Assembly: GCA_021647705.1 (NCBI GenBank)
Contig: JAKIUF010000025.1
Span: 1 to 60,648 of the forward strand
Source of the DNA: Gammaproteobacteria bacterium
Lineage (GTDB): Bacteria > Pseudomonadota > Gammaproteobacteria > SZUA-152
DNA length: 60,648 nt
Direction: 5' to 3'
In this document: piece after piece, positions 1 through 60,648 of the stretch
How positions within the stretch are numbered: position 1 is the first letter of the stretch
How the letters are laid out: each line of letters begins with the position of its first letter
Notes under the pieces: generated by a model
Seen by the model: the letters and a program-made list of their open reading frames with translations, nothing else
The model's database searches: none
What the model was told of the DNA's origin: nothing
Position numbers and translations under genes: made by a program

Positions 1-1
1 C

Positions 2-70
2 GACACCGGAAAAGACGAGCGGCGACAGAATCTGCTTTACGAAAACAAAATCGACAGCGAAGAAAAATAG
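2..70 (+). CDS. C-terminal end of an unidentified gene cut by the window edge
   Basis: The second forward frame is open from the window start and ends with TAG at 68-70. The encoded tail is charged (it ends KIDSEEK), as is common for soluble C-termini. Too little is present to name a family, and an open frame this short could be chance. Confidence 0.3.
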   Translation, partial: DTGKDERRQNLLYENKIDSEEK

Positions 71-123
71 CACGCGCCACCTAAATGATTGAAATTTAAT
101 AAAATGAATGTGACAAAGTAGAA

Positions 124-1377
124 TTAGTCGATGCCATCAACAGTAAGTCTTCGCAGTAAAAGCTGCTTTATTGCTGGAGTCGGAGCTGAATTAAGAGCGT
201 CATCACGGTAGCCTTTCGCTATACGTGTATGACCACAGCGTTGGTGCAGGTCAGCTAACACAGCACTCCACTGATAAGAACCCGTTAACCAACTTGGTGG
301 CTCGAAGCCTTGAAGCACATCCAGACCAGCTGCTGGGCCACGCCATTCAGCCACGGCTACTGCACGATTTAACCGGTGAATGGCCGAAGGGATGACTTGT
401 TCTAGCAGTAAATAGTTTTCAGCTACCTTATCCCAACGTGTCTCATGAAATGAGACAGCAAGGCAATGCTCAGCAGCAATGCCAGCTTCTGCGTGGTAAC
501 GAGATAGGTTATCGCCATAAGAGGATTTTTCTAACCACTCTAATCCTGTTTGAATCTTTTGCTTATCCCACAAAGATCGATCCTGCTGTTCTAACAAGAT
601 TAAGCCCCCTGAGCTATCTTGCCGAGCTGTCATCCGCGCCATATGAAGATGCATCAACGCCAATAATGCGAATGTTTCTGGCATTTCTCCAGACTTATGG
701 TTTGCCAGAAGTGTCGCAAGTCTTATTGCTTCTTCACAGAGCTCCTCTCGGATACTCATCTCATGATTTACAGAAAGATAGCCCTCAGTAAAAATAAGAT
801 ATATAACCTTATTGACTGAAGAAAGTCGCGAAGAATATTCTCCATGATTAAGCTCCCAGGAATCTAATGGGTATTCCTTCAGGTAGGTTCGAGACCGGCT
901 GAACCGCTTATATGCATTCGCTTCGCTAATAAACAATCGCTGTGCAATTTCTTGAATACTGAAACCACAGAGCGATTTCAGAGCGAACACGAGCTGCGAA
1001 TCTATGGGCGCGACACCATTACAACAAACAAATAACATGCGCAGCATATCGTCCTGAAGCTCCTTTGATGAAAAATACTCAGGCGGTATCTCTAAAACAT
1101 CGATAGATTCGTTGGCATGTTGTAAGAGAAGTCGGTCATGCCCTGCGCGTTGGCGCAATTCATCCATAAGTTTATTAGAAGCAACTTTGTAGAGCCAGGC
1201 AGAAGGATTATCTGGCAGACCATTAATTGCCCAGGATTCTACCCCAGCCATTAATGCTGACTGAACAGAATCCTCAACAATCTCCAAATGTTGCACGCCT
1301 ACTCGGCGTAAAAGCGTGGCAACAAGTTTGCCGTATTCATGCCGAAAGAAGTGCTCTATCCTTTCAGGTGCCGTCAA
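124..1377 (-). CDS. ECF42-type RNA polymerase sigma factor with C-terminal TPR-like extension
   Basis: The 417 aa product directs RNA polymerase to a small set of stress or accessory promoters. Sigma-2 spans about residues 10-75 (MDELRQRAGHDRLL region) and sigma-4 about 105-160 (helix-turn-helix FSIQEIAQRLFISEANAYKR). The long remainder, about 175-410, is the DUF6596/TPR-like extension typical of the ECF42 group and is not found in ordinary 180-aa ECF factors. The start is TTG at 1377. It overlaps the TGA of the upstream YciI gene as TTGA, which implies translational coupling. Genetic linkage to a DGPF/YciI protein is the hallmark of ECF42, which has no anti-sigma factor. The operon promoter at 1772-1798 matches the ECF42 type, so autoregulation is likely (inference). 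Confidence 0.9.
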   Translation of the reverse strand: MTAPERIEHFFRHEYGKLVATLLRRVGVQHLEIVEDSVQSALMAGVESWAINGLPDNPSAWLYKVASNKLMDELRQRAGHDRLLLQHANESIDVLEIPPEYFSSKELQDDMLRMLFVCCNGVAPIDSQLVFALKSLCGFSIQEIAQRLFISEANAYKRFSRSRTYLKEYPLDSWELNHGEYSSRLSSVNKVIYLIFTEGYLSVNHEMSIREELCEEAIRLATLLANHKSGEMPETFALLALMHLHMARMTARQDSSGGLILLEQQDRSLWDKQKIQTGLEWLEKSSYGDNLSRYHAEAGIAAEHCLAVSFHETRWDKVAENYLLLEQVIPSAIHRLNRAVAVAEWRGPAAGLDVLQGFEPPSWLTGSYQWSAVLADLHQRCGHTRIAKGYRDDALNSAPTPAIKQLLLRRLTVDGID

Positions 1378-1718
1378 GGAGTACTAATTTCCCTGACTTC
1401 GACACTTGAGCCTGGATAAACCCCAGGACTTTGACGAGCAACCTCAACAGCTTCGTCCATGTTTTCAGCCGAAACGATCATGTAACCGCCGACAACCTCT
1501 TTTGTTTCCACAAACGGACCATCAGTCTCACCCTCTGTTGTCACGACTTTTCCTTCACCCAATTTCCCGCCCATATCAACGATATTGTCATTAAATTTAT
1601 CTTTCCATGCATTAAATTTTGCAAACATTTCCTCCATTTGAGCAGGAGAAGGTGCTTCGCTCTTCTCTGGTTCCTGAGGCTGGCTTCGCATGATACAAAG
1701 ATAGTTTTTCTTAGACAT
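1374..1718 (-). CDS. YciI/DGPF family protein paired with the ECF42 sigma factor
   Basis: This 114 aa protein is of the YCII-related dimeric alpha/beta-barrel fold. The family signature DGPF is intact at residues 66-69 (TDGPFVETKEVVGGYMIV). The biochemical role of the family is unknown; DGPF proteins are typically encoded next to, and transcribed by, ECF42 sigma factors. The ATG at 1718 follows a good GGAGAC ribosome-binding site. The gene is first in a two-gene operon with the sigma factor and overlaps it by 4 bp. Confidence 0.88.
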   Translation of the reverse strand: MSKKNYLCIMRSQPQEPEKSEAPSPAQMEEMFAKFNAWKDKFNDNIVDMGGKLGEGKVVTTEGETDGPFVETKEVVGGYMIVSAENMDEAVEVARQSPGVYPGSSVEVREISTP

Positions 1719-1739
1719 AATGTCTCCTAGTTAATTAAA

Positions 1740-1798
1740 GTGTTATCGATAAACTTAACCGATACCACTATGACGTATGAGTCTTCTTTTTTTGGACA
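1740..1798 (-). promoter_or_regulatory. ECF42-type promoter and conserved leader, copy 1
   Basis: Read on the minus strand there is TGTCCA (1793-1798), a 17-nt spacer and CGTC (1772-1775). This is close to the TGTCGA/CGTC pattern known for ECF42 sigma factors. The block 1740-1780 is identical at 38 of 41 positions to 5236-5276 in front of the second YciI gene, including about 30 nt of presumed leader with a TTATCGATAA palindrome. Confidence 0.75.
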
Positions 1799-1913
1799 CT
1801 TGGCAAATATTTTTTTGCACCTAATTTAATATTAGATTGATATTTAGCTTGTTTACCTAATGGCTAGGCAGAGCGTCCAAATTAACACCCTATCAGGTTT
1901 AGATCTAACACAT

Positions 1914-2657
1914 TTATATAGCCGTGCCTTCGAGATAAATAAAGCTATCTGTGTACGTCTTGTTGAAGCTCCTGATTGCCTTCATTACTGAATTATCCTT
2001 ATACATCTCTTTTTGCAGGGCGGATTGGTCAAAGTAAAAAATGCCAATTTCACTTGGATTATCAATACCGTGAGCATGATCAACAATAATTATATTTTCT
2101 GCATGAAAACCGTATGGTGATAGCGTGGGGTTAATTCGCCGAAGCTCTGTCTGATGTGGTTTATCATTGAAACGACTAATCTTGATCACATAAAGCCTGT
2201 CTTCAACACGGCTACCGGAGGTTTCTGCGTAAATCGATTTTCCAGTGAGGAACGAAAAACGGGAAATTGATCGCATCATCATCGGCTTAATTTTCAGATA
2301 CTCTTCATTGTTTGCAAAGTCAGCAAAAGCATTAGGTGTATCACAGTAAGTAACGATAGCTCTATTTGGACTTCCAACTTCAAGCGGACCATTACCTGTG
2401 TCCGTTAGGCGTAACTCATTCTCAATAAAACACCCAGCGCTTGCAAAAACAGGTCCACTAAGTTGTCGGTACTCAGCGTACCCCTGTTCATCTGTTACTT
2501 CCAATAGTATAACGCTATAGAATTTATCCTGATATGTATTTGCAGCTAGTGGTACAGAATCATATTTGGTCCAACCTGATATTTCATGAGCGCCACAGGC
2601 ACTAAGAAACGCAATAGTGATGACTATTACAGATATTTTGTATGGCTGTATTTTCAT
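1914..2657 (-). CDS. Putative lipoprotein of unknown function
   Basis: The 247 aa product has a lipoprotein signal peptide: a short basic start, a hydrophobic core and the lipobox LSAC with Cys21. It should therefore be anchored in the inner or outer membrane facing the periplasm. The mature part is a soluble mixed alpha/beta chain with no motif that I recognise. The gene starts 4 bp after the stop of the DUF1330-like gene, so the two form an operon. The divergent LysR gene may regulate them. No function can be assigned. Confidence 0.75.
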   Translation of the reverse strand: MKIQPYKISVIVITIAFLSACGAHEISGWTKYDSVPLAANTYQDKFYSVILLEVTDEQGYAEYRQLSGPVFASAGCFIENELRLTDTGNGPLEVGSPNRAIVTYCDTPNAFADFANNEEYLKIKPMMMRSISRFSFLTGKSIYAETSGSRVEDRLYVIKISRFNDKPHQTELRRINPTLSPYGFHAENIIIVDHAHGIDNPSEIGIFYFDQSALQKEMYKDNSVMKAIRSFNKTYTDSFIYLEGTAI

Positions 2658-2661
2658 GGTA

Positions 2662-2985
2662 CTAGGCCTCTATTTCTTCAAGGATGGTATAGCGTATTTG
2701 GCTGAACGCTTTCGCCCGAATAGGAAGTAATTTCCCATACTCAGGATCAGAAAACAGATTGTGGATAGCTTGCTCATTCGGAAATGAAAAGAGCACCGCA
2801 ATTTGCAAGGCATTTCGGTGTCCCAGAGCTTCGCTCACTTTGAAAGTATTAAGCGGCTGGCCACCATGTTTGGCAGTAATTGGACCTGCTTTTTGCAAAT
2901 ATTCAGTTTTGGCTGCTTCACGATCCGGAGAGCTTGTCACCTCAACCCAAAGTAGTGTTTTTGTATTTTTAAAAGAGTCGTTCAT
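2662..2985 (-). CDS. DUF1330-like small protein (dimeric alpha/beta barrel)
   Basis: This protein of about 107 aa resembles DUF1330 and other ferredoxin-like dimeric barrels: a beta strand near LLWVEVTSS, the acidic DREAAKTEYL helix, a GG turn and a C-terminal RYTILEE strand. I chose the ATG at 2985 rather than the upstream start at 3006 because GAGGAA lies 8 nt before it. The role is unknown; relatives are scattered in stress-inducible operons. It is first in an operon with the downstream lipoprotein and divergent from the LysR gene. Confidence 0.72.
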   Translation of the reverse strand: MNDSFKNTKTLLWVEVTSSPDREAAKTEYLQKAGPITAKHGGQPLNTFKVSEALGHRNALQIAVLFSFPNEQAIHNLFSDPEYGKLLPIRAKAFSQIRYTILEEIEA

Positions 2986-3037
2986 TCTTAGATTCCTCGA
3001 TAACATTGTGAAACTAAATTATCGGGAAACTAATAGA

Positions 3038-3083
3038 ACAAGTAAAACAAATACATTTACTTGTTTTTGTAAATATTACTTGT
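3038..3083. promoter_or_regulatory. Inverted and direct repeats between LysR and its divergent operon
   Basis: ACAAGTAAA (3038-3046) and TTTACTTGT (3056-3064) form a perfect 9-bp inverted repeat. A further TTACTTGT half-site follows at 3076-3083, 19 bp on. The position between a LysR-type regulator and a divergent operon makes this a plausible LysR operator. Confidence 0.55.
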
Positions 3084-3116
3084 GATAATGGTTCTGTCAT
3101 CAATCAAAGGGCAGCC

Positions 3117-4024
3117 ATGGATTTCAACAAAGCAAAAACATTTCTCGAAGTCGTTGACTCCGGCAGTGTCACCAAGGCAGCGAGCCGTTTATTCCGTACT
3201 CAACAAGCGATATCGTTACAACTCAAAGCACTGGAAGCGGAGTTAGAGCTGACACTATTTGACCGACAGGGACCCAGGATTGTACTCACTCGACAGGGTG
3301 AACAACTATATAAGGAATTTAACGCTGCCTTTCTGAAAATGGAGAGTTCGGTGTATCGTATGAAATCTGACAAAACATCAGCCACTGGTACGATACGACT
3401 TGGCTTGTGGATGGAACAGAGTACCGGATACCTACCTTACATTGTTACCGAGTTCAAGAAAAAATACCCCAAGGTGAAATTTGAGATATTGCTCGGCATT
3501 GATACCGATTTGGAAAAAGCATTACTCAATAACGAAATTGACCTTGGATTTTATGTTTATGTGCGTGACAAGAAACTGATCGAGACTCAACCCGTCTTGC
3601 GACGTAGACTAATTTTAGTGGCATCTAATGATTACCTTCTAGAAAAAAACGTATAAAAACCTTTGAGGATACTCTGTCTCTAGACCTTGTTGACTACTCG
3701 CAAGACTATGCCTCTTACTCAGTGTGGATCAAGGAAAATGCGCGTTCGCTACTTCCCAGGGCTGCAAAGAAAATCCCGCTTGTTACAGTAAAGAACGATC
3801 TGGTTTTAAGAGAGTTAGTCAGACAGGGACATGGAATGGCGCTGTTACCAGAGGAAATTATTAAAGCGGAACTTGCAACAGGATCACTTATCCAGCTACT
3901 TCCTAAAAAGAGCAAATCTATCACGTTAACAATTGATGTGGGTTATAAAAAACGCCGAACACACAGTTTTCTACATGAGGAATTCTTAAATTTTGTCACC
4001 AGTAAAAATAATTTATGGATGTAG
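3117..4024 (+). pseudogene. LysR-family transcriptional regulator with a -1 frame break at an A7 tract
   Basis: The first part (3117-3656, 179 aa) carries the N-terminal winged helix-turn-helix (residues 1-60, TKAASRLFRTQQAISLQLKA) and half of the effector domain, then stops at TAA 3654-3656. The -1 frame continues the effector domain without a gap (KTFEDTLSLDLVDYS, then GHGMALLPEEIIKAEL) to 4024. Joined, the two give a normal LysR length of about 302 aa. The switch point is the heptamer A AAA AAC at 3644-3650, in the phase of a classical -1 slippery site. It may be a mutation or sequencing error in a homopolymer, or programmed frameshifting. It is divergent from the lipoprotein operon, its likely target. 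Confidence 0.8.
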
Positions 4025-4088
4025 TGGGCGTTTTTCAGCTAAGGTTCGCATCACGAGCTCCGTGAGCAATTCAGCGTACGTGGCGAGC

Positions 4089-4427
4089 TCATTTAGGTTT
4101 TTTAGGTAGCAGTGACTCAACAAATTCCGTACAGATACCAACCCACTCGGCGAGTTCCATATCAGAATCAAAGCCCTCAGGTGCTATATAAACCATGCCT
4201 TTCATTGCCTTGCCAGTGAAGTTCATCTCGCTTGCATGATTTTTAGTTAGACAACTTTCATAGTTATCCGGACCAACACGCAACATTAATATATCTTTTA
4301 CGATACCACAGCACATGTGATTCGAAACCATAAAACAAAGACCTCCGAACATTTCCTTTTCTTCTACATCATTTCGACTTTCAAAATAGTTCCTAAGCCT
4401 TTCTGCTAACCCTTCATCATATGACAT
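4089..4427 (-). CDS. TfoX/Sxy N-terminal-domain protein
   Basis: This 112 aa protein consists only of the TfoX N-terminal domain: the early EKEMFGGLCFMVSNHMCCGI block, DILMLRVGPDNY, then a Met/Gly-rich KAMKGMVYI. Full-length TfoX/Sxy activates competence genes together with CRP. Stand-alone N-terminal-domain proteins are common and their function is not established. The gene lies 12 bp after the DUF1761-like membrane protein gene and appears to be the third gene of the second YciI operon. Confidence 0.85.
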   Translation of the reverse strand: MSYDEGLAERLRNYFESRNDVEEKEMFGGLCFMVSNHMCCGIVKDILMLRVGPDNYESCLTKNHASEMNFTGKAMKGMVYIAPEGFDSDMELAEWVGICTEFVESLLPKKPK

Positions 4428-4439
4428 TAATTTCTGCCT

Positions 4440-4855
4440 TTACGCTACCTGGTTAACTTTCCCATAGATTAACCCAAGAGCTGCACCCGTCAATATAAAC
4501 TGAACAAGTTGAAAAACGGCACTATAAACCAAATAGCTTGAGATGGGATTTATATCAATTTTTGCGGCCATAGCAAAACCCATAACAGAGTACACAACTG
4601 TTCCCAATATAAGACTAAACTTGATTCCTTGAAGAATGGGATTGCCACTTTTGTAATAATATGGATAGAGGTAGGCAATAACAACACCTTGCACCAACAT
4701 AGAGAGCATGCCTAAAGGTATGCTTGGCTCAGTGCGTGTATAGGCCCCCATTTCCCCATATAAATCGTGAAACCACATCATATGCCAGGGGTATGCGACC
4801 GCCATCGTTAACCAACATAAGAGATTGTTGCTAAAACTAACTTTTTACTATTCAT
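4440..4855 (-). CDS. Small DUF1761/DUF2177-like membrane protein, apparently frameshifted near 4808
   Basis: The open part from ATG 4805 encodes 121 aa with about three membrane helices (GMLSMLVQGVVIAYLYP, LILGTVVYSVMGFAMAA, VFQLVQFILTGAALGLI) and an aromatic YPWHMMWFHDLY loop. An ATG at 4855 overlaps the YciI stop as ATGA, and its frame gives MNSKKLVLATISYVG before a TAA at 4808-4810. One missing T there would join the two into a first membrane helix running into YPWHMMWFHDLY, as expected for this family. The gene is therefore probably broken or mis-sequenced by one base; alternatively translation starts at 4805. Function unknown. Confidence 0.65.
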
Positions 4856-5172
4856 GATGGTTTCATTTCCATCATTTCTGCAACGACCATTGTGCCACCG
4901 TAATTTACGTGGGGACTTTTTTCAACCATTTTGACTGCAGCATCAATATTTTCGGCTTTTAAAATAGAATAGCCCAGCAAGGGATTAGCTCCGCCACCAT
5001 CCGTCACACCACTAAAAGATACGCTCTTTGACTGACCTAAGGGCGTGCCTCGGTTGACTAATGAACCACCAAGACCATTAGCCCAGGATTCCCATTTGGC
5101 CATATGTTCAGCCCCCTCTTCAGGACTCTCAGGCATTTTCCCACCATGGTACGCTAGTAAATAGTTTGGCAT
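4852..5172 (-). CDS. YciI-family protein, first gene of the second ECF42-type operon
   Basis: This 106 aa YCII-related protein begins MPNYLLAYHGG. I prefer the ATG at 5172 over the GTG at 5208 because GAGGAAA lies just upstream of it. The usual DGPF signature is degenerate here (TDGGGANPLLGYSILKA), unlike the sigma-linked paralogue. The stop overlaps the next gene's presumed ATG (ATGA at 4852-4855). An ECF42-type promoter nearly identical to that of the sigma operon lies at 5268-5294. It is probably a regulon member (inference); biochemical role unknown. Confidence 0.85.
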   Translation of the reverse strand: MPNYLLAYHGGKMPESPEEGAEHMAKWESWANGLGGSLVNRGTPLGQSKSVSFSGVTDGGGANPLLGYSILKAENIDAAVKMVEKSPHVNYGGTMVVAEMMEMKPS

Positions 5173-5235
5173 CTGTTTTTCCTCATAATTATAGTTGTTG
5201 TTATCCACTGCATATTGCGAGTGGATTGATAAAAA

Positions 5236-5294
5236 GTGTTATCGATAAATTTCACCGATACCAATATGACGTATGAATAGTCACTTTTTGGACA
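5236..5294 (-). promoter_or_regulatory. ECF42-type promoter and conserved leader, copy 2
   Basis: On the minus strand there is TGTCCA (5289-5294), a 17-nt spacer and CGTC (5268-5271), the same elements and spacing as at 1772-1798. The downstream leader to 5236 matches copy 1 with three differences in 41 bp. It drives the second YciI, DUF1761-like and TfoX-domain genes. Confidence 0.75.
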
Positions 5295-5311
5295 TATGGT
5301 AAATATTTATT

Positions 5312-5803
5312 TCACACACTAGCCAAACCCAATCCAAAACAGGCTGCAGCTAGCAAGGATGCAACAGTGCGAATGTGATTCCAGTTCGTCCATTTACTGA
5401 CATAATTGTGCCAGAGTTGCTCCGAGTCAACTGTCGATGAATTAACTTTTTCAAGCGCTTCGTTTTTTGGAACATTGAAAAGTCCCGTCACCATCAAACT
5501 GCCTATAAGATAGAACGCACTGCCGGTTATTAAATACAATGAACCCGCCTGATTCCAAAGCAGGAATGACCATACGAGTAGTAAGACGCAAACGACAGCT
5601 GTACCCAAAAACACGCCAAGGAACCATCGATTCAAAACGGTAATGTTAATCGACTGCATGGCAGATATTCCATCTGCGGATGATAACCGTACAAGTGCCT
5701 TCATAACAAACGCAGAGAAAGCGAAGAAGACACCTGCTATTAAACCACTACCTAGCAGTGCGACAAACACCAGGGCAATATGTATTTGATCAGGCGCTGA
5801 CAT
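5312..5803 (-). CDS. DUF1772 (anthrone oxygenase-like) membrane protein
   Basis: This protein of about 163 aa has four predicted membrane helices (ALVFVALLGSGLIAGVFFAF, a second near FLGVFLGTAVVCVLLLVW, a third near LITGSAFYLIGSLMV and a C-terminal VASLLAAACFGLGLA). It also has the polar NVPKNEAL and NHIRTVAS stretches typical of DUF1772. Fungal relatives oxidise anthrones; bacterial members are uncharacterised. The ATG at 5803 overlaps the upstream NmrA-like gene by 14 bp, so they are co-translated. Both probably answer to the divergent AraC regulator. Confidence 0.82.
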   Translation of the reverse strand: MSAPDQIHIALVFVALLGSGLIAGVFFAFSAFVMKALVRLSSADGISAMQSINITVLNRWFLGVFLGTAVVCVLLLVWSFLLWNQAGSLYLITGSAFYLIGSLMVTGLFNVPKNEALEKVNSSTVDSEQLWHNYVSKWTNWNHIRTVASLLAAACFGLGLASV

Positions 5804-6653
5804 TAGCTTGTGCTGGGTTATCCCATACACCGGTTTCTGCGGTTGCTTTTGCATACTCATGAAAACTTCGAGGTCCACGACCCAAGGCTCGTTGTATGCC
5901 ATCTGTGAGTGATGCATTTCTACCGTCCAGTACTTCTGTAAACAGGTACTTGATTAGAGCTATATAGTCCTGCGGGACACTCGCTTCACTCATAAACTTA
6001 ACGTAATCGTCCATGGAAATTTGCTGATAGTCGATTCTTCGTCCCGTGGCTGTTTCAATCTCTGTAAACACTTCACGAAAGGTTAATAATTTTGACCCCG
6101 TTACCTCATAGATTTGCCCCTTATGTTTTTTATCCGTTAATGCAGCGAATACGATATCAGCAAGGTCTTCGATGTCGACAAAGGGCTCTTTGATTTCACC
6201 GATTGGTAAAAAAACTTGGCCGCGAACAATATCATCCAGAAAGAAGCTCTCACTAAAGTTTTGAGCAAACCAGCTAGAGCGCACGATGGTCCAGTCGAGA
6301 GCTGAATCCATCACTATCTTCTCACAGTCCTGTGCTTCTACTTCGCCACGGCCTGAAAGCAGAACAAGATGTTTCACGCCACAGATTTTAGCGACGTTAA
6401 CAAAAGTTTTGATAATCGCGGGTGCGCCGGGCACAGCCAGATCCGGGGAGAAGACCATATAGACCGAATTAATACCATGGAGGGCTTTCTGCCACGTATT
6501 TGTGTCGTACCAGTCAAAGGGTATCTCACTGTGTCGTGTGCCCGCTCTGTAATTTTTTCCATTTGAATCAAATCGTTCTGCAACACGCATTCCGGTCTTT
6601 CCGCTGCTGCCAATTATCAGGGGGAGTTTTTTGTCTATTTGATTCTTAATCAT
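5790..6653 (-). CDS. NmrA-like NAD(P)-binding protein
   Basis: The 287 aa product is an atypical short-chain dehydrogenase of the NmrA/QorB group. It has a dinucleotide-binding Rossmann motif GSSGKTG at about residues 15-21, the DWTIVRSSWFAQNFSE segment, and the FVDIEDLADIVFAALTD segment seen in these proteins. It probably binds NAD(P)(H) as a redox sensor or reduces quinones or small carbonyls; the substrate is unknown. It forms an operon with the DUF1772 gene and is divergent from an AraC regulator, a common arrangement for redox-responsive pairs. Confidence 0.85.
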   Translation of the reverse strand: MIKNQIDKKLPLIIGSSGKTGMRVAERFDSNGKNYRAGTRHSEIPFDWYDTNTWQKALHGINSVYMVFSPDLAVPGAPAIIKTFVNVAKICGVKHLVLLSGRGEVEAQDCEKIVMDSALDWTIVRSSWFAQNFSESFFLDDIVRGQVFLPIGEIKEPFVDIEDLADIVFAALTDKKHKGQIYEVTGSKLLTFREVFTEIETATGRRIDYQQISMDDYVKFMSEASVPQDYIALIKYLFTEVLDGRNASLTDGIQRALGRGPRSFHEYAKATAETGVWDNPAQANVSA

Positions 6654-6680
6654 GGTTACACCTTCTGTTTGTTTGTATTC

Positions 6681-6713
6681 ATAGTTCTATGATATTGCAA
6701 TTAATAGAACTAT
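6681..6713. promoter_or_regulatory. 10-bp inverted repeat in the AraC/NmrA divergent region
   Basis: ATAGTTCTAT (6681-6690) and ATAGAACTAT (6704-6713) are exact reverse complements separated by 13 bp. The site lies 27 bp upstream of the NmrA-like start and about 70 bp from the AraC start, consistent with an operator for one or both. Confidence 0.55.
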
Positions 6714-6780
6714 CAATGCCAATTAGTGCTAGTATTATGCTTATTCGCACACAATAAATGTACTTCCCACGGTGATTGAT

Positions 6781-7737
6781 ATGAATGATTCAACTGACTC
6801 CCTTAACCCTTCACCCAGTAATTCACTGGGTGAAACCTTGCATCACTTAAAGCTTAGCGGTGTGTTCTATTGCAAATCTGACCTGCGCGGCAGTTGGGGG
6901 ATCTCACTACCCAGCATGCCTGGCACCTCAATTTTTCATATCATTACATCAGGTTCCTGTTTGATCGAATATGAGAAACAGGTAATTGAATTGAAGGTGG
7001 GCGATTTTATTTTTATCCCAAAGGGTCAGGGGCATATTTTTCGGAGTGATTCAAAAGCTAAAACACCGGATTTATTTGACCTTCCCCGAAACCAAATTAG
7101 CCATAACTATGAAACCATGGAGCTTGGTAACGATGACGGTAAAGAAAAAACAACCATGCTCTGTGGTGTCGTTCGACTTGAGCATCCTTCTGCTGAGCTG
7201 ATAATTAATTCCATGCCAAATATGATTTATCTGGAAAGTTCTAAATCATCTTTCACCAGCTGGATGAACCATACCGTCAGGCTTATTTCTGTAGAAGCTG
7301 AACAGACACAAATCGGTGGTGAAACAATCTTAACGAGACTGGCCGATATCTTAGTCATTCAAGCGCTACGTTACTGGATCAATAATGATGCCGATGCAAA
7401 ACGCGGATGGTTGTTTGCATTAAAAGATGAGCGTATTGGTAAGTCACTTTCTCTTATCCATACCAACCCTGGACGACAATGGACGATTGAAAGTTTAGGT
7501 AAAGAAATAGGTATGTCGCGAACAGCTTTTGCCACTAGGTTTACCAAATTAGTCGGTGAGCCGATGCTGCAATACCTAACAAAATGGCGTATGAATCTTG
7601 CAGTGATGCGATTAAAAGATGGCGAAAAAGTAACGCCTGAGCTTATTGAGCAATTAGGTTATAAATCAGAATCTGCATTTCGACGTACCTTTAAAAAAGT
7701 TACCGGAAAAAATACTAGTGAATTTAAATTCTGCTGA
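6781..7737 (+). CDS. AraC-family transcriptional regulator with N-terminal cupin
   Basis: This 318 aa protein has an N-terminal cupin-like sensing domain (about residues 20-190, with IFHIITSGSCLIEY and VGDFIFIPKGQGH). The C-terminal AraC pair of helix-turn-helices covers about 215-315 (WTIESLGKEIGMSRTAFATR and LGYKSESAFRRTFKK). This AraC_binding_2-type layout often controls a divergent oxidoreductase gene, here the NmrA-like/DUF1772 operon. I chose the ATG at 6781; a GTG at 6772 is possible. The inducer is unknown. Confidence 0.88.
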   Translation: MNDSTDSLNPSPSNSLGETLHHLKLSGVFYCKSDLRGSWGISLPSMPGTSIFHIITSGSCLIEYEKQVIELKVGDFIFIPKGQGHIFRSDSKAKTPDLFDLPRNQISHNYETMELGNDDGKEKTTMLCGVVRLEHPSAELIINSMPNMIYLESSKSSFTSWMNHTVRLISVEAEQTQIGGETILTRLADILVIQALRYWINNDADAKRGWLFALKDERIGKSLSLIHTNPGRQWTIESLGKEIGMSRTAFATRFTKLVGEPMLQYLTKWRMNLAVMRLKDGEKVTPELIEQLGYKSESAFRRTFKKVTGKNTSEFKFC

Positions 7738-7895
7738 TTAGTTACAAATTCATTTATTTTAGAAGATGACTGTGAGGTTTTTTTAATGGGTATACCGCCC
7801 ATACTATGCAATTATAATTGGTTTCCCTCTATTTGAAGTTATTTTTAAGCGCCAGATTTGTGGTGGTATATCGCATTATGCAACATTTATCAGAT

Positions 7896-8006
7896 TTAGT
7901 TTTTATCTATCAAAGTTATGACCACATTTCCTTTTTTGTGACCTTTATCAACATATCTGTGTGCCTCAACAATCTGCTCCAACGAATAACACCTATCTAT
8001 AGCTGA
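7896..8006 (-). pseudogene. 3' remnant of a zinc-type alcohol dehydrogenase / quinone oxidoreductase (MDR family)
   Basis: The minus-strand frame encodes the typical MDR C-terminus ([18 protein letters not shown], then [11 protein letters not shown]) and ends at the stop at 7896. Nothing upstream encodes the catalytic or Rossmann parts; the frame runs into the unrelated structured sequence at 8017-8082. Only about 35 of the usual 330 residues remain, so this is a deletion remnant. It suggests that this end of the accessory stretch has been rearranged. Confidence 0.7.
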
Positions 8007-8016
8007 CGGGTAGGTG

Positions 8017-8082
8017 GTTAGCCCTTTCCCGACAGGGACTCCCACCCTGCAAGATGCACCAAGCTTCACTTGGCGCTCTAAC
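8017..8082. repeat. Structured palindromic element of unknown type
   Basis: GTTAG (8017-8021) and CTAAC (8078-8082) face each other around two hairpins: TCCC-GACA-GGGA (8027-8038) and CCAAG-CTTCA-CTTGG (8059-8073). The element abuts the truncated alcohol dehydrogenase gene. The orientation of the outer repeats does not fit an integron attC site read inwards. It may be a recombination scar or mobile-element end. Confidence 0.4.
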
Positions 8083-8239
8083 ATCACAAATCACCAACAG
8101 AATTGGTTGACAGATAGCCAAACTGGCGAAACCCGGTTTTTTCATCGCAATTTATCCCGGGGCAGAATTGACCCAGCCAGAGCCCCTGCGTTAACGTACT
8201 GACCTCTCACAAACGGTGGAAACCACAGAGTTCAAAAAC

Positions 8240-8476
8240 ATGGCGCAGAAGAAACAAAAAACACCCGATTTTGAAACAGCACTGAAAGAACTCGAAACGC
8301 TGGTAGAGCGTATGGAGAATGGCGAGTCTTCACTGGAGGATTCACTGAAAGACTTCGAACGCGGTATCGAACTCACCCGCAGCTGCCAGACTGCGCTGAC
8401 TGAGGCCGAACAAAAAGTAGAGATTCTGCTGAAAAAAGACGGTGAACCAGAAGCGTTTACCGCCAAGACTGAATAA
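8240..8476 (+). CDS. xseB: Exodeoxyribonuclease VII small subunit
   Basis: This 78 aa protein is the small subunit of exonuclease VII, which binds several XseB chains to one XseA and degrades single-stranded DNA to oligonucleotides. The family core is clear: [20 protein letters not shown], then [12 protein letters not shown] and a coiled C-terminal helix [12 protein letters not shown]. The ATG at 8240 (MAQKKQK) fits the family length; the GTG at 8216 would add eight unsupported residues. It precedes ispA and dxs, the usual gammaproteobacterial order. Confidence 0.95.
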
Positions 8477-8546
8477 TGCTCGCAAAAACCGTCAACCAAT
8501 GAAAATCCTGGCCTCACCCTTTTTCTCTTTAACCTTGTCCTGATCC

Positions 8547-9443
8547 ATGTCACTAACTCCCCTGCTCGAAACTTGCCAGGCCCGCATTGAAAAGGCGTTG
8601 CAACACTGGCTACCCACAGCCAATGTGAATCCTGCGTTACTGCATGAGGTCATGCGCTATTCCAGTCTCGATGGCGGTAAACGTATACGCCCTCTATTGG
8701 TGTACCTCACTGGACAAATGCTCGACATAGCGCCTTCTGTGCTGGATGGTCCAGCTTGCGCGCTGGAACTGATTCATGTCTATTCGCTGATCCACGATGA
8801 CCTGCCTGCCATGGACAATGACGAACTGCGCCGTGGTAAGCCTACCTGTCACATCCAGTTCGGCGAGGCTAACGCGATTCTCGCTGGCGATGCCCTGCAA
8901 TCCCTGGCGTTTTACATTCTCGCCCACGATCCGGATATGGTGGATAACCCAGCTCTGCGTCTGAAAATGGTGGAAACTCTGGCTCTGGCCAGCGGCTCAC
9001 GGGGTATGGCGGGCGGACAGGCCATGGACCTCGCTGCCGAAGGCTTGGGACAAACCATGAATCTCGCCGAACTGGAAAACATGCACATCCACAAAACAGG
9101 GGCATTGATCCGCGCCAGCGTCAAGTTGGGCGCATTGAGTCAACCCGGCATTGAATCCGCACAACTGGAAAAACTCGACCATTTCGCCAAGTGCATGGGG
9201 CTGGCTTTCCAAATCCGTGACGATATTCTTGATGTGGAAGGCGATACAGCAACCCTGGGTAAACCCCAGGGGTCTGACGAAGCCCGGCATAAAACCACCT
9301 ATCCTGCTCTGCTGGGCATGGCCGAGGCTAAACAGCGTGCAGATGAGCTGCATCAGGAAGCCATTGACAGCCTGTCGTATTGGAGTGAAGCCGCCCAGCC
9401 ACTGCGCGATATCGCCGGGTACATCATTCACCGGCAAAGCTGA
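8547..9443 (+). CDS. ispA: Farnesyl diphosphate synthase (geranyltranstransferase)
   Basis: The 298 aa all-helical trans-prenyltransferase condenses dimethylallyl or geranyl diphosphate with isopentenyl diphosphate to give farnesyl diphosphate. That product feeds undecaprenyl phosphate, quinones and haem side chains. The first aspartate-rich motif is at residues 84-90 (DDLPAMD) and the second at 225-229 (DDILD). GGKRIRP at 43-49 binds the diphosphate. The length is normal. It sits between xseB and dxs, whose product supplies the precursors. Confidence 0.96.
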   Translation: MSLTPLLETCQARIEKALQHWLPTANVNPALLHEVMRYSSLDGGKRIRPLLVYLTGQMLDIAPSVLDGPACALELIHVYSLIHDDLPAMDNDELRRGKPTCHIQFGEANAILAGDALQSLAFYILAHDPDMVDNPALRLKMVETLALASGSRGMAGGQAMDLAAEGLGQTMNLAELENMHIHKTGALIRASVKLGALSQPGIESAQLEKLDHFAKCMGLAFQIRDDILDVEGDTATLGKPQGSDEARHKTTYPALLGMAEAKQRADELHQEAIDSLSYWSEAAQPLRDIAGYIIHRQS

Positions 9444-9467
9444 TATAATCATTCCCCTTTTTAACCC

Positions 9468-9535
9468 TCGTAGGGTGATACCCCACCATTGCGCACGTTT
9501 GGTACCTGACACGGTGGACGGTGCCCACCCTACGA
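9468..9535. repeat. 68-bp palindromic REP/MITE-like element upstream of dxs
   Basis: TCGTAGGGTG (9468-9477) and CACCCTACGA (9526-9535) are exact 10-bp terminal inverted repeats. The interior contains GACACGGTGGACGGTGCCCA. The element ends 18 bp before the dxs ATG, so it would lie in the dxs leader or ribosome-binding region. It looks like a small REP-like mobile palindrome. Confidence 0.55.
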
Positions 9536-9553
9536 AAAATTGCAGCACAGCCC

Positions 9554-11461
9554 ATGCCCAAAACACGCGCCTTTCCGTTGCTGGAAAGCATCAACAGTCC
9601 CGATGATGTCCGTTCACTGGACACCGACCAACTCAAAGAGCTGGTGGACGAGTTGCGCGCCTTCCTGATTCAGACCGTCAGCCAAACCGGAGGGCATCTC
9701 TCTTCCGGTCTGGGCACCGTGGAACTCACCGTCGCCTTGCATTATGTGTTCAACACCCCGCAAGACAAATTGGTATGGGATGTAGGCCACCAAAGCTACC
9801 CGCATAAAATTCTCACCGGTCGTCGGGAACAAATGCACAGTTTGCGCCAGCAAGGCGGCATCGCTGGCTTTCCCAAGCGTAGCGAAAGCCCTTATGACAC
9901 CTTTGGGGTAGGTCATTCCAGCACGTCCATCAGCGCAGCACTGGGCATGGCCATTGCCGCACAACAAACAGATGATGAAAGTGAGGTCGGCAAAAAAGTC
10001 GTTGCCATCATCGGTGATGGCGCAATGACAGCGGGCATAGCCTTTGAGGCACTGAATCACGCCGGGTCACTGGATGCCAATCTGCTGGTGATTCTCAACG
10101 ACAACGACATGTCCATTTCCCCTAATGTGGGTGCTCTGTCCAATTATCTGGCGCGCATCCTCTCCGGCAAGCTTTATCTCGCCGCCCGTGAAGGCTCAAA
10201 AAAGGTACTGAGTCAGATTCCCAATATGTGGGAGCTGGCCCAGCGTGTGGAAGAACATGCCAAAGGTATGGTGATCCCCGGCACTTTGTTCGAGGAACTG
10301 GGGTTCAACTACATCGGCCCTATTGATGGCCATGACATGGATTCCCTGACCAAAACCCTGAGCAACCTAAGCACCCTGAAAGGTCCGCAATTTCTACATA
10401 TCGTCACCAAAAAAGGCAAAGGTTTTGAGCCCGCAGAAGAAGACCCCTGCGCCTACCACGGCGTGGGCAGTTACGACCCGGATACCGGTGAAGCCCTTCC
10501 CGCAAGCAATAAAAAAACCAGCCTCACCTACACGCAGGTGTTTGGCGACTGGCTATGTGATCAGGCCGCGCAGGATAAAAAGCTCATGGGCATCACCCCC
10601 GCCATGCGCGAAGGCTCCGGCATGGTGGCTTTTTCCGAGCAATTCCCGGCGCAATATCTGGATGTCGGCATTGCTGAGCAGCATGCGGTGACCCTGGCTG
10701 CGGGTATGGCCTGCGATGGCCTCAAACCGGTGGTGGCAATCTATTCCACCTTCCTGCAACGTGCTTATGATCAGCTGATCCACGACGTTGCCATCCAGAA
10801 TCTGCCGGTGATGTTTGCCATCGACCGTGCCGGGCTGGTGGGTGCTGACGGACCCACACATGCAGGCAGCTTCGACCTCAGTTACCTGCGCTGCGTGCCT
10901 AATATGGTGGTGATGACTCCGGCGGATGAAGCTGAATGCCGCCAGATGTTCAACACGGGTTACCAACATAACGGTCCCAGTGCCGTGCGCTATCCACGTG
11001 GATTCGGCCCCGGCACACAGCCCGCGCAAAACTTTGAAACTCTGCCTCTGGGCAAGGCCGAAGTGCGACGTCACGGTACCTATGTTGCCATCCTCGCCTT
11101 CGGCAGCAGAGTGGCTCCCGCCATGGCTGCGGGTGAAGCACTGGATGCCACGGTAGTGAACATGCGTTTTGTCAAACCCCTGGACGAAGACCTGATATTG
11201 GAAATAGCGGAGCAACACCAGCTGATCGTCACCGTGGAAGAAAACGCGGTAGCCGGCGGTGCGGGCAGCGGCATTAACGAATGTCTTGCTGCACACGGCG
11301 TCACCATAGCGATACATAACCTGGGGTTGCCGGATCATTTTGTCGAACACGGCGAACACAGTGCGTTGCTTGCCCAATGTGGGCTGGATGCCATTGGCAT
11401 CGAAAACACCATCAACAAACTGCTGGCGCAATCTGACACGCAAGCGCGTATTGCCAAATAA
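9554..11461 (+). CDS. dxs: 1-deoxy-D-xylulose-5-phosphate synthase
   Basis: This 635 aa thiamine-diphosphate enzyme condenses pyruvate and glyceraldehyde 3-phosphate, the first step of the MEP isoprenoid pathway. The ThDP-binding motif begins GDGAMTAG and ends at the NDNDMSIS block. The catalytic Glu lies in [15 protein letters not shown]. The C-terminal transketolase domain with [15 protein letters not shown] is complete. The ATG at 9554 ([10 protein letters not shown]) fits homologues; the GTG at 9521 would start inside the palindromic repeat. Operon with xseB and ispA. Confidence 0.97.
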
Positions 11462-11527
11462 CGCCCAATACCTTAGTATTTTAGTCAACTTACATTCCTG
11501 CTATTCACTCACTATTCCCGTATCCCC

Positions 11528-11908
11528 ATGCCAGCGAAGTACACCCTTAAAGTTGTCAGCGATTTTGCCTCCGCCCACACCCTGCGTGATTACCCTGGTG
11601 CCTGCTCACGCATGCACGGGCATAACTGGAAAGTCGAGGCTGAAGTAGAAGCCAGCCAGTTGAACAACGTGGGCATGGCCATTGATTTCAAGGCAATACG
11701 CCAGCAGGTGCGAGTATTAACCGACCTGCTTGACCATCGTTATCTCAATGAAATCAAGCCCTTTAATACTATCAACCCTACCGCAGAAAACATCGCTGCA
11801 TTTATTTTCAGCGGCTTGTCAGAAACACTTAACAACGAGCATATCCGCGTCAAGGCTATCACCTTGTGGGAAACCGAACGTGCCTGTGTACGTTTTACCA
11901 ATGATTAA
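11528..11908 (+). CDS. queD: 6-carboxytetrahydropterin synthase (QueD/PTPS family)
   Basis: This 126 aa protein converts 7,8-dihydroneopterin triphosphate to 6-carboxytetrahydropterin on the way to queuosine and other 7-deazapurines. The zinc ligands are His17, His30 and His32 (FASAHTL and MHGHNW), with the catalytic Cys26 in GACSRMHGH. LLDHRYLN and the C-terminal ETERACV are also family features. The adjacent folE2 product makes its substrate precursor from GTP, so the pair is functionally matched. Confidence 0.93.
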   Translation: MPAKYTLKVVSDFASAHTLRDYPGACSRMHGHNWKVEAEVEASQLNNVGMAIDFKAIRQQVRVLTDLLDHRYLNEIKPFNTINPTAENIAAFIFSGLSETLNNEHIRVKAITLWETERACVRFTND

Positions 11909-11942
11909 CCAGTGAAGACTCAAACCGTAAAAAGGAAAGCTC

Positions 11943-12734
11943 GTGACTGATTCCACTATTGCTGACGTACAAAATTCGGAAGATACCCGCCATCTGCCTA
12001 TCAACAAGGTCGGCATCAAGGATATCCGTCACCCGGTACGCATTCGTGACCGCTCCGGCGGCGAACAGCACACCATCGCCAACTTCAACATGTATGTGAA
12101 CCTGCCGCATAATTTCAAGGGCACACATATGTCGCGTTTTGTGGAAATACTCAACCAGCACGAACGCGAAATTTCAGTCGAGTCTTTCGAAGACATGCTG
12201 GCAGAAATGACCGAGCGCCTGGAGGCCGAATCCGGCCATATCGAAATGAGCTTCCCCTACTTCGTCAACAAAACGGCACCAGTATCCGGTGTGCAAAGTC
12301 TGCTGGATTACGATGTCACTTTTTTAGGCTCCAGTAGTGGCAACCAGCATGAAACAACACTCAAAGTGGTAGTGCCAGTTACCAGCCTGTGTCCCTGCTC
12401 AAAGAAAATTTCTGATCGCGGTGCGCACAATCAACGTTCACACGTTACAGTCACCATCAAAACACGCGAATTCGTCTGGATTGAAGACATCATTGATGCC
12501 GTAGAATCCATTGCTTCCTGTGAACTGTATGGCCTGTTAAAGCGCCCGGACGAAAAATACGTGACCGAACGCGCCTACGATAATCCAAAATTTGTGGAAG
12601 ACATGGTGCGTGATATCGCAGCACATATAAACCAGGATTCACGCATTACCGCCTACGTCGTGGAATCAGAAAATTTCGAGTCCATTCATAATCATTCGGC
12701 CTATGCGCTGATTGAAAAAAATATGACAACATAG
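11943..12734 (+). CDS. folE2: GTP cyclohydrolase FolE2 (type IB)
   Basis: The 263 aa GTP cyclohydrolase IB makes 7,8-dihydroneopterin triphosphate for folate and queuosine synthesis. The catalytic Cys lies in [19 protein letters not shown] (Cys150; HNQRS 162-166), and Glu-rich N-terminal tunnelling-fold segments are present. Unlike FolE, the type IB enzyme works without zinc, and many bacteria induce it under zinc limitation. The start is GTG at 11943 after AAAAGGAAAG. No Zur-type box was recognised upstream. Confidence 0.94.
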
Positions 12735-12753
12735 CTTGAGACTTGTTTTGCGC

Positions 12754-12922
12754 TATACCCGTAGCGTTTGGGGTTTGGGGTTTGGGTCTGAATGTGCGTC
12801 ATATTTATTTCATGGCTAGGCAAAATGACGCGGAATAGTCGTTCTATTGCAAGACATTGTAACGCCGCCGTGGAATCAATAGGGCGTGCAGTCAAACCTA
12901 AATCTCAATCACTACAGGTATA
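12754..12922 (+). repeat. MITE-like dispersed repeat, copy 1
   Basis: This element of about 169 bp begins TATACCCGTAGCG and ends at GGTATA, with inverted termini of roughly 28-30 bp including a GATTTAGGT-like block. It shares its whole length with copies at 17041, 22921 and 52884; copies 1 and 4 are in the same orientation. It lies 20 bp after the folE2 stop. The right terminus is degenerate (CACTACAGGTATA). Confidence 0.85.
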
Positions 12923-13159
12923 TATCGCGTTAAAATGTACATAATAAAGATTACCCTACAAACCTGATAAATGACGGGTGGCGGCATATTGTATGCCGCA
13001 TACACGCCATACACACTCCTAACGAGATATACAATGTCTCATCCTGCTCCTTTACCCTAGTTCCCGCAGTCATCCTTGGGGATTCATTATTTTAGCTTTG
13101 CGGGTGATTTCATATGCCCCAAACCTGACATGATTAAACACAACATAGGAGCAAGAGTG
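12923..13159. other. Gap between the repeat and the DUF3365 gene
   Basis: No gene is seen. It contains a perfect 8-bp hairpin GCGGCATA-TTG-TATGCCGC (12981-12999) without a T-run. It presumably holds the promoter of the DUF3365 haem-protein gene. Confidence 0.4.
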
Positions 13160-13759
13160 ATGAAAAGAAAGATATCTATTCAGAATGCAGCATTAGCATT
13201 AACACTGGGTCTGTCGGCGACAACCAGTGTAGCTGCTGATACTGTTGAACAACGCACTCAAGCGGCAATGGAAGTGGCACAATCCTTCATGATGCAATTG
13301 GGTAAAACCATGAAAAGCACAATGCAGAAAGATGGGCCTGTTGCGGCCATCAATGTGTGCTCAGAACAGGCGCCAAAAATGACAGCAGATATCTCCCGAA
13401 ATCAGGGTTGGAAAGTAACCCGCGTCAGCACCCGCGTGCGTAACCCCATGCTTGGCATGCCCGATGTATGGGAGCAAAAGGTACTGGCACAATTTCAGGC
13501 TCGCCTCGAGCAAGGAGAGTCCCTGAAAACGATGAGTTTCTCCGAGATGGTCACCGAGCCTAATGGTCGTTATTTCCGTTTCGCCAAAGCGATTGGAGTC
13601 AAACCTCAATGTTTAACCTGTCATGGCAATAAAAATGACATCCCCAGTACCGTGAAGCAAAAACTACATCAGCAATACCCCTTCGATAAAGCAACAAATT
13701 ATCGGGCAGGTGACCTACGAGGTGCGGTCAGCATAAAACAGCCTTTACCCAGCATGTAG
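13160..13759 (+). CDS. Periplasmic DUF3365 (Tll0287-like) c-type haem protein
   Basis: This 199 aa protein has a Sec signal peptide (basic MKRKIS, hydrophobic core, cleavage near SVAAD). A DUF3365/Tll0287-like domain follows, built around EVAQSFMMQLGKTMK, CSEQAPKMT and RVRNPM. One CxxCH haem-c site (CLTCHG) lies near residue 155. The domain is PAS-like and is thought to sense or carry electrons. The ATG at 13160 has GGAG upstream. It is followed by the sulfide:quinone oxidoreductase on the same strand, so it may belong to periplasmic sulfide or redox chemistry (inference). Confidence 0.88.
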   Translation: MKRKISIQNAALALTLGLSATTSVAADTVEQRTQAAMEVAQSFMMQLGKTMKSTMQKDGPVAAINVCSEQAPKMTADISRNQGWKVTRVSTRVRNPMLGMPDVWEQKVLAQFQARLEQGESLKTMSFSEMVTEPNGRYFRFAKAIGVKPQCLTCHGNKNDIPSTVKQKLHQQYPFDKATNYRAGDLRGAVSIKQPLPSM

Positions 13760-13938
13760 TTAATATGAAAATGCCCAACAAAGGATATTGATTATAAATT
13801 TGTGGATTGCTTTTTTTGATGAGTTTCAGAGTAAACAGCTAGCATTGGAAAAACAGGAAACTGACCAGCTAACTAACGGAGGCATGTGCATCACCCAATA
13901 CAGCTTCAATTTACGTTAAATAACGACTGAAAACATAA

Positions 13939-15240
<1,302 letters not shown>

Positions 15241-15259
15241 TTAATTTGTCTCACTCTTG

Positions 15260-15292
15260 CCGGGGTTTAAAGGTGTGAACCCCGGTTTTTTT
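15260..15292 (+). terminator. Rho-independent terminator after sqr
   Basis: Stem CCGGGGTT (15260-15267) pairs with AACCCCGG (15278-15285) and is followed by seven T residues. Confidence 0.9.
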
Positions 15293-15309
15293 ATCGCAGG
15301 TAATGCCGT

Positions 15310-15978
15310 TCAGAATTTTTTCTTCAGGCGCATAATATTGCCATCACGCTGAATTTCCAATTTCCCCAAAAACGACATTCCCAATAGAACCTGCGTCGGA
15401 TAATTACCATCAATCACCACTGCTCTTACATTATGCTGTGTGATGTCTCCGACGGTAACTTTATCCAACGTTACACGATACGCCTCGCTCACCCCCGATG
15501 CAGTCCCTACAAATGTCGGCTCCCCGGTCACCCGAAAATCAATGGCCAGACGTTTGGCATGTGGTGCGCTCATAGCGACAGAGGTTGCCCCTGTGTCCAC
15601 TAAAAATGAAACTGGCAAACCATTGATACTGCCTACCGTGGAATACATACCCGTGTTATTTTTGGCAATGATCACTTCAATACTTTTACGCGCCTTGTAT
15701 TGGCCTGTTACGGAATAACTGTCGCCCAGGCGCAAACGGCGGCGTTTGCCATCGACCTCCACATCCACTCGCTCTTCTGCGATACGCAATACACGCACTC
15801 CTTGTTTCATCGCATCCTTGACTGACATCATTTGCCGCTGACCATCCACCAGCAATAACACCTTACTGCCAAGAATGCCTTGTAATACAATCTGACGTGC
15901 AGGCTTGTGTTCATCTTGCGACTCCGCCGCACACACACCAGCAAAGACTGATAGAATCAGCAGCAACCACATTCTCAT
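15310..15978 (-). CDS. Periplasmic retropepsin-like aspartic protease (TIGR02281 type)
   Basis: This 222 aa protein has a signal peptide (MRMWLLLILSVFAGVCAAES) and an N-terminal SH3-like segment. The C-terminal retropepsin domain has the catalytic triad Asp-Thr-Gly at 128-130 (FLVDTGATSVAMS) and the downstream VLLGMSFLG strand. A single DTG means it must dimerise to form an active site. Substrates of this clan-AA family are not known. I used the ATG at 15978, which removes a non-signal extension from 16029. Confidence 0.85.
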   Translation of the reverse strand: MRMWLLLILSVFAGVCAAESQDEHKPARQIVLQGILGSKVLLLVDGQRQMMSVKDAMKQGVRVLRIAEERVDVEVDGKRRRLRLGDSYSVTGQYKARKSIEVIIAKNNTGMYSTVGSINGLPVSFLVDTGATSVAMSAPHAKRLAIDFRVTGEPTFVGTASGVSEAYRVTLDKVTVGDITQHNVRAVVIDGNYPTQVLLGMSFLGKLEIQRDGNIMRLKKKF

Positions 15979-16012
15979 AATTTGAACACCCCATTCAGGC
16001 CGTTTATTTACC

Positions 16013-16747
16013 ATGAAACCCATTCGCATCTTTGTTCACATTGCCTGTGAAGGCCCTGGTTATTTTGCCACTCTGCTAAAAAACTATAACATCCCTTTTG
16101 AATTGGTGCGCATTGATGCCGGAGAAATGCTCCCGACACAAATCGATGATGTCAGTGCTTTGGTTTTCATGGGTGGCCCCATGAGCGTTAATGACAATAT
16201 TGAATGGATTCCACAGGAGCTGACACTCATTCAAAAAGCGGTTGATGCCAATTTACCCGTGCTCGGACATTGCCTGGGTGGGCAGCTCATCAGCAAAGCT
16301 TTGGGCGGAAAAGTCACGGCAAACCCCGTAAAAGAAATCGGCTGGCTGCCCGTACAAAAAATTCCCGGCCCACAAACTGATGATTGGCTACAAGATTTTT
16401 CCGATGCCAGCGTGTTGTTCCACTGGCATGGTGAAACTTTTTCCATCCCCGATGGCGCAACAGCTATTCTCCGCAGTGAACAGTGTGTACATCAGGGCTT
16501 TGTGATCGGCAATACTCTGGCATTGCAATGTCATATTGAAATGACCGATACCATGGTGCGGGAATGGACAGCACTTTATAAGGATGAACTCACAGACCCT
16601 GCAACGAGCGTGCAAAGCCAAAACGAAATAACAGAAAACCTGGAAGAACGCACCAAACAACTGCACGGTGCAGCAGATGTACTCTACCGACGCTGGCTGC
16701 AACCGTTAATTAGCAACCAGACTGGCTATCAGGATTCACCTGAGTGA
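16013..16747 (+). CDS. Class I glutamine amidotransferase (GMP synthase-like)
   Basis: This 244 aa protein has a stand-alone class I glutaminase fold with the nucleophile elbow GHCLGGQL (Cys87) and FMGGPMSV. The His/Glu pair lies in QCHIEMT, where most members have QFHPE. His is present, so activity is likely. It may release ammonia for an unknown partner or hydrolyse gamma-glutamyl compounds. It is divergent from the retropepsin gene, and its end overlaps the small convergent ORF. Confidence 0.85.
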   Translation: MKPIRIFVHIACEGPGYFATLLKNYNIPFELVRIDAGEMLPTQIDDVSALVFMGGPMSVNDNIEWIPQELTLIQKAVDANLPVLGHCLGGQLISKALGGKVTANPVKEIGWLPVQKIPGPQTDDWLQDFSDASVLFHWHGETFSIPDGATAILRSEQCVHQGFVIGNTLALQCHIEMTDTMVREWTALYKDELTDPATSVQSQNEITENLEERTKQLHGAADVLYRRWLQPLISNQTGYQDSPE

Positions 16748-16911
16748 TTTCTGATGGGAATCAGACCTACCGATTCAACGGGCATAACGTGTGCCGTTGC
16801 TTCGCTGACTGAGGTTTGCTTCACGGCCTGGGTTGACATGGTAATTACCACACCGAATATTACAACCAGCATCAACACTGTCATCGGGTCCAGCTTGGAT
16901 AAAAACTTCAT
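16729..16911 (-). CDS. Small single-pass membrane protein (hypothetical)
   Basis: This 60 aa ORF has one strong membrane helix (VLMLVVIFGVVITMSTQAV) after a short cytoplasmic start, then a 30-residue polar tail. GGGGGC lies 5 nt before the ATG, which supports translation. It overlaps the convergent amidotransferase gene by 19 bp. No family is recognised. Confidence 0.5.
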   Translation of the reverse strand: MKFLSKLDPMTVLMLVVIFGVVITMSTQAVKQTSVSEATAHVMPVESVGLIPIRNHSGES

Positions 16912-17040
16912 TTTTGCCCCCTGTTACATATTCCAGGCGAGTAACTCGTGATATCGGTCCCCTGCCACAGTATGTGTGTCGTCTACACAAACGCGTACCC
17001 CCGTGACTAAGCACACACTGTTTTTGTGAAACTCATCACA

Positions 17041-17202
17041 TATACCCGTAGCGATTGAGATTTAGGTCTAATTGCACGCCCTATTTACCCCATGGCTGCG
17101 TTGAAACTCCTTGCAATAGAACGACTATTCCGCGTCATTTCGCCTTGCCATGGAGAAAATATGACGCACACTTAAACCTAAATCCCAAACGCTACGGGTA
17201 TA
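17041..17202 (-). repeat. MITE-like dispersed repeat, copy 2
   Basis: This 162-bp copy has near-perfect termini, TATACCCGTAGCG and CGCTACGGGTATA, and lies in the opposite orientation to copy 1. It is the best-preserved copy. It occupies most of the gap between the small ORF and DUF1853, and ends 45 bp beyond the DUF1853 stop. TA at both ends suggests TA target duplication. No gene lies in the rest of the gap. Confidence 0.9.
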
Positions 17203-17246
17203 TTCATTTAAAACTATCGGAAAACGGTAAAATTTCTTTAAATATT

Positions 17247-18218
17247 TCAAACAGATGCCAATATAAATCCGCGTGAAACCTCCAACCAGGCGGTAGATTG
17301 CCAGCTTAACTCCACGACCAGCAAAGGGCTGTCCTGGTGACGAAAATGCATTTCACAATATGCCATCAACGCATTCGTATCCAACAAAGTCTCTTCTGCC
17401 TGCTCACAATACACCGGCGACAGCCAACGATATTTAGGCAGAATCATCCAGCACACATCAGCAACAGTGGTGAGCACGGGCAGTTTTTTCCAGTGCAGCC
17501 ACCACCCTTTGTGGTGATGGGCTGACAGCGTATAGAGTGCTGGGTCAACAGCATCAATCAGCCCAGGAGAGAACCCTCCAGTTTCATCAAGCGGGTAAAA
17601 CAGATAACCTTTGATAAAGGCAGCGGGTTGAATCGACCCCGTCCCTATGTGCATTAAACACGCTTGCGCCTCAGGAAAGCCTGCCAGCTTAAGTTGATGC
17701 TGAAATAAACGATCCAGCTTTATATCAAGGCGGTCCCGGTCACCCGGCCCCACCCAGCGAGACTTACCTTCATCATCTGTTTTTTGTAAATAAAATTTTA
17801 CCGCAACTTCCCAATGCTGCATTGGCTTTCCATTATCCATTCGAAACAAAAAATCGAACTCTCCCAAAGTGCGTTTTCCACCTGTTTTTTGCGGTTGAAA
17901 GACCGGGACATTGTGTTGCAGTTCCTGCACACATAAAATGGCTTGCAGCCAATAGCGTAAAAGATATTCAAAATAAATGCCCAGACGATGGCTTTTGCAT
18001 CTCGATAGCTCTTCTAACAAAGGTGTAGGGTTTTCATCCAGCTCACGTAGGTGATTTTCGTGTGTTGTGTAAACACATTGACACCAGTCATCTTTCACCA
18101 ACGCCTGTCCCTCCGGTGCCTTTTGTAATAAACCAGGAGAAGCCATCACCCAAGCAAGATCACGCACCACAGGATGTCGATAAGGTAACACTACAGCATC
18201 TGTATTATTTGTATTCAT
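17247..18218 (-). CDS. DUF1853 family protein
   Basis: This 323 aa soluble protein matches DUF1853 throughout. Conserved blocks are RHPVVRDLAWVMASP, then GEFDFLFR followed by HWEVAVKFYL (about residues 115-145), and GPGDRDRLDIKLDRL. The E/D...E-V-K pattern resembles PD-(D/E)XK nuclease cores, but activity is not established. The start overlaps the stop of the glycerate kinase gene as ATGA (18215-18218), so the two are translationally coupled. Confidence 0.85.
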   Translation of the reverse strand: MNTNNTDAVVLPYRHPVVRDLAWVMASPGLLQKAPEGQALVKDDWCQCVYTTHENHLRELDENPTPLLEELSRCKSHRLGIYFEYLLRYWLQAILCVQELQHNVPVFQPQKTGGKRTLGEFDFLFRMDNGKPMQHWEVAVKFYLQKTDDEGKSRWVGPGDRDRLDIKLDRLFQHQLKLAGFPEAQACLMHIGTGSIQPAAFIKGYLFYPLDETGGFSPGLIDAVDPALYTLSAHHHKGWWLHWKKLPVLTTVADVCWMILPKYRWLSPVYCEQAEETLLDTNALMAYCEMHFRHQDSPLLVVELSWQSTAWLEVSRGFILASV

Positions 18219-19450
18219 ACCACTGGTTGTTTAATTGCCAGAATCAAATCCATCACATTGGTACCCGTGGGCCCGGTAACAATCAAATCACCACTGGCTT
18301 GCAAAAATTCACCTGCATTTGCACTGGCCAACGTTTGCTGCACATTAAACCCGGCCTGTATTCCACGTTGTAAAGTATGCCCGTCCACCAAAGCACCCGC
18401 AGCTTGTGTCGGCCCATCACTGCCATCGGTGCCTGCGGCTAAAAAATAATGCGCCTCCATACCCGCTAATTCTACTGCTGCCGCCAATGCCAATTGTTGA
18501 TTGCGCCCACCCTGTCCAGGGTTCTCCGGTAAACACACAGTGGTTTCCCCACCCCAGACATGCAAACCAAATTCGCCATCACACAGCGTACGCACCAACT
18601 TCTGCCCCGCAAGTTGTGCGTCACATGTTATTAGGTCTTCATGTAAATAAACGTCATAGCCTAAAGTCATTGCCCTTTTTTTTGCAGCCTGCATAGCATC
18701 CTCAAGTTTTGCAACAATGTGGATATTAATCGTATTAAAACAAGCATCGCCCAATAAAGGTGCAGGTGGTGCCTTGGGCAGTTTTTTAATCCATTCCGGT
18801 ATATTCTCAGATTGTGATTCATCGCTAATATCCGGGCTTAAAAACCCCGAACCAATCACGTCTGGTGAATTATCCGGTACATCAGAAATCATCAGGCAGT
18901 TGACACGACGCCCTGTAAGTCGTTGCGCCAAACGTCCACCCTTGATACATGACAATGATTTTCGCACACGATTCATCGCCGTGATACTCCAACCACTGCC
19001 TAGCAACCACTGGTTTACTTTTTGCAGATCTTCCAGGTATAACCCATCCGGTAATACCTCCACCAGTGAAGAAGCTCCGCCGGAAATCAAAAATATAAAA
19101 TCCTGTTGCGCTGGTCGTACCGCCATAAACTCCAGCAATGCCTGTCCCGCACACACACTGCGTTGATCTGGCACAGGATGCGCTGATTCCAGACATTCAA
19201 TGTTTTTCATGCCTTGCAATTGTTTGTCACAATGTCCTTCCTTGGTAATCAACAAACCCTTATCAAATATATCCCCCAGAGCCGTTATTGCACCCAGCAT
19301 CATGCTCGATGCTGCTTTACCCATAGCAATCACAGCAACCGGCCGTCCCGAATCATAGTCCGACAATATCTGTCGTGTACAAATCTCCCCCTGCACGGCT
19401 GCCAATGCAGCGTGGTAAATTTGTAAAAGATCCCGGCGGGTTAAACTCAT
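18215..19450 (-). CDS. Glycerate 2-kinase (MOFRL / DUF4147 family)
   Basis: This 411 aa protein has an N-terminal DUF4147 domain (AVIAMGKAASSM, the LISGGASSLVEVLPDG nucleotide loop, ISDVPDNSPDVIGSG). A C-terminal MOFRL domain (GGETTVCLP, GRNQQLALAAA, AAGTDGSDGPT) completes it. It phosphorylates D-glycerate to 2-phosphoglycerate, linking glyoxylate, serine or glycerate metabolism to glycolysis. The gene is full length, starts at ATG 19450 and is divergent from the cyclase gene. Confidence 0.92.
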   Translation of the reverse strand: MSLTRRDLLQIYHAALAAVQGEICTRQILSDYDSGRPVAVIAMGKAASSMMLGAITALGDIFDKGLLITKEGHCDKQLQGMKNIECLESAHPVPDQRSVCAGQALLEFMAVRPAQQDFIFLISGGASSLVEVLPDGLYLEDLQKVNQWLLGSGWSITAMNRVRKSLSCIKGGRLAQRLTGRRVNCLMISDVPDNSPDVIGSGFLSPDISDESQSENIPEWIKKLPKAPPAPLLGDACFNTINIHIVAKLEDAMQAAKKRAMTLGYDVYLHEDLITCDAQLAGQKLVRTLCDGEFGLHVWGGETTVCLPENPGQGGRNQQLALAAAVELAGMEAHYFLAAGTDGSDGPTQAAGALVDGHTLQRGIQAGFNVQQTLASANAGEFLQASGDLIVTGPTGTNVMDLILAIKQPVV

Positions 19451-19553
19451 GTTTTGTCCTGCTTCATTTTTTATCGTTTACCTTGCTGAATACAGAGAGG
19501 ATGCGTATCCTCTCTATTGTGCAAACAGGAAAATCAACAAGGATGATTCTGCC

Positions 19554-22500
19554 ATGCTCTGCGAAAAATGTGGTTTCAAAAATCCGGGAAATATGCGCTT
19601 TTGTGGCCAATGCGCCACACCGCTAAATACCACCTGTCCTAGCTGTAATTTTAGCAATCCATTTGATTTTGAGTTTTGCGGACAATGTGCCACCCGCTTA
19701 AGCAAAATACAAAACACGGAAAACCGCTCCGCTATACCACCCCATACCCCCAAACAACAAAGCGCAGAACGCCGCCAACTCACTGTACTGTTTTGTGACA
19801 TCGTTGGTTCCTCTGCGCTTTCCGAGCGCATTGACCCGGAAGAACTACGCGATATCATGCGCGACTACCGTGACACCTGCAATAAAATTGTCAGTAGTTA
19901 TGATGGTTATGTCGCACAATACCTTGGTGATGGCATATTGGTGTATTTTGGTTATCCCCAGGCACATGAGGATGACGCACAACGCGCGACGTTTGCCGCA
20001 TTGGAAATTGTTAAACGTATCCCTAAGCATATTTACCCTATACAACAAAGCGACAATGTTCAGCTTGCGGTGCGCGTAGGCATTCATACCGGTCTGGTCG
20101 TGGTCGGCGAAATTGGCGGGGGCGATAAACGTTCGATGGCTCTGGGTGAAACGCCCAATATTGCTGCACGGGTTCAAGGCTACGCCAGTGAAAATACTGT
20201 GGTAATCAGTGGTTGCACACATCAGCTATTGAACCGGCGATTTGAATGCCAAACACTGGGAACCCACACACTAAAGGGTTTCTCCCAATCTTTTATACTT
20301 TTCCAAGTACAGCAAGTTCATGACAATAAAAATCGGTTTACGGAAACCGAGCATCCCTCCCGTACCATGCTGGTCGGGCGAGACCAGATAACCAATTTGT
20401 TAACAGAAAGACTTAATCAGGCACGTAAAGGTGTCGGGCACGTTGTTTTACTCAGCAGTGAACCTGGGATGGGAAAAACATGCATGGTGCGAATGATTTG
20501 TAAAAAGGCTGAAAAAGAACATTGCCTTTTTCTGAATTGTTATGGTGATTCTTATTACAAAAATAGTTTTCTTTATCCGGTTATGGATATGGTGCGCCGC
20601 ATTATCGGCCTGACCGAAAGCGATAGCCCACAAAAACAAATTTCACGTATCGAAAAAACAATTGCTGCCCTGGGTATGGAACCCAAAACAGTCACCCCCA
20701 TTCTAACTGAACTGTTATCCATTCCATTACCTGAAAAAATGGTTTCCAGCACTACGGAGACAATCTCCACCCCACAACAACAAAAACAGCGGACTTTCGA
20801 GATTCTTATCGATATGTTACAGGCTGCTGCACAACAACGCTTTATTCTATTTGTTGTAGAGGATTTACAATGGATAGATCCTTCCAGTATAGAATTATTG
20901 TCATTGCTCATCGATCAGCCTGGACTAACTAATATTTTTGCCCTTTTTACCTTCCGCAGCGACTTCTCCCCTCCGTGGGAAAATCGCGCCAGCGTGACAA
21001 ACATTACGCTTAACCGTCTCACTCAAAAACAATCCGGCAGCATGATCAGGCAACTGTGTCGAGGGAAAACGCTACCCACAGAAGTATTTGTTGAAATTAT
21101 TAATAAAACAGACGGCATCCCTCTTTTTGTTGAAGAACTCACCAATGCCGTGCTTCGGTCTTCATTACTGGTAGAAAAAGAAGAGCATTTTGAACTCAAC
21201 CACAATATGTCCCAATTGGAAATTCCCAGCACACTACAAGATTCTCTTATGTCACGTTTGGACAACCTGGGTGATGACAAAGAACTGGCACAGCTAAGTG
21301 CCACATTAGGACGTGAATTTACTTACGAACTATTACGTGCAGCCACTCTGCAAAGTGAACTCAGCCTGCAATCTGGCATGGACCGGCTCATTACTGCTGA
21401 ATTATTTATCCAGAGCGGAAAACCACCAAAAGCACATTACCGTTTTCAACATGCCCTGGTGAGGGAAGCCGCTTATCAATCATTATTAAAGCGCACACGC
21501 CAAAAATACCACCAGCGTATTTCCACACTTATCAAAGATAAATTCCCACAGCTTGTTGCCGATAACCCGGAAATTATTGCCCATCATTGTACAGAGGCTG
21601 GCAATAACGAAGATGCTTTACATTACTGGTTATCCGCAGGAAATTATGCCATTCGACACTCAGCCAATATCGAAGCCATCGAACATCTTAATAAAGGCCT
21701 TGCCTTAATTAAAAAAATACCTGAGTCACCCCAGCTGAGCATGCATGAACTTGCGCTACAAACCACACTGGGGCTGGCCACCATGATGAGTAAAGGTTAT
21801 GCCGCACCCGAAGCGGAAAAAGCTTATGCCCGAGCCTACAGCCTATGCCGCAACATAACAGACATCAATATCGTATTCCCTGTGTTATGCGGCCTCTGGG
21901 AATTTTACATTGTCCGTGCAGAGCTGGAAAAGGCATATAAACTCGCAAATGAAATACAACAATATGCAACAAAATCCAATATTTCGGAATTTTTACTGGA
22001 AGCAAAACGTGCGCTTGGTACTACATTATTTTGGAAAGGAAATTTTTCCGAAGCATTACAGAATCTTGAACTTCACATTGACCCTCAAGCCGGACAGGCT
22101 CGCTCGAAAGTGACGCTGGTTGCCTATAGTCAAGATGCTCAGGTCGCCTCCCTTGCCACTGCTGCATGTGTTTTATGGTTACTTGGAAAAACCGATCAGG
22201 CATTAACACGCGGCCAGGCTGCACTGAGTCTGGCCCAACGTCTTGCACACCCATTTAGCCAAGCTTATGCTTTACATTTCATGGGAACGCTGTCCCAACT
22301 TTGTGGCGACCACAAAGCCACCTATCGTTATGCGGATGCACAAATCACACTGAGTGAGACTTATGGTTTTTCATTTTGGGCAGCCACCGGCCATATGTTA
22401 AAAGCATGGTCTGAATCGATAAAACAACCGGCAGAAATCATTTGCAAACGCTTTCAACAGGCATTGCATGATTATGAAAAATCTGGAAATCGCCTCGCCC

Positions 22501-22796
22501 GTTCTTATTTTCAAGCCATCCTGGCGGAGCTTTTACATAATGCAGGAGAAACTGAAAAAGCCCGACAAACCATTGAGTCGGCGCTACGGGAAACCACCTT
22601 TACCGGCGAGGGGTTTTTTACCGCAGAACTGCTGCGCATCAAGGGCAGTTTTGCCATCGAAAACGGTACAGATGCTTACAATCTTGCAGAAAAATACTTG
22701 AATGAGTCATTGGCTATTGCCAAGCAACAAAACGCCCATGCCTTCGTATTACGCACAGAAACCAGTCTTGCCAAACTCCAAAAAAACCTGCTGTGA
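19554..22796 (+). CDS. Zinc-ribbon / nucleotide cyclase / AAA ATPase / TPR protein
   Basis: This large protein of about 1080 aa starts with two zinc ribbons (CEKC...CGQC, residues 3-20, and CPSC...CGQC, 28-45). A class III cyclase domain follows at about 75-245, with metal-binding Asp82 (FCDIVGSS) and Asp126 (GDGILVYFG). Next is an AAA_16-type ATPase (Walker A SEPGMGKT 302-309, Walker B ILFVVEDLQWID), then TPR-like helices to the end. Such proteins are STAND-type signalling machines that may make cAMP or cGMP on stimulus. ATG 19554 places the zinc ribbon at the very start. Confidence 0.88.
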   Translation: MLCEKCGFKNPGNMRFCGQCATPLNTTCPSCNFSNPFDFEFCGQCATRLSKIQNTENRSAIPPHTPKQQSAERRQLTVLFCDIVGSSALSERIDPEELRDIMRDYRDTCNKIVSSYDGYVAQYLGDGILVYFGYPQAHEDDAQRATFAALEIVKRIPKHIYPIQQSDNVQLAVRVGIHTGLVVVGEIGGGDKRSMALGETPNIAARVQGYASENTVVISGCTHQLLNRRFECQTLGTHTLKGFSQSFILFQVQQVHDNKNRFTETEHPSRTMLVGRDQITNLLTERLNQARKGVGHVVLLSSEPGMGKTCMVRMICKKAEKEHCLFLNCYGDSYYKNSFLYPVMDMVRRIIGLTESDSPQKQISRIEKTIAALGMEPKTVTPILTELLSIPLPEKMVSSTTETISTPQQQKQRTFEILIDMLQAAAQQRFILFVVEDLQWIDPSSIELLSLLIDQPGLTNIFALFTFRSDFSPPWENRASVTNITLNRLTQKQSGSMIRQLCRGKTLPTEVFVEIINKTDGIPLFVEELTNAVLRSSLLVEKEEHFELNHNMSQLEIPSTLQDSLMSRLDNLGDDKELAQLSATLGREFTYELLRAATLQSELSLQSGMDRLITAELFIQSGKPPKAHYRFQHALVREAAYQSLLKRTRQKYHQRISTLIKDKFPQLVADNPEIIAHHCTEAGNNEDALHYWLSAGNYAIRHSANIEAIEHLNKGLALIKKIPESPQLSMHELALQTTLGLATMMSKGYAAPEAEKAYARAYSLCRNITDINIVFPVLCGLWEFYIVRAELEKAYKLANEIQQYATKSNISEFLLEAKRALGTTLFWKGNFSEALQNLELHIDPQAGQARSKVTLVAYSQDAQVASLATAACVLWLLGKTDQALTRGQAALSLAQRLAHPFSQAYALHFMGTLSQLCGDHKATYRYADAQITLSETYGFSFWAATGHMLKAWSESIKQPAEIICKRFQQALHDYEKSGNRLARSYFQAILAELLHNAGETEKARQTIESALRETTFTGEGFFTAELLRIKGSFAIENGTDAYNLAEKYLNESLAIAKQQNAHAFVLRTETSLAKLQKNLL

Positions 22797-22920
22797 TGGG
22801 CAAAAAAACTGCTGCGGAAAATTAATATTCCCTGACTGATTTTTGCCACCTCCATTGCACAAACATTCTATCTTGTTGATAAACAGAGAAAATAATTTTT
22901 ACGTCCGATCTGGGCGTATA

Positions 22921-23080
22921 TATACTCGTAGCGATTGAGATTTAGGTCGTGTGCACGCCCTATTTACCCCATGGCTGCGTTGTTGTCCTTGCAATAGAAC
23001 GACTATTCCGCGTCATTTCGCCTTGCCATGGAGAAAATATGACACACACTTAAACCTAAATCCCAAACGCTACGGGTATA
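22921..23080 (-). repeat. MITE-like dispersed repeat, copy 3
   Basis: This 160-bp copy is nearly identical to copy 2 and in the same orientation (TATACTCGTAGCG to CGCTACGGGTATA). It sits in the 527-bp gap between the cyclase and exported TPR genes. The rest of that gap (22797-22920 and 23081-23323) shows no gene or clear terminator. Confidence 0.9.
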
Positions 23081-23323
23081 GCTGGCCACACCGCTCTCTT
23101 CTACATCAGCAATTTCTAACCATTTACATGCTGTATTCAATCGAAAAAATTTAAAGCGCTTCTTACGCTGGCCGATATGCAATGACAAGTACTGCATTTT
23201 TACAGCATCGTACACACTCGACAAACCAATCAAATGAAACACGTTATATCCAGGATATAAAAGTACAGAAAAATGTATCGCTATTGGAAAAAATATACGC
23301 ACATTTCCTCCGTTTATCTGCGG

Positions 23324-24541
23324 ATGAAAAAATGTATATTTTATTTTGGTCTTTTTTTACTAATACCTGGCATTGCCTTTTCTTCTGCCAACCCGGCACT
23401 TACACCAACGACAGAACAACACTCAAGCATTCGTTCTTTCCATGAAACAACAGAACTGGCTGAGATTATCTGGACCGACCTGACCAATCATTTTATTAAA
23501 TATTATGAAAATGGTGATTATAAAAATGCGCTTCTTGTTGCACAACGTAATTATGATATCGCCGATAAAAACTTTTCCCCATATAATGCCAATACTGCTG
23601 ATGCATTATTAAAACTCGGCATCATCGAACAAACGTTAGGAAACCTGACCGAAGCAGAAAATCATTTATTGAACGCTTTGCTGATTCTTGAAGAAAAACT
23701 CAGCTCGGACCACCCTGATCTTGCCGTTGTCATGACAAGTCTTGGTAATGTTTATTTTGAATCACAACGCCCCACATTATCTGAACAATATCATCAACAA
23801 GCGTTGAAAATTCGTAAAAATTACTTTGATGCAGATAATCCTGCCATTGCACAATCAACATATAATCTGGCTGTATTATATGAAAATCAGCACAAATATA
23901 AACAAGCCGAAATTTTTTATCAGCAAGCGATCGATTCATGGTCAATAAGCGTCGGAGCTATGCACCCTTATATCAGCAACGCACTCAGCAACTTAAGTGG
24001 CATTTACAAAAAACAGGAAAAATATAAAAAAGCCACAGGCATCCTGCAACGCATGCTCGCCCTTAAAAAATCTGTTTTTGGTGATCAACATGAAGAAGTT
24101 GCACAGACGCTTATTAATCTGGGCACAAACTATCTCGAGCAAGGCGAATACAGTCCGGCCAGTCATGCCTACGAAGAGGCTCTGAACATTGCACAGCAAA
24201 TACTAGGCTCATCAGACCCGCAATTAGCCTTACTGATGTATACCCTGGCCAATATTTATCACACCCAGGCCCGCATCGAAGAGCAAAACCAGACACTCTT
24301 TGAGACGGGCATAATGCCGACTAATAACACGTCTATTTCAATGAATACAACACAGCGAAAGACGGCTTTTTTCGCACAAGCCTTGCCACTTTATGAAAAA
24401 GCTGCCGAAATACTTGATGATGGTGAAAATGAAACACAGCCCGCACTGGATGCCGTTTTGACGGAACTTGTCATACTGTACAAAGAGATTGGCAATACTG
24501 ATATGGCACGCACCATTGAGTCGCGTATCACTACACACTGA
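23324..24541 (+). CDS. Exported tetratricopeptide-repeat protein
   Basis: This 405 aa protein has a Sec signal peptide (MKKCIFYFGLFLLIPGIAFS). About six kinesin-light-chain-like TPRs follow (for example LGNVYFESQRPTLSEQYHQQ and LAVLYENQHKYKQAEIFY), spaced at about 42 residues. It probably scaffolds protein contacts in the periplasm. I took the ATG at 23324 because it begins the signal peptide. It lies downstream of the cyclase/TPR giant on the same strand. Partner unknown. Confidence 0.8.
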   Translation: MKKCIFYFGLFLLIPGIAFSSANPALTPTTEQHSSIRSFHETTELAEIIWTDLTNHFIKYYENGDYKNALLVAQRNYDIADKNFSPYNANTADALLKLGIIEQTLGNLTEAENHLLNALLILEEKLSSDHPDLAVVMTSLGNVYFESQRPTLSEQYHQQALKIRKNYFDADNPAIAQSTYNLAVLYENQHKYKQAEIFYQQAIDSWSISVGAMHPYISNALSNLSGIYKKQEKYKKATGILQRMLALKKSVFGDQHEEVAQTLINLGTNYLEQGEYSPASHAYEEALNIAQQILGSSDPQLALLMYTLANIYHTQARIEEQNQTLFETGIMPTNNTSISMNTTQRKTAFFAQALPLYEKAAEILDDGENETQPALDAVLTELVILYKEIGNTDMARTIESRITTH

Positions 24542-24575
24542 CTTACCCGCCAACAGCTAGGGCTGTACGCGCTCC

Positions 24576-25760
24576 TTATTTCAGCCCACGCTCCAGATCG
24601 ACCTGAATATCCATAATTTCTTCCAGTCCTACCGCAACACGCACCAAGCCATCACTAATACCTGCCTCAGCACGTCGTTCAGGATCAACACGGCCATGTG
24701 TTGTGGTGGCTGGATGGGTAATTGTACTTTTGGTATCACCCAGGTTTGCCGTAATCGAGATCAAGCGAGTGTTATCAATAACGCGCCATGCTGCTTTTTG
24801 GCCACCCTTCACTTCAAAGGATAATACCCCACCAAAGCCATTTTGCTGTCGTGCTGCCAATGCATGTTGGGGATGCGATGTCAGGCCCGGGTAATTCACA
24901 TGGGCAATAGACGATTGTTCTGCCAACCATTCTGCCAATATTTGTGCATTACGGCTGTGAGCCTCCATGCGAATGCGTAATGTTTCCAATCCTTTTAAAA
25001 ATACCCAGGCATTAAACGGGCTCATACAAATGCCCCCCGTACGCACCACACCAGCAATATCTCCACCCACACATTCTTCAGTACCAACAATGGCTCCACC
25101 AATACAACGCCCTTGACCATCCAGGTATTTGGTGGCCGAATGGATAACAATGTCTGCACCCAACATCAATGGTTTTTGTAACGCGGGCGTGCAAAAACAA
25201 TTATCCACCACTAACTGACAACCATGGGCATGGGCCAAATCGGCCAGCGCCTGCACATCTGCAATTTCCGTTACAGGGTTTGACGGGGTTTCCAAAAACA
25301 ACATTTTGGTTTCGGGACGTATGGCTGCTTCCCATGCCGATAAGTCGGTTAATGGCACATAGGAGGTTTCCACACCAAATCGTGTCAGAATGTTATTAAA
25401 CAACACCACTGTGGAGCCAAAAATAGCCCGTGATGAAACAATATGATCGCCGGCTTTCAATAACCCCAAACAGGTTGTCAGAATAGCTCCCATACCGGAT
25501 GCCGTAGCGACGCAACGTTCTCCACCTTCCAACGCAGCCAGGCGTTTCTCAAAAGTGCGCACGGTAGGATTGGTAAAGCGCGAATAGATGTTGCCCGGCT
25601 CATCACCTGAAAACCGTGCTGCGGCCTGAGCTGCGCTGCTGTATACATAGCTGGAAGTGGTAAAAATAGCTTCACCCTGCTCGCCTTCATTAGTGCGCTC
25701 ATGCCCAGCCCGTACCGCCAGTGTATCGAACCCGTATTGTTCTCTATTGTCGTGTGACAT
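24576..25760 (-). CDS. metZ: O-succinylhomoserine sulfhydrylase
   Basis: This 394 aa Cys/Met-metabolism PLP enzyme makes homocysteine from O-succinylhomoserine and sulfide, a direct-sulfhydrylation route to methionine. Conserved features are YSRFTNPTVRTFE, the PLP lysine in HSATKYLDGQGR and the substrate region SLGDTKS-like ITANLGDTKSTITHP. The ATG at 25760 has GAGG upstream; the longer start at 25814 is unlikely. It follows purF, as in Pseudomonas. A SAM-II riboswitch and terminator precede it, so it should be repressed by S-adenosylmethionine. Confidence 0.95.
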   Translation of the reverse strand: MSHDNREQYGFDTLAVRAGHERTNEGEQGEAIFTTSSYVYSSAAQAAARFSGDEPGNIYSRFTNPTVRTFEKRLAALEGGERCVATASGMGAILTTCLGLLKAGDHIVSSRAIFGSTVVLFNNILTRFGVETSYVPLTDLSAWEAAIRPETKMLFLETPSNPVTEIADVQALADLAHAHGCQLVVDNCFCTPALQKPLMLGADIVIHSATKYLDGQGRCIGGAIVGTEECVGGDIAGVVRTGGICMSPFNAWVFLKGLETLRIRMEAHSRNAQILAEWLAEQSSIAHVNYPGLTSHPQHALAARQQNGFGGVLSFEVKGGQKAAWRVIDNTRLISITANLGDTKSTITHPATTTHGRVDPERRAEAGISDGLVRVAVGLEEIMDIQVDLERGLK

Positions 25761-25825
25761 TGTTTGCCTCGCATTTTCTTTCATGATTTTTTTCAACCGG
25801 GCATTTATCATCAATTTTTGGACAT

Positions 25826-25859
25826 AAAAAAACCCGCTCAGCCAACGCCAAAGCAGGTT
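25826..25859 (-). terminator. Riboswitch-controlled terminator upstream of metZ
   Basis: On the minus strand AACCTGC (25853-25859) pairs with GCGGGTT (25831-25837) and runs into a seven-T tract. It lies just after the SAM-II aptamer and 66 nt before the metZ ATG, so it is likely the expression platform. Confidence 0.75.
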
Positions 25860-25871
25860 ATTGTAACTTCA

Positions 25872-25926
25872 CCTCGTTTTAGCCGTATTTATTTCGCGCC
25901 CGCAAGCTGATCTCAAATCGGCGCGT
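25872..25926 (-). ncRNA. SAM-II (SAM-alpha) riboswitch aptamer of metZ
   Basis: The minus strand reads ACGCGC-CGATTTGA...TTGC...GCGCG, then ATAAAT and GGCTAAAA. P1 is CGCGC (25921-25925) with GCGCG (25895-25899). These blocks and their order match the SAM-II pseudoknot class, which senses S-adenosylmethionine in front of methionine genes. SAM-II is best known in alphaproteobacteria, less so elsewhere. Confidence 0.85.
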
Positions 25927-25934
25927 TAAGTTGC

Positions 25935-25964
25935 AGACTAGTAAAACCAGCCAACTCCGTCAAG
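25935..25964 (-). promoter_or_regulatory. Sigma70-like promoter of the metZ riboswitch
   Basis: TTGACG (25959-25964) is separated by 17 nt from TAGTCT (25935-25940). Transcription would start just upstream of the aptamer. Confidence 0.55.
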
Positions 25965-26047
25965 TTTTTCTCTTTCCCCTTTCTTCTACCCTTAAATATG
26001 CATTCAGTAAGACAGGCTGTTCTCTGATCATGAGTCACAGAGATCAT

Positions 26048-26088
26048 AAAACCCAACGCAAAGGCATGAAGATGCAAAGAATACAACG
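26048..26088. repeat. Half copy of the long-palindrome repeat family
   Basis: This segment starts with AAACCCAACGCAAAGGC and continues with AAGATGCAAAGAA. It matches one arm of the palindromes at 37542 and 47724; the second arm is missing. The rest of 25965-26220 shows no gene. Confidence 0.55.
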
Positions 26089-26220
26089 ATATACCTATGG
26101 CATTGGGTATTTTGGCGCTGGGTATTTCGGCTTTTCCTATACATCATATTCATTTCAACACAGCCATGGAATAAAGCTGACATGTACTAAAAACATAGCA
26201 ATTTGGCCCTTAATTCACAT

Positions 26221-27732
26221 CTAAGCCGTATTGTGTAACTCAATCACTGCGTTATCATCTTCATCTGTGTTTTCACGCGCACCATCGCTGCGTTTGCTTT
26301 CGATAAAGTCCAGATAGTCCTGGGTCACATCACCCGTGACATATTCACCGTCAAACACAGAGGTATCAAAATTCTCTACTTCCGGGTTGCCATGGCGGGT
26401 GGCTTCAACTAAGTCATCCAAATCCTGATAAACCAGCCAGTCTGCACCAATCGCTTCGGCAATCTCTTTGTCATCTCTGCCATGCCCCACCAGTTCATTC
26501 ACCGATGGCATATCGATGCCATATACATTGGGGAAACGTACCGGTGGTGCCGCTGAGGCGAAATACACTTTGTTGGCACCGGCTTCCCGCGCCATTTGAA
26601 TAATCTGTTTTGAGGTGGTGCCACGCACAATGGAATCATCCACCAACAGTACATTTTTGCCTTTAAACTCCAGGTCAATGGCATTGAGCTTTTGGCGCAC
26701 AGATTTTTTGCGTTGTTTTTGCCCTGGCATAATAAACGTACGGCCGATGTACCGGTTTTTGATAAACCCTTCGCGATACACCGTGCCCAACTGATAGGAC
26801 AACTGCAACGCGGAGGTGCGGCTGGTATCAGGAATCGGAATAACCACATCGATATCATGCTGTGGATAGACCCGTAAAATTTTCTTCGCCAGTGTTTCAC
26901 CCATGCGCAAACGCGCCTTGTAAACAGAGATGCCATCAATAATGGAGTCTGGTCTCGCAAAATACACATGCTCAAAAATACAAGGACTGGCTTCGGGTTT
27001 CTTCGCACACTGCCGCGTGCTGAATCGGCCATTCACATCAATAAACACTGCTTCACCCGGCGCAATATCACGTATCAGATCAAAACCCAACGAATCCACA
27101 GCAACACTTTCCGAGGCAATCACGTACTCATCACCACGCGGCGTTTCACGTTTACCGAACACCACAGGGCGAATCCCGTGCGGATCGCGAAAACCCACAA
27201 TGCCGTAACCGGTAATCATCGCCACCACTGCATATGCCCCTTTGCAGCGACGATGTACGGCAGCCACCGCTTCAAAAATATCGTTGGCGTCCAGAGTCAG
27301 CTTGCCTTCGTGTTGCAGCTCGTGCGCAAACACGTTGAGCAACACTTCGGAATCAGAGTCGGTGTTGATATGCCGACGATCAGCGCGGAACAAGTCACGC
27401 TTCAGCTCGGCAGCATTGGTGAGATTACCGTTGTGCGCCAGCGAAATACCAAACGGTGAATTGACATAAAACGGTTGCGCCTCGGCTGAGGAAAAACAAC
27501 CCGCCGTAGGATAACGCACGTGGCCGATACCCATATTGCCCTGCAAACCCCGCATGTGCCGAGTGCGGAACACATCACGCACTAAACCGTTATCTTTGCG
27601 CAAGTACAGACGCCGTTTGTCACAGGTGACAATGCCCGCCGCATCCTGGCCCCGGTGCTGTAAAACAGTTAATCCATCATATAAATTCTGGTTAACGTTT
27701 TCCGTTCCAACAATGCCGATTATGCCGCACAT
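26221..27732 (-). CDS. purF: Amidophosphoribosyltransferase
   Basis: The 503 aa protein catalyses the first committed step of purine synthesis, from PRPP and glutamine to 5-phosphoribosylamine. The N-terminal Ntn glutaminase starts at Cys2 (MCGIIGIVG) and has GHVRYPTAG. The C-terminal phosphoribosyltransferase domain has the PRPP loop [14 protein letters not shown]. The length is normal. It is cotranscribed with cvpA upstream, and metZ follows. Confidence 0.97.
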
Positions 27733-27768
27733 GCAAAATACCTCATCAAAACCTTCATTATTTGATCG

Positions 27769-28272
27769 CTATTGCCAAGGTTTACCAGGGATAGCGCCAT
27801 TCATTAATTCCGGTGCTATGGTGTGCCACAACCACAACGCCAGCCTGTGAAACACATCGATCAGTACCGACTCTTGCCACCAGGGATCCTGAGGGATGCC
27901 TGTCATGCCCGCCAAAAACACCAGCACTGCCACCACCACCACACCACGGGCAATGCCGAAAATCATACCAATCATGCGATCCGTGCTGGTCAGTCCTGTC
28001 TTCGTCACTAACGAACTCGCAAGATGATTAACCAGTGCGGCGCTCACCAGTGTCACTACAAACAGGATAGTAAATGACGCCACCAAACGCACTGAGGGGA
28101 CGGAAATACCGGTCAGCAATAAATCGGCAAAATCCCTGAAAAAAATCAACGCAATCAAAAAGGCGGCCAGCCAGCCCAACAGTGACAATGCCTCCCGCAC
28201 AAAACCCCGCATCAAACTAAACAACGCAGAGATAGCGATGACACCAGGAATAACTATATCGACCCAAATCAT
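27769..28272 (-). CDS. cvpA: CvpA family membrane protein
   Basis: This 167 aa protein has four predicted membrane helices (starting WVDIVIPGVIAISALFSLM) and the family motif RGFVREALSLLGWLAAFL. CvpA was named for colicin V production in E. coli and is linked to envelope stress tolerance; the molecular role is unclear. Its place directly before purF is conserved across gammaproteobacteria. Confidence 0.93.
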   Translation of the reverse strand: MIWVDIVIPGVIAISALFSLMRGFVREALSLLGWLAAFLIALIFFRDFADLLLTGISVPSVRLVASFTILFVVTLVSAALVNHLASSLVTKTGLTSTDRMIGMIFGIARGVVVVAVLVFLAGMTGIPQDPWWQESVLIDVFHRLALWLWHTIAPELMNGAIPGKPWQ

Positions 28273-28288
28273 AATTGCACCCGACTCC

Positions 28289-28918
28289 TCAAGGGTAGAC
28301 CTGTACCAGCCCCTTCAAACCTGCTTCTTTGATCAGACGCTGACGCAGTTTGTCTGCCGCAGCCTTGCTGAGTTCTGGTCCCACACGCACCCGATACACA
28401 CGGCCAGACGTGCTCTTAATGGATTCCACAAAACTGGCATGTCCCTGCTTACGCAATTTGTCGCGCAACGCCCGGGCATTGTTGCGCGCGGAGAAACTAC
28501 CGACTTGTACCACCCAGCCACTGACCTTCCCGGACTCAGCAGGTTCGGCCTTGGTGGGAGCGGCCTTTACAACGGGCGGCGGAATTGGTTTTGCCGGTAC
28601 TTTCTCTACAACCTTTGCCGGGGGCTTTGTTGCAGACTGATTCGTTACCTTTTTCTCCGGGACCGGTTTATCAGGTACAGCGGGGGGTTCAATTTCATCA
28701 TCATCGCCCAGCGGTACCACGGGTGCAGCCGCTACCGGAGGTGCCTTGGGCGCAGCAGGTACAGGCGGGAAACGGAAATCCGGTTCAGCAGGGATGTTAC
28801 TGCCGTCGATACCACCACCGAGATTGCCCTCCCCCGACAGTAACATGGGGATAAAAATCACCGCCAGCGCCACCAGCACTATTGCACCTACTAATCGCTG
28901 CTTGAGTTGAATATTCAC
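28289..28918 (-). CDS. dedD: SPOR-domain protein (DedD-like)
   Basis: This 209 aa bitopic inner-membrane protein has an N-terminal anchor (LVGAIVLVALAVIFIPMLL) and a Pro/Lys/Ala-rich periplasmic linker. The C-terminal SPOR domain (about 130-208: GWVVQVGSFSARNNARALRD, then YRVRVGPE) binds denuded septal peptidoglycan. It contributes to cell division. The position between folC and cvpA is as in E. coli and Pseudomonas. Confidence 0.93.
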   Translation of the reverse strand: MNIQLKQRLVGAIVLVALAVIFIPMLLSGEGNLGGGIDGSNIPAEPDFRFPPVPAAPKAPPVAAAPVVPLGDDDEIEPPAVPDKPVPEKKVTNQSATKPPAKVVEKVPAKPIPPPVVKAAPTKAEPAESGKVSGWVVQVGSFSARNNARALRDKLRKQGHASFVESIKSTSGRVYRVRVGPELSKAAADKLRQRLIKEAGLKGLVQVYP

Positions 28919-28947
28919 AAAATGCCTCTGTACCCAATGAAGCGTGA

Positions 28948-30237
28948 TTATACTGCCTCGCCCAGCACCGCCGCCACTGTATAAAACGATCCTGTCACCA
29001 CAATACGGTCTTCCGCCGTACTGGCCGCCAATGCTGCCTGATAGGCTGCCGCAACATTATCGAAAATATCTATTGCGGCATTGCTGACTGAGGTTTCTGT
29101 TGGCCCACCCAGCAGCGCGGCATGCAACTGCTCGACGGGGGCCGAACGAGGCACTGGCAGGGGTGAGAGGTACCAATGATCCACCATCGGTCGCAACTGC
29201 GCCACTATAGTGTCAATATCCTTGTCCGCCAACATACCCAGCACTGCCAGCGTGCGACCCCGGCAATCCTGACGCGCCAGATTATCAGCTAGTGCCAGCG
29301 CGCTTTGCGCGTTGTGCGCCACATCAAAAATTTGCAGCGGCGTACCCGGCAGGACTTGAAAACGCCCGGGCAACGATACTGATTGCAAACCCTGAGTGAT
29401 AGCCGCCATATCCACGGGAAATTCCGTGTTCACAGCAGCCAGCACGGCCAGCACACCGGCAGCATTGTTCAACTGGAAGTCACCGGGTAAAGCGGGCAAA
29501 GGCAAATCCTCGAAACGGTGCTGCGTATTGCCCCAACACCAGCGATTTGTCTCTTGCCCGTCAGGCATCTCAACAAAGAAATCTTTCCCCAGCAGTGATA
29601 ACGATACCCCCAATGACTCCGCCACCGACAGCAACGATAGCGGTGGCGTCGGATCAGCACACACTGCTAGCTGCCCTTTGCGTAATATACCCGCTTTTTC
29701 ACGTGCAATTGTCTCACGGTCACTGCCCAGCCAGTCCACATGGTCCACATCAATGGCGGTAATCAATGCCACATCAGCATCCAGTATATTCACTGCATCC
29801 AGTCGCCCGCCCAATCCAACTTCGAGAATTGCCACATCCACTTCGGCATGTTGCAAAATATCGATGGCAGCAAGGGTGCCAAATTCAAAATAGGTTAAAC
29901 GAACATCCTCACGGGCCTGATCAATGCGCTCGAAAGATTCACACAGCATGGCATCATTTACCGGCTGACCATCAAACTTGATGCGTTCGTTGTAGCGCAA
30001 TAAATGCGGCGAGGTGTAACTGCCAACACGGTAACCCGCCGCAAGCAAAATGGCCTCCAGCATCGACACGCTGGAACCTTTGCCATTGGTTCCAGCAACC
30101 GTAATCAACGTAAAATCGGGGCGAGTAAGCTTGAGCCGCGCCAGCACTGTACCCACCCGTTCCAGCCCCAGATCAATCTCCCTGGGGTGCAGGGTTTCCT
30201 GCCAGACAAGCCAGTCCGTGAGGGTATTAAAGCGCAT
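28948..30237 (-). CDS. folC: Dihydrofolate synthase / folylpolyglutamate synthase
   Basis: This 429 aa Mur-ligase-fold enzyme adds glutamate to dihydropteroate and to folates. The P-loop is TVAGTNGKGSSVSMLEAI (about residues 44-61). Further features are YTSPHLLRYNERI, VGLGGRLDAVN and the C-terminal domain with FDVAHNAQS. It is normally next to accD; here an AAA ATPase and a membrane protein lie between. Confidence 0.96.
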   Translation of the reverse strand: MRFNTLTDWLVWQETLHPREIDLGLERVGTVLARLKLTRPDFTLITVAGTNGKGSSVSMLEAILLAAGYRVGSYTSPHLLRYNERIKFDGQPVNDAMLCESFERIDQAREDVRLTYFEFGTLAAIDILQHAEVDVAILEVGLGGRLDAVNILDADVALITAIDVDHVDWLGSDRETIAREKAGILRKGQLAVCADPTPPLSLLSVAESLGVSLSLLGKDFFVEMPDGQETNRWCWGNTQHRFEDLPLPALPGDFQLNNAAGVLAVLAAVNTEFPVDMAAITQGLQSVSLPGRFQVLPGTPLQIFDVAHNAQSALALADNLARQDCRGRTLAVLGMLADKDIDTIVAQLRPMVDHWYLSPLPVPRSAPVEQLHAALLGGPTETSVSNAAIDIFDNVAAAYQAALAASTAEDRIVVTGSFYTVAAVLGEAV

Positions 30238-30255
30238 TGAACAATAAAACGCAGG

Positions 30256-32385
30256 CTACGAGCCCATAAACCCGATAGATTTCCCAGCCCCTGGCTTGGC
30301 CTTGCATTCTTTTTCCAGCGCACTTAATAAATAACGCGGGTGAATCGTTTTATTCAGGCTCCGCGACTGACGCACGATCGTCGCAAAATCCCCAGGTGTG
30401 AGATTATCAAGTCGCGTTAAATCTGTTTTGTATTTCTGCGTCTCACTCGTCTTTAGATTACAGCCGTGCTCCTCCAGCACTTGCAGGAATAATGTCCACG
30501 CTTGTTCAGACTTCATGTAATCAAATTTTATTTTCAAATCAAAGCGGCGTAACGAAGCAGCGTCCACAAGATTCAGTAAATTCGTGGATGCGATGAACAC
30601 ACCATTAAAACTTTCCATTTGAACCAGTAGTTCATTAACCTGGGTGATTTCCCATGAATTTTGAGAGGAGCCGCGATCCAGGAGAAAACTGTCCACTTCA
30701 TCAACCAGCAACACCATGTCGTCAGCTTCGGCTTCATCAAACATGGCAGCGATATTTTTTTCTGCCTCCCCCACCCATTTGCTAAGAATGTCTGACGCCT
30801 GTTTTTTAAGCAGAGGCTTGTCCAACTGTTCCGCAACATAATGCGCAAAAGCGGTTTTTCCAGTGCCCGGTGCGCCATACAAACAAATACGTGCCTGATG
30901 GTTTTGCTGTAATCCTCTGGTCAACGCTTCCAAATCCTGGTCTGGGTTCAAATACTCAAGGCTGTAGCGGGTTTCACGGCTGATAACCGTACGAGGCTTA
31001 CGAGACAACCCCATAACCTGTAGTTTGTTACCAATAATCCTTTCCAGGTTTTTCTCCAATTCCTTTGTGTTTTCATCATCCAGGTGAGCTGCGATTTTGG
31101 CTGCGCTTTCAGCGTGTGCCGGCACTAGATGCTCATGTTCCGCCATTTGCGCCAACCAGGTGTCACTCAAGCCGAGATGACCAAGATATTTATCAAGAAT
31201 ACGCCGACGGATATTGCGTGTAGGAGAACGCAAATTCAGGACAAAATCAAAGCGACGCAGCACCGAATCATCCAGTTGCACCACGCTATTGCATAACCAG
31301 AATGCGGGAATTGAATTTTCCTCTAACAACTGATGCACCCAGGCTTTTTTAAAATCAGGACGTGTCACATGACCGAATGGACTGAAATTCACATCAGGAA
31401 AAGCATCTTCTATTTCATCAAACAAAATGGCAGATTTTTCTTTATTGGCCAACATTTTCTGGGTCAACTGATAAGCAGCGAAACGGTCTTTTCCATCAAT
31501 GGGATTACCATCCATGTCCTGCATGGTGATTTCGAATAACTCAAACCCACAGTACCGGCTTAAGGTTTTCACCAGCTCGGTTTTACCTGTGCCGGGTTCG
31601 CCGTATATCAATACGTTAATTCCTTGAACATCTTTTTTTTCAGCGGACTGTAAATAGCAGGCCAACAAATCAATATCCGTTTTCAAGTGAAGAAAATCCT
31701 CAATTGACAAATGCGACTGATCCGCTATTTTGAAAAAGCATTGCAATATTGCCCCGGGATTATTCTGCTCCTGTGTCAAAGCGTATTTGATACTGTGCGG
31801 AACATCAAAGCACTGCTGTAATGAATGCATATAGTGGCCACTGGTATTAATACGCAGCAGCCCCGAGGATATTAATGCACCATTGGTACGCATAGCATTC
31901 TCAACATCACTGAGAGAAACATTCAGAATTATCGACAGGGTGTGCCTAATTTGTTCATTGCTCATTTCCCCGAGCGTTTCGACCACCATATTAAACCCCG
32001 CAGACGAACCCGATACGATAACAAATCGTAATATGTCAATTTCACACTGCGTCAGGTTTAACGATTTCTGAAGAACAGCAATATTAATGGAAAAAACATC
32101 TTGGGGAGGCGTCAGCGTATCGCTTTCCAATGTTTTTAACGTATTGGACAAATTAGAAAATATAGTTTTTTTATCAATGCTTTCATCTTGCAGAAATGCT
32201 GACAACCCCAAAACATGCATTGTTTCCGGATCATGCAAACCACCATAACGATCAAAAAATCGGTTAAAGACATTCAACCGAATCAGGATGCGTAGATTCC
32301 AGAGCTTCAACAACAGATCACAATCTGAAGTTTTGTGGGCATCCACATTGGCAGAGGATTGTTTGTTGTCATTTACTTGGGTCAT
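30256..32385 (-). CDS. Double AAA+ ATPase inserted between folC and accD
   Basis: The 709 aa protein has an N-terminal helical domain (1-230) of unknown type, then two AAA modules. AAA1 has Walker A GEPGTGKT 262-269, Walker B ILFDEIED 320-327 and Arg377/378. AAA2 has Walker A GAPGTGKT 504-511, Walker B LLVDEVD 559-565, sensor TN 601-602 and RR 613-614. The second is VPS4/FtsH-like, with a KWVGE pore-loop-like segment. It probably remodels or extracts proteins as a ring. It is followed closely by folC and preceded by a membrane-protein gene, a likely partner. It is not part of the standard cluster. Confidence 0.85.
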   Translation of the reverse strand: MTQVNDNKQSSANVDAHKTSDCDLLLKLWNLRILIRLNVFNRFFDRYGGLHDPETMHVLGLSAFLQDESIDKKTIFSNLSNTLKTLESDTLTPPQDVFSINIAVLQKSLNLTQCEIDILRFVIVSGSSAGFNMVVETLGEMSNEQIRHTLSIILNVSLSDVENAMRTNGALISSGLLRINTSGHYMHSLQQCFDVPHSIKYALTQEQNNPGAILQCFFKIADQSHLSIEDFLHLKTDIDLLACYLQSAEKKDVQGINVLIYGEPGTGKTELVKTLSRYCGFELFEITMQDMDGNPIDGKDRFAAYQLTQKMLANKEKSAILFDEIEDAFPDVNFSPFGHVTRPDFKKAWVHQLLEENSIPAFWLCNSVVQLDDSVLRRFDFVLNLRSPTRNIRRRILDKYLGHLGLSDTWLAQMAEHEHLVPAHAESAAKIAAHLDDENTKELEKNLERIIGNKLQVMGLSRKPRTVISRETRYSLEYLNPDQDLEALTRGLQQNHQARICLYGAPGTGKTAFAHYVAEQLDKPLLKKQASDILSKWVGEAEKNIAAMFDEAEADDMVLLVDEVDSFLLDRGSSQNSWEITQVNELLVQMESFNGVFIASTNLLNLVDAASLRRFDLKIKFDYMKSEQAWTLFLQVLEEHGCNLKTSETQKYKTDLTRLDNLTPGDFATIVRQSRSLNKTIHPRYLLSALEKECKAKPGAGKSIGFMGS

Positions 32386-32564
32386 AGCTCAGCACCAAAA
32401 ATTGCCCGTCAGGGCCAAAAACCTGCATTTTAAAAGAATTCACCTATACCGTATAGACATATCGCTTAATTCAAAGTAGAAAACCATACGAAAAATCCTA
32501 AATACTCAAAACCATGCTCGAGTTCCCACCCTAAAAGAGTAAGACCAACACATTCCAAACAATG

Positions 32565-33857
32565 TTATTTCTGCTCGCTCTTTAGCCTGGATACTTCACT
32601 ATCAAAATAATAACCATATAACCACTCCACGTTAAATGCACCGGGCTTTGTCAATATATGTACTGTTTTGTTAATTCGTTTGACCGACAAATTATAAAAA
32701 GACCGACTGACTGACAATTTTTCCGTACCGGAATTTCGCCAGGACTCAACAATAATATAATAGCTATCCGGCCCTTTAGTTGATTGATAATAATCTGTAT
32801 CAATCAATTTTGAAGGGTGAGACAAAGCAGGTCTGTTATCAAAAAAACCATTTAATAACTGGAACATCATTATTGCCAGAAAAGTGTAACCAACACCATT
32901 CAGGATGGCGATCCAGGAAAGCTCTTTGTGTGATCTTGCCCTACCCGAGAGATGCATACCTGCTGCCAAAAGATGTAATGACATAACAGGAAAAGCCAGA
33001 TAGAAAATCCCCTTAGTAAAAACCTGTTCAAACTCAATAACAGGGTATGGGTCAAAGAATACCCCAATAGCCATAAAAAATATGCCCATTGAAAGCACAT
33101 AACCCGCGCTTAATATCCAGAACTTTCGTTGTCTCACCCATTTTTTAGGGTAGTGCTTGAATAATTTATCGGGAATCCGTATATAAAAATTAACAAAACC
33201 CTCTACTCTATCGCAAGACAACAATGACCCCAGTCTTTTTGAAGATTTATTTCCCGGGTGATATTTTTCCAGGTAGTCACGCAGTTGCGTAAGCAGTTCA
33301 GCACTTCGCTCAATAACTCCTGGCCTAAACCAACGCCACCCGGTAAAAGTGCTGAATCCTGTTTTTAAAACACCTTCTTCCAACTTAATATAATCAAATC
33401 CTTCAGCGAGCAAATCTGCAATAACCTTACAGGTTTGCTCGTTAGCCAATAAATGTTCCTGTGTCGTTTTGTTGGTTTCCGAAAGGATATAATGACGCCT
33501 GTCAAACCACTCATACCCTGTTTGCAACTCATTACTAATACCAAACATTTTAAACATTTTGTCAAAAATACGTTCTCTTATTACAATAAAGTTCGCAGAA
33601 TTGCGTGGCATACCTGCACACATAATAAAGTAAGCAATATCTGGACCCTGATGAATGGAGTGTTTGATATAACTATATTGAATAGAATCTGCTTTATTAC
33701 CCGGCACTGAGTAATTACCAAACTTGACACCTAGAGCATGATTCAGATTCTTTCGGCTAACAACGTTTTTGATCAACAAAACAACCAGATAAAACAACCC
33801 GCTAAGAACAGTAAACAGCACTATTAAATAAAAAGAGAGGAAGCCCTGATTTAACAT
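32565..33857 (-). CDS. Multi-pass membrane protein of unknown function, next to the AAA ATPase
   Basis: This 430 aa protein has an N-terminal membrane helix (FYLIVLFTVLSGLFYLVVLL) and a soluble middle of about 200 residues (with FDRRHYILSETN, GWRWFRPGVIERSAELL). Three helices follow around residues 245-340 (FWILSAGYVLSMGIFFMAIG, GIFYLAFPVMSLHLLAAG, VGYTFLAIMMFQLL), then a soluble tail. No known family is recognised. The same-strand position 179 bp upstream of the AAA gene suggests that the two work together. Confidence 0.7.
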   Translation of the reverse strand: MLNQGFLSFYLIVLFTVLSGLFYLVVLLIKNVVSRKNLNHALGVKFGNYSVPGNKADSIQYSYIKHSIHQGPDIAYFIMCAGMPRNSANFIVIRERIFDKMFKMFGISNELQTGYEWFDRRHYILSETNKTTQEHLLANEQTCKVIADLLAEGFDYIKLEEGVLKTGFSTFTGWRWFRPGVIERSAELLTQLRDYLEKYHPGNKSSKRLGSLLSCDRVEGFVNFYIRIPDKLFKHYPKKWVRQRKFWILSAGYVLSMGIFFMAIGVFFDPYPVIEFEQVFTKGIFYLAFPVMSLHLLAAGMHLSGRARSHKELSWIAILNGVGYTFLAIMMFQLLNGFFDNRPALSHPSKLIDTDYYQSTKGPDSYYIIVESWRNSGTEKLSVSRSFYNLSVKRINKTVHILTKPGAFNVEWLYGYYFDSEVSRLKSEQK

Positions 33858-34202
33858 GTTAAATGTATTGACTCCACACCGGTTGAAATAAACAACAGTG
33901 AAATCCGGCCCACAAAATCCGGGAGCATCCGCTTATCAAGTTTGCCTCGCAATAAAAACGCCCAGGAAAACTCAATGTAAACCTGAACCCTGCAAGCAGT
34001 CCGCACTTAAAACCCAGATGATTTTGCGACAGCCCTTTTTGCAAACTCCGAGACGAGATTTATCTTGCCGAGTGGCTGCTCCCATTGAAGCAGAGTGTTT
34101 CATTTGGGATGGCGCTGACTGAAATGATCATGGCAATCTCTTTGTCGCGACTTAACGTTTAGCATAAAGATTGGCACGGGCAACGATTTTCTGGCATTTA
34201 TA
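33858..34202. other. Intergenic gap with no recognisable feature
   Basis: This 345-bp stretch lies between accD and the membrane-protein gene. Only short, poorly coding frames are present, and no clear terminator, repeat or RNA was seen. It may mark the junction of the inserted pair. Confidence 0.4.
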
Positions 34203-35063
34203 TTAAGGTGCTGACTGTCCCGTCAACATGGTTAACAAACTAGCAATACGGTCACGCAAATCACGCCGGTCAATCACCATATCCACCGCGCCTTTTTCCT
34301 GTAAAAACTCACTGCGCTGGAAACCTTCCGGTAAGGTTTGACGTACCGTTTGCTCGATAACCTTCGGTCCGGCAAAACCGATCAATGCTTTGGGCTCTGC
34401 AATATGCACATCACCCAGCATGGCCAGACTGGCCGACACTCCTCCCATGGTAGGGTCAGTCAATACAGAAATAAATGGAATGCCCTGTTTACTGAGTTTC
34501 GCCAGAGCTGCGCTGGTTTTGGCCATTTGCATCAACGAAAATAGCGCTTCCTGCATCCGCGCACCACCACTGGCAGAAAAACACACCAGCGGAATATTGT
34601 GTTCCAGCGAAGTATTCACTGCACGCACAAAACGCTCACCGACCACCGAGCCCATGGATCCCCCCATAAACTTAAACTCAAAAGCCACTGCCACCAGCGG
34701 CACACCCTGCACCTGCCCCATCATGCTCACCAGGGCATCCGTTTCTCCTGTGGTCTTTTGTGCCAGGACCAAGCGATCTTTATATTTCTTAACGTCTTTA
34801 AATTTAAGCACATCAACTGGAAGCACTTCCGCACCGATTTCCACGCGGGGCTCATCATCGAGAAAAATCTCCAGGCGACGGCGCGCGCCCACGCGCATGT
34901 GGTGATCACATTTGGGACAGACATCCAGATTCCGCTCCAGCTCTGCGCGATACAACACGGCGCTGCACATCGTACATTTGGCCCAGATGCCTTCCGGCAC
35001 AGCCTTTTTTTGACCGCTTTGGGTGCTGATTCTTGATGGGATTAATTTTTTTAGCCAGCTCAT
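34203..35063 (-). CDS. accD: Acetyl-CoA carboxylase carboxyltransferase subunit beta
   Basis: The 286 aa beta subunit of the carboxyltransferase half of acetyl-CoA carboxylase commits acetyl-CoA to fatty-acid synthesis. The N-terminal zinc finger has four cysteines (CTMCSAVLY...CPKCDHH, about residues 31-53). The crotonase-like core has [25 protein letters not shown] and GGVSASLA. Partner AccA is not in this window. Confidence 0.97.
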
Positions 35064-35238
35064 GGTATTTTTTACACTTTATATTAGTTATTTTTGTTCA
35101 AAATAATCAGTAAATCTTCCGACGCGAAGCAAGACAATGAATCGAGTATGCCATCATTTTTTACCATCAGGCACCATCGAGATGAAGTAAAGATGCCAAC
35201 TATCATTGTGTGAGTTATTTAATTTTCCAAAAAAGGCA

Positions 35239-35805
35239 TTATGGTACGATAAGTATCACTTTTGTTGGTTTTTTGGAAATCACATTATTAACCTGCTCCC
35301 TAGAGTACGTTATCCGGCGGAGGCTGTGTTTAATGCCCACACCCATTTCCGGGTATACTGCAACCAGACTCAAAGTGTCGTAATCCAACCCGACTAAAGA
35401 AACTTGCTTCATTACATTATTTGAGTTCACACTTAATGATTGAAAAATGTATGCGGAGTAACTCACATGACCGTCCGCGTGATGCGACTCTGCATCAGCC
35501 GTTAAAAAAGCCCCCGAAGCACTGTCGTCAGATATTATTTTACCACCTTTGTTAATCGTTGCCCTGACCTGAAACAATGATTTGACGGGAGCAATATCAA
35601 TAAGTGGTTTTGGAGTAGTAAAGCTAAATCGTAAAAAGTCATTCTCACTGATCACTCTTCCATTTTGAGTGAGTGTGACCGAAGATCTATCAAGATTATG
35701 TTGAGATATTTCAATAGACTCTCCTTTACATGAGGCCAATAATATACCTAATGTCCCGGCTATCAGGAGGATAGATATCTTCCCAAAGGAGGAACGAAAA
35801 CACAT
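35239..35805 (-). CDS. Putative lipoprotein next to the lipase-like protein
   Basis: This 188 aa protein has a lipoprotein signal (ISILLIAGTLGILLASC, Cys26), so it should face the periplasm on a lipid anchor. The mature chain is beta-rich and unlike any family that I recognise. Its ATG immediately follows the TGA of the hydrolase gene with no spacer, indicating tight coupling. A periplasmic lipoprotein beside a lipase-like enzyme could be a cognate inhibitor (immunity-type); this is inference. Confidence 0.7.
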   Translation of the reverse strand: MCFRSSFGKISILLIAGTLGILLASCKGESIEISQHNLDRSSVTLTQNGRVISENDFLRFSFTTPKPLIDIAPVKSLFQVRATINKGGKIISDDSASGAFLTADAESHHADGHVSYSAYIFQSLSVNSNNVMKQVSLVGLDYDTLSLVAVYPEMGVGIKHSLRRITYSREQVNNVISKKPTKVILIVP

Positions 35806-36378
35806 TCATTTAGTCCCAATCACACGAGAACCCAGGGGCGCATTGACCATTTCCTTTCTAGCCCTGTTATACATAGTTTGTGCGTCAGCATGTGGAGCAT
35901 CAATTTCAATATTGTGCGCACCATTTTCAGCACCGAGTTGACCACCAACGTTCGCTATGTAACCACCACTTTTCCCACTATTCGTCACAAGGGTCGGCAG
36001 GGTAACAATACCGCTCAGCAAGTTCCCTGCAATAGGAATTTTTCCGAAGGGAAACATGGAAATCGGGTCAAGTGTAATAAGCTCATCAACCGGAACGCCA
36101 GAATTAAACAAATCTTGGGCCAGATCCATCGCAGCCTTTCCTCCCCAGCTATGCCCGGTAATTCGAATGCTTTTATACTTACCAGACTGCCATTGCTTTT
36201 TTATGTCTGACAATATTTCCTGTTCTTGCTCATGCCCTCGATATATACAATCAATATCAGCCGAAGTCCTGGCTCTATTGAGTGATACCGCCTTCATTAT
36301 GTTAGTAGCGCCACCCGCCAGGGAGATCCAGTCTCCTTTGTCACCCGCGCCACCAATAAAATACTCCACCTTTGACAT
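35806..36378 (-). CDS. Alpha/beta-hydrolase (lipase-like) protein
   Basis: This 190 aa protein has a nucleophile elbow GHSWGG at about residues 74-79 (SIRITGHSWGGKAAMDLAQD) followed by ELITLDPISMFP, the serine-then-aspartate layout of lipase-like folds. A candidate His lies near HNIEIDAPHADAQ. There is no signal peptide. ATG 36378 has GGAGA upstream; TTG 36384 is less likely. It is directly coupled to a lipoprotein gene. It may be a cytoplasmic lipase or a secreted antibacterial lipase effector, but no delivery domain is visible. Confidence 0.7.
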   Translation of the reverse strand: MSKVEYFIGGAGDKGDWISLAGGATNIMKAVSLNRARTSADIDCIYRGHEQEQEILSDIKKQWQSGKYKSIRITGHSWGGKAAMDLAQDLFNSGVPVDELITLDPISMFPFGKIPIAGNLLSGIVTLPTLVTNSGKSGGYIANVGGQLGAENGAHNIEIDAPHADAQTMYNRARKEMVNAPLGSRVIGTK

Positions 36379-36708
36379 AGCCAACTGTCTCCGTAATATT
36401 CAAAACCTTCGGGGTTATTCTTTAGGAGGTCTGTCCATTTTCCAACATTCAAGCACCTTGTGTGGCACGCTGTGCAGCAAACTTGTCAAGATTGTATTAA
36501 TTTGGTTGAGTTGGCTCGGCCCAGTACGAAAACAACCCAACGACGGCCAAAACATTCCTTCTTTTGAGTGTATCCTGTTTTGTTTCCAGGTTCATTACTC
36601 CTTCCTGCATTGCGGCAGCTCCCGATCAACCACCAAAACGACGGCATATAAATTCATAAAATTGATTTAGAATTTATCGATATGCGATCCTCCTGTCTCT
36701 CCCTAACA
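36379..36708. other. Intergenic gap with no recognisable feature
   Basis: This 330-bp stretch separates trpA from the hydrolase/lipoprotein pair. No gene, repeat or clear terminator was recognised; the promoter of the hydrolase gene should be here. Confidence 0.4.
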
Positions 36709-37515
36709 CTATTTTGCATCCATTCCCGAGCGCATTTTCGCCAGCAACCCGGAAATCTCTGCATTAATTCTATCGTGTTGCCCCGCAGCCTGCTCTACTT
36801 TTTGCACCAGAGCACTCCCCACCACCACAGCATCCGCCACGACGGCAACAGCGGCAGCTGATTTAGCGTCTTTGATGCCAAAACCAACGCCCACAGGTAA
36901 ATCCGTGTGTTTGCGAATCTGTTCCAGCTTATCCGCCACGGCCTGTACATCAAGATTGCCTGCACCGGTGACACCCTTTACTGCGACGTAATAGACGTAA
37001 CCACTGGCGACTTCGCAGATGAGTTTGATACGTTCGTCGTCGGAGGTGGGGGCCAGCAAAAAAATGGGGTCAAGCTGTTGTGATTGAAGTGCAGCCAGCA
37101 AGGTCTCGGCCTCTTCGGGGGGTAAATCAACTGTGAGCACACCATCAACACCGGCTTGCGCAGCAGCTTCGGCAAATACGGTGTAGCCCATCACTTCCAC
37201 CGGATTGAGGTAGCCCATAAGCACCACCGGAGTATGGCTGTCCTGCTGACGAAACTCAGTCACCATGGCCAATACATCGCGCAGGCTGACATGATGCTCC
37301 AGTGCCCGCTCGGCAGCACGTTGGATCACCGGGCCATCGGCCATGGGGTCAGAAAATGGCACGCCCAACTCGATAATGTCAGCACCAGCGTTAACCATGG
37401 CATGCATCAGCGGCACGGTGACGGTGGGATCGGGATCACCTGCTGTCACATAGGGAATGAGTGCCTTGCGATTCCCGGATTTCAGTTTATCGAAACAGTT
37501 TCTGATACGACTCAT
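36709..37515 (-). CDS. trpA: Tryptophan synthase alpha chain
   Basis: This 268 aa TIM barrel cleaves indole-glycerol phosphate to indole, which is channelled to TrpB. The catalytic Glu and Asp are in [14 protein letters not shown]; the phosphate loop is GVGFGIKDA near the C-terminus. The ATG at 37515 (MSRIRNCF) fits the family better than the upstream start at 37530. A long palindromic repeat fills the gap to trpB. Confidence 0.96.
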
Positions 37516-37541
37516 ATTTTTTCCAATCAAGTAACCCGTTA

Positions 37542-37646
37542 AAAGCCCGACGCAGAGGCACGAAGATGTAGAGAACGCAAAGAAGATCCTTTTTTAAAAT
37601 GCTTTTCTCTGCGCCCTTGGCGTCTTTGCGCCTTTGCGTTGGGTTT
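37542..37646. repeat. Long imperfect palindrome, family 2, trpB-trpA gap
   Basis: The left arm (AAAGCCCGACGCAGAGGCACG...) and right arm (...GCGCCTTTGCGTTGGGTTT) are imperfect reverse complements over about 40 bp around an AT-rich loop (TTTTTTAAAAT). The same design recurs at 45152, 46545, 47724 and 48489. Confidence 0.8.
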
Positions 37647-37665
37647 TCATCTATAAAAATTTGCT

Positions 37666-38925
37666 TCAAACTTCAATACCTTCCAGCGCAGCCACTGTGT
37701 GGATATCTTTATCCCCACGCCCGGAAAGATTGACAATGATGATCTGATCCTTGTCCATGGTGGGAGCCAGTTTAGTGGCATAAGCCAGCGCATGACTGGA
37801 TTCCAATGCCGGAATAATGCCTTCGATGCGCGTCAAATCATGAAACGCCTGCAAAGCCTCTTCATCATCAATAGCCACATATTCAACACGACCAATATCT
37901 TTCAACCAGGCATGTTCTGGGCCGACCCCGGGGTAATCCAGCCCGGCGGACACGGAATGCGTTTCGATAATCTGACCGTCATCGTCTTCCATCAAATAAG
38001 TACGATTGCCGTGCAGCACACCGGGGCGACCAGCGCACAGTGGCGCGGCATGACGGCCAGACTCCAGCCCGTCACCCGCTGCCTCGACACCGTAAACAAC
38101 CACATCTTCGTCGTCCAAAAACGGATAGAACAGACCAATGGCATTGGAGCCGCCACCCACGCAGGCAATTAATGCATCAGGCAATCGCCCGGCCTGCTGT
38201 TGAATCTGTTGTCGTGCCTCACGACCAATAATGGCCTGAAAATCACGCACCATGGCGGGATACGGGTGTGGCCCGGCAACAGTGCCGATAATATAAAAAG
38301 TATCATCAATATTAGTCACCCAGTCCCGCATAGCCTCGTTGAGCGCATCTTTGAGTGTCTTCGAACCAGATTCCACTGACACCACTTCTGCGCCTAGCAG
38401 CTTCATGCGATAGACATTAATGGCTTGCCGGGCGATATCCACGGCACCCATGTAAATCACGCATTTCAGCCCCAGCCGTGCGGCAACAGTGGCAGTGGCA
38501 ACACCGTGCTGACCCGCACCGGTTTCGGCGATAATACGCGTTTTGCCTAGGCGTTTAGCCAGCAGTGCCTGACCGATGGTGTTATTCACTTTGTGCGCAC
38601 CGGTGTGGTTGAGATCTTCACGCTTGAGATAAATCTGCGCACCACCAAGATGGCGGGTCCAGCCTTCGGCCAGATACAGTGGTGAGGGACGGCCTACATA
38701 GTGCTGTAAATCGGCATCCAGCTCGGCGATAAAATCAGGATCGGTGAGGTATTGATCGTAGGCATCCTGCAACTCCTGCAACGGTACCATCAAGGTTTCA
38801 GCGACGAACTTACCACCGTAAACACCGAAGTGGCCACGATTGTCTGGCACCTGGCCGATGAGTGGTTTGTTTGTATTTTCGATCTGTGACACGTTAACAA
38901 CCCCTGAACTAGTAACCCGGCTCAT
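37666..38925 (-). CDS. trpB: Tryptophan synthase beta chain
   Basis: The 419 aa PLP enzyme joins indole and serine to make tryptophan. The PLP lysine is in [14 protein letters not shown]; the glycine-rich phosphate loop is [24 protein letters not shown] contains the catalytic Glu region. The N-terminus carries about 25 extra residues before the conserved [11 protein letters not shown], so the true start may be slightly downstream. Confidence 0.96.
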
Positions 38926-38979
38926 TCAGAATGAGCGCTATTATTTGGCTCGCCAATAAAACACATATCTCGGCAACAC

Positions 38980-39600
38980 CTACTTCGCAACACGTACCCC
39001 GGCAACAAAATCCGCCATTTTACCCCAATCCTTAATGCCTTTCTCTGCCTCGACACCACCACTCACGTCCACGGCATAGGGCTGCACGGTACGAATGGCT
39101 TCGCCAACATTGTCAGCATTCAACCCTCCGGCAAGTATTACTGGCATCGGTAAATCATCCGGTACTCGCGTCCATTCAAAAGACTCTCCCGTACCACCTG
39201 GCAGAGCCGGGTGATAGGCGTCCAACAACAAACCCTGGGCTTGCGCATACTGATCAGCTTCAACCTGCAAATCCACATTTTCACGCATGCGGATTGCCTT
39301 GATGTATGGCCGACTGAAACGGGTGCAAAATTCGGGGGACTCGTCACCATGAAATTGCAGCAGATCCAGATTAACCTGATCCAGTACACCTTGAATCTCA
39401 CCCATCGTCGCATTCACAAACAAGCCCACCGAAGTCACAAAGGGTGGCAAAACATTCATCACCGCACAGGCTTGTTTAATATCAACATTACGTGGACTGG
39501 GGCCGTAAAACACCAAACCAACGGCATCTGCACCCAGCGCCGCAGCATGCTGCGCGTCTTCCGGACGGGTGATGCCGCATATTTTAATGCGTGTAGTCAT
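38980..39600 (-). CDS. trpF: Phosphoribosylanthranilate isomerase
   Basis: This 206 aa TIM barrel isomerises phosphoribosylanthranilate to CdRP in tryptophan synthesis. Features are [20 protein letters not shown] with the catalytic Cys, the FVN strand, and the phosphate-binding [10 protein letters not shown] and DVSGGVE. It stands upstream of trpB-trpA. Confidence 0.96.
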
Positions 39601-39639
39601 AAGAGATGAGAACTAAATGTAGAGAAAGAACCAAGCAGG

Positions 39640-40422
39640 TTACCAGACCAGCCGGGTCGGCGGAACCTGTGGAATCCCAAACTCTGGCGGATATTCCACG
39701 CTCATAAAATAAAGCCCATACGGTGGCGCAGTAACACCGCCCTGAGTGCGATCACATGTCTCCAATACCTCCCGACTCCAGTCTACAGCCTGCTCACCTG
39801 CTCCGATGGCCATCAACACTCCGGCAATATTACGCACCATGTGCTGCAAGAAGGCATTGGCTTCGAGGTCGATAATAATCAGGTCTTTCTGACGATGTAC
39901 ATCCAGCTGATACAGAGTACGCACCGAGCTGTGTGCCTGACAGGCAACCGCACGATAGGCATTAAAATCATGTTCGCCGAGCAAGTATTGTGCGGCTTGT
40001 TGCATGCGCTGCTCATCCAGCTCCCGGTGGTCCCACGCCACTCGTCTGGCGGCGAAAGTGGGGCGTACCTCGCGACAGGCAATCACATAACGATAGCGCC
40101 GACGCACTGCGCCAAAACGTGCGTGAAAATCCCCGACTACCGGCTTGGCCCACCGCACAGAAATCGTCTTGTCAATATTGGCATTGGTACCATGCACCCA
40201 GGAACGCTCACTGCGCTCGGCGCTGGTTTCGAAATGAATCACCTGTCCGCAGGCATGCACACCAGCATCGGTACGGCCGGCACAAATCACTTTTATTTCC
40301 GCATTGGCAACTTGGGACAAACCTGCTTCCAAAGTTCCCTGCACCGTCGGCACATCCTGTTTTTGGGCCTGCCAGCCGCAAAAATGACTGCCATCGTATT
40401 CGATACCCATCGCAATGCGCAT
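39640..40422 (-). CDS. truA: tRNA pseudouridine(38-40) synthase TruA
   Basis: The 260 aa enzyme makes pseudouridine at positions 38-40 of tRNA anticodon arms. The catalytic Asp is in CAGRTDAGVHACGQVIHF. The N-terminal IEYDGSHFCGWQAQ and C-terminal FLQHMVRNIAGVLM blocks are typical. It lies 4 bp after the CbiQ-like gene, in an operon. Confidence 0.96.
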   Translation of the reverse strand: MRIAMGIEYDGSHFCGWQAQKQDVPTVQGTLEAGLSQVANAEIKVICAGRTDAGVHACGQVIHFETSAERSERSWVHGTNANIDKTISVRWAKPVVGDFHARFGAVRRRYRYVIACREVRPTFAARRVAWDHRELDEQRMQQAAQYLLGEHDFNAYRAVACQAHSSVRTLYQLDVHRQKDLIIIDLEANAFLQHMVRNIAGVLMAIGAGEQAVDWSREVLETCDRTQGGVTAPPYGLYFMSVEYPPEFGIPQVPPTRLVW

Positions 40423-40426
40423 CGTT

Positions 40427-41188
40427 TTATCCCACCTTCGTCGTAATGATTTTCACCGCCAGCAACAATATCACCAACAACACGGGAATAGCCCACTGCA
40501 CTAAAGGAGGACGCGATTGCTCGGGCAGGGTGATGCTTTGCAGGGACGCGTGTTCTGCATCAACGATCACCTTGGCAAAAAGGTGGTGGGCAGTTTTGGC
40601 AATGGCCATCAGTTTTGGTTCCGGGGAAGGGGATTTCGAAGACAGAGATTCAGCAGGCTGTGTTACAACCACTTCGGAAGTTTCACTGCGCGTTTCATGC
40701 TGACAGGTCGTGCGCAACACGCCTACCGCAGCCAGTGTCAACGAGATGCGCACAGCCAGGCGCTCATGAGACAACCCTAACCACGACAACGGTTGCAGGC
40801 ACCAGCTTACGGCGGATAAAAATTCAGCCTGCTCGGTACTACCGATCAATATATTCACCGCTGCGACAATCAGCACCAGCACGGCAATACGCAACAGCCC
40901 CTGTGTCAGGCCTTCCTGTGTCGGCGCCCAAAGCACATCAGGCACCAGCAATATTCCCGGAGTAAAAAACAGATACACAACAAGAATCGACAAAAACAAC
41001 CAGCGCAGGCGTTTGATCATCTTTAGCGCATTGTGTAATTGCGTAGGCACACCTCGGACAAGCTCTGACAGGTATAGCGATGCCACCAGAATAAAACCCG
41101 CCAACAGCACCGGCTTGGCACCCATCACCATCGCGGTACCAAAGACCAAAAAACAGACGATTTTGATGACAGCGTGCATGGGGCACAT
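40427..41188 (-). CDS. CbiQ/EcfT-like transmembrane protein
   Basis: This 253 aa membrane protein resembles the T component of energy-coupling-factor transporters, with about five helices (CFLVFGTAMVMGAKPVLLAG, FLSILVVYLFFTPGILL, LRIAVLVLIVAAVNILIGS, and the C-terminal WAIPVLLVILLLAVKII). The Ala-Arg coupling-helix signature is not obvious. A copy between fimV and truA is seen in other gammaproteobacteria. No A or S component is nearby. Start 41188 has AGG upstream; 41179 is possible. Confidence 0.72.
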   Translation of the reverse strand: MCPMHAVIKIVCFLVFGTAMVMGAKPVLLAGFILVASLYLSELVRGVPTQLHNALKMIKRLRWLFLSILVVYLFFTPGILLVPDVLWAPTQEGLTQGLLRIAVLVLIVAAVNILIGSTEQAEFLSAVSWCLQPLSWLGLSHERLAVRISLTLAAVGVLRTTCQHETRSETSEVVVTQPAESLSSKSPSPEPKLMAIAKTAHHLFAKVIVDAEHASLQSITLPEQSRPPLVQWAIPVLLVILLLAVKIITTKVG

Positions 41189-41226
41189 TTTAACCTAAAT
41201 CCGGTAATGACTCGCATCACAAAAAA

Positions 41227-41254
41227 AAGGCGCAGCCCCGCAGGGCTGCGCCTT
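41227..41254 (-). terminator. Strong rho-independent terminator after fimV
   Basis: A perfect 12-bp stem AAGGCGCAGCCC (41227-41238) / GGGCTGCGCCTT (41243-41254) with a four-base loop is followed on the minus strand by eight T residues. Confidence 0.92.
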
Positions 41255-41287
41255 CTTACATGACCGACTATTTAAGCCGATTCAAAT

Positions 41288-43900
41288 TCAGGCAATTTGC
41301 GTCAACAACTCCTCAGCCTGTTTCTTCTGTGCGGCATCGCCTTCTTCCATGACTTCTTCAAGGATGCTACGCGCACCATCGGCATCACCCATATCCACAT
41401 AAGCCTTGGCCAAGTCCAGTTTGGTGCCAATTTCGTCAACTTCACCGAAAGCGTCATCGCCGAATTCGTCACCAAGCTCACTCACGCTTTCTGTCTCATC
41501 ACTGATTTTTGTGTCACTAATTGGGTCTTCTGTAATACCCGTTTCTGTATCACTGGTCGGGTCTTCTGTAATAACAACCTCATCGAGGTCGCCAAGATCA
41601 AAGTCCAGGCTACTATCATCATCTATATTCGTTGATACCGTAGCGGTCTCAGAGGCAGTGTCAGTATCAGTGTCCAGATTAAAATCCAGAGAAGAAACAT
41701 CAAAATCCAGACTATTGTCATCACTGTCTTTCGCTGGCGCATCTTTCTTTGTTTCGTCACTGACATCAGAAACCATGTCCATATCGAAGTCGAGACTATT
41801 ATCATCATCGATCGCAGCGGGGGCTTTTTTTACGACAGTATCATCACCGGTAGCCGCTTCCAGCTCGGCAAACATTTCATCGCTTTTTGCATCACCTGTG
41901 GCTGCATCAACGTCCAGATTGTCGGCATCGATATCAAAATCGAAATCCAGCAAATCATCGTCACCCGTATCAGCAACTTCTTCCAGATCTTCCTTCAATG
42001 CCTCCGCGAAATCGCCACCAAACAAATCGCTACCCGGACACAACTGCGTACCCATGGTGACAGCCTTGGCCCACATGGGGTCAGACTCATTGCCCAGCGC
42101 GTCGTGTAATTCCTGCGCCTGCTGCTCGAAGGATTCACGATCTTTGGCCGCAAAAAACACCTCCAGCATTTTCAGTTTGATCTCATGACGACCCGGTTCT
42201 TTTTCCAGCGCTTCTCTGAGAATATCTTCAGCCTGCTGATGGCGACCATAGGCCAGATAGACATCAGCTTCGGAAATAGGGTCTACATCAGCCGCATCGC
42301 TTTCGATACCACTCATGCCGCTCATTTCACTCATGGCAAAATCACTGACCATAGAGCTTTCGCCACCATTCATGGATTCTGCTGTTGCACCTGCGCTATC
42401 GTCCCCTCCCCCCACATTCAGAATGCTTTCTTCAAAGCCATCCTGCATCTTGCGGCGGCGCTGAATCACTACGGCGATGATCAATAGCAGCAGGACACCG
42501 AGCCCTCCGTACAGTACAACGGGATCATCCAGCAAACCCGGCTCTGCTACGGGTGCAGGCTCAGCAGCAGCCACTTCTTCCTCAACAGTTGCATCCTCAG
42601 CCTCAGCCTCAGCAGACGCATCCGCAGCAGGAGCTTCGCCTTCAACACCTTCTTCACTCAAAGCCTCTGCCATCATCTCTTCTTCAGGCATGGCCTCCAT
42701 CGGCATTTCTTCCGCTTCAACCGCCTCAGGTTCCATGCCTGCTTGCGCCTGTAGTGCCTGCATCTCGTCATCTTTGAGCATGATGAGTCGCTGCATAGAC
42801 TCTAACTGCTCTTCCATTTCTGCCAGACGACTCTTCAGTTCATCGGTTTCCTGACGATTGGCGTCCAATGCCTCAGCAGCCAGCAACAAATCCTCACGCA
42901 ACTGATCTACATTCTCATCGCCTGCACCACTGCCCGCACCTCTGGAACCGGGAGCAACCAGTTTGAGGCTGGCCTGATCTTCGGCGCTACCGGCACCTGT
43001 GCCTTCACCGCGAGCAACCTGACCACCCGTCGGCGCATCAGCCTGACGTACCAGTTTGCCGCTCTTGCGGGCTCGCCACTCACTGTGTTGACGATTAATT
43101 TCTGCGTTCGCTTCGGCAACTGAAAACGCCGACAATGCATTAACATCATCAATACGCAGCACATAACCCGCTTTGAGTTGGTTCACATTGTCGCCATAAA
43201 AGGCGTTGGGATTGTTCAACACCAGCGCCAGCATCATCTGATCAATCGAAATGCCGCTGGGGCGCATCCGGTTGGCGATTTCGTAAAGGGTATCGTTATA
43301 TTGCACCGGGCCATAGGTCAACTCACCAGGCTGGCGGGAAACAGGAGCCATTGTTGCGCGGGAAGGAATCGGTGCAGGGCGTGAGGCCGGAGCGGGCGCA
43401 CGACGAGTGGATGTCGTTTGTTGTGTCGTAACAGCAGCCCGCTGCACAGGCGCAGGCGCTTCATCGGATAACACCGGCGGATCCACCAGCACAGTAAATT
43501 CACGCAGGATGCGGCCACGCGGCCAACGGGCCTCAACCACAAAATCCAGGAAAGGTTCGGTAACGGTCTTAGTGGTCGTCAACTGAACATAGGCTGTACC
43601 GTCTTTGCGACGGAGTACCTCGAAATTGATGTTGGTAAGAAAGAAAGCCCGGTCCGCACCAACGCGCTGAAAATCCTCTGTTGAGCCCAGCTTAACCGTC
43701 AGATTACTTAAATCGCCTTTCTTTACTGAAAGCAGCTCTATCTGTGCATCCAGAGGCTGATTGAGAGCCGACTTCATCACAATGTTGCCCAAGCCCAGTG
43801 CATGTCCCAGCGCTGGAATCAACATTGCCAAAATGGCCATGACCGGTGCCAATCGTTTTGCCGGTGTCAATCGCTTACCCGGTGCCGATAGCTTACTCAT
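41288..43900 (-). CDS. fimV: FimV-like pilus assembly / polar hub protein
   Basis: This 870 aa inner-membrane protein has an N-terminal export signal and a conserved FimV N-domain (GLGNIVMKSALNQPLDAQIELLS, about 36-150). A LysM segment (LTYGPVQYNDTLYEIANRM, about 195-255) and a coiled coil (about 330-385) follow. One membrane helix (VLYGGLGVLLLLIIAVVI, near 460-480) leads to an acidic repeat-rich cytoplasmic part and the C-terminal FimV TPR-like domain (DLAKAYVDMGDADGARSILE). It organises type IV pilus secretin and polar c-di-GMP/cAMP signalling. The acidic DDDSLDFD repeats vary between species. Confidence 0.93.
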   Translation of the reverse strand: MSKLSAPGKRLTPAKRLAPVMAILAMLIPALGHALGLGNIVMKSALNQPLDAQIELLSVKKGDLSNLTVKLGSTEDFQRVGADRAFFLTNINFEVLRRKDGTAYVQLTTTKTVTEPFLDFVVEARWPRGRILREFTVLVDPPVLSDEAPAPVQRAAVTTQQTTSTRRAPAPASRPAPIPSRATMAPVSRQPGELTYGPVQYNDTLYEIANRMRPSGISIDQMMLALVLNNPNAFYGDNVNQLKAGYVLRIDDVNALSAFSVAEANAEINRQHSEWRARKSGKLVRQADAPTGGQVARGEGTGAGSAEDQASLKLVAPGSRGAGSGAGDENVDQLREDLLLAAEALDANRQETDELKSRLAEMEEQLESMQRLIMLKDDEMQALQAQAGMEPEAVEAEEMPMEAMPEEEMMAEALSEEGVEGEAPAADASAEAEAEDATVEEEVAAAEPAPVAEPGLLDDPVVLYGGLGVLLLLIIAVVIQRRRKMQDGFEESILNVGGGDDSAGATAESMNGGESSMVSDFAMSEMSGMSGIESDAADVDPISEADVYLAYGRHQQAEDILREALEKEPGRHEIKLKMLEVFFAAKDRESFEQQAQELHDALGNESDPMWAKAVTMGTQLCPGSDLFGGDFAEALKEDLEEVADTGDDDLLDFDFDIDADNLDVDAATGDAKSDEMFAELEAATGDDTVVKKAPAAIDDDNSLDFDMDMVSDVSDETKKDAPAKDSDDNSLDFDVSSLDFNLDTDTDTASETATVSTNIDDDSSLDFDLGDLDEVVITEDPTSDTETGITEDPISDTKISDETESVSELGDEFGDDAFGEVDEIGTKLDLAKAYVDMGDADGARSILEEVMEEGDAAQKKQAEELLTQIA

Positions 43901-44036
43901 AGTTACTCCCGTTTTTAGTTATTCAGCCTGCCTGCTGATTCCCGTCTGTCAGGAAACCCACTACAGCATCGGCAACCTGGAGGAATTGTTTAGAAATATT
44001 AGGCAATTAGAGCAAAGAATCAGAAGCAACTATAGC

Positions 44037-45086
44037 TTACAAGCCCTCTTTTACCAACAACTCAAGGATTTGCACACAATTTAATGCTGCACCTTTGCGC
44101 ACATTATCGGCAACTACCCACAAACTTAAACCACAAGGGTGAGAAATATCTTCACGAACACGGCCAACAAATACCGCATCCTCACCCGTCGCATGCGTAA
44201 CGGCCGTGGGTGAATTGCCCGGCTCGCCATCATCCAGTAACGTTACCCCGGGAGCCTCTCGTAATAAATCCCGTGCTTCGTCTGCACCCAGCTTCGCTCC
44301 CGTCTCCACATGCACGGCTTGAGAGTGGCCAAAAAATACAGGAGCCTGCACCGTCGTCGGGTTAATAAGAATATCGTCATCCGCAAGAATCTTTTGCGTC
44401 GCTCGCAACATTTTCATTTCGCAAGGCAAATAGCCATTTTCCTCAGCAATAGTAACTTGCGGCAAAACATTAAAAGCAATTTGCTGTGGAAATATTTTAC
44501 GTTTAGCGTCCTGCATATTCAACAGGGCAATTGTCTGACTGGCAAGTTCATCCATGCCAGACTTTCCCGACGCCGTCACTGCTTGATAACTAACCACATT
44601 TATACGCTCAATACCAACAGCATCATAAATAGGTTTGAGCGCCACCAACATTTGTATCGTCGCACTGTCGGGACTGACAATAATATTACGCTCTTCCTTA
44701 CGTTGCGCATAACCGGTAATCGCCTGTGGATTCACTTCCGGGATCAGCAATGCTACATCATCGTCATCCGCAAACTGCGTCGAGGTATCAATCACCACAC
44801 AACCCGCTGCGGTAGCACGCGGCACATGCTCCGCAGAGACTTCATCATTCGCACAAAATACCGCGACATCCACCTGCGAAAAATCAAAATCCACGACATC
44901 CTTTACTGTGTGGTATTTGCCACTCAGCCCTACTTTTTTCCCGGCCGTACGCACACTCGCCAACGGGAAAAAGTGGCCCACGGGAAATTCACGATCCACC
45001 AAAAACGACACAAGCGCCTCGCCAACCAGGCCGGTTGCGCCCACTACAGCCACATCAAAAGTTTTGTTCACAGTTTTTACATCCAA
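44037..45086 (-). CDS. usg: Usg-like aspartate-semialdehyde dehydrogenase paralogue lacking the catalytic cysteine
   Basis: This 349 aa protein has the Asd fold: Rossmann start VAVVGATGLVGEAL, and dimerisation domain with VVSYQAVTASGKSGMDEL. At the active site the usual NPNC is SPDS (Ser141), and the substrate Arg before PVFFGHS is absent (VQAPVFFGHSQAV). It is therefore probably not a dehydrogenase. Usg proteins beside asd and fimV are typical in gammaproteobacteria; their role is unknown. Confidence 0.88.
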   Translation of the reverse strand: MDVKTVNKTFDVAVVGATGLVGEALVSFLVDREFPVGHFFPLASVRTAGKKVGLSGKYHTVKDVVDFDFSQVDVAVFCANDEVSAEHVPRATAAGCVVIDTSTQFADDDDVALLIPEVNPQAITGYAQRKEERNIIVSPDSATIQMLVALKPIYDAVGIERINVVSYQAVTASGKSGMDELASQTIALLNMQDAKRKIFPQQIAFNVLPQVTIAEENGYLPCEMKMLRATQKILADDDILINPTTVQAPVFFGHSQAVHVETGAKLGADEARDLLREAPGVTLLDDGEPGNSPTAVTHATGEDAVFVGRVREDISHPCGLSLWVVADNVRKGAALNCVQILELLVKEGL

Positions 45087-45400
45087 TATTTATTGTTTCT
45101 GATCTGTAAATTAAGCGCTAAAAACACGCTGCTTTAAAAAATCACTGAGGATTTAACGCAGAGGTTGCAGAGACGCGGAGGCACAGAGTTTTTAATGTTT
45201 TTCTCTGCGCCCTTTGCGTCTCTGCGACCTCTGCGTTTATAACACGCCACTTGTCAGTACCACGACAACATAACCTTCCAATACACTGTAACGATTATTC
45301 GAGGATTTAAGCCTCTGAAGGCCGGCTAAAAACATGCCGGAATAACGGTACTTTCTGTAACGTAAAATGCTAACAAAGCGTTTTAGCCCTTAATTCACAT
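45087..45400. other. asd-usg gap holding a long palindrome
   Basis: No gene is seen in this 314-bp gap. It holds a family-2 palindrome (45152-45240), a small GCCGG/CCGGC stem near 45330-45350, and GCCCTTAATTCACAT (45386-45400) immediately after the asd stop. The same 15 bp occurs right after the purF stop. Confidence 0.5.
45152..45240. repeat. Long imperfect palindrome, family 2, asd-usg gap
   Basis: Arms TTTAACGCAGAGGTTGCAGA and TCTGCGACCTCTGCGTTTAT are near-perfect reverse complements that continue inwards (GACGCGGAGGCACAGAG / CTCTGCGCCCTTTGCGTC) around a TTTTTAATGTTTTT loop. In RNA this would form a hairpin of about 40 bp. Confidence 0.85.
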
Positions 45401-46513
45401 TTATGTCTCTAGCAACAATCGCAACATACGCCGCAGAGGTTCCGCCGCACCCCATAACAACTGATCACCCACCGTAAAGGCAGACAAATAATCATTACCC
45501 ATGGTGAGTTTGCGCAACCGACCCACCGGCACCGTTAACGTACCGGTAACGGCAGCGGGGGTCAGCTCTTTCATTGTCACATCACGATCATTAGGCACCA
45601 CCTTCACCCAATCATTTGCCTGTGCCAGCATGTGGTGAATATCATCCAGCGGCACATCCTTTTTCAGTTTGATGGTCAACGCCTGACTATGGCAACGCAT
45701 AGCTCCGATACGCACACAGATACCATCGATGGGAATAATATTATCCGTACGGCCAAGAATCTTGTTGGTTTCCACCTCGGCTTTCCATTCCTCGCGTGTC
45801 TGACCACTGTCCAGCTGGGAATCCAGCCAGGGAATCAGACTGCCTGCCAGCGGGACTCCCCAATTATCTTTGGGATAATCATCAGAACGTAAAAAATCTG
45901 CCAGTTTTTTATCGATATCCAGTATCGCTGTAGCCGGGTCTTCGTTGATATTGTTAACCGCATCATTAATCGCCCCCATTTGGCGAATCAGTTCCCGCAT
46001 ATTCTGCGCACCAGCACCGGAAGCGGCCTGATAAGTCATCGGCGAAATCCATTCCACCAGATCATTTTCAAACAGCCCGCCAATAGCCATCAACATCAGG
46101 CTTACTGTGCAATTGCCACCGACAAAAGTTTTAGCGCCATTGGCCAAACCTGTCTTGATGACATCGAGATTCACCGGGTCGAGCACGATGATGGCATCGT
46201 CCTTCATACGCAGAGTAGAGGCTGCATCAATCCAGTAACCATCCCAGCCCGCCTTGCGTAACTGTGGATAGATATCTTCGGTATAACCACCTCCCTGACA
46301 GGTAATGATCACGTCCATTGCTTTTAATGCTTCAATGGATTTTGCATCTTTTAACGGCGGCACATCTTTGCCTATATTCGGGCCGGGCTGTCCGGTTTGT
46401 GAAGTCGTAAAAAATACCGGTTCGATGTGGTCAAAATCTTTTTCATCGCGCATGCGTTGCATGAGCACTGAACCCACCATGCCGCGCCAACCTATTAATC
46501 CGACTTTTTTCAT
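45401..46513 (-). CDS. asd: Aspartate-semialdehyde dehydrogenase
   Basis: The 370 aa E. coli-type enzyme reduces aspartyl phosphate to the semialdehyde for Lys, Met, Thr and diaminopimelate. Catalytic Cys135 lies in GGNCTVSLM, the same number as in E. coli. The N-terminal motif is [30 protein letters not shown]-like [13 protein letters not shown] carries the substrate Arg and His. This, not the neighbouring usg, is the functional enzyme. Confidence 0.96.
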
Positions 46514-46544
46514 TTTCCCATTACCTGTTTATTTGATATTGAGT

Positions 46545-46626
46545 ATTTAACGCAGAGGTCGCAGAGACGCAGAGTTTTTTAATTGTTTTCTCTGCGTCTC
46601 TGTGCCTCTGCGATCTCTGTGTTTAA
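46545..46626. repeat. Long imperfect palindrome, family 2, leuB-asd gap
   Basis: Arms TTTAACGCAGAGGTCGCAGA / TCTGTGCCTCTGCGATCTCT-type with an AT-rich loop (TTTTTTAATTGTTTT). It fills about 70 percent of the leuB-asd gap. Confidence 0.85.
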
Positions 46627-46630
46627 ACGC

Positions 46631-47707
46631 CTAGCGCGACAAAGCCGCCACAACCAAAGCGCCCATTTCACTAGTGCTCACTTTTTGCATACCATCGCTA
46701 TAAATATCTGCCGTACGCAACCCCTGATCCAACACACTTTCAACCGCTTTTTCAATACGATCTGCCATCGCACTTTCATTCAATGAATAGCGCAGCATCA
46801 TCGCCACGGATAAAATCGTCGCCAGTGGATTAGCCACGTTCTGCCCGGCAATATCGGGTGCTGAGCCATGAATGGGTTCATACATACCTTTGCCATTGGC
46901 ATCCAGCGAAGCCGAAGGCAACATACCAATAGACCCCGTTAACATGGCAGCACAATCAGACAGAATATCACCGAACATGTTGGTGGTGACCATCACATCA
47001 AACTGTTTTGGTGCGCGCACCAGTTGCATCGCCGCATTGTCTACATACATGTGTGACAGTTCCACTTCGGGATAGTCTTTAGCCACATGCTCCATCACTT
47101 CGCGCCACAGTTCAGTACACTCCAGCACATTGGCCTTGTCCACAGAGCAGATTTTCTTGCCACGCTTCATGGCAATATCAAAAGCGGAACGACCAATGCG
47201 GTCAATCTCGGACTCCGAATACACCAGTGTGTTAAAACCCTGGCGTTCACCATTATCGAGCGTACGCACACCGCGTGGCTGGCCGAAATAAATGCCACCT
47301 GTCAATTCACGCACGATCATAATATCCAGCCCGGAAACCACTTCCGGTTTCAGTGTGGAAGCATCAGCCAACTGCTTGTAGAGAATCGCAGGACGTAAAT
47401 TGGAAAACAGCTCCAGCTCTGCGCGCAGACCCAGCAGTCCCTTTTCCGGGCGTACGCTGATGTCCAGTGACTCCCATTGATAACCACCCACCGCACCCAG
47501 CAGAATTGCGTCAGATTCTTTGGCCAGCGCCAGCGTATCATCGGGCAAGGGTTTGCCGCTGGCTTCGTAACCAGCACCACCAACCGGGGCTTCGTTCATT
47601 TCAATATCGAGACCCTCGACACGCAGGTATTCCAGTACCTTTACTGCTTCGGCAACAATCTCAGGGCCAATACCGTCACCCGGTAATACTGCAATTTTTT
47701 TTGTCAT
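46631..47707 (-). CDS. leuB: 3-isopropylmalate dehydrogenase
   Basis: This 358 aa NAD-dependent enzyme decarboxylates 3-isopropylmalate in leucine synthesis. Features are [29 protein letters not shown] and the metal and NAD sites in [13 protein letters not shown] and [13 protein letters not shown]. The ATG at 47707 has GAGG upstream; the extension to 47761 lies inside a palindromic repeat and is not coding. Confidence 0.96.
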
Positions 47708-47723
47708 GACTAACCTCTTTTTA

Positions 47724-47821
47724 AGATCCAACGCAAAGACGCGGAGGCGCAAAGAACGCAAAGTTTGTTATTTAACATATTTTCTTTGCGTTTTTGCGTT
47801 TTTGCGCCTCTGCGCTGGAGC
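47724..47821. repeat. Long imperfect palindrome, family 2, leuD-leuB gap
   Basis: Arms AGATCCAACGCAAAGACGCG and GCGCCTCTGCGCTGGAGCT pair imperfectly, with inner GCAAAGAACGCAAAG / CTTTGCGTTTTTGCG around TTTGTTATTTAACAT. Same family as 37542. Confidence 0.85.
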
Positions 47822-47829
47822 TTTTTTAT

Positions 47830-48465
47830 TCAAAACAACCATGGCGCTTCCTGTTTGCGCCGCGCTTCATAAGCACGAATGTCATCCACATGCTGCAAAG
47901 TGAGACCAATATCATCCAACCCATTCAACAAACAGTGTTTGCGAAACTCTTCAACTTCAAAAGCAATACTTTTGCCATCCGGCGTAGTAATGGTCTGCGC
48001 CTCAAGGTCAACGCTTAACGCATAGCCCTCGTTAGCCGCTACGGCCTGAAATAACTCATCCACCCTCGGTGCATCAAGCACAATGGGCAGAATCCCGTTC
48101 TTGAAACAGTTGTTGAAAAAGATATCCGCATAACTGGGCGCGATAATGACGCGAAAGCCGTAATCAAGCAACGCCCAGGGCGCGTGTTCACGCGAGGAAC
48201 CGCAACCGAAATTTTCACGCGCCAACAGAATGCTCGCACCCTGATAACGTGGCTGATTGAGCACGAAGTCCGGGTTCAATGACCGGGCACTGTTATCCAT
48301 GCCTGGCTCACCGTGATCAAGGTAGCGCCATTCGTCAAACAGGTTAGGGCCGAAACCCGAACGTTTGATGGATTTCAAGAACTGTTTGGGAATAATGGCA
48401 TCGGTATCCACATTGGAACGATCCATAAGTGCCACGAGCCCTTTATGTATTTTAAACTTGTCCAT
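47830..48465 (-). CDS. leuD: 3-isopropylmalate dehydratase small subunit
   Basis: This 211 aa partner of LeuC forms isopropylmalate isomerase. It carries the swivelling domain with [14 protein letters not shown], the [13 protein letters not shown] substrate loop and [17 protein letters not shown]. Normal length. Confidence 0.96.
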
Positions 48466-48488
48466 TTTTATAACCCTGTTTTCAATGT

Positions 48489-48586
48489 AAAAGCACAGAG
48501 ATACAACAGAGGGTGCAAAGGAAACCCCTTTATTTAAAATGTTTTCTCTGCGCTCTTCGCGTCTCTGCGCCTTTGCGTTGGATTTT
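48489..48586. repeat. Long imperfect palindrome, family 2, leuC-leuD gap
   Basis: The right arm (CTCTGCGCTCTTCGCGTCTC, then TGCGCCTTTGCGTTGGATTT) is family-typical. The left arm (AAAAGCACAGAGATACAACA) is more diverged than in the other copies. It ends at the leuC stop codon. Confidence 0.75.
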
Positions 48587-50003
48587 AGAAACTGCGCACA
48601 TCCACAAAATGTCCCGCCACTGCCGCTGCTGCGGCCATAGCCGGACTCACCAGATGAGTGCGTCCTCCCTGCCCTTGTCGTCCCTCGAAGTTACGATTCG
48701 AGGTAGAGGCACAACGTTCACCCGGCTCCAGTTTGTCGGCATTCATGGCCAGACACATGGAACAACCGGGCTCTCGCCATTCAAAACCGGCTTCGATAAA
48801 AATTTTATCGAGACCTTCTTTTTCGGCTTGTGCTTTCACCAAACCGGACCCCGGCACCACCATCGCCAACTTGACGTTATCTGCTACCTTTCGCCCTTTG
48901 GCCACAACCGCTGCCGCACGCAAGTCTTCGATACGCGAATTGGTGCAGGAACCAATGAAAGCCTTGTCGATGCTGATTGTGTTAATCGGTGTATTGGCCT
49001 CCAGCCCCATATAAGCCAGCGCAGCACGCATACCATCCGCTTTTACTGCATCATTTTGTTGCGCCGGATCGGGTACGCAACCATCCACAGGCACAACCAT
49101 TTCCGGTGATGTTCCCCAGGTAACTTGCGGCTGAATATCGGCACCATTAATGCGAACGGTGTGATCAAACTGTGCATCATCATCCGAGTGCAATTCACGC
49201 CATGCAGCCACAGCAGCTTCCCATTGTTCCTCTGTCGGCGCATAGGGTCGGCCCTTCACATAATCGATAGTCTTTTGATCCGCCGCCACCATGCCCGCGC
49301 GCGCGCCACCTTCGATGGCCATGTTACACACCGTCATGCGACCTTCAATGGAGAGATCACGAATACCTTCGCCACCAAATTCAATAGCATAACCCGTGCC
49401 GCCCGCCGTACCAATTTCACCAATAATGGCCAACACGATGTCTTTAGCGGTTACACCCGGACCTACTGCGCCATCAATGCTCACCAACATGTTTTTCGAC
49501 TTGCGCTGAATCAAACATTGCGTCGCCAATACATGCTCTACCTCAGAAGTACCAATGCCGTGAGCCAACGCGCCTAACGCACCGTGAGTAGAAGTATGTG
49601 AATCACCACACACCAATGTCATGCCCGGTAACGTGGCACCCTGCTCGGGACTGATGACATGCACGATACCCTGGCGAATGTCATCCATTTTGAATTCGGT
49701 GATGCCAAACTCGTCGCAATTGTTGTCCAGAGTCTCCACTTGCAAACGCGCCACAGGATCGGTGATACCCTGCGCCCTCCCGCCATTTTCCGGCGGCGTG
49801 GTGGGCACGTTGTGATCCGGTGTGGCGAGATTGGCCTCCACCCGCCACGGTTTACGGCCAGCCAAACGCAATCCTTCAAAGGCCTGCGGAGAGGTCACTT
49901 CATGCACCAGATGTCGGTCTATATAAAGAAGGCAGGTGCCATCTTCCTGCCTGCGCACTACGTGAGCGTCCCACAATTTGTCGTAAAGAGTTTTGCCAGC
50001 CAT
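48585..50003 (-). CDS. leuC: 3-isopropylmalate dehydratase large subunit
   Basis: This 472 aa aconitase-family subunit carries the [4Fe-4S] cluster through the cysteines in [11 protein letters not shown] and GCSMCLAM. Other motifs are [17 protein letters not shown] and the C-terminal [12 protein letters not shown]. The ATG at 50003 has GGAAGGGACA upstream. It is first gene of leuC-D-B-asd-usg and divergent from a LysR regulator. Confidence 0.96.
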
Positions 50004-50138
50004 TGTCCCTTCCTCCATTCTTCCCGTTTCGCTTCTATATTCAATCTGTTGGAGAGAATTCTAGCCCAGCCGAAAAATAACAACAATTCTATTTTTTAGT
50101 GATTTGCATTCCATATAGGAATGAATAAAACTGTCTCC

Positions 50139-51008
50139 ATGGACACCGTCAATTTGCAAACTTTCATCGTTGCTGCGGAGCTGAAATCATTTTCACTTGC
50201 CGCCGAGCAGCTTTATCTTACCCAACCAGCGATCAGCAAACGGATCGCTACTTTAGAAGCGGAACTAGGCTCGGCTCTGTTTGACCGTATCGCCCGTCGC
50301 ATTAGCCTGACCGAGGCTGGTCGTAAATTCCTGCCACGCGCCAGAACCATCCTGAGTGAAATAGAAGACAGCCGACGACTGATTTCCAACCTCACTGGCA
50401 GCGTCGCAGGGCGACTCAGCATCGGCACCAGTCATCACATCGGCCTGCATCGACTGCCGCCAGTGTTACGGCAATTCAGCAAAACTTATCCCGAGGTGGT
50501 GCTGGATCTGCAATTCATGGATTCGGAGGCTGCCTGCCGCGCAGTGCAAATGGGTGACCTTGAGCTGGGCATTGTCACCCTGCCACTGGAACCGCTGGCG
50601 GACCTGCAAAGTAAACTCATCTGGCCGGACCCGCTGGACATTGTCGTTGCTCACGAGCACCCACTAGCTAAAAAACCCAGGCTCAGTTTTCAACAGCTTG
50701 CAGAACATCCGGCAATTTTACCCTCACCGGGCACTTACACCCGGCAACTGCTGGAACGCAGCGTCACCAAAGTCGGAGGGAAACTCGGTGCGAGCATGAC
50801 CACCAATTATCTTGAGACCATCAAAATGATGGTGGGAGTGGGACTGGGTTGGTCAGTGCTGCCACGCAGCATGCTGAACGAAGAACTGCTTGCATTAAAA
50901 ATACACGGGATAAAATTGGCACGTCAATTGGGAATTGTACGCCATCAGGCACGCACGCTATCGAATGCAGCAAGTGCGATGATCAATACATTACAGGCAC
51001 AAATTTAA
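50139..51008 (+). CDS. LysR-family regulator divergent from leuC
   Basis: This LysR protein of about 289 aa has a helix-turn-helix at residues 10-60 (SFSLAAEQLYLTQPAISKRI) and a complete effector domain (LSIGTSHHIGLHRLPPVLR, GVGLGWSVLPRSML). Its position beside leuC on the opposite strand suggests control of leucine synthesis. Start 50139 (MDTVNLQTF) matches the usual LysR N-terminus; 50121 is an alternative, with AGGA directly abutting it. A terminator follows. Confidence 0.88.
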   Translation: MDTVNLQTFIVAAELKSFSLAAEQLYLTQPAISKRIATLEAELGSALFDRIARRISLTEAGRKFLPRARTILSEIEDSRRLISNLTGSVAGRLSIGTSHHIGLHRLPPVLRQFSKTYPEVVLDLQFMDSEAACRAVQMGDLELGIVTLPLEPLADLQSKLIWPDPLDIVVAHEHPLAKKPRLSFQQLAEHPAILPSPGTYTRQLLERSVTKVGGKLGASMTTNYLETIKMMVGVGLGWSVLPRSMLNEELLALKIHGIKLARQLGIVRHQARTLSNAASAMINTLQAQI

Positions 51009-51013
51009 CCCAC

Positions 51014-51043
51014 AAAAAAGGCCCCGGGATACGAGGCCTTTTT
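51014..51043. terminator. Bidirectional terminator between the LysR gene and the small outer-membrane gene
   Basis: GGCC (51020-51023) pairs with GGCC (51035-51038), extended by A5/T5 arms on either side. The A-run and T-run would serve both convergent genes. Confidence 0.75.
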
Positions 51044-51063
51044 CACAGCAAAATATTCACTCA

Positions 51064-51543
51064 CTAAAATTGCACACCCACACTGAGGAATGCAATGTCT
51101 GACTCAATCGCTGTCAGCTCCAGCTCCAGCTGCGCAATACCGATACCAAAGCCCAGACCAATACCATAAGAAACCCCGCTATCTGTTTCAGATGTGGAAC
51201 CAACAGTGACTTCTTCATTCACCAAACCACCTTTGGCCTTGAAATAGATGGGCCCACCCGTACGAAACGCCAAGTATAATGCCTGTGTATCAACTTCTAC
51301 TTTGTCGCCAGCAAATTCCCCGTCACTTGTGGTGGTAGTAATTTCACCTTCCAACGCCAAATCTGCCACCACAACACCTATTTCATAACCCACAACAACG
51401 CCGGTATTTGTCGTATCGCTAAAACCACCCAAATCAATCAACATCGGTCCGGTTTTTGCTCCAAAAAACCAGTCTGCTGATGCCGGTGCGACAGCAAACA
51501 CTCCCAAAAAACCCACCAAAAAAATTGTTTTCATTTGACGCAT
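51064..51543 (-). CDS. Small outer-membrane beta-barrel-like protein
   Basis: This 159 aa protein has a Sec signal peptide (IFLVGFLGVFAVAPASA, cleaved before DWFFG). Alternating beta strands follow (GVVVGYEIGVVVADLALEGE, ALYLAFRTGGPIYFKAKGG, VSYGIGLGFGIGIAQLELEL), ending in a terminal Phe (FLSVGVQF). This fits an eight-stranded outer-membrane barrel of the OmpX/OprF-N type. Start 51543 has AGGTGG upstream. Function unknown. Confidence 0.75.
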   Translation of the reverse strand: MRQMKTIFLVGFLGVFAVAPASADWFFGAKTGPMLIDLGGFSDTTNTGVVVGYEIGVVVADLALEGEITTTTSDGEFAGDKVEVDTQALYLAFRTGGPIYFKAKGGLVNEEVTVGSTSETDSGVSYGIGLGFGIGIAQLELELTAIESDIAFLSVGVQF

Positions 51544-51648
51544 TGTATCCACCTTTGTGCTGTTGTTTGTATACTGCTGCTTACCATTTTAAACCGGCAA
51601 CCACGCCAAGTATCGACCATTGCTAACAAAAATCAAATACTCGCACTT

Positions 51649-52326
51649 ATGACAGACAACGACATCCTGTGGTCCCTGGTTCCTCTGGGGGTCAGCTTCA
51701 TCGCCTATTTTGTGATCCATTCCCTGCTGGCATCATTATGGTTCAAGCGCTGGGTACAGCGTAAATGGCCTGAATTAATGCCTGCCTATCGGCTTGCCTA
51801 TAACGTTCTCGCGGTAATCCTGCTTATTCCCCTGCTCTGGCTCATGTACCAAAACCCCGGGCCGTTGATTTGGCAATGGCCGGGGCTGACAGGCTGGCTA
51901 ATGAAAGGGTTAACTATTGCGGCCATACTGGGTTTTATCTGGTCACTAAAATCCTACGACAACGGGGTATTTCTGGGGATCACCCAGTGGCGTAACCGAC
52001 ACACGGATAGTACCGACCCGGACTCCTTGCAGATTTCCACCCTGCATCGGTTTGTGCGCCATCCCTGGTATTTCTTTTTTCTGGTTATTTTATGGACGCA
52101 AGACCTGCACCTTGCTCAACTGGTTGTTTATAGCCTGATCAGCATTTATTTTGTGATTGGCTCCCGCATGGAAGAACGCAAACTGGTTGAACATTACGGG
52201 GAAACCTATGAAAAATACTGCCGACAGGTACCCGGACTGATTCCGCTACCCTGGAAATGGTTAAGCGAAGAAAAAGCAAATCAACTGATGCAACCTTCTG
52301 TGGATCACAAAGAAAAATCCGGTTAA
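51649..52326 (+). CDS. Isoprenylcysteine methyltransferase-like (ICMT/PEMT) membrane protein
   Basis: This 225 aa protein has about five membrane helices and the C-terminal ICMT-like signature RFVRHPWYFFFLVILWTQ followed by EERKLVEHYGETYEKYCR. That region binds S-adenosylmethionine in the family. Bacterial members methylate unknown lipids or small molecules; NnrU-type proteins are related. I used ATG 51649 because the track to 51535 includes an unlikely extra hydrophobic stretch. Confidence 0.8.
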   Translation: MTDNDILWSLVPLGVSFIAYFVIHSLLASLWFKRWVQRKWPELMPAYRLAYNVLAVILLIPLLWLMYQNPGPLIWQWPGLTGWLMKGLTIAAILGFIWSLKSYDNGVFLGITQWRNRHTDSTDPDSLQISTLHRFVRHPWYFFFLVILWTQDLHLAQLVVYSLISIYFVIGSRMEERKLVEHYGETYEKYCRQVPGLIPLPWKWLSEEKANQLMQPSVDHKEKSG

Positions 52327-52538
52327 CAAAACTGCCGCCAGTCACGAAAAAACATCCCGATTTGGCGCTCAGATTTAGTCTGTATTCACCTAAAGCACCT
52401 ACTGTTGGTGTTTGTTCTGATTGAACAAAAGTGCAGACATAGTAGTTCTATTTCGAGCTTTTGTGATTGAAGAACGGGCGAAGACAGGCTGAAGCTGAGA
52501 TGCAAAATCAGGATATTATTTCGTGCGCGTCCCTAACA
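52327..52538. other. Intergenic gap before the small ORF
   Basis: No gene recognised. A weak CACC/GGTG stem (around 52397-52412) might terminate the methyltransferase transcript. Confidence 0.3.
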
Positions 52539-52733
52539 TCAGGATGCCTGTTTGTAAATCAAACCCGGATTCACCAACAGCTCACCACGTTTAACCTGAT
52601 CCAACGGACAGCCTTCTGTATCGCACTGCGCCACCCGATCAAAAATATATGTCACGCCCTGATCTTTAAAAGATTCATAAATGGGTTTTCCCAAGTGCGA
52701 ACCAATCGCACGACCATATTCTTGTTTTTCCAC
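52539..52733 (-). CDS. Small conserved-looking hypothetical protein
   Basis: This 64 aa hydrophilic ORF starts at GTG 52733 with AGGGGG 8 nt upstream. The composition is protein-like (GSHLGKPIYESFKDQGVTYI, then RVAQCDTEGCPLDQVKRGEL), with two Cys in a CDTEGC arrangement that could bind metal. No family is recognised. It is isolated between the methyltransferase and the MITE copy. Confidence 0.55.
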   Translation of the reverse strand: MEKQEYGRAIGSHLGKPIYESFKDQGVTYIFDRVAQCDTEGCPLDQVKRGELLVNPGLIYKQAS

Positions 52734-52883
52734 AAACCTGCCCCCTTAAAGCTGTTTTGAGAATTTACGCTGAAGCCTGAGATTGCCCGATCAGCAAGCC
52801 CGTTATCGTCCGGCTCTGCACACTCTTTAATCTTGCTAGAGCAAAATTTAACGGGATTTTCAAGAATGGGAAATGGTGAAAAA

Positions 52884-53045
52884 TATACCCATAGCGTTTG
52901 GAATTTAGGTCTAAATGTGTGTCATATTTATTTCATGGCCAGGAAAAGTGACGCGGAATAGTCATTCTATTGCAAGACATTTTAACGCCGCCATGGAATC
53001 AATAGGGCATGCAGTTAGGCTTAAATCTCAATCGCTATGGGTATA
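52884..53045 (+). repeat. MITE-like dispersed repeat, copy 4
   Basis: This 162-bp copy (TATACCCATAGCG to CGCTATGGGTATA) is in the same orientation as copy 1 and more diverged than copies 2 and 3, although matching changes in both termini keep the inverted repeat paired. It ends 37 bp beyond the stop of the outer-membrane cluster gene. Confidence 0.88.
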
Positions 53046-53082
53046 TTCATATGGTAATGGATATATTTCAGGTGAGGCCGCT

Positions 53083-55173
53083 TTAAAAATTCCAGCGATA
53101 CCCCAGGTTGGCGAACAAGCGCCGGAAATCAGGGTTATTGGAATCACCGCCATAACGCCACCATTCCACGCCGATTTCCGCTTCGTAATACATGGTCTGC
53201 TTTTGGCGGAAATTCCATTTCACTGAAGGCCGGTATCTGGTCAGGTCTTCGCCTGAATCATTTTGACGCAGATCAACACGCATTCGGGTGTCGAATTTCC
53301 ATTTGTTTTTCAGTGGCAGACGATTAGAAGCGGATAATGAGAGTTCGTCATAATTGCTGGTCTGCGAGAGCCGCATACCCAACACACTGGTATCGCGATC
53401 ATTAAACCATTTATTAGCGATAAGTTGACTGGAAAAATAAATCTGTTGATCGCTGTCATTGATTAAAACACCCGGCGTGACATCGTCAATGACAAAATTT
53501 TGTTTGGCAAATGTCAGGTCTGCATTGAGTTGATAACGTGCGCTCAATGTGTGGCTCACGCCCAACGAAAATGTGCTTGAGTCACCCACACGATTTTCTG
53601 CTAATTCATTGATGTGGTTTTCACCGTGCGTATTCAGTAATTCACTAATGCTCGACACATCAGTGCGCCCGATCAAGGCATGAGAGGTAAACAATAAAGG
53701 ACTGTTTCGATAATCAAAATTCAGATTAAAAATCGTGTTTTTCCGCCAATTATACTGGCCACGAAAAAGATAAATATTCAGGTCTGTGTAGTGAATATCA
53801 TAATCAACAAGGCCGTAAAAATTACCCAACTTATGAAAAAACCGAAACTCGCTACCGATGGCCTCGCGGTCAATAATGCTATCCACTTCCTGTCGAATAT
53901 AATAGGGCAGAATATCGACCCCCTCGCCGGCACCATCCAGTTCAAGACCAATCCCCCAAAAAGGTTTTTGTGATTGAATGCTGCGCTTATCACTGATATT
54001 GACGGGATACCCCACCACAGCATTCACAGCAATTTTTTGTGTAACGTCATAACTGGCACGTAGCCCGTCAAATTTACCTAACACACCACCGCCGGAACCG
54101 GTTTGCCGACCCGCACGACCCGAGAAACCCCAGCGACTGTTTTTGAGCTGGCTATACGCCGTTTCCAAAGTTATGGCCTTACCTGTCTCACTGGAAAAGT
54201 CATAACTCTGGTTAGCATAAACAAAGTTACGAATATCATAGTCAGCATTGCGAATACGCCAATTAACAGACAATTGATTCAACAGCAAAGACTGATCGAC
54301 CGAGCTACCGGCATCTTCAATATTGTTTTCACCACGATAATAATATTGGGCAAAGCTGCCATAAATACGTGATGTGGTTTTTTTGTCTCTGGATTTTTTG
54401 GCGGGCTTCAGCCGTGCCCGGGGCTTTAATTGAGCATGTAATAAATCCTGCAATCGTTGCTTGACTCGCGCCGCGCCCTCACTGTCGGGGTATTGTTTCA
54501 GGTACTCCCTGTACATGATTTTGGCATGTGCTTTTTGGTGATTGCGCTCCCTTGCTACACCCAACAACTCCATCGCCTCTTGTCGTTCCGGACTTTCAGG
54601 CAGCCCCAGCATTTTGGTAAAAATACGAACTGCTGTTTTGTTTTCATGCTGTTTAAGTGCCTTGCGCCCCAATACCAACAACCTGAAAGCCTTGCTGTCA
54701 ATTACCTTCATGGTACGTGCATTTTTCAGCTGCACGGCCTGCGTTACTTTCAGTCCTGGCAGAATAATCATCAGCGTGTTAAAACGGCGGCCAGCCGATA
54801 CCGTGAAATTCACCACCCGCCTAAAATCCACGACGACGGAGGATTCACCAGCCTCGTTAATACGGAATGTCACTTGCGTCAACGGCACCTCGCCGGAGTC
54901 TGGCGCACGCATTGCCTGGGCATACGGCAGTTTATCCACATCGACATCCACGGCAGTACGAGGCCCGATGAAAATTTGTAACGTTGCGCCAGACTCCAGC
55001 GGGAAATTCGACATGTAGTTCACCGGCTGCGCAAAACCAATTTCTATCGCGGCCATACCCTGGTGAGTCAGATATTCAATGCTTTCCAATGATTGACTTG
55101 GCAATGCCCAGGCCTGGGAGCACACCGCGAAGCACACTCCCGTTACCTGAAACCAAAATCGCAAACCTCTCAT
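53083..55173 (-). CDS. Outer-membrane beta-barrel protein of the multiheme cluster
   Basis: This 696 aa protein has a signal peptide (cleavage near SQAWA-LPSQ) and an AMIN-like beta domain (about 30-150). A TPR-like helical part (about 165-255) is followed by a basic linker and then a C-terminal barrel of about 420 residues with many alternating strands. It ends in the C-terminal Phe (ANLGYRWNF) that BAM recognises. It is last in the operon behind two multiheme cytochromes, so it is likely the porin sheath of an electron conduit, as MtrB/MtoB are. Sequence relation to MtrB is not evident. Confidence 0.8.
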   Translation of the reverse strand: MRGLRFWFQVTGVCFAVCSQAWALPSQSLESIEYLTHQGMAAIEIGFAQPVNYMSNFPLESGATLQIFIGPRTAVDVDVDKLPYAQAMRAPDSGEVPLTQVTFRINEAGESSVVVDFRRVVNFTVSAGRRFNTLMIILPGLKVTQAVQLKNARTMKVIDSKAFRLLVLGRKALKQHENKTAVRIFTKMLGLPESPERQEAMELLGVARERNHQKAHAKIMYREYLKQYPDSEGAARVKQRLQDLLHAQLKPRARLKPAKKSRDKKTTSRIYGSFAQYYYRGENNIEDAGSSVDQSLLLNQLSVNWRIRNADYDIRNFVYANQSYDFSSETGKAITLETAYSQLKNSRWGFSGRAGRQTGSGGGVLGKFDGLRASYDVTQKIAVNAVVGYPVNISDKRSIQSQKPFWGIGLELDGAGEGVDILPYYIRQEVDSIIDREAIGSEFRFFHKLGNFYGLVDYDIHYTDLNIYLFRGQYNWRKNTIFNLNFDYRNSPLLFTSHALIGRTDVSSISELLNTHGENHINELAENRVGDSSTFSLGVSHTLSARYQLNADLTFAKQNFVIDDVTPGVLINDSDQQIYFSSQLIANKWFNDRDTSVLGMRLSQTSNYDELSLSASNRLPLKNKWKFDTRMRVDLRQNDSGEDLTRYRPSVKWNFRQKQTMYYEAEIGVEWWRYGGDSNNPDFRRLFANLGYRWNF

Positions 55174-55204
55174 TGAAATCTGTTTTTTGTTGTGTCAGGC
55201 AAGC

Positions 55205-57049
55205 CTAAAAATCTCCACCATTCGGACTGTGTTCCCTGTTGCGTGTCTTTTTAATCGTGCTGAACGTGTTGTCGGTATACTCGTGACAAGACGATGAGCA
55301 ATCACGTAATTCACTAATGGTATAAAAAATGGTGCGGGGGTTTTTCGTTTTTTTATGTTCGTCACTCTCCCAGTCATCCGCATGACAACCTGCACAATCG
55401 GGCTTGTAACCAGGATTTTCCCAGACTGAAGATTCGCTATTTCCCGTGTGACATCCAGTGCATGACAAACCACTGTGTCCACTCGGATAGCCGGATGTTA
55501 CATGATCATAACGTACCGATGTCCAGCTCTGGGTGGTATGGCAAACATCACATTGCCGGGAAGAAATAAAATGATTATCAGCCTTGCCCGTTGCCGTCAC
55601 ACCATTGTGGCAACTGTTGCAAAGACCGCTTGATGAATTATGATCGAAGGTTGCAGGCAACCAGGCTGTCGTTGTATGGCAAACCTCACACTCTCCTGAA
55701 GTTGTAATATGGGCATTGTGTTTCCCGGTAGCCGTCGTTCCATTATGGCAACTGCTGCATGAACCCGCCGCACTATTGTGGTCAAAACTGGCGGGTAACC
55801 AGGCATTCGTGCCATGACAAACATCGCACTCGCCAGTGGTTTGAATGTGAGTACTGGATTTACCCAGCGCAACACCACCATCATGACAAGAGCTGCACGT
55901 TCCGGTAATACCGTCATGTGAAAAATTCGCTGGCAGCCAGGCAATGGTGCCATGGCAATCAATACAGTCTGAGGCAGTTTGCAAATGATTGCCTGATTTA
56001 CCGGTGGCCGTTACCCCGTTGTGACAACTGTTACAGGCACCACTGAACGAGCTGTGATCAAACGTCGCAGGCAACCAGGCCGTTGTTGTGTGACAAATTT
56101 CACACTCCCCTGATGTTGTAACATGACCACTATGTTTCCCTGTAGCCATTGTTCCATTATGGCAACTGCTGCATGCGCCCGTCGCACTGTTATGATCAAA
56201 ACTGGCAGGCAACCAAGCATTTGTACTATGGCACATATCGCATTCGCCAGCGGTTTGAACATGATTGTCCGACTTGCCCGGCGCAACGTCGCCATTGTGG
56301 CAAGAGCTGCATGCTCCAGTGATATCGTCATGTGAAAAATTGGCAGGTAACCAGGCACTGGTACTATGGCAGTTAATACAGTCTGAGACAGTTTGCGTAT
56401 GATTGGCTGATTTACCTGTCGCCTGCGCACCATTGTGACAACTGCTGCAACGTGCAGTTACTGCATTATGATCAAAGCGGGCGGGTGTCCAGGCCACAGT
56501 ATTATGGCAGTCATCACATTGCGCCGCCGTTTGAATATGATTCACTGATTTACCTTTTGCTGTCACTCCGTTGTGGCAATTACTGCAATTCTCCGACACC
56601 GCGCCATGCTCAAATCTCGCAGGTAACCAGCCCACCGTGCCATGGCATTCATCACACTGGGCACGGGTTTGAATATGTTGTGCAGGCAATTGGGTATTGT
56701 GACATTGCGTACATGAACCTACCGTAGAAGAATGATCCATAGCCGCAGCCTGCCAGGCAAAGATGGTATGACAATCATCACAAGCTGCCGTGCTGGCGAC
56801 ATGCTGATCCGGTTTTCCCGGTGCGATAGAACCATTATGGCAACCGTTGCAGGTTAACGGCGTTCCCTTGAAGACCCCACGTAAATGACACGCGGAGCAA
56901 GGTACCGTTTGATGTTGGCCGGACAAGGGGAAGCCCGTCTCGAAGTGGTCAAAGTTCTGTTTTGGTGCAGCCATGCCCAATGCGGGCAATAACAGCCACA
57001 AAGTCACCAGCAACAATACATATTGTGTTAAACCACTCCTGACTTTCAT
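55205..57049 (-). CDS. Multiheme c-type cytochrome with 23 CxxCH motifs in 46-residue repeats
   Basis: This 614 aa exported protein (signal ending LPALGMAA) has 23 canonical CxxCH haem motifs and one CxxxCH (CSSSCH, residues 584-589). Most of it is a tandem 46-residue unit with two hemes each (CxxCHxTxAWLPAxFDH, then CSSCHNGxxATGK). Residues 224-361 and 362-499 are a duplicated block of three units. It should form a long periplasmic or surface haem wire. It lies 47 bp after the 21-haem gene and 31 bp before the barrel gene. Resembles the large cytochromes of PCC3-type clusters (inference from gene content). Confidence 0.9.
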   Translation of the reverse strand: MKVRSGLTQYVLLLVTLWLLLPALGMAAPKQNFDHFETGFPLSGQHQTVPCSACHLRGVFKGTPLTCNGCHNGSIAPGKPDQHVASTAACDDCHTIFAWQAAAMDHSSTVGSCTQCHNTQLPAQHIQTRAQCDECHGTVGWLPARFEHGAVSENCSNCHNGVTAKGKSVNHIQTAAQCDDCHNTVAWTPARFDHNAVTARCSSCHNGAQATGKSANHTQTVSDCINCHSTSAWLPANFSHDDITGACSSCHNGDVAPGKSDNHVQTAGECDMCHSTNAWLPASFDHNSATGACSSCHNGTMATGKHSGHVTTSGECEICHTTTAWLPATFDHSSFSGACNSCHNGVTATGKSGNHLQTASDCIDCHGTIAWLPANFSHDGITGTCSSCHDGGVALGKSSTHIQTTGECDVCHGTNAWLPASFDHNSAAGSCSSCHNGTTATGKHNAHITTSGECEVCHTTTAWLPATFDHNSSSGLCNSCHNGVTATGKADNHFISSRQCDVCHTTQSWTSVRYDHVTSGYPSGHSGLSCTGCHTGNSESSVWENPGYKPDCAGCHADDWESDEHKKTKNPRTIFYTISELRDCSSSCHEYTDNTFSTIKKTRNREHSPNGGDF

Positions 57050-57096
57050 TTCGTCACCTTTTTATTTCCATTCCTGCATATCAGGCAGGCTATTGT

Positions 57097-58737
57097 TTAT
57101 TGTCTTATGCTGACGTCAGAAAAAGATTTTGTGTTATGACAACGCTGACAACGACGACCAAACTCTCCATCGTGTGCATCGTCCTGTAAATGACAGCCCT
57201 GACAATCGTTGGGCATGTCCATTTCTTTATCCACCGGCTCCCGGTGACAGGCTATGCAAACGATACCTTTGTGTTTCCCCGTCAATTCAAAATCTGTCTG
57301 CTTGTCATGGTCAAATTCCCACGCCTTCCAGTCCCCCACGTAGTGACACACATCACATTTCGCTCCCAGAGTGCGCTCGTGTACATCATCGCCCTTATGA
57401 CACGCTAAACAGGATGTTTTGGTGTCCTTGAAATTACCGGAATCATGGCATTCCTCACATGCCAGTGCCGCATGGGCACCCAATAACGGGAATTCTGCCA
57501 AATTGTGATCAAAATCCACTTTATGCTGCCAGCCTTTTTCGTTATGACATTCCTGGCATTCTTTGCCTTGTTTTTCATGATGCACATCGTCCTGTCGATG
57601 ACAGGAAAAACAATCCGTTTTTAAGTTTTCTTCGTAAAGCACACCTGGGTGACAGTCACCGCAAGCCACCTTTTTATGTTTTCCCTTAAGCGGGAAATCT
57701 GTTTCTTTGTGGTCAAATGTAGACTTGTTCCAGGTTTTTACCATATGGCAAGCGTGACATTTACGTCCGTATTGCCCTTTGTGTTCATCCTGTAAACGGT
57801 GACAGGCATAACAACCTGTAGTTGCTTTTTTATTTTTCTTCTTCGTGTTTTCCTTCACATAGACTTTAAAGCCTTCGCTGCGATGGCACTGCTGACAGCT
57901 CACAGACGTGTGCCGTCCTTTCAGTGGATAGTCCGTATCCTTGTTGTGATCAAATTTCTGGCTTCCCCAGCCAGATACTGAGTGACAGTCCTGACATTTT
58001 TTACCATAGCGCCCTTTGTGTTTATCATCACCTTTGTGACAGGCAACACATTTTCCGGGCACACCACTGTAACGTTCTTGCGGGTGACATAAACGGCATT
58101 CCACACCTTTGTGTTTTCCTTTTAACTTGAATTTGGTCGTCGCATGATCAAAGCGAAAATCTTGCCAGCGCGTTTGTGCATGGCAACTACCGCACTGTTT
58201 GCCCAGGCGACCATCATGTGCATCATCAGATTTGTGACACTTGACACATTGTTTCGGTGCCTGGTGATAAGGTGTTGCTTTCCCGGTTTTTTTATTATTT
58301 TTATGACAAGCCTGACAGGGTGCATCACCATGTCGTCCACGCAGGGGAAAATCGGTTAAACGATGATCAAAGGCCTGTTTATCCAGCAACACAATGGAAT
58401 ACTGCCTTCCTTTGTGCTCTGAGTGACAAACGCGACATTCTTTATTTTTTACATCAGGAATACGCCCGTGATAACCCTCTCCCTTTTTAATATCCTCGGC
58501 AATGTTTTTGTGATCATGACAATCCAGGCACAAACCATTTTGCTGTTCCTGTCCAAACAATTTGTGACAATCCGTACAACTGTCTTCAAATTTGGCATGG
58601 GCTGCGGAAAGCTCACCAGGCATTAATGCCCTTTCCATAGCATCAAACATACCTGCTTGAGCATCATTCAGTATTGCGCTGAACAACAGCAACCAGACAC
58701 TGACAATACCCCACCGTAAAAACATTTTATTCCGCAA
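57097..58737 (-). CDS. Multiheme c-type cytochrome with 21 CxxCH motifs
   Basis: This 546 aa exported protein (signal ending LNDAQA-GMF) has 21 CxxCH motifs and many extra His (FDH, KGKHKGVEC, DDAHDGR) able to be distal ligands. Recurring units follow the pattern FDH...DFPLKGKHK...CxxCH...CxxCHKGDDxH...GxxCxxCH, about 70 residues with three hemes. It is Lys-rich and basic, unlike its Ser/Thr/Gly-rich 23-haem neighbour, which suggests different cellular positions. It is probably the periplasmic relay. It starts 5 bp after the membrane cytochrome gene's stop. Confidence 0.9.
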   Translation of the reverse strand: MRNKMFLRWGIVSVWLLLFSAILNDAQAGMFDAMERALMPGELSAAHAKFEDSCTDCHKLFGQEQQNGLCLDCHDHKNIAEDIKKGEGYHGRIPDVKNKECRVCHSEHKGRQYSIVLLDKQAFDHRLTDFPLRGRHGDAPCQACHKNNKKTGKATPYHQAPKQCVKCHKSDDAHDGRLGKQCGSCHAQTRWQDFRFDHATTKFKLKGKHKGVECRLCHPQERYSGVPGKCVACHKGDDKHKGRYGKKCQDCHSVSGWGSQKFDHNKDTDYPLKGRHTSVSCQQCHRSEGFKVYVKENTKKKNKKATTGCYACHRLQDEHKGQYGRKCHACHMVKTWNKSTFDHKETDFPLKGKHKKVACGDCHPGVLYEENLKTDCFSCHRQDDVHHEKQGKECQECHNEKGWQHKVDFDHNLAEFPLLGAHAALACEECHDSGNFKDTKTSCLACHKGDDVHERTLGAKCDVCHYVGDWKAWEFDHDKQTDFELTGKHKGIVCIACHREPVDKEMDMPNDCQGCHLQDDAHDGEFGRRCQRCHNTKSFSDVSIRQ

Positions 58738-58742
58738 AGCCC

Positions 58743-59645
58743 TTAATACATGTGCACAGCAATCACATGCACTACACCGCTAAACAACAGCAAATACAAC
58801 AATGGCACATGAGCATGACGCCAAAAGGCAAAAAAACGTTCATAAACGCTGAACAACGCTACTTTACGTAACGTACACATATAGGTGCGCAATTGACGTC
58901 GAAAAGCCTTACGTTGCTGGCACAACTTCGCCGCGGTCCAGGCTTCCTGTTTTGCCATGATTTTCAGATGACGTTTCATATCACGCCGCAACTGGAAAGT
59001 CAGCCAGCGGCTGCGCCAGCCAAAAGCCATCAGGTCCAGCCCGGCATTAAACAAACCTCCGGGGTGCGACATCACTGAAGCCGAAAAATTATCCAGACGG
59101 CGTGACTTGATACGCTTGCCTGCCATCACCAGACTGGACTGCACATCCACCAATTGCGCCTTGCTGCCACCCAGGCCGTAATGAATTTTGGAATAAAGAA
59201 AGCGGCCCATAACACCACTGAGAAAAACGAGAACCATTGAGACCAAAGCCACTGCACCATTCAGGGAGCCCAGGTGAAATGTGGAATGCACCAAAACCAG
59301 CAGGGGACCGGTGATGCCAAAAAAGATATGCAGGTCCAGCCAACGTTTCATCCAGCCCAAAGCTCTTAACGCCGGAATATGTTTGAACAGGCCATATACC
59401 ATCGCTAGTAACATCATCACCCCACCCACCAGACCCAACCAGTAACCCAGTCCTTCTTCTGCTACGTAATAACGCTCGTCCCAATAGCTACGCCCCACAA
59501 CAAAGAGTGTCACCATAAACAGGATCAGGCCCAGGGCAAAAAAGAGTTCGCTATCACGGGCAAGCTGTTTTACATCATGCATAGCCGTGTGTGTTTTGGC
59601 AGACTCGGCAGACGAATTTATTTCAATGGTCATATTACTGCTCAT
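58743..59645 (-). CDS. Membrane cytochrome b-like protein of the multiheme cluster
   Basis: This 300 aa protein has about five helices: ALGLILFMVTLFVVG, WLGLVGGVMMLLAMVYGLF, LHIFFGITGPLLVLVHSTFH, ALVSMVLVFLSGVMGRFLY and VPLLYLLLFSGVVHVIAVH. His106, His120, His124, His279, His293 and His298 are placed in or near helices, as expected for b-haem ligation. A basic cytoplasmic loop spans about 175-265. It likely connects the quinone pool or the divergent ferredoxin/flavoprotein to the multiheme chain. Start 59645; ATG 59633 is an alternative. Confidence 0.8.
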   Translation of the reverse strand: MSSNMTIEINSSAESAKTHTAMHDVKQLARDSELFFALGLILFMVTLFVVGRSYWDERYYVAEEGLGYWLGLVGGVMMLLAMVYGLFKHIPALRALGWMKRWLDLHIFFGITGPLLVLVHSTFHLGSLNGAVALVSMVLVFLSGVMGRFLYSKIHYGLGGSKAQLVDVQSSLVMAGKRIKSRRLDNFSASVMSHPGGLFNAGLDLMAFGWRSRWLTFQLRRDMKRHLKIMAKQEAWTAAKLCQQRKAFRRQLRTYMCTLRKVALFSVYERFFAFWRHAHVPLLYLLLFSGVVHVIAVHMY

Positions 59646-59776
59646 ACCACCAAATTCTTATTATACTGTGGGAAATTATCATTAGTATGTTCATACTTGC
59701 CGAGGGTATTCTGGGAGCCATACTCCGTAAAACCTGACGTTGAACGCTGCCTGCACAGGAATAGTTCCACCTATCT

Positions 59777-60648
59777 ATGGAATCTTCATCACTGCTACAA
59801 AACACCGGACAATACAGCATTTTACTGGTGTATCTGATCCCTGTTGCCTTAATTTGGTTATGGCGTATCCACCGCGCCCGTGCTGCCACCCAGCGTCACA
59901 GTGAGGCTTTGCAAGAGACTCAACAAGCCGGGCTTACCGAGCCCGCCTCACTGCATCCGCTGATCAATCGTGACCTGTGCATTGCTTGCAATGCCTGTGC
60001 CAAAGCCTGCCCGGAACATGAGGTACTGGCGGTTATCCACGACAAGGTGGAATTGATAAATCCCACACACTGTATCGGCCACGGTGCCTGCAAACGCGCC
60101 TGCCCGGTGGATGCCATAACCCTGGTTTTTGGCACTGAAAAACGGGGTGTTGATATTCCCAATGTTGACCCTTCGTTTGAAACCAATGTACCCGGTATTT
60201 TCATTGCGGGTGAACTCGGTGGCATGGGGCTGATTCGTAACGCCATCACCCAGGGTCGGCAAGCTATGGACGCCATCAATAAAAAGGAACGCTCCACCGA
60301 TCCCGAACGACTCGACATAGTCATCATCGGTGCCGGGCCCGCTGGTTTTTCCGCCTCCCTGGGTGCAATGAAACACAAACTGCGCTTTGTCACCCTGGAA
60401 CAGGAAACCCTCGGTGGTACCGTTTCCCACTACCCGCGTGGCAAAGTAGTGATGACCCAGCCCGCCGAACTTCCGCTGGTGGGCAAGGTACGCTTCCGCG
60501 AAACCACCAAAGAAGACCTGATGGACTTCTGGGAAAAAATAGTCCGTGACACCGGCCTGAAGGTGAACTGCGGCGAGGCCATGAGCAGCATTGCCGTGAC
60601 CGATGATGGTTACCGCATCACCACCCCCAAGACCACCTACAAAACCAA
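59777..60648 (+). CDS. Membrane-anchored 2[4Fe-4S] ferredoxin / FAD-NAD(P) oxidoreductase, truncated by window end
   Basis: The frame opens at ATG 59777 and is still open at the window end (290 aa seen). An N-terminal membrane helix (SILLVYLIPVALIWLW) precedes two [4Fe-4S] motifs, CIACNACAKACP and CIGHGACKRACP. A thioredoxin-reductase-like FAD/NAD(P) domain follows, starting at VIIGAGPAGFSASLGA. It could pass electrons between NAD(P)H or ferredoxin and the membrane. It is divergent from the cytochrome operon with a 131-bp shared promoter region, so joint function is likely. Confidence 0.88.
   Translation, partial: MESSSLLQNTGQYSILLVYLIPVALIWLWRIHRARAATQRHSEALQETQQAGLTEPASLHPLINRDLCIACNACAKACPEHEVLAVIHDKVELINPTHCIGHGACKRACPVDAITLVFGTEKRGVDIPNVDPSFETNVPGIFIAGELGGMGLIRNAITQGRQAMDAINKKERSTDPERLDIVIIGAGPAGFSASLGAMKHKLRFVTLEQETLGGTVSHYPRGKVVMTQPAELPLVGKVRFRETTKEDLMDFWEKIVRDTGLKVNCGEAMSSIAVTDDGYRITTPKTTYKT

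Follow-up and report, generated by a model that had tools for sequence, protein, structure and literature searches.

The window, i.e. the whole stretch of DNA analysed, comprises 60,648 nucleotides of contig JAKIUF010000025.1 from a gammaproteobacterium of the SZUA-152 lineage. The original prediction had described at its end an operon for an inner-membrane protein (IMP), two multihaem cytochromes and a large barrel, with a divergent flavoprotein gene beside it, and all five open reading frames are present in these places (Table 1). The intergenic region between the two divergent genes is presumed to hold both promoters.

Table 1. Features of the PCC3 locus at the end of the window.
Feature	Position	Strand	Basis
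PCC3 porin	53083..55173	-	AlphaFold model, strand list, barrel structural matches, class homologues
Extracellular-type multihaem cytochrome, 23 CxxCH + 1 CX3CH	55205..57049	-	Motif counts, spacing, composition, family, C-terminal signature
Periplasmic-type multihaem cytochrome, 21 CxxCH	57097..58737	-	Motif counts, PF14522, alignment A3, spacing
PCC3 inner-membrane protein (IMP), 300 aa	58743..59645	-	Motifs, basic TM4-5 loop, homologous ORFs
Intergenic spacer, 131 bases, flanked by the divergent genes for IMP and flavoprotein	59646..59776	.	Coordinates
Flavoprotein, membrane-anchored 2x[4Fe-4S] / TrxR-like FAD-NAD(P), first 290 residues	59777..60646	+	Domains, anchor, NORP100 fold, co-occurrence

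The CxxCH counts of the two cytochromes are far above chance, since 2000 shuffles of both proteins gave 0.3 motifs on average and 3 at most. Relatives of the locus were taken from 80 named loci, which are the best 80 of at least 552 confirmed flavoprotein relatives and therefore lean to close relatives. The 44 haems predicted for the cluster are borne out as 21 and 23 CxxCH motifs, but the 23-CxxCH protein has an additional CX3CH at residue 584. Such a motif lies within the final 70 residues of 21 of the 36 complete outer-type cytochrome ORFs from the best 80 of at least 552 loci, and CX4CH in 8 more; because these ends recur, the potential total is 45 haems and not 44.

Both cytochromes begin with a signal-peptide-like N terminus. 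The 21-CxxCH protein is built of c7-like three-haem modules, matches PF14522 and is homologous across clusters (alignment A3), a similarity that suggests a periplasmic location. The 55 complete ORFs of this type (best 80 of at least 552 loci) have 21 CxxCH in 32 cases, 18 in 17, 24 in 5 and 22 in one, so that the haem number steps by three: 18, 21, 24. The protein with 22 motifs (locus L115) was considered as an exception to this rule and rejected, its extra motif being found at residue 10, 114 residues before the others, and probably upstream of the true start. The 23-CxxCH protein consists mostly of 23-residue one-haem repeats (18 of 22 intervals are 23 residues long) and contains 39.9% T+S+A+G vs 22.0% in the 21-haem protein. 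By its composition it would belong to the extracellular, low-complexity T/S/A/G-rich type of PCC3 cytochrome, with a putative location at the cell surface. The outer cytochromes vary in haem number, up to 73 CxxCH. The complete ORFs with 8 to 11 motifs at loci L062, L082, L110 and L125 either have none of the usual signatures at the C terminus or belong to a pair of pieces; they may represent broken genes or assemblies, and these values were therefore rejected as a lower limit. The outer cytochrome of L131 has 11 CxxCH with the CX4CH end present.

The IMP harbors two W-x3-H-x13-H motifs, at residues 102 and 275, and an SGxxG motif at 143. In the available parts of the text of He et al. 2017 (PMC5566968), SGxxG together with two WX3HX13H motifs marks the IMPs of PCC3 and PCC4, proteins of ~300 aa with five transmembrane helices. 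The hydropathy scan of the present IMP gave six peaks, three of them overlapping, which were read as five helices; the loop between TM4 and TM5 is basic (26 K/R vs 6 D/E). All motifs are kept in 63 of 65 homologous ORFs from the best 80 of at least 552 loci, both exceptions being pieces at locus L081. No Pfam match above the cut-off and no NCBIfam match was obtained for the IMP, and the ferric reductase family PF01794 was absent among its Pfam hits at E ≤ 1. From its motifs the IMP is predicted to be a di-haem b membrane protein. The HX13H pairs on two helices are shared with the di-haem b proteins of the ferric reductase / NOX type, as was noted by He et al. (PMC5566968).

The AlphaFold model of the porin (pLDDT 85.5, pTM 0.59) comprises a signal sequence, an N-terminal β domain (residues ~29–150), five TPR-like helices (~161–246) and a C-terminal barrel (~267–695) with ~22 long strands. 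Its structural matches are outer-membrane barrels; in the profile search the TPR match stayed below the cut-off. For published PCC3 porins up to 42 strands were given by their authors' predictor, whereas ~22 are predicted here. Homologues of the barrel were found in 26 of 185 class genomes, the own genome counted.

The region 53083–59645 is a complete PCC3 gene set, i.e. a new member of a known system. Gene content, haem numbers, IMP motifs and homology to the locus of Bradyrhizobium sp. STM 3843 all agree with the predicted PCC3 assignment. The STM 3843 locus (L084) contains the flavoprotein, the IMP and an 18-haem periplasmic cytochrome, with the barrel present in the genome, and this strain is listed among the PCC3 bearers in the part of He et al. 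2017 available (PMC5566968). The PCC3 genes of Sideroxydans lithotrophicus ES-1 are absent from the best 80 of at least 552 flavoprotein relatives, and the homology check was made against STM 3843. The same four genes, the IMP motifs and the T/S/A/G-rich outer cytochrome are described for PCC3 in the corresponding passages of PMC5566968 and PMC10734462. The published medians are 21 periplasmic and 34 extracellular haems (the latter ranging from 10 to 85), according to the same passages, and the window falls within the range with its outer cytochrome below the median. PCC4 shares the IMP motif pattern and the presence of other redox genes alongside, but in the text of He et al. 2017 seen it has three periplasmic cytochromes (4, 5 and 10 haems) with no extracellular one, whereas the operon in the window has only the 21- and 23-CxxCH proteins. 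MtrCAB, MtoAB and PioAB likewise combine a porin with multihaem cytochromes across the outer membrane; their haem numbers and IMP are unlike those of the window, where the decahaem MtrA/MtoA family stays below its cut-off.

The flavoprotein gene is incomplete because the contig stops at 60648: 290 residues are present vs 443 in the nearest relative (NORP100). The lacking C-terminal part is found at the start of another contig (C5), whose genes then follow the NORP100 order, namely flavoprotein, HIT-like protein, ankyrin-type protein, MFS, aroC and MotB/MotA (names from reading the sequences). The start of C5 and the end of the window differ in residues and have no exact overlap; these ends were compared and kept unjoined. 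Their non-identity had raised the suspicion of a second flavoprotein copy (paralogue), whereas the NORP100 synteny speaks for continuation: C5 is therefore likely to continue the same gene, perhaps as a strain variant.

An anchor at the N terminus of the protein is followed by a 2x[4Fe-4S] domain and a TrxR-like FAD/NAD(P) domain. The second iron-sulfur motif, C-x2-H-x2-C-x3-C, in which a histidine replaces one cysteine, is invariant in 81 of 81 flavoprotein ORFs. In some hydrogenases a His-ligated exit cluster hands electrons towards haem b, and by analogy the present motif may be likened to such a cluster. The flavin part keeps two GxGxx[GSA] motifs, and the CxxC of TrxR and disulfide reductases is absent from it in all 81 ORFs, so that electrons probably exit via the clusters and not via a disulfide. 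In 44 of 44 testable rows the positive charge is greater after than before the anchor-like segment (one of 45 rows was dropped, being without the anchor landmark); together with the basic TM4-5 loop of the IMP, this bias suggests a position on the cytoplasmic face. In the NORP100 protein, residues 177–443 superpose on YpdA 7a76_D with a Z-score of 24.1 (rmsd 3.2, 264 aligned). When the same 326 residues were compared in native and permuted order, the score rose from 86.4 to 93.9 bits for 7a76_A and from 87.5 to 92.1 bits for 7a7b_A, while several TrxR entries shifted by less than 1 bit in the permuted order, 7jyp fell from 52.2 to 49.4 and 2a87 from 45.6 to 44.8. The FAD/NAD(P) domain is probably circularly permuted, although the gain is modest. 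Its likeness extends to YpdA, TrxR and the TrxR-like ferredoxin-NADP reductases; the differences from these proteins are the probable permutation, the anchor and 2x[4Fe-4S] domain in front and the missing CxxC.

The presence of this flavoprotein follows that of PCC3 across genomes. Of the 24 class genomes whose barrel passes E ≤ 1e-20, 23 also have the flavoprotein at E ≤ 1e-40, vs 2 of the 161 others (Fisher p 5e-26, uncorrected for relatedness). The barrel set omits G136 (E 5e-4) and G156 (E 2e-7), judged weak after inspection of the list; neither is among the flavoprotein genomes, and with both included the overlap is 23 of 26. In G093, one of the two flavoprotein genomes outside the barrel set, a PCC3 periplasmic cytochrome adjoins the flavoprotein gene. 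In G159, the barrel genome devoid of it, the ~13 kb surrounding the barrel showed no multihaem cytochrome, and a periplasmic PCC3 cytochrome was absent genome-wide. All four barrel genomes of the phylum sample carry the flavoprotein, and G139 gave a partial hit; only G435 and G337 are new there, G000 and G086 duplicating the class sample.

Among the best 80 of at least 552 relatives, another PCC3 part lies within 10 kb of the flavoprotein gene in 69 loci, and barrel, periplasmic cytochrome and IMP are all present in 36; for the remaining 11, the genome has a strong barrel elsewhere in 8 cases and a periplasmic cytochrome in one. Within this same best 80 of at least 552, 64 loci bear an IMP gene; in 57 of them it lies upstream of the flavoprotein gene and is transcribed divergently from it, with a gap of ≤700 bases in 36 of the 57 and >700 in 21, and in 7 it is placed otherwise. 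Gene content, motifs, fold class and genome-wide co-occurrence are direct results, the circular permutation less firmly so. The claim that the flavoprotein completes an electron path from the cytoplasm to the surface is backed by this co-occurrence, beyond what the sequence alone could tell. In the available text of PMC5566968, PMC10734462, PMC8788666, PMC12442390 and PMC12016527 the flavoprotein is nowhere assigned to PCC3, nor is it in the PCC3 passages of PMC13386937; figures or supplements of PCC3 papers may already depict it. Whereas published PCC3 text, as far as available, leaves a divergent flavoprotein unmentioned, the window has one.

We consider it rather probable that the window encodes a complete PCC3 conduit with the flavoprotein as a fifth, dedicated component through which the b haems of the IMP would be connected to NAD(P)H or ferredoxin in the cytoplasm. 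The scheme that we infer, for haem b binding, cofactors and the location of the parts as well as for the flavoprotein–IMP contact and the electron direction, is the following. The flavoprotein would sit on the cytoplasmic face, tethered by one N-terminal helix, and exchange electrons with NAD(P)H or ferredoxin at its FAD, from which they would pass over the two iron-sulfur clusters to the IMP. Two b haems of the IMP would span the inner membrane, as was proposed by He et al. 2017, and deliver to the 21-haem periplasmic wire, whose run of three-haem modules would bridge the gap between inner membrane and barrel. The barrel would hold the junction, and the 23/24-haem protein of one-haem repeats would reach outside to complete the path to the cell surface. 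A cytoplasmic flavoprotein feeding b haems is known from ferric reductase / NOX and may by inference exist in the window, with the difference that the flavin module here forms a TrxR-like protein of its own, equipped with iron-sulfur clusters. Between the two directions we slightly favour outward flow over uptake: NAD(P)H or ferredoxin would drive a discharge, as in a ferric reductase of great length. A more far-reaching version is put forward as a tentative possibility: instead of acting as an iron oxidase, PCC3 would conduct electrons outward through five components, fed by NAD(P)H or ferredoxin, much like a ferric reductase spanning the entire envelope, with the permuted, anchored flavoprotein as the dedicated input enzyme, the periplasmic cytochrome as a ruler in three-haem steps and the outer arm free. 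To our knowledge, no component of PCC3 has been characterised biochemically. The authors of the CL21 study grade the PCC3 complex as functionally unverified in the text available (PMC12442390).

Several observations stand against the five-component model. Transcription of the flavoprotein gene runs away from the PCC3 operon, in several genomes (e.g. G001 and G111) the gene is on a different contig from the barrel, and G098, L083/G188 and L129/G195 have it while lacking both a strong barrel and a periplasmic cytochrome. The opposite strand, along with the patchy distribution of PCC3 (26 of 185 class genomes), which suggests block transfer, would be expected if the flavoprotein were a neighbour by ancestry, co-transferred with PCC3 and unrelated in role. 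This seems most improbable, as the gene is retained on other contigs or away from the cluster and persists while its layout differs (divergent from the IMP gene at 57 of 64 loci and placed otherwise at 7, in the best 80 of at least 552). The TrxR/YpdA-like fold and the link to genomes with giant cytochromes could also indicate a role in maturation, in which the flavoprotein would provide the reductant that cysteine thiols or haem need while the cytochromes are assembled; this role is very doubtful, given a flavin part without CxxC in every ORF and an iron-sulfur domain that points to one-electron transfer.

A weightier alternative, though in our opinion an unlikely one, is the published direction, in which an extracellular donor (Fe(II), mineral or electrode) reduces the cytochromes, these reduce the IMP and the IMP the quinone pool, leaving the flavoprotein as an accessory, e.g. 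for reverse electron transfer. The IMP was proposed to serve the quinone pool in the model of He et al. 2017 as far as seen (PMC5566968), and this is compatible with the present data. A table of 87 in the accessible part of PMC10734462 shows PCC3 as complete in 26 and partial in 11 Gallionellaceae iron-oxidizer genomes, and transcriptomics has the IMP of PCC3 copy 2 rising in iron-oxidizing CL21 cells (passages of PMC12442390). Against the inward route, both PCC3 clusters of ES-1 are less expressed with Fe(II) than with thiosulfate in the part of PMC8788666 available, and a quinone-only model leaves the near-constant NAD(P)/FAD/FeS partner unexplained.

The emphasis of the original prediction on iron oxidizers is weakened by the same ES-1 transcripts and by the own genome, which has no MtoA/MtrA over the cut-off: the search for iron oxidation with the DmsE-type decahaem MtrA/MtoA family (TIGR03508) gave 13 matches genome-wide, none above 192.2 bits, the two window cytochromes scoring 72.8 and 22.0. 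A cluster of the DmsE/MtrA type is described in the available text on a Methylobacter anode (PMC13322032). Its further suggestion, coupling to sulfide through an SQR in the window, found no support. To the left of 53000 there are 43 ORFs of ≥200 aa; ten were scanned, and the sole SQR-like ORF of these ten, at 13957–15240 and ~38 kb from the cluster, was rejected with 121.6 bits vs a 525-bit cut-off. As to ES-1, its expression says little on electron direction.

PCC3 is widespread in Pseudomonadota and is often named a candidate iron oxidase. A flavoprotein partner in nearly every sampled PCC3 genome predicts a cytoplasmic pool served by the conduit, and its co-travel with PCC3 suggests that the conduit may connect to NAD(P)H or ferredoxin. 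The anchor-free soluble form of the flavoprotein could be purified and assayed, and the gene would be an easier marker than the repetitive cytochromes. If the flavoprotein does feed the IMP, the common view of PCC3 as oxidizing Fe(II) into the quinone pool would need revision.

The right end of the window, which is the entire contig C33 of a 4.44-Mb, 96% complete draft genome of the host, encodes a porin-cytochrome conduit. The original prediction of a 44-haem PCC3-like cluster composed of an inner-membrane protein (IMP), 21- and 23-CxxCH cytochromes and a barrel is borne out. The two cytochromes contain 21 and 23 motifs, against at most 3 in shuffled controls, and both match c7/c3-type Pfam families. 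The features by which PCC3 is recognized in the accessible text of He et al. 2017 (PMC5566968) are found here, the cell location and the five transmembrane helices of the IMP being predicted ones, and the cluster is an ordinary PCC3 member.

Features of the PCC3 cluster in the window and of the other multihaem loci of the host (G000, host genome; C19 and C29, its contigs)
Feature	Location	Strand	Remarks
Barrel protein	53083-55173	-	right end of window
23-CxxCH cytochrome (outer-type)	55205-57049	-	right end of window
21-CxxCH cytochrome (periplasmic-type)	57097-58737	-	right end of window
IMP	58743-59645	-	right end of window
Ferredoxin/flavoprotein	start 59777	+ (divergent)	gene truncated by contig end
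Multihaem locus L148	G000:C19:56000-74529, 447-14545		three three-haem cytochromes, two NHL/propeller proteins, two 11-haem proteins
Third multihaem locus L147	G000:C29:45000-62000, 5523-13535		12-, 3-, 6-, 6-, 8- and 7-CxxCH proteins; NHL repeats in the 12-CxxCH one

The homology expected for the barrel is also present: relatives occur in 26 of 185 genomes of the class, including the host's own, and a barrel is encoded by Bradyrhizobium sp. STM 3843, a PCC3 bearer according to the available portion of He et al. 2017 (PMC5566968) and one (L084) of the best 80 of 552 confirmed flavoprotein relatives. Where the contig has room, most of the 29 barrel-flanking stretches likewise run from the IMP through the periplasmic and then the outer cytochrome to the barrel. 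Exceptions are L032 and L040, with two outer-type cytochromes each (37 and 73 motifs, ahead of the barrel, and 69 and 23 motifs, respectively), and L037, which is without the periplasmic cytochrome. No multihaem cytochrome is seen in the stretches around the barrel matches of L054 (genome G159), L056 and L058, the latter two being weak matches. The AlphaFold model of the window barrel (pLDDT 85.5, pTM 0.59) comprises a beta domain, a TPR-like row of five helices and, by our own provisional count on the model, about 22 long strands (642–658 taken as one bent strand). The top Foldseek ranks are smaller porins (OccK2, TM 0.30 by query length). When the Foldseek matches were realigned in a second look, 5t3r_D (BT1762-1763) came out best with Z 19.8 and rmsd 4.3, followed by PirA (5fp2_A), a siderophore receptor, with Z 19.2 and rmsd 4.1 over 366 aligned residues. 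The barrel fold of the model is clear.

In the 21-CxxCH protein the motifs are spaced in a c7-like manner, at about 16, 18 and 33 residues apart from a few irregular steps, and in the 23-CxxCH protein 18 of the 22 intervals are exactly 23 residues. Among the best 80 of 552 relatives (L059-L138), the periplasmic cytochrome steps by three haems and the outer one varies freely. The 55 complete ORFs of the periplasmic cytochrome carry 21 (32 ORFs), 18 (17), 24 (5) or 22 (1) motifs, the last probably being a start-site artefact; the counts of 18, 21 and 24 point to growth by whole three-haem modules. Fourteen of the 17 18-CxxCH ORFs, counted by eye, stand under alphaproteobacterial record titles. 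The values of 21, 24 and 27 given for Gallionellaceae in the accessible part of PMC10734462 fit these steps, as do 21 and 24 in Sideroxydans lithotrophicus ES-1 (available text of PMC8788666 and PMC12016527), where Slit_0869 is presumably the periplasmic cytochrome, judging by gene order. The outer cytochrome ranges from ~12 to 73 motifs in barrel-flanking stretches and the best 80 of 552 loci, with 73 in L032 (7929-13424) and 67 in both L119 and L137, from symbionts of the clam Ctena. CX3CH or CX4CH lies within the last 70 residues in 29 of 36 complete outer-type ORFs of these 80.

The flavoprotein accompanies the conduit. In the 185 class genomes it is found in 25 (E<=1e-40), the barrel in 24 (E<=1e-20) and both in 23 (Fisher p 5e-26, uncorrected for relatedness). 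Of the two flavoprotein genomes without barrel, G093 has a periplasmic PCC3 cytochrome ~1.2 kb away and G098 has none; G159 has the barrel without the flavoprotein. In the phylum sample (n=249) all four barrel genomes, two of them shared with the class sample, possess the flavoprotein, and G139, without barrel, has a partial, weaker match. A scan of GTDB species genomes gave at least 552 confirmed relatives, the best 80 of which are titled Gammaproteobacteria, Alphaproteobacteria, Gallionella, Sideroxydans and a few others (Deltaproteobacteria, Nitrospirae). Another PCC3 part lies within 10 kb in 69 of these 80 (IMP 64, periplasmic cytochrome 57, barrel 43, all three 36). Whole-genome searches revealed a strong barrel elsewhere for 8 of the remaining 11 and a periplasmic cytochrome for one of the other three; L083 and L129 have neither (best barrel match in the L083 genome, E 7e-4). 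The closest of the 80 is Ectothiorhodospiraceae bacterium NORP100 (L059), with identities of 82% for the flavoprotein and 76% for the barrel.

In the model of the NORP100 flavoprotein (443 residues; pLDDT 85.3, pTM 0.69), residues 176–443 align at Z 24 with the ~272 N-terminal residues of YpdA, leaving the last ~50 residues of YpdA unpaired in this part. A segment that resembles the missing end and contains the motif ETNVPGIFIAGELGG precedes the first Rossmann motif. When it is moved to the C terminus, the match to 7a76_A scores 93.9 bits, against 86.4 for the same residues in native order, and reaches chain residue 297 instead of 274; for 7a7b_A the score is 92.1 against 87.5 bits, and the match reaches residue 294 instead of 267. 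The unaltered whole protein gives 84.9 and 86.3 bits. The effect on other TrxR-type matches is small, and two drop. A circular permutation of the YpdA-like fold is therefore probable, with modest sequence support. All 81 ORFs of the best 80 of 552 loci carry C-x2-[C/S/A]-x2-C-x3-C (76 C, 4 S, 1 A), C-x2-H-x2-C-x3-C and two GxGxx[GSA] motifs, and none has CxxC in the flavin part. Both cluster motifs are present in the window copy; the His, a putative cluster ligand, is kept in 14 of 14 rows of the flavoprotein alignment A1.

In the published model, as far as the available text of PMC5566968 goes, the IMP serves the quinone pool, whereas the path proposed here would start from NAD(P)H or ferredoxin via the flavoprotein. 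Judged by the charge pattern of the sequences, both the flavoprotein and the long TM4-5 loop of the IMP would face the cytoplasm. In the simplest arrangement, NAD(P)H or ferredoxin would reduce the flavoprotein FAD, and electrons would pass to its two clusters, the two b haems of the IMP, the 21 haems of the periplasmic cytochrome and the 23–24 haems of the outer one. Outward flow seems somewhat likelier, because reducing NAD(P)+ with Fe(II) would be energetically uphill. Lower expression of both ES-1 PCC3 clusters on Fe(II) than on thiosulfate (accessible part of PMC8788666) is consistent with this direction; the rise of the IMP of PCC3 copy 2 in CL21 cells able to oxidize iron (PMC12442390, available portion) speaks against it. 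In the accessible ES-1 proteome table (PMC12016527) the outer cytochrome Slit_1448 is zero in 8 of 8 columns.

The window also encodes a large protein (19449-22796) scoring 585 of 706 bits, below cut-off, with a TOMM kinase/cyclase fusion model, and an ATPase-like protein (30256-32385) whose partial match to a model of an anti-phage ATPase (IteA) falls far short of the cut-off. No MtoA/MtrA-type protein exceeds the cut-off in the host genome. The host has other multihaem loci, of which that on C19 resembles the Uet system of cathode-oxidizing Tenderiales (PMC10734462, accessible part), but no four-haem protein is seen in the C19 stretch. Given these loci, one of them Uet-like, several routes for extracellular electron transfer may exist in the host. 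The value of the PCC3 locus is in its fifth gene, unexpected from the four-gene definition.
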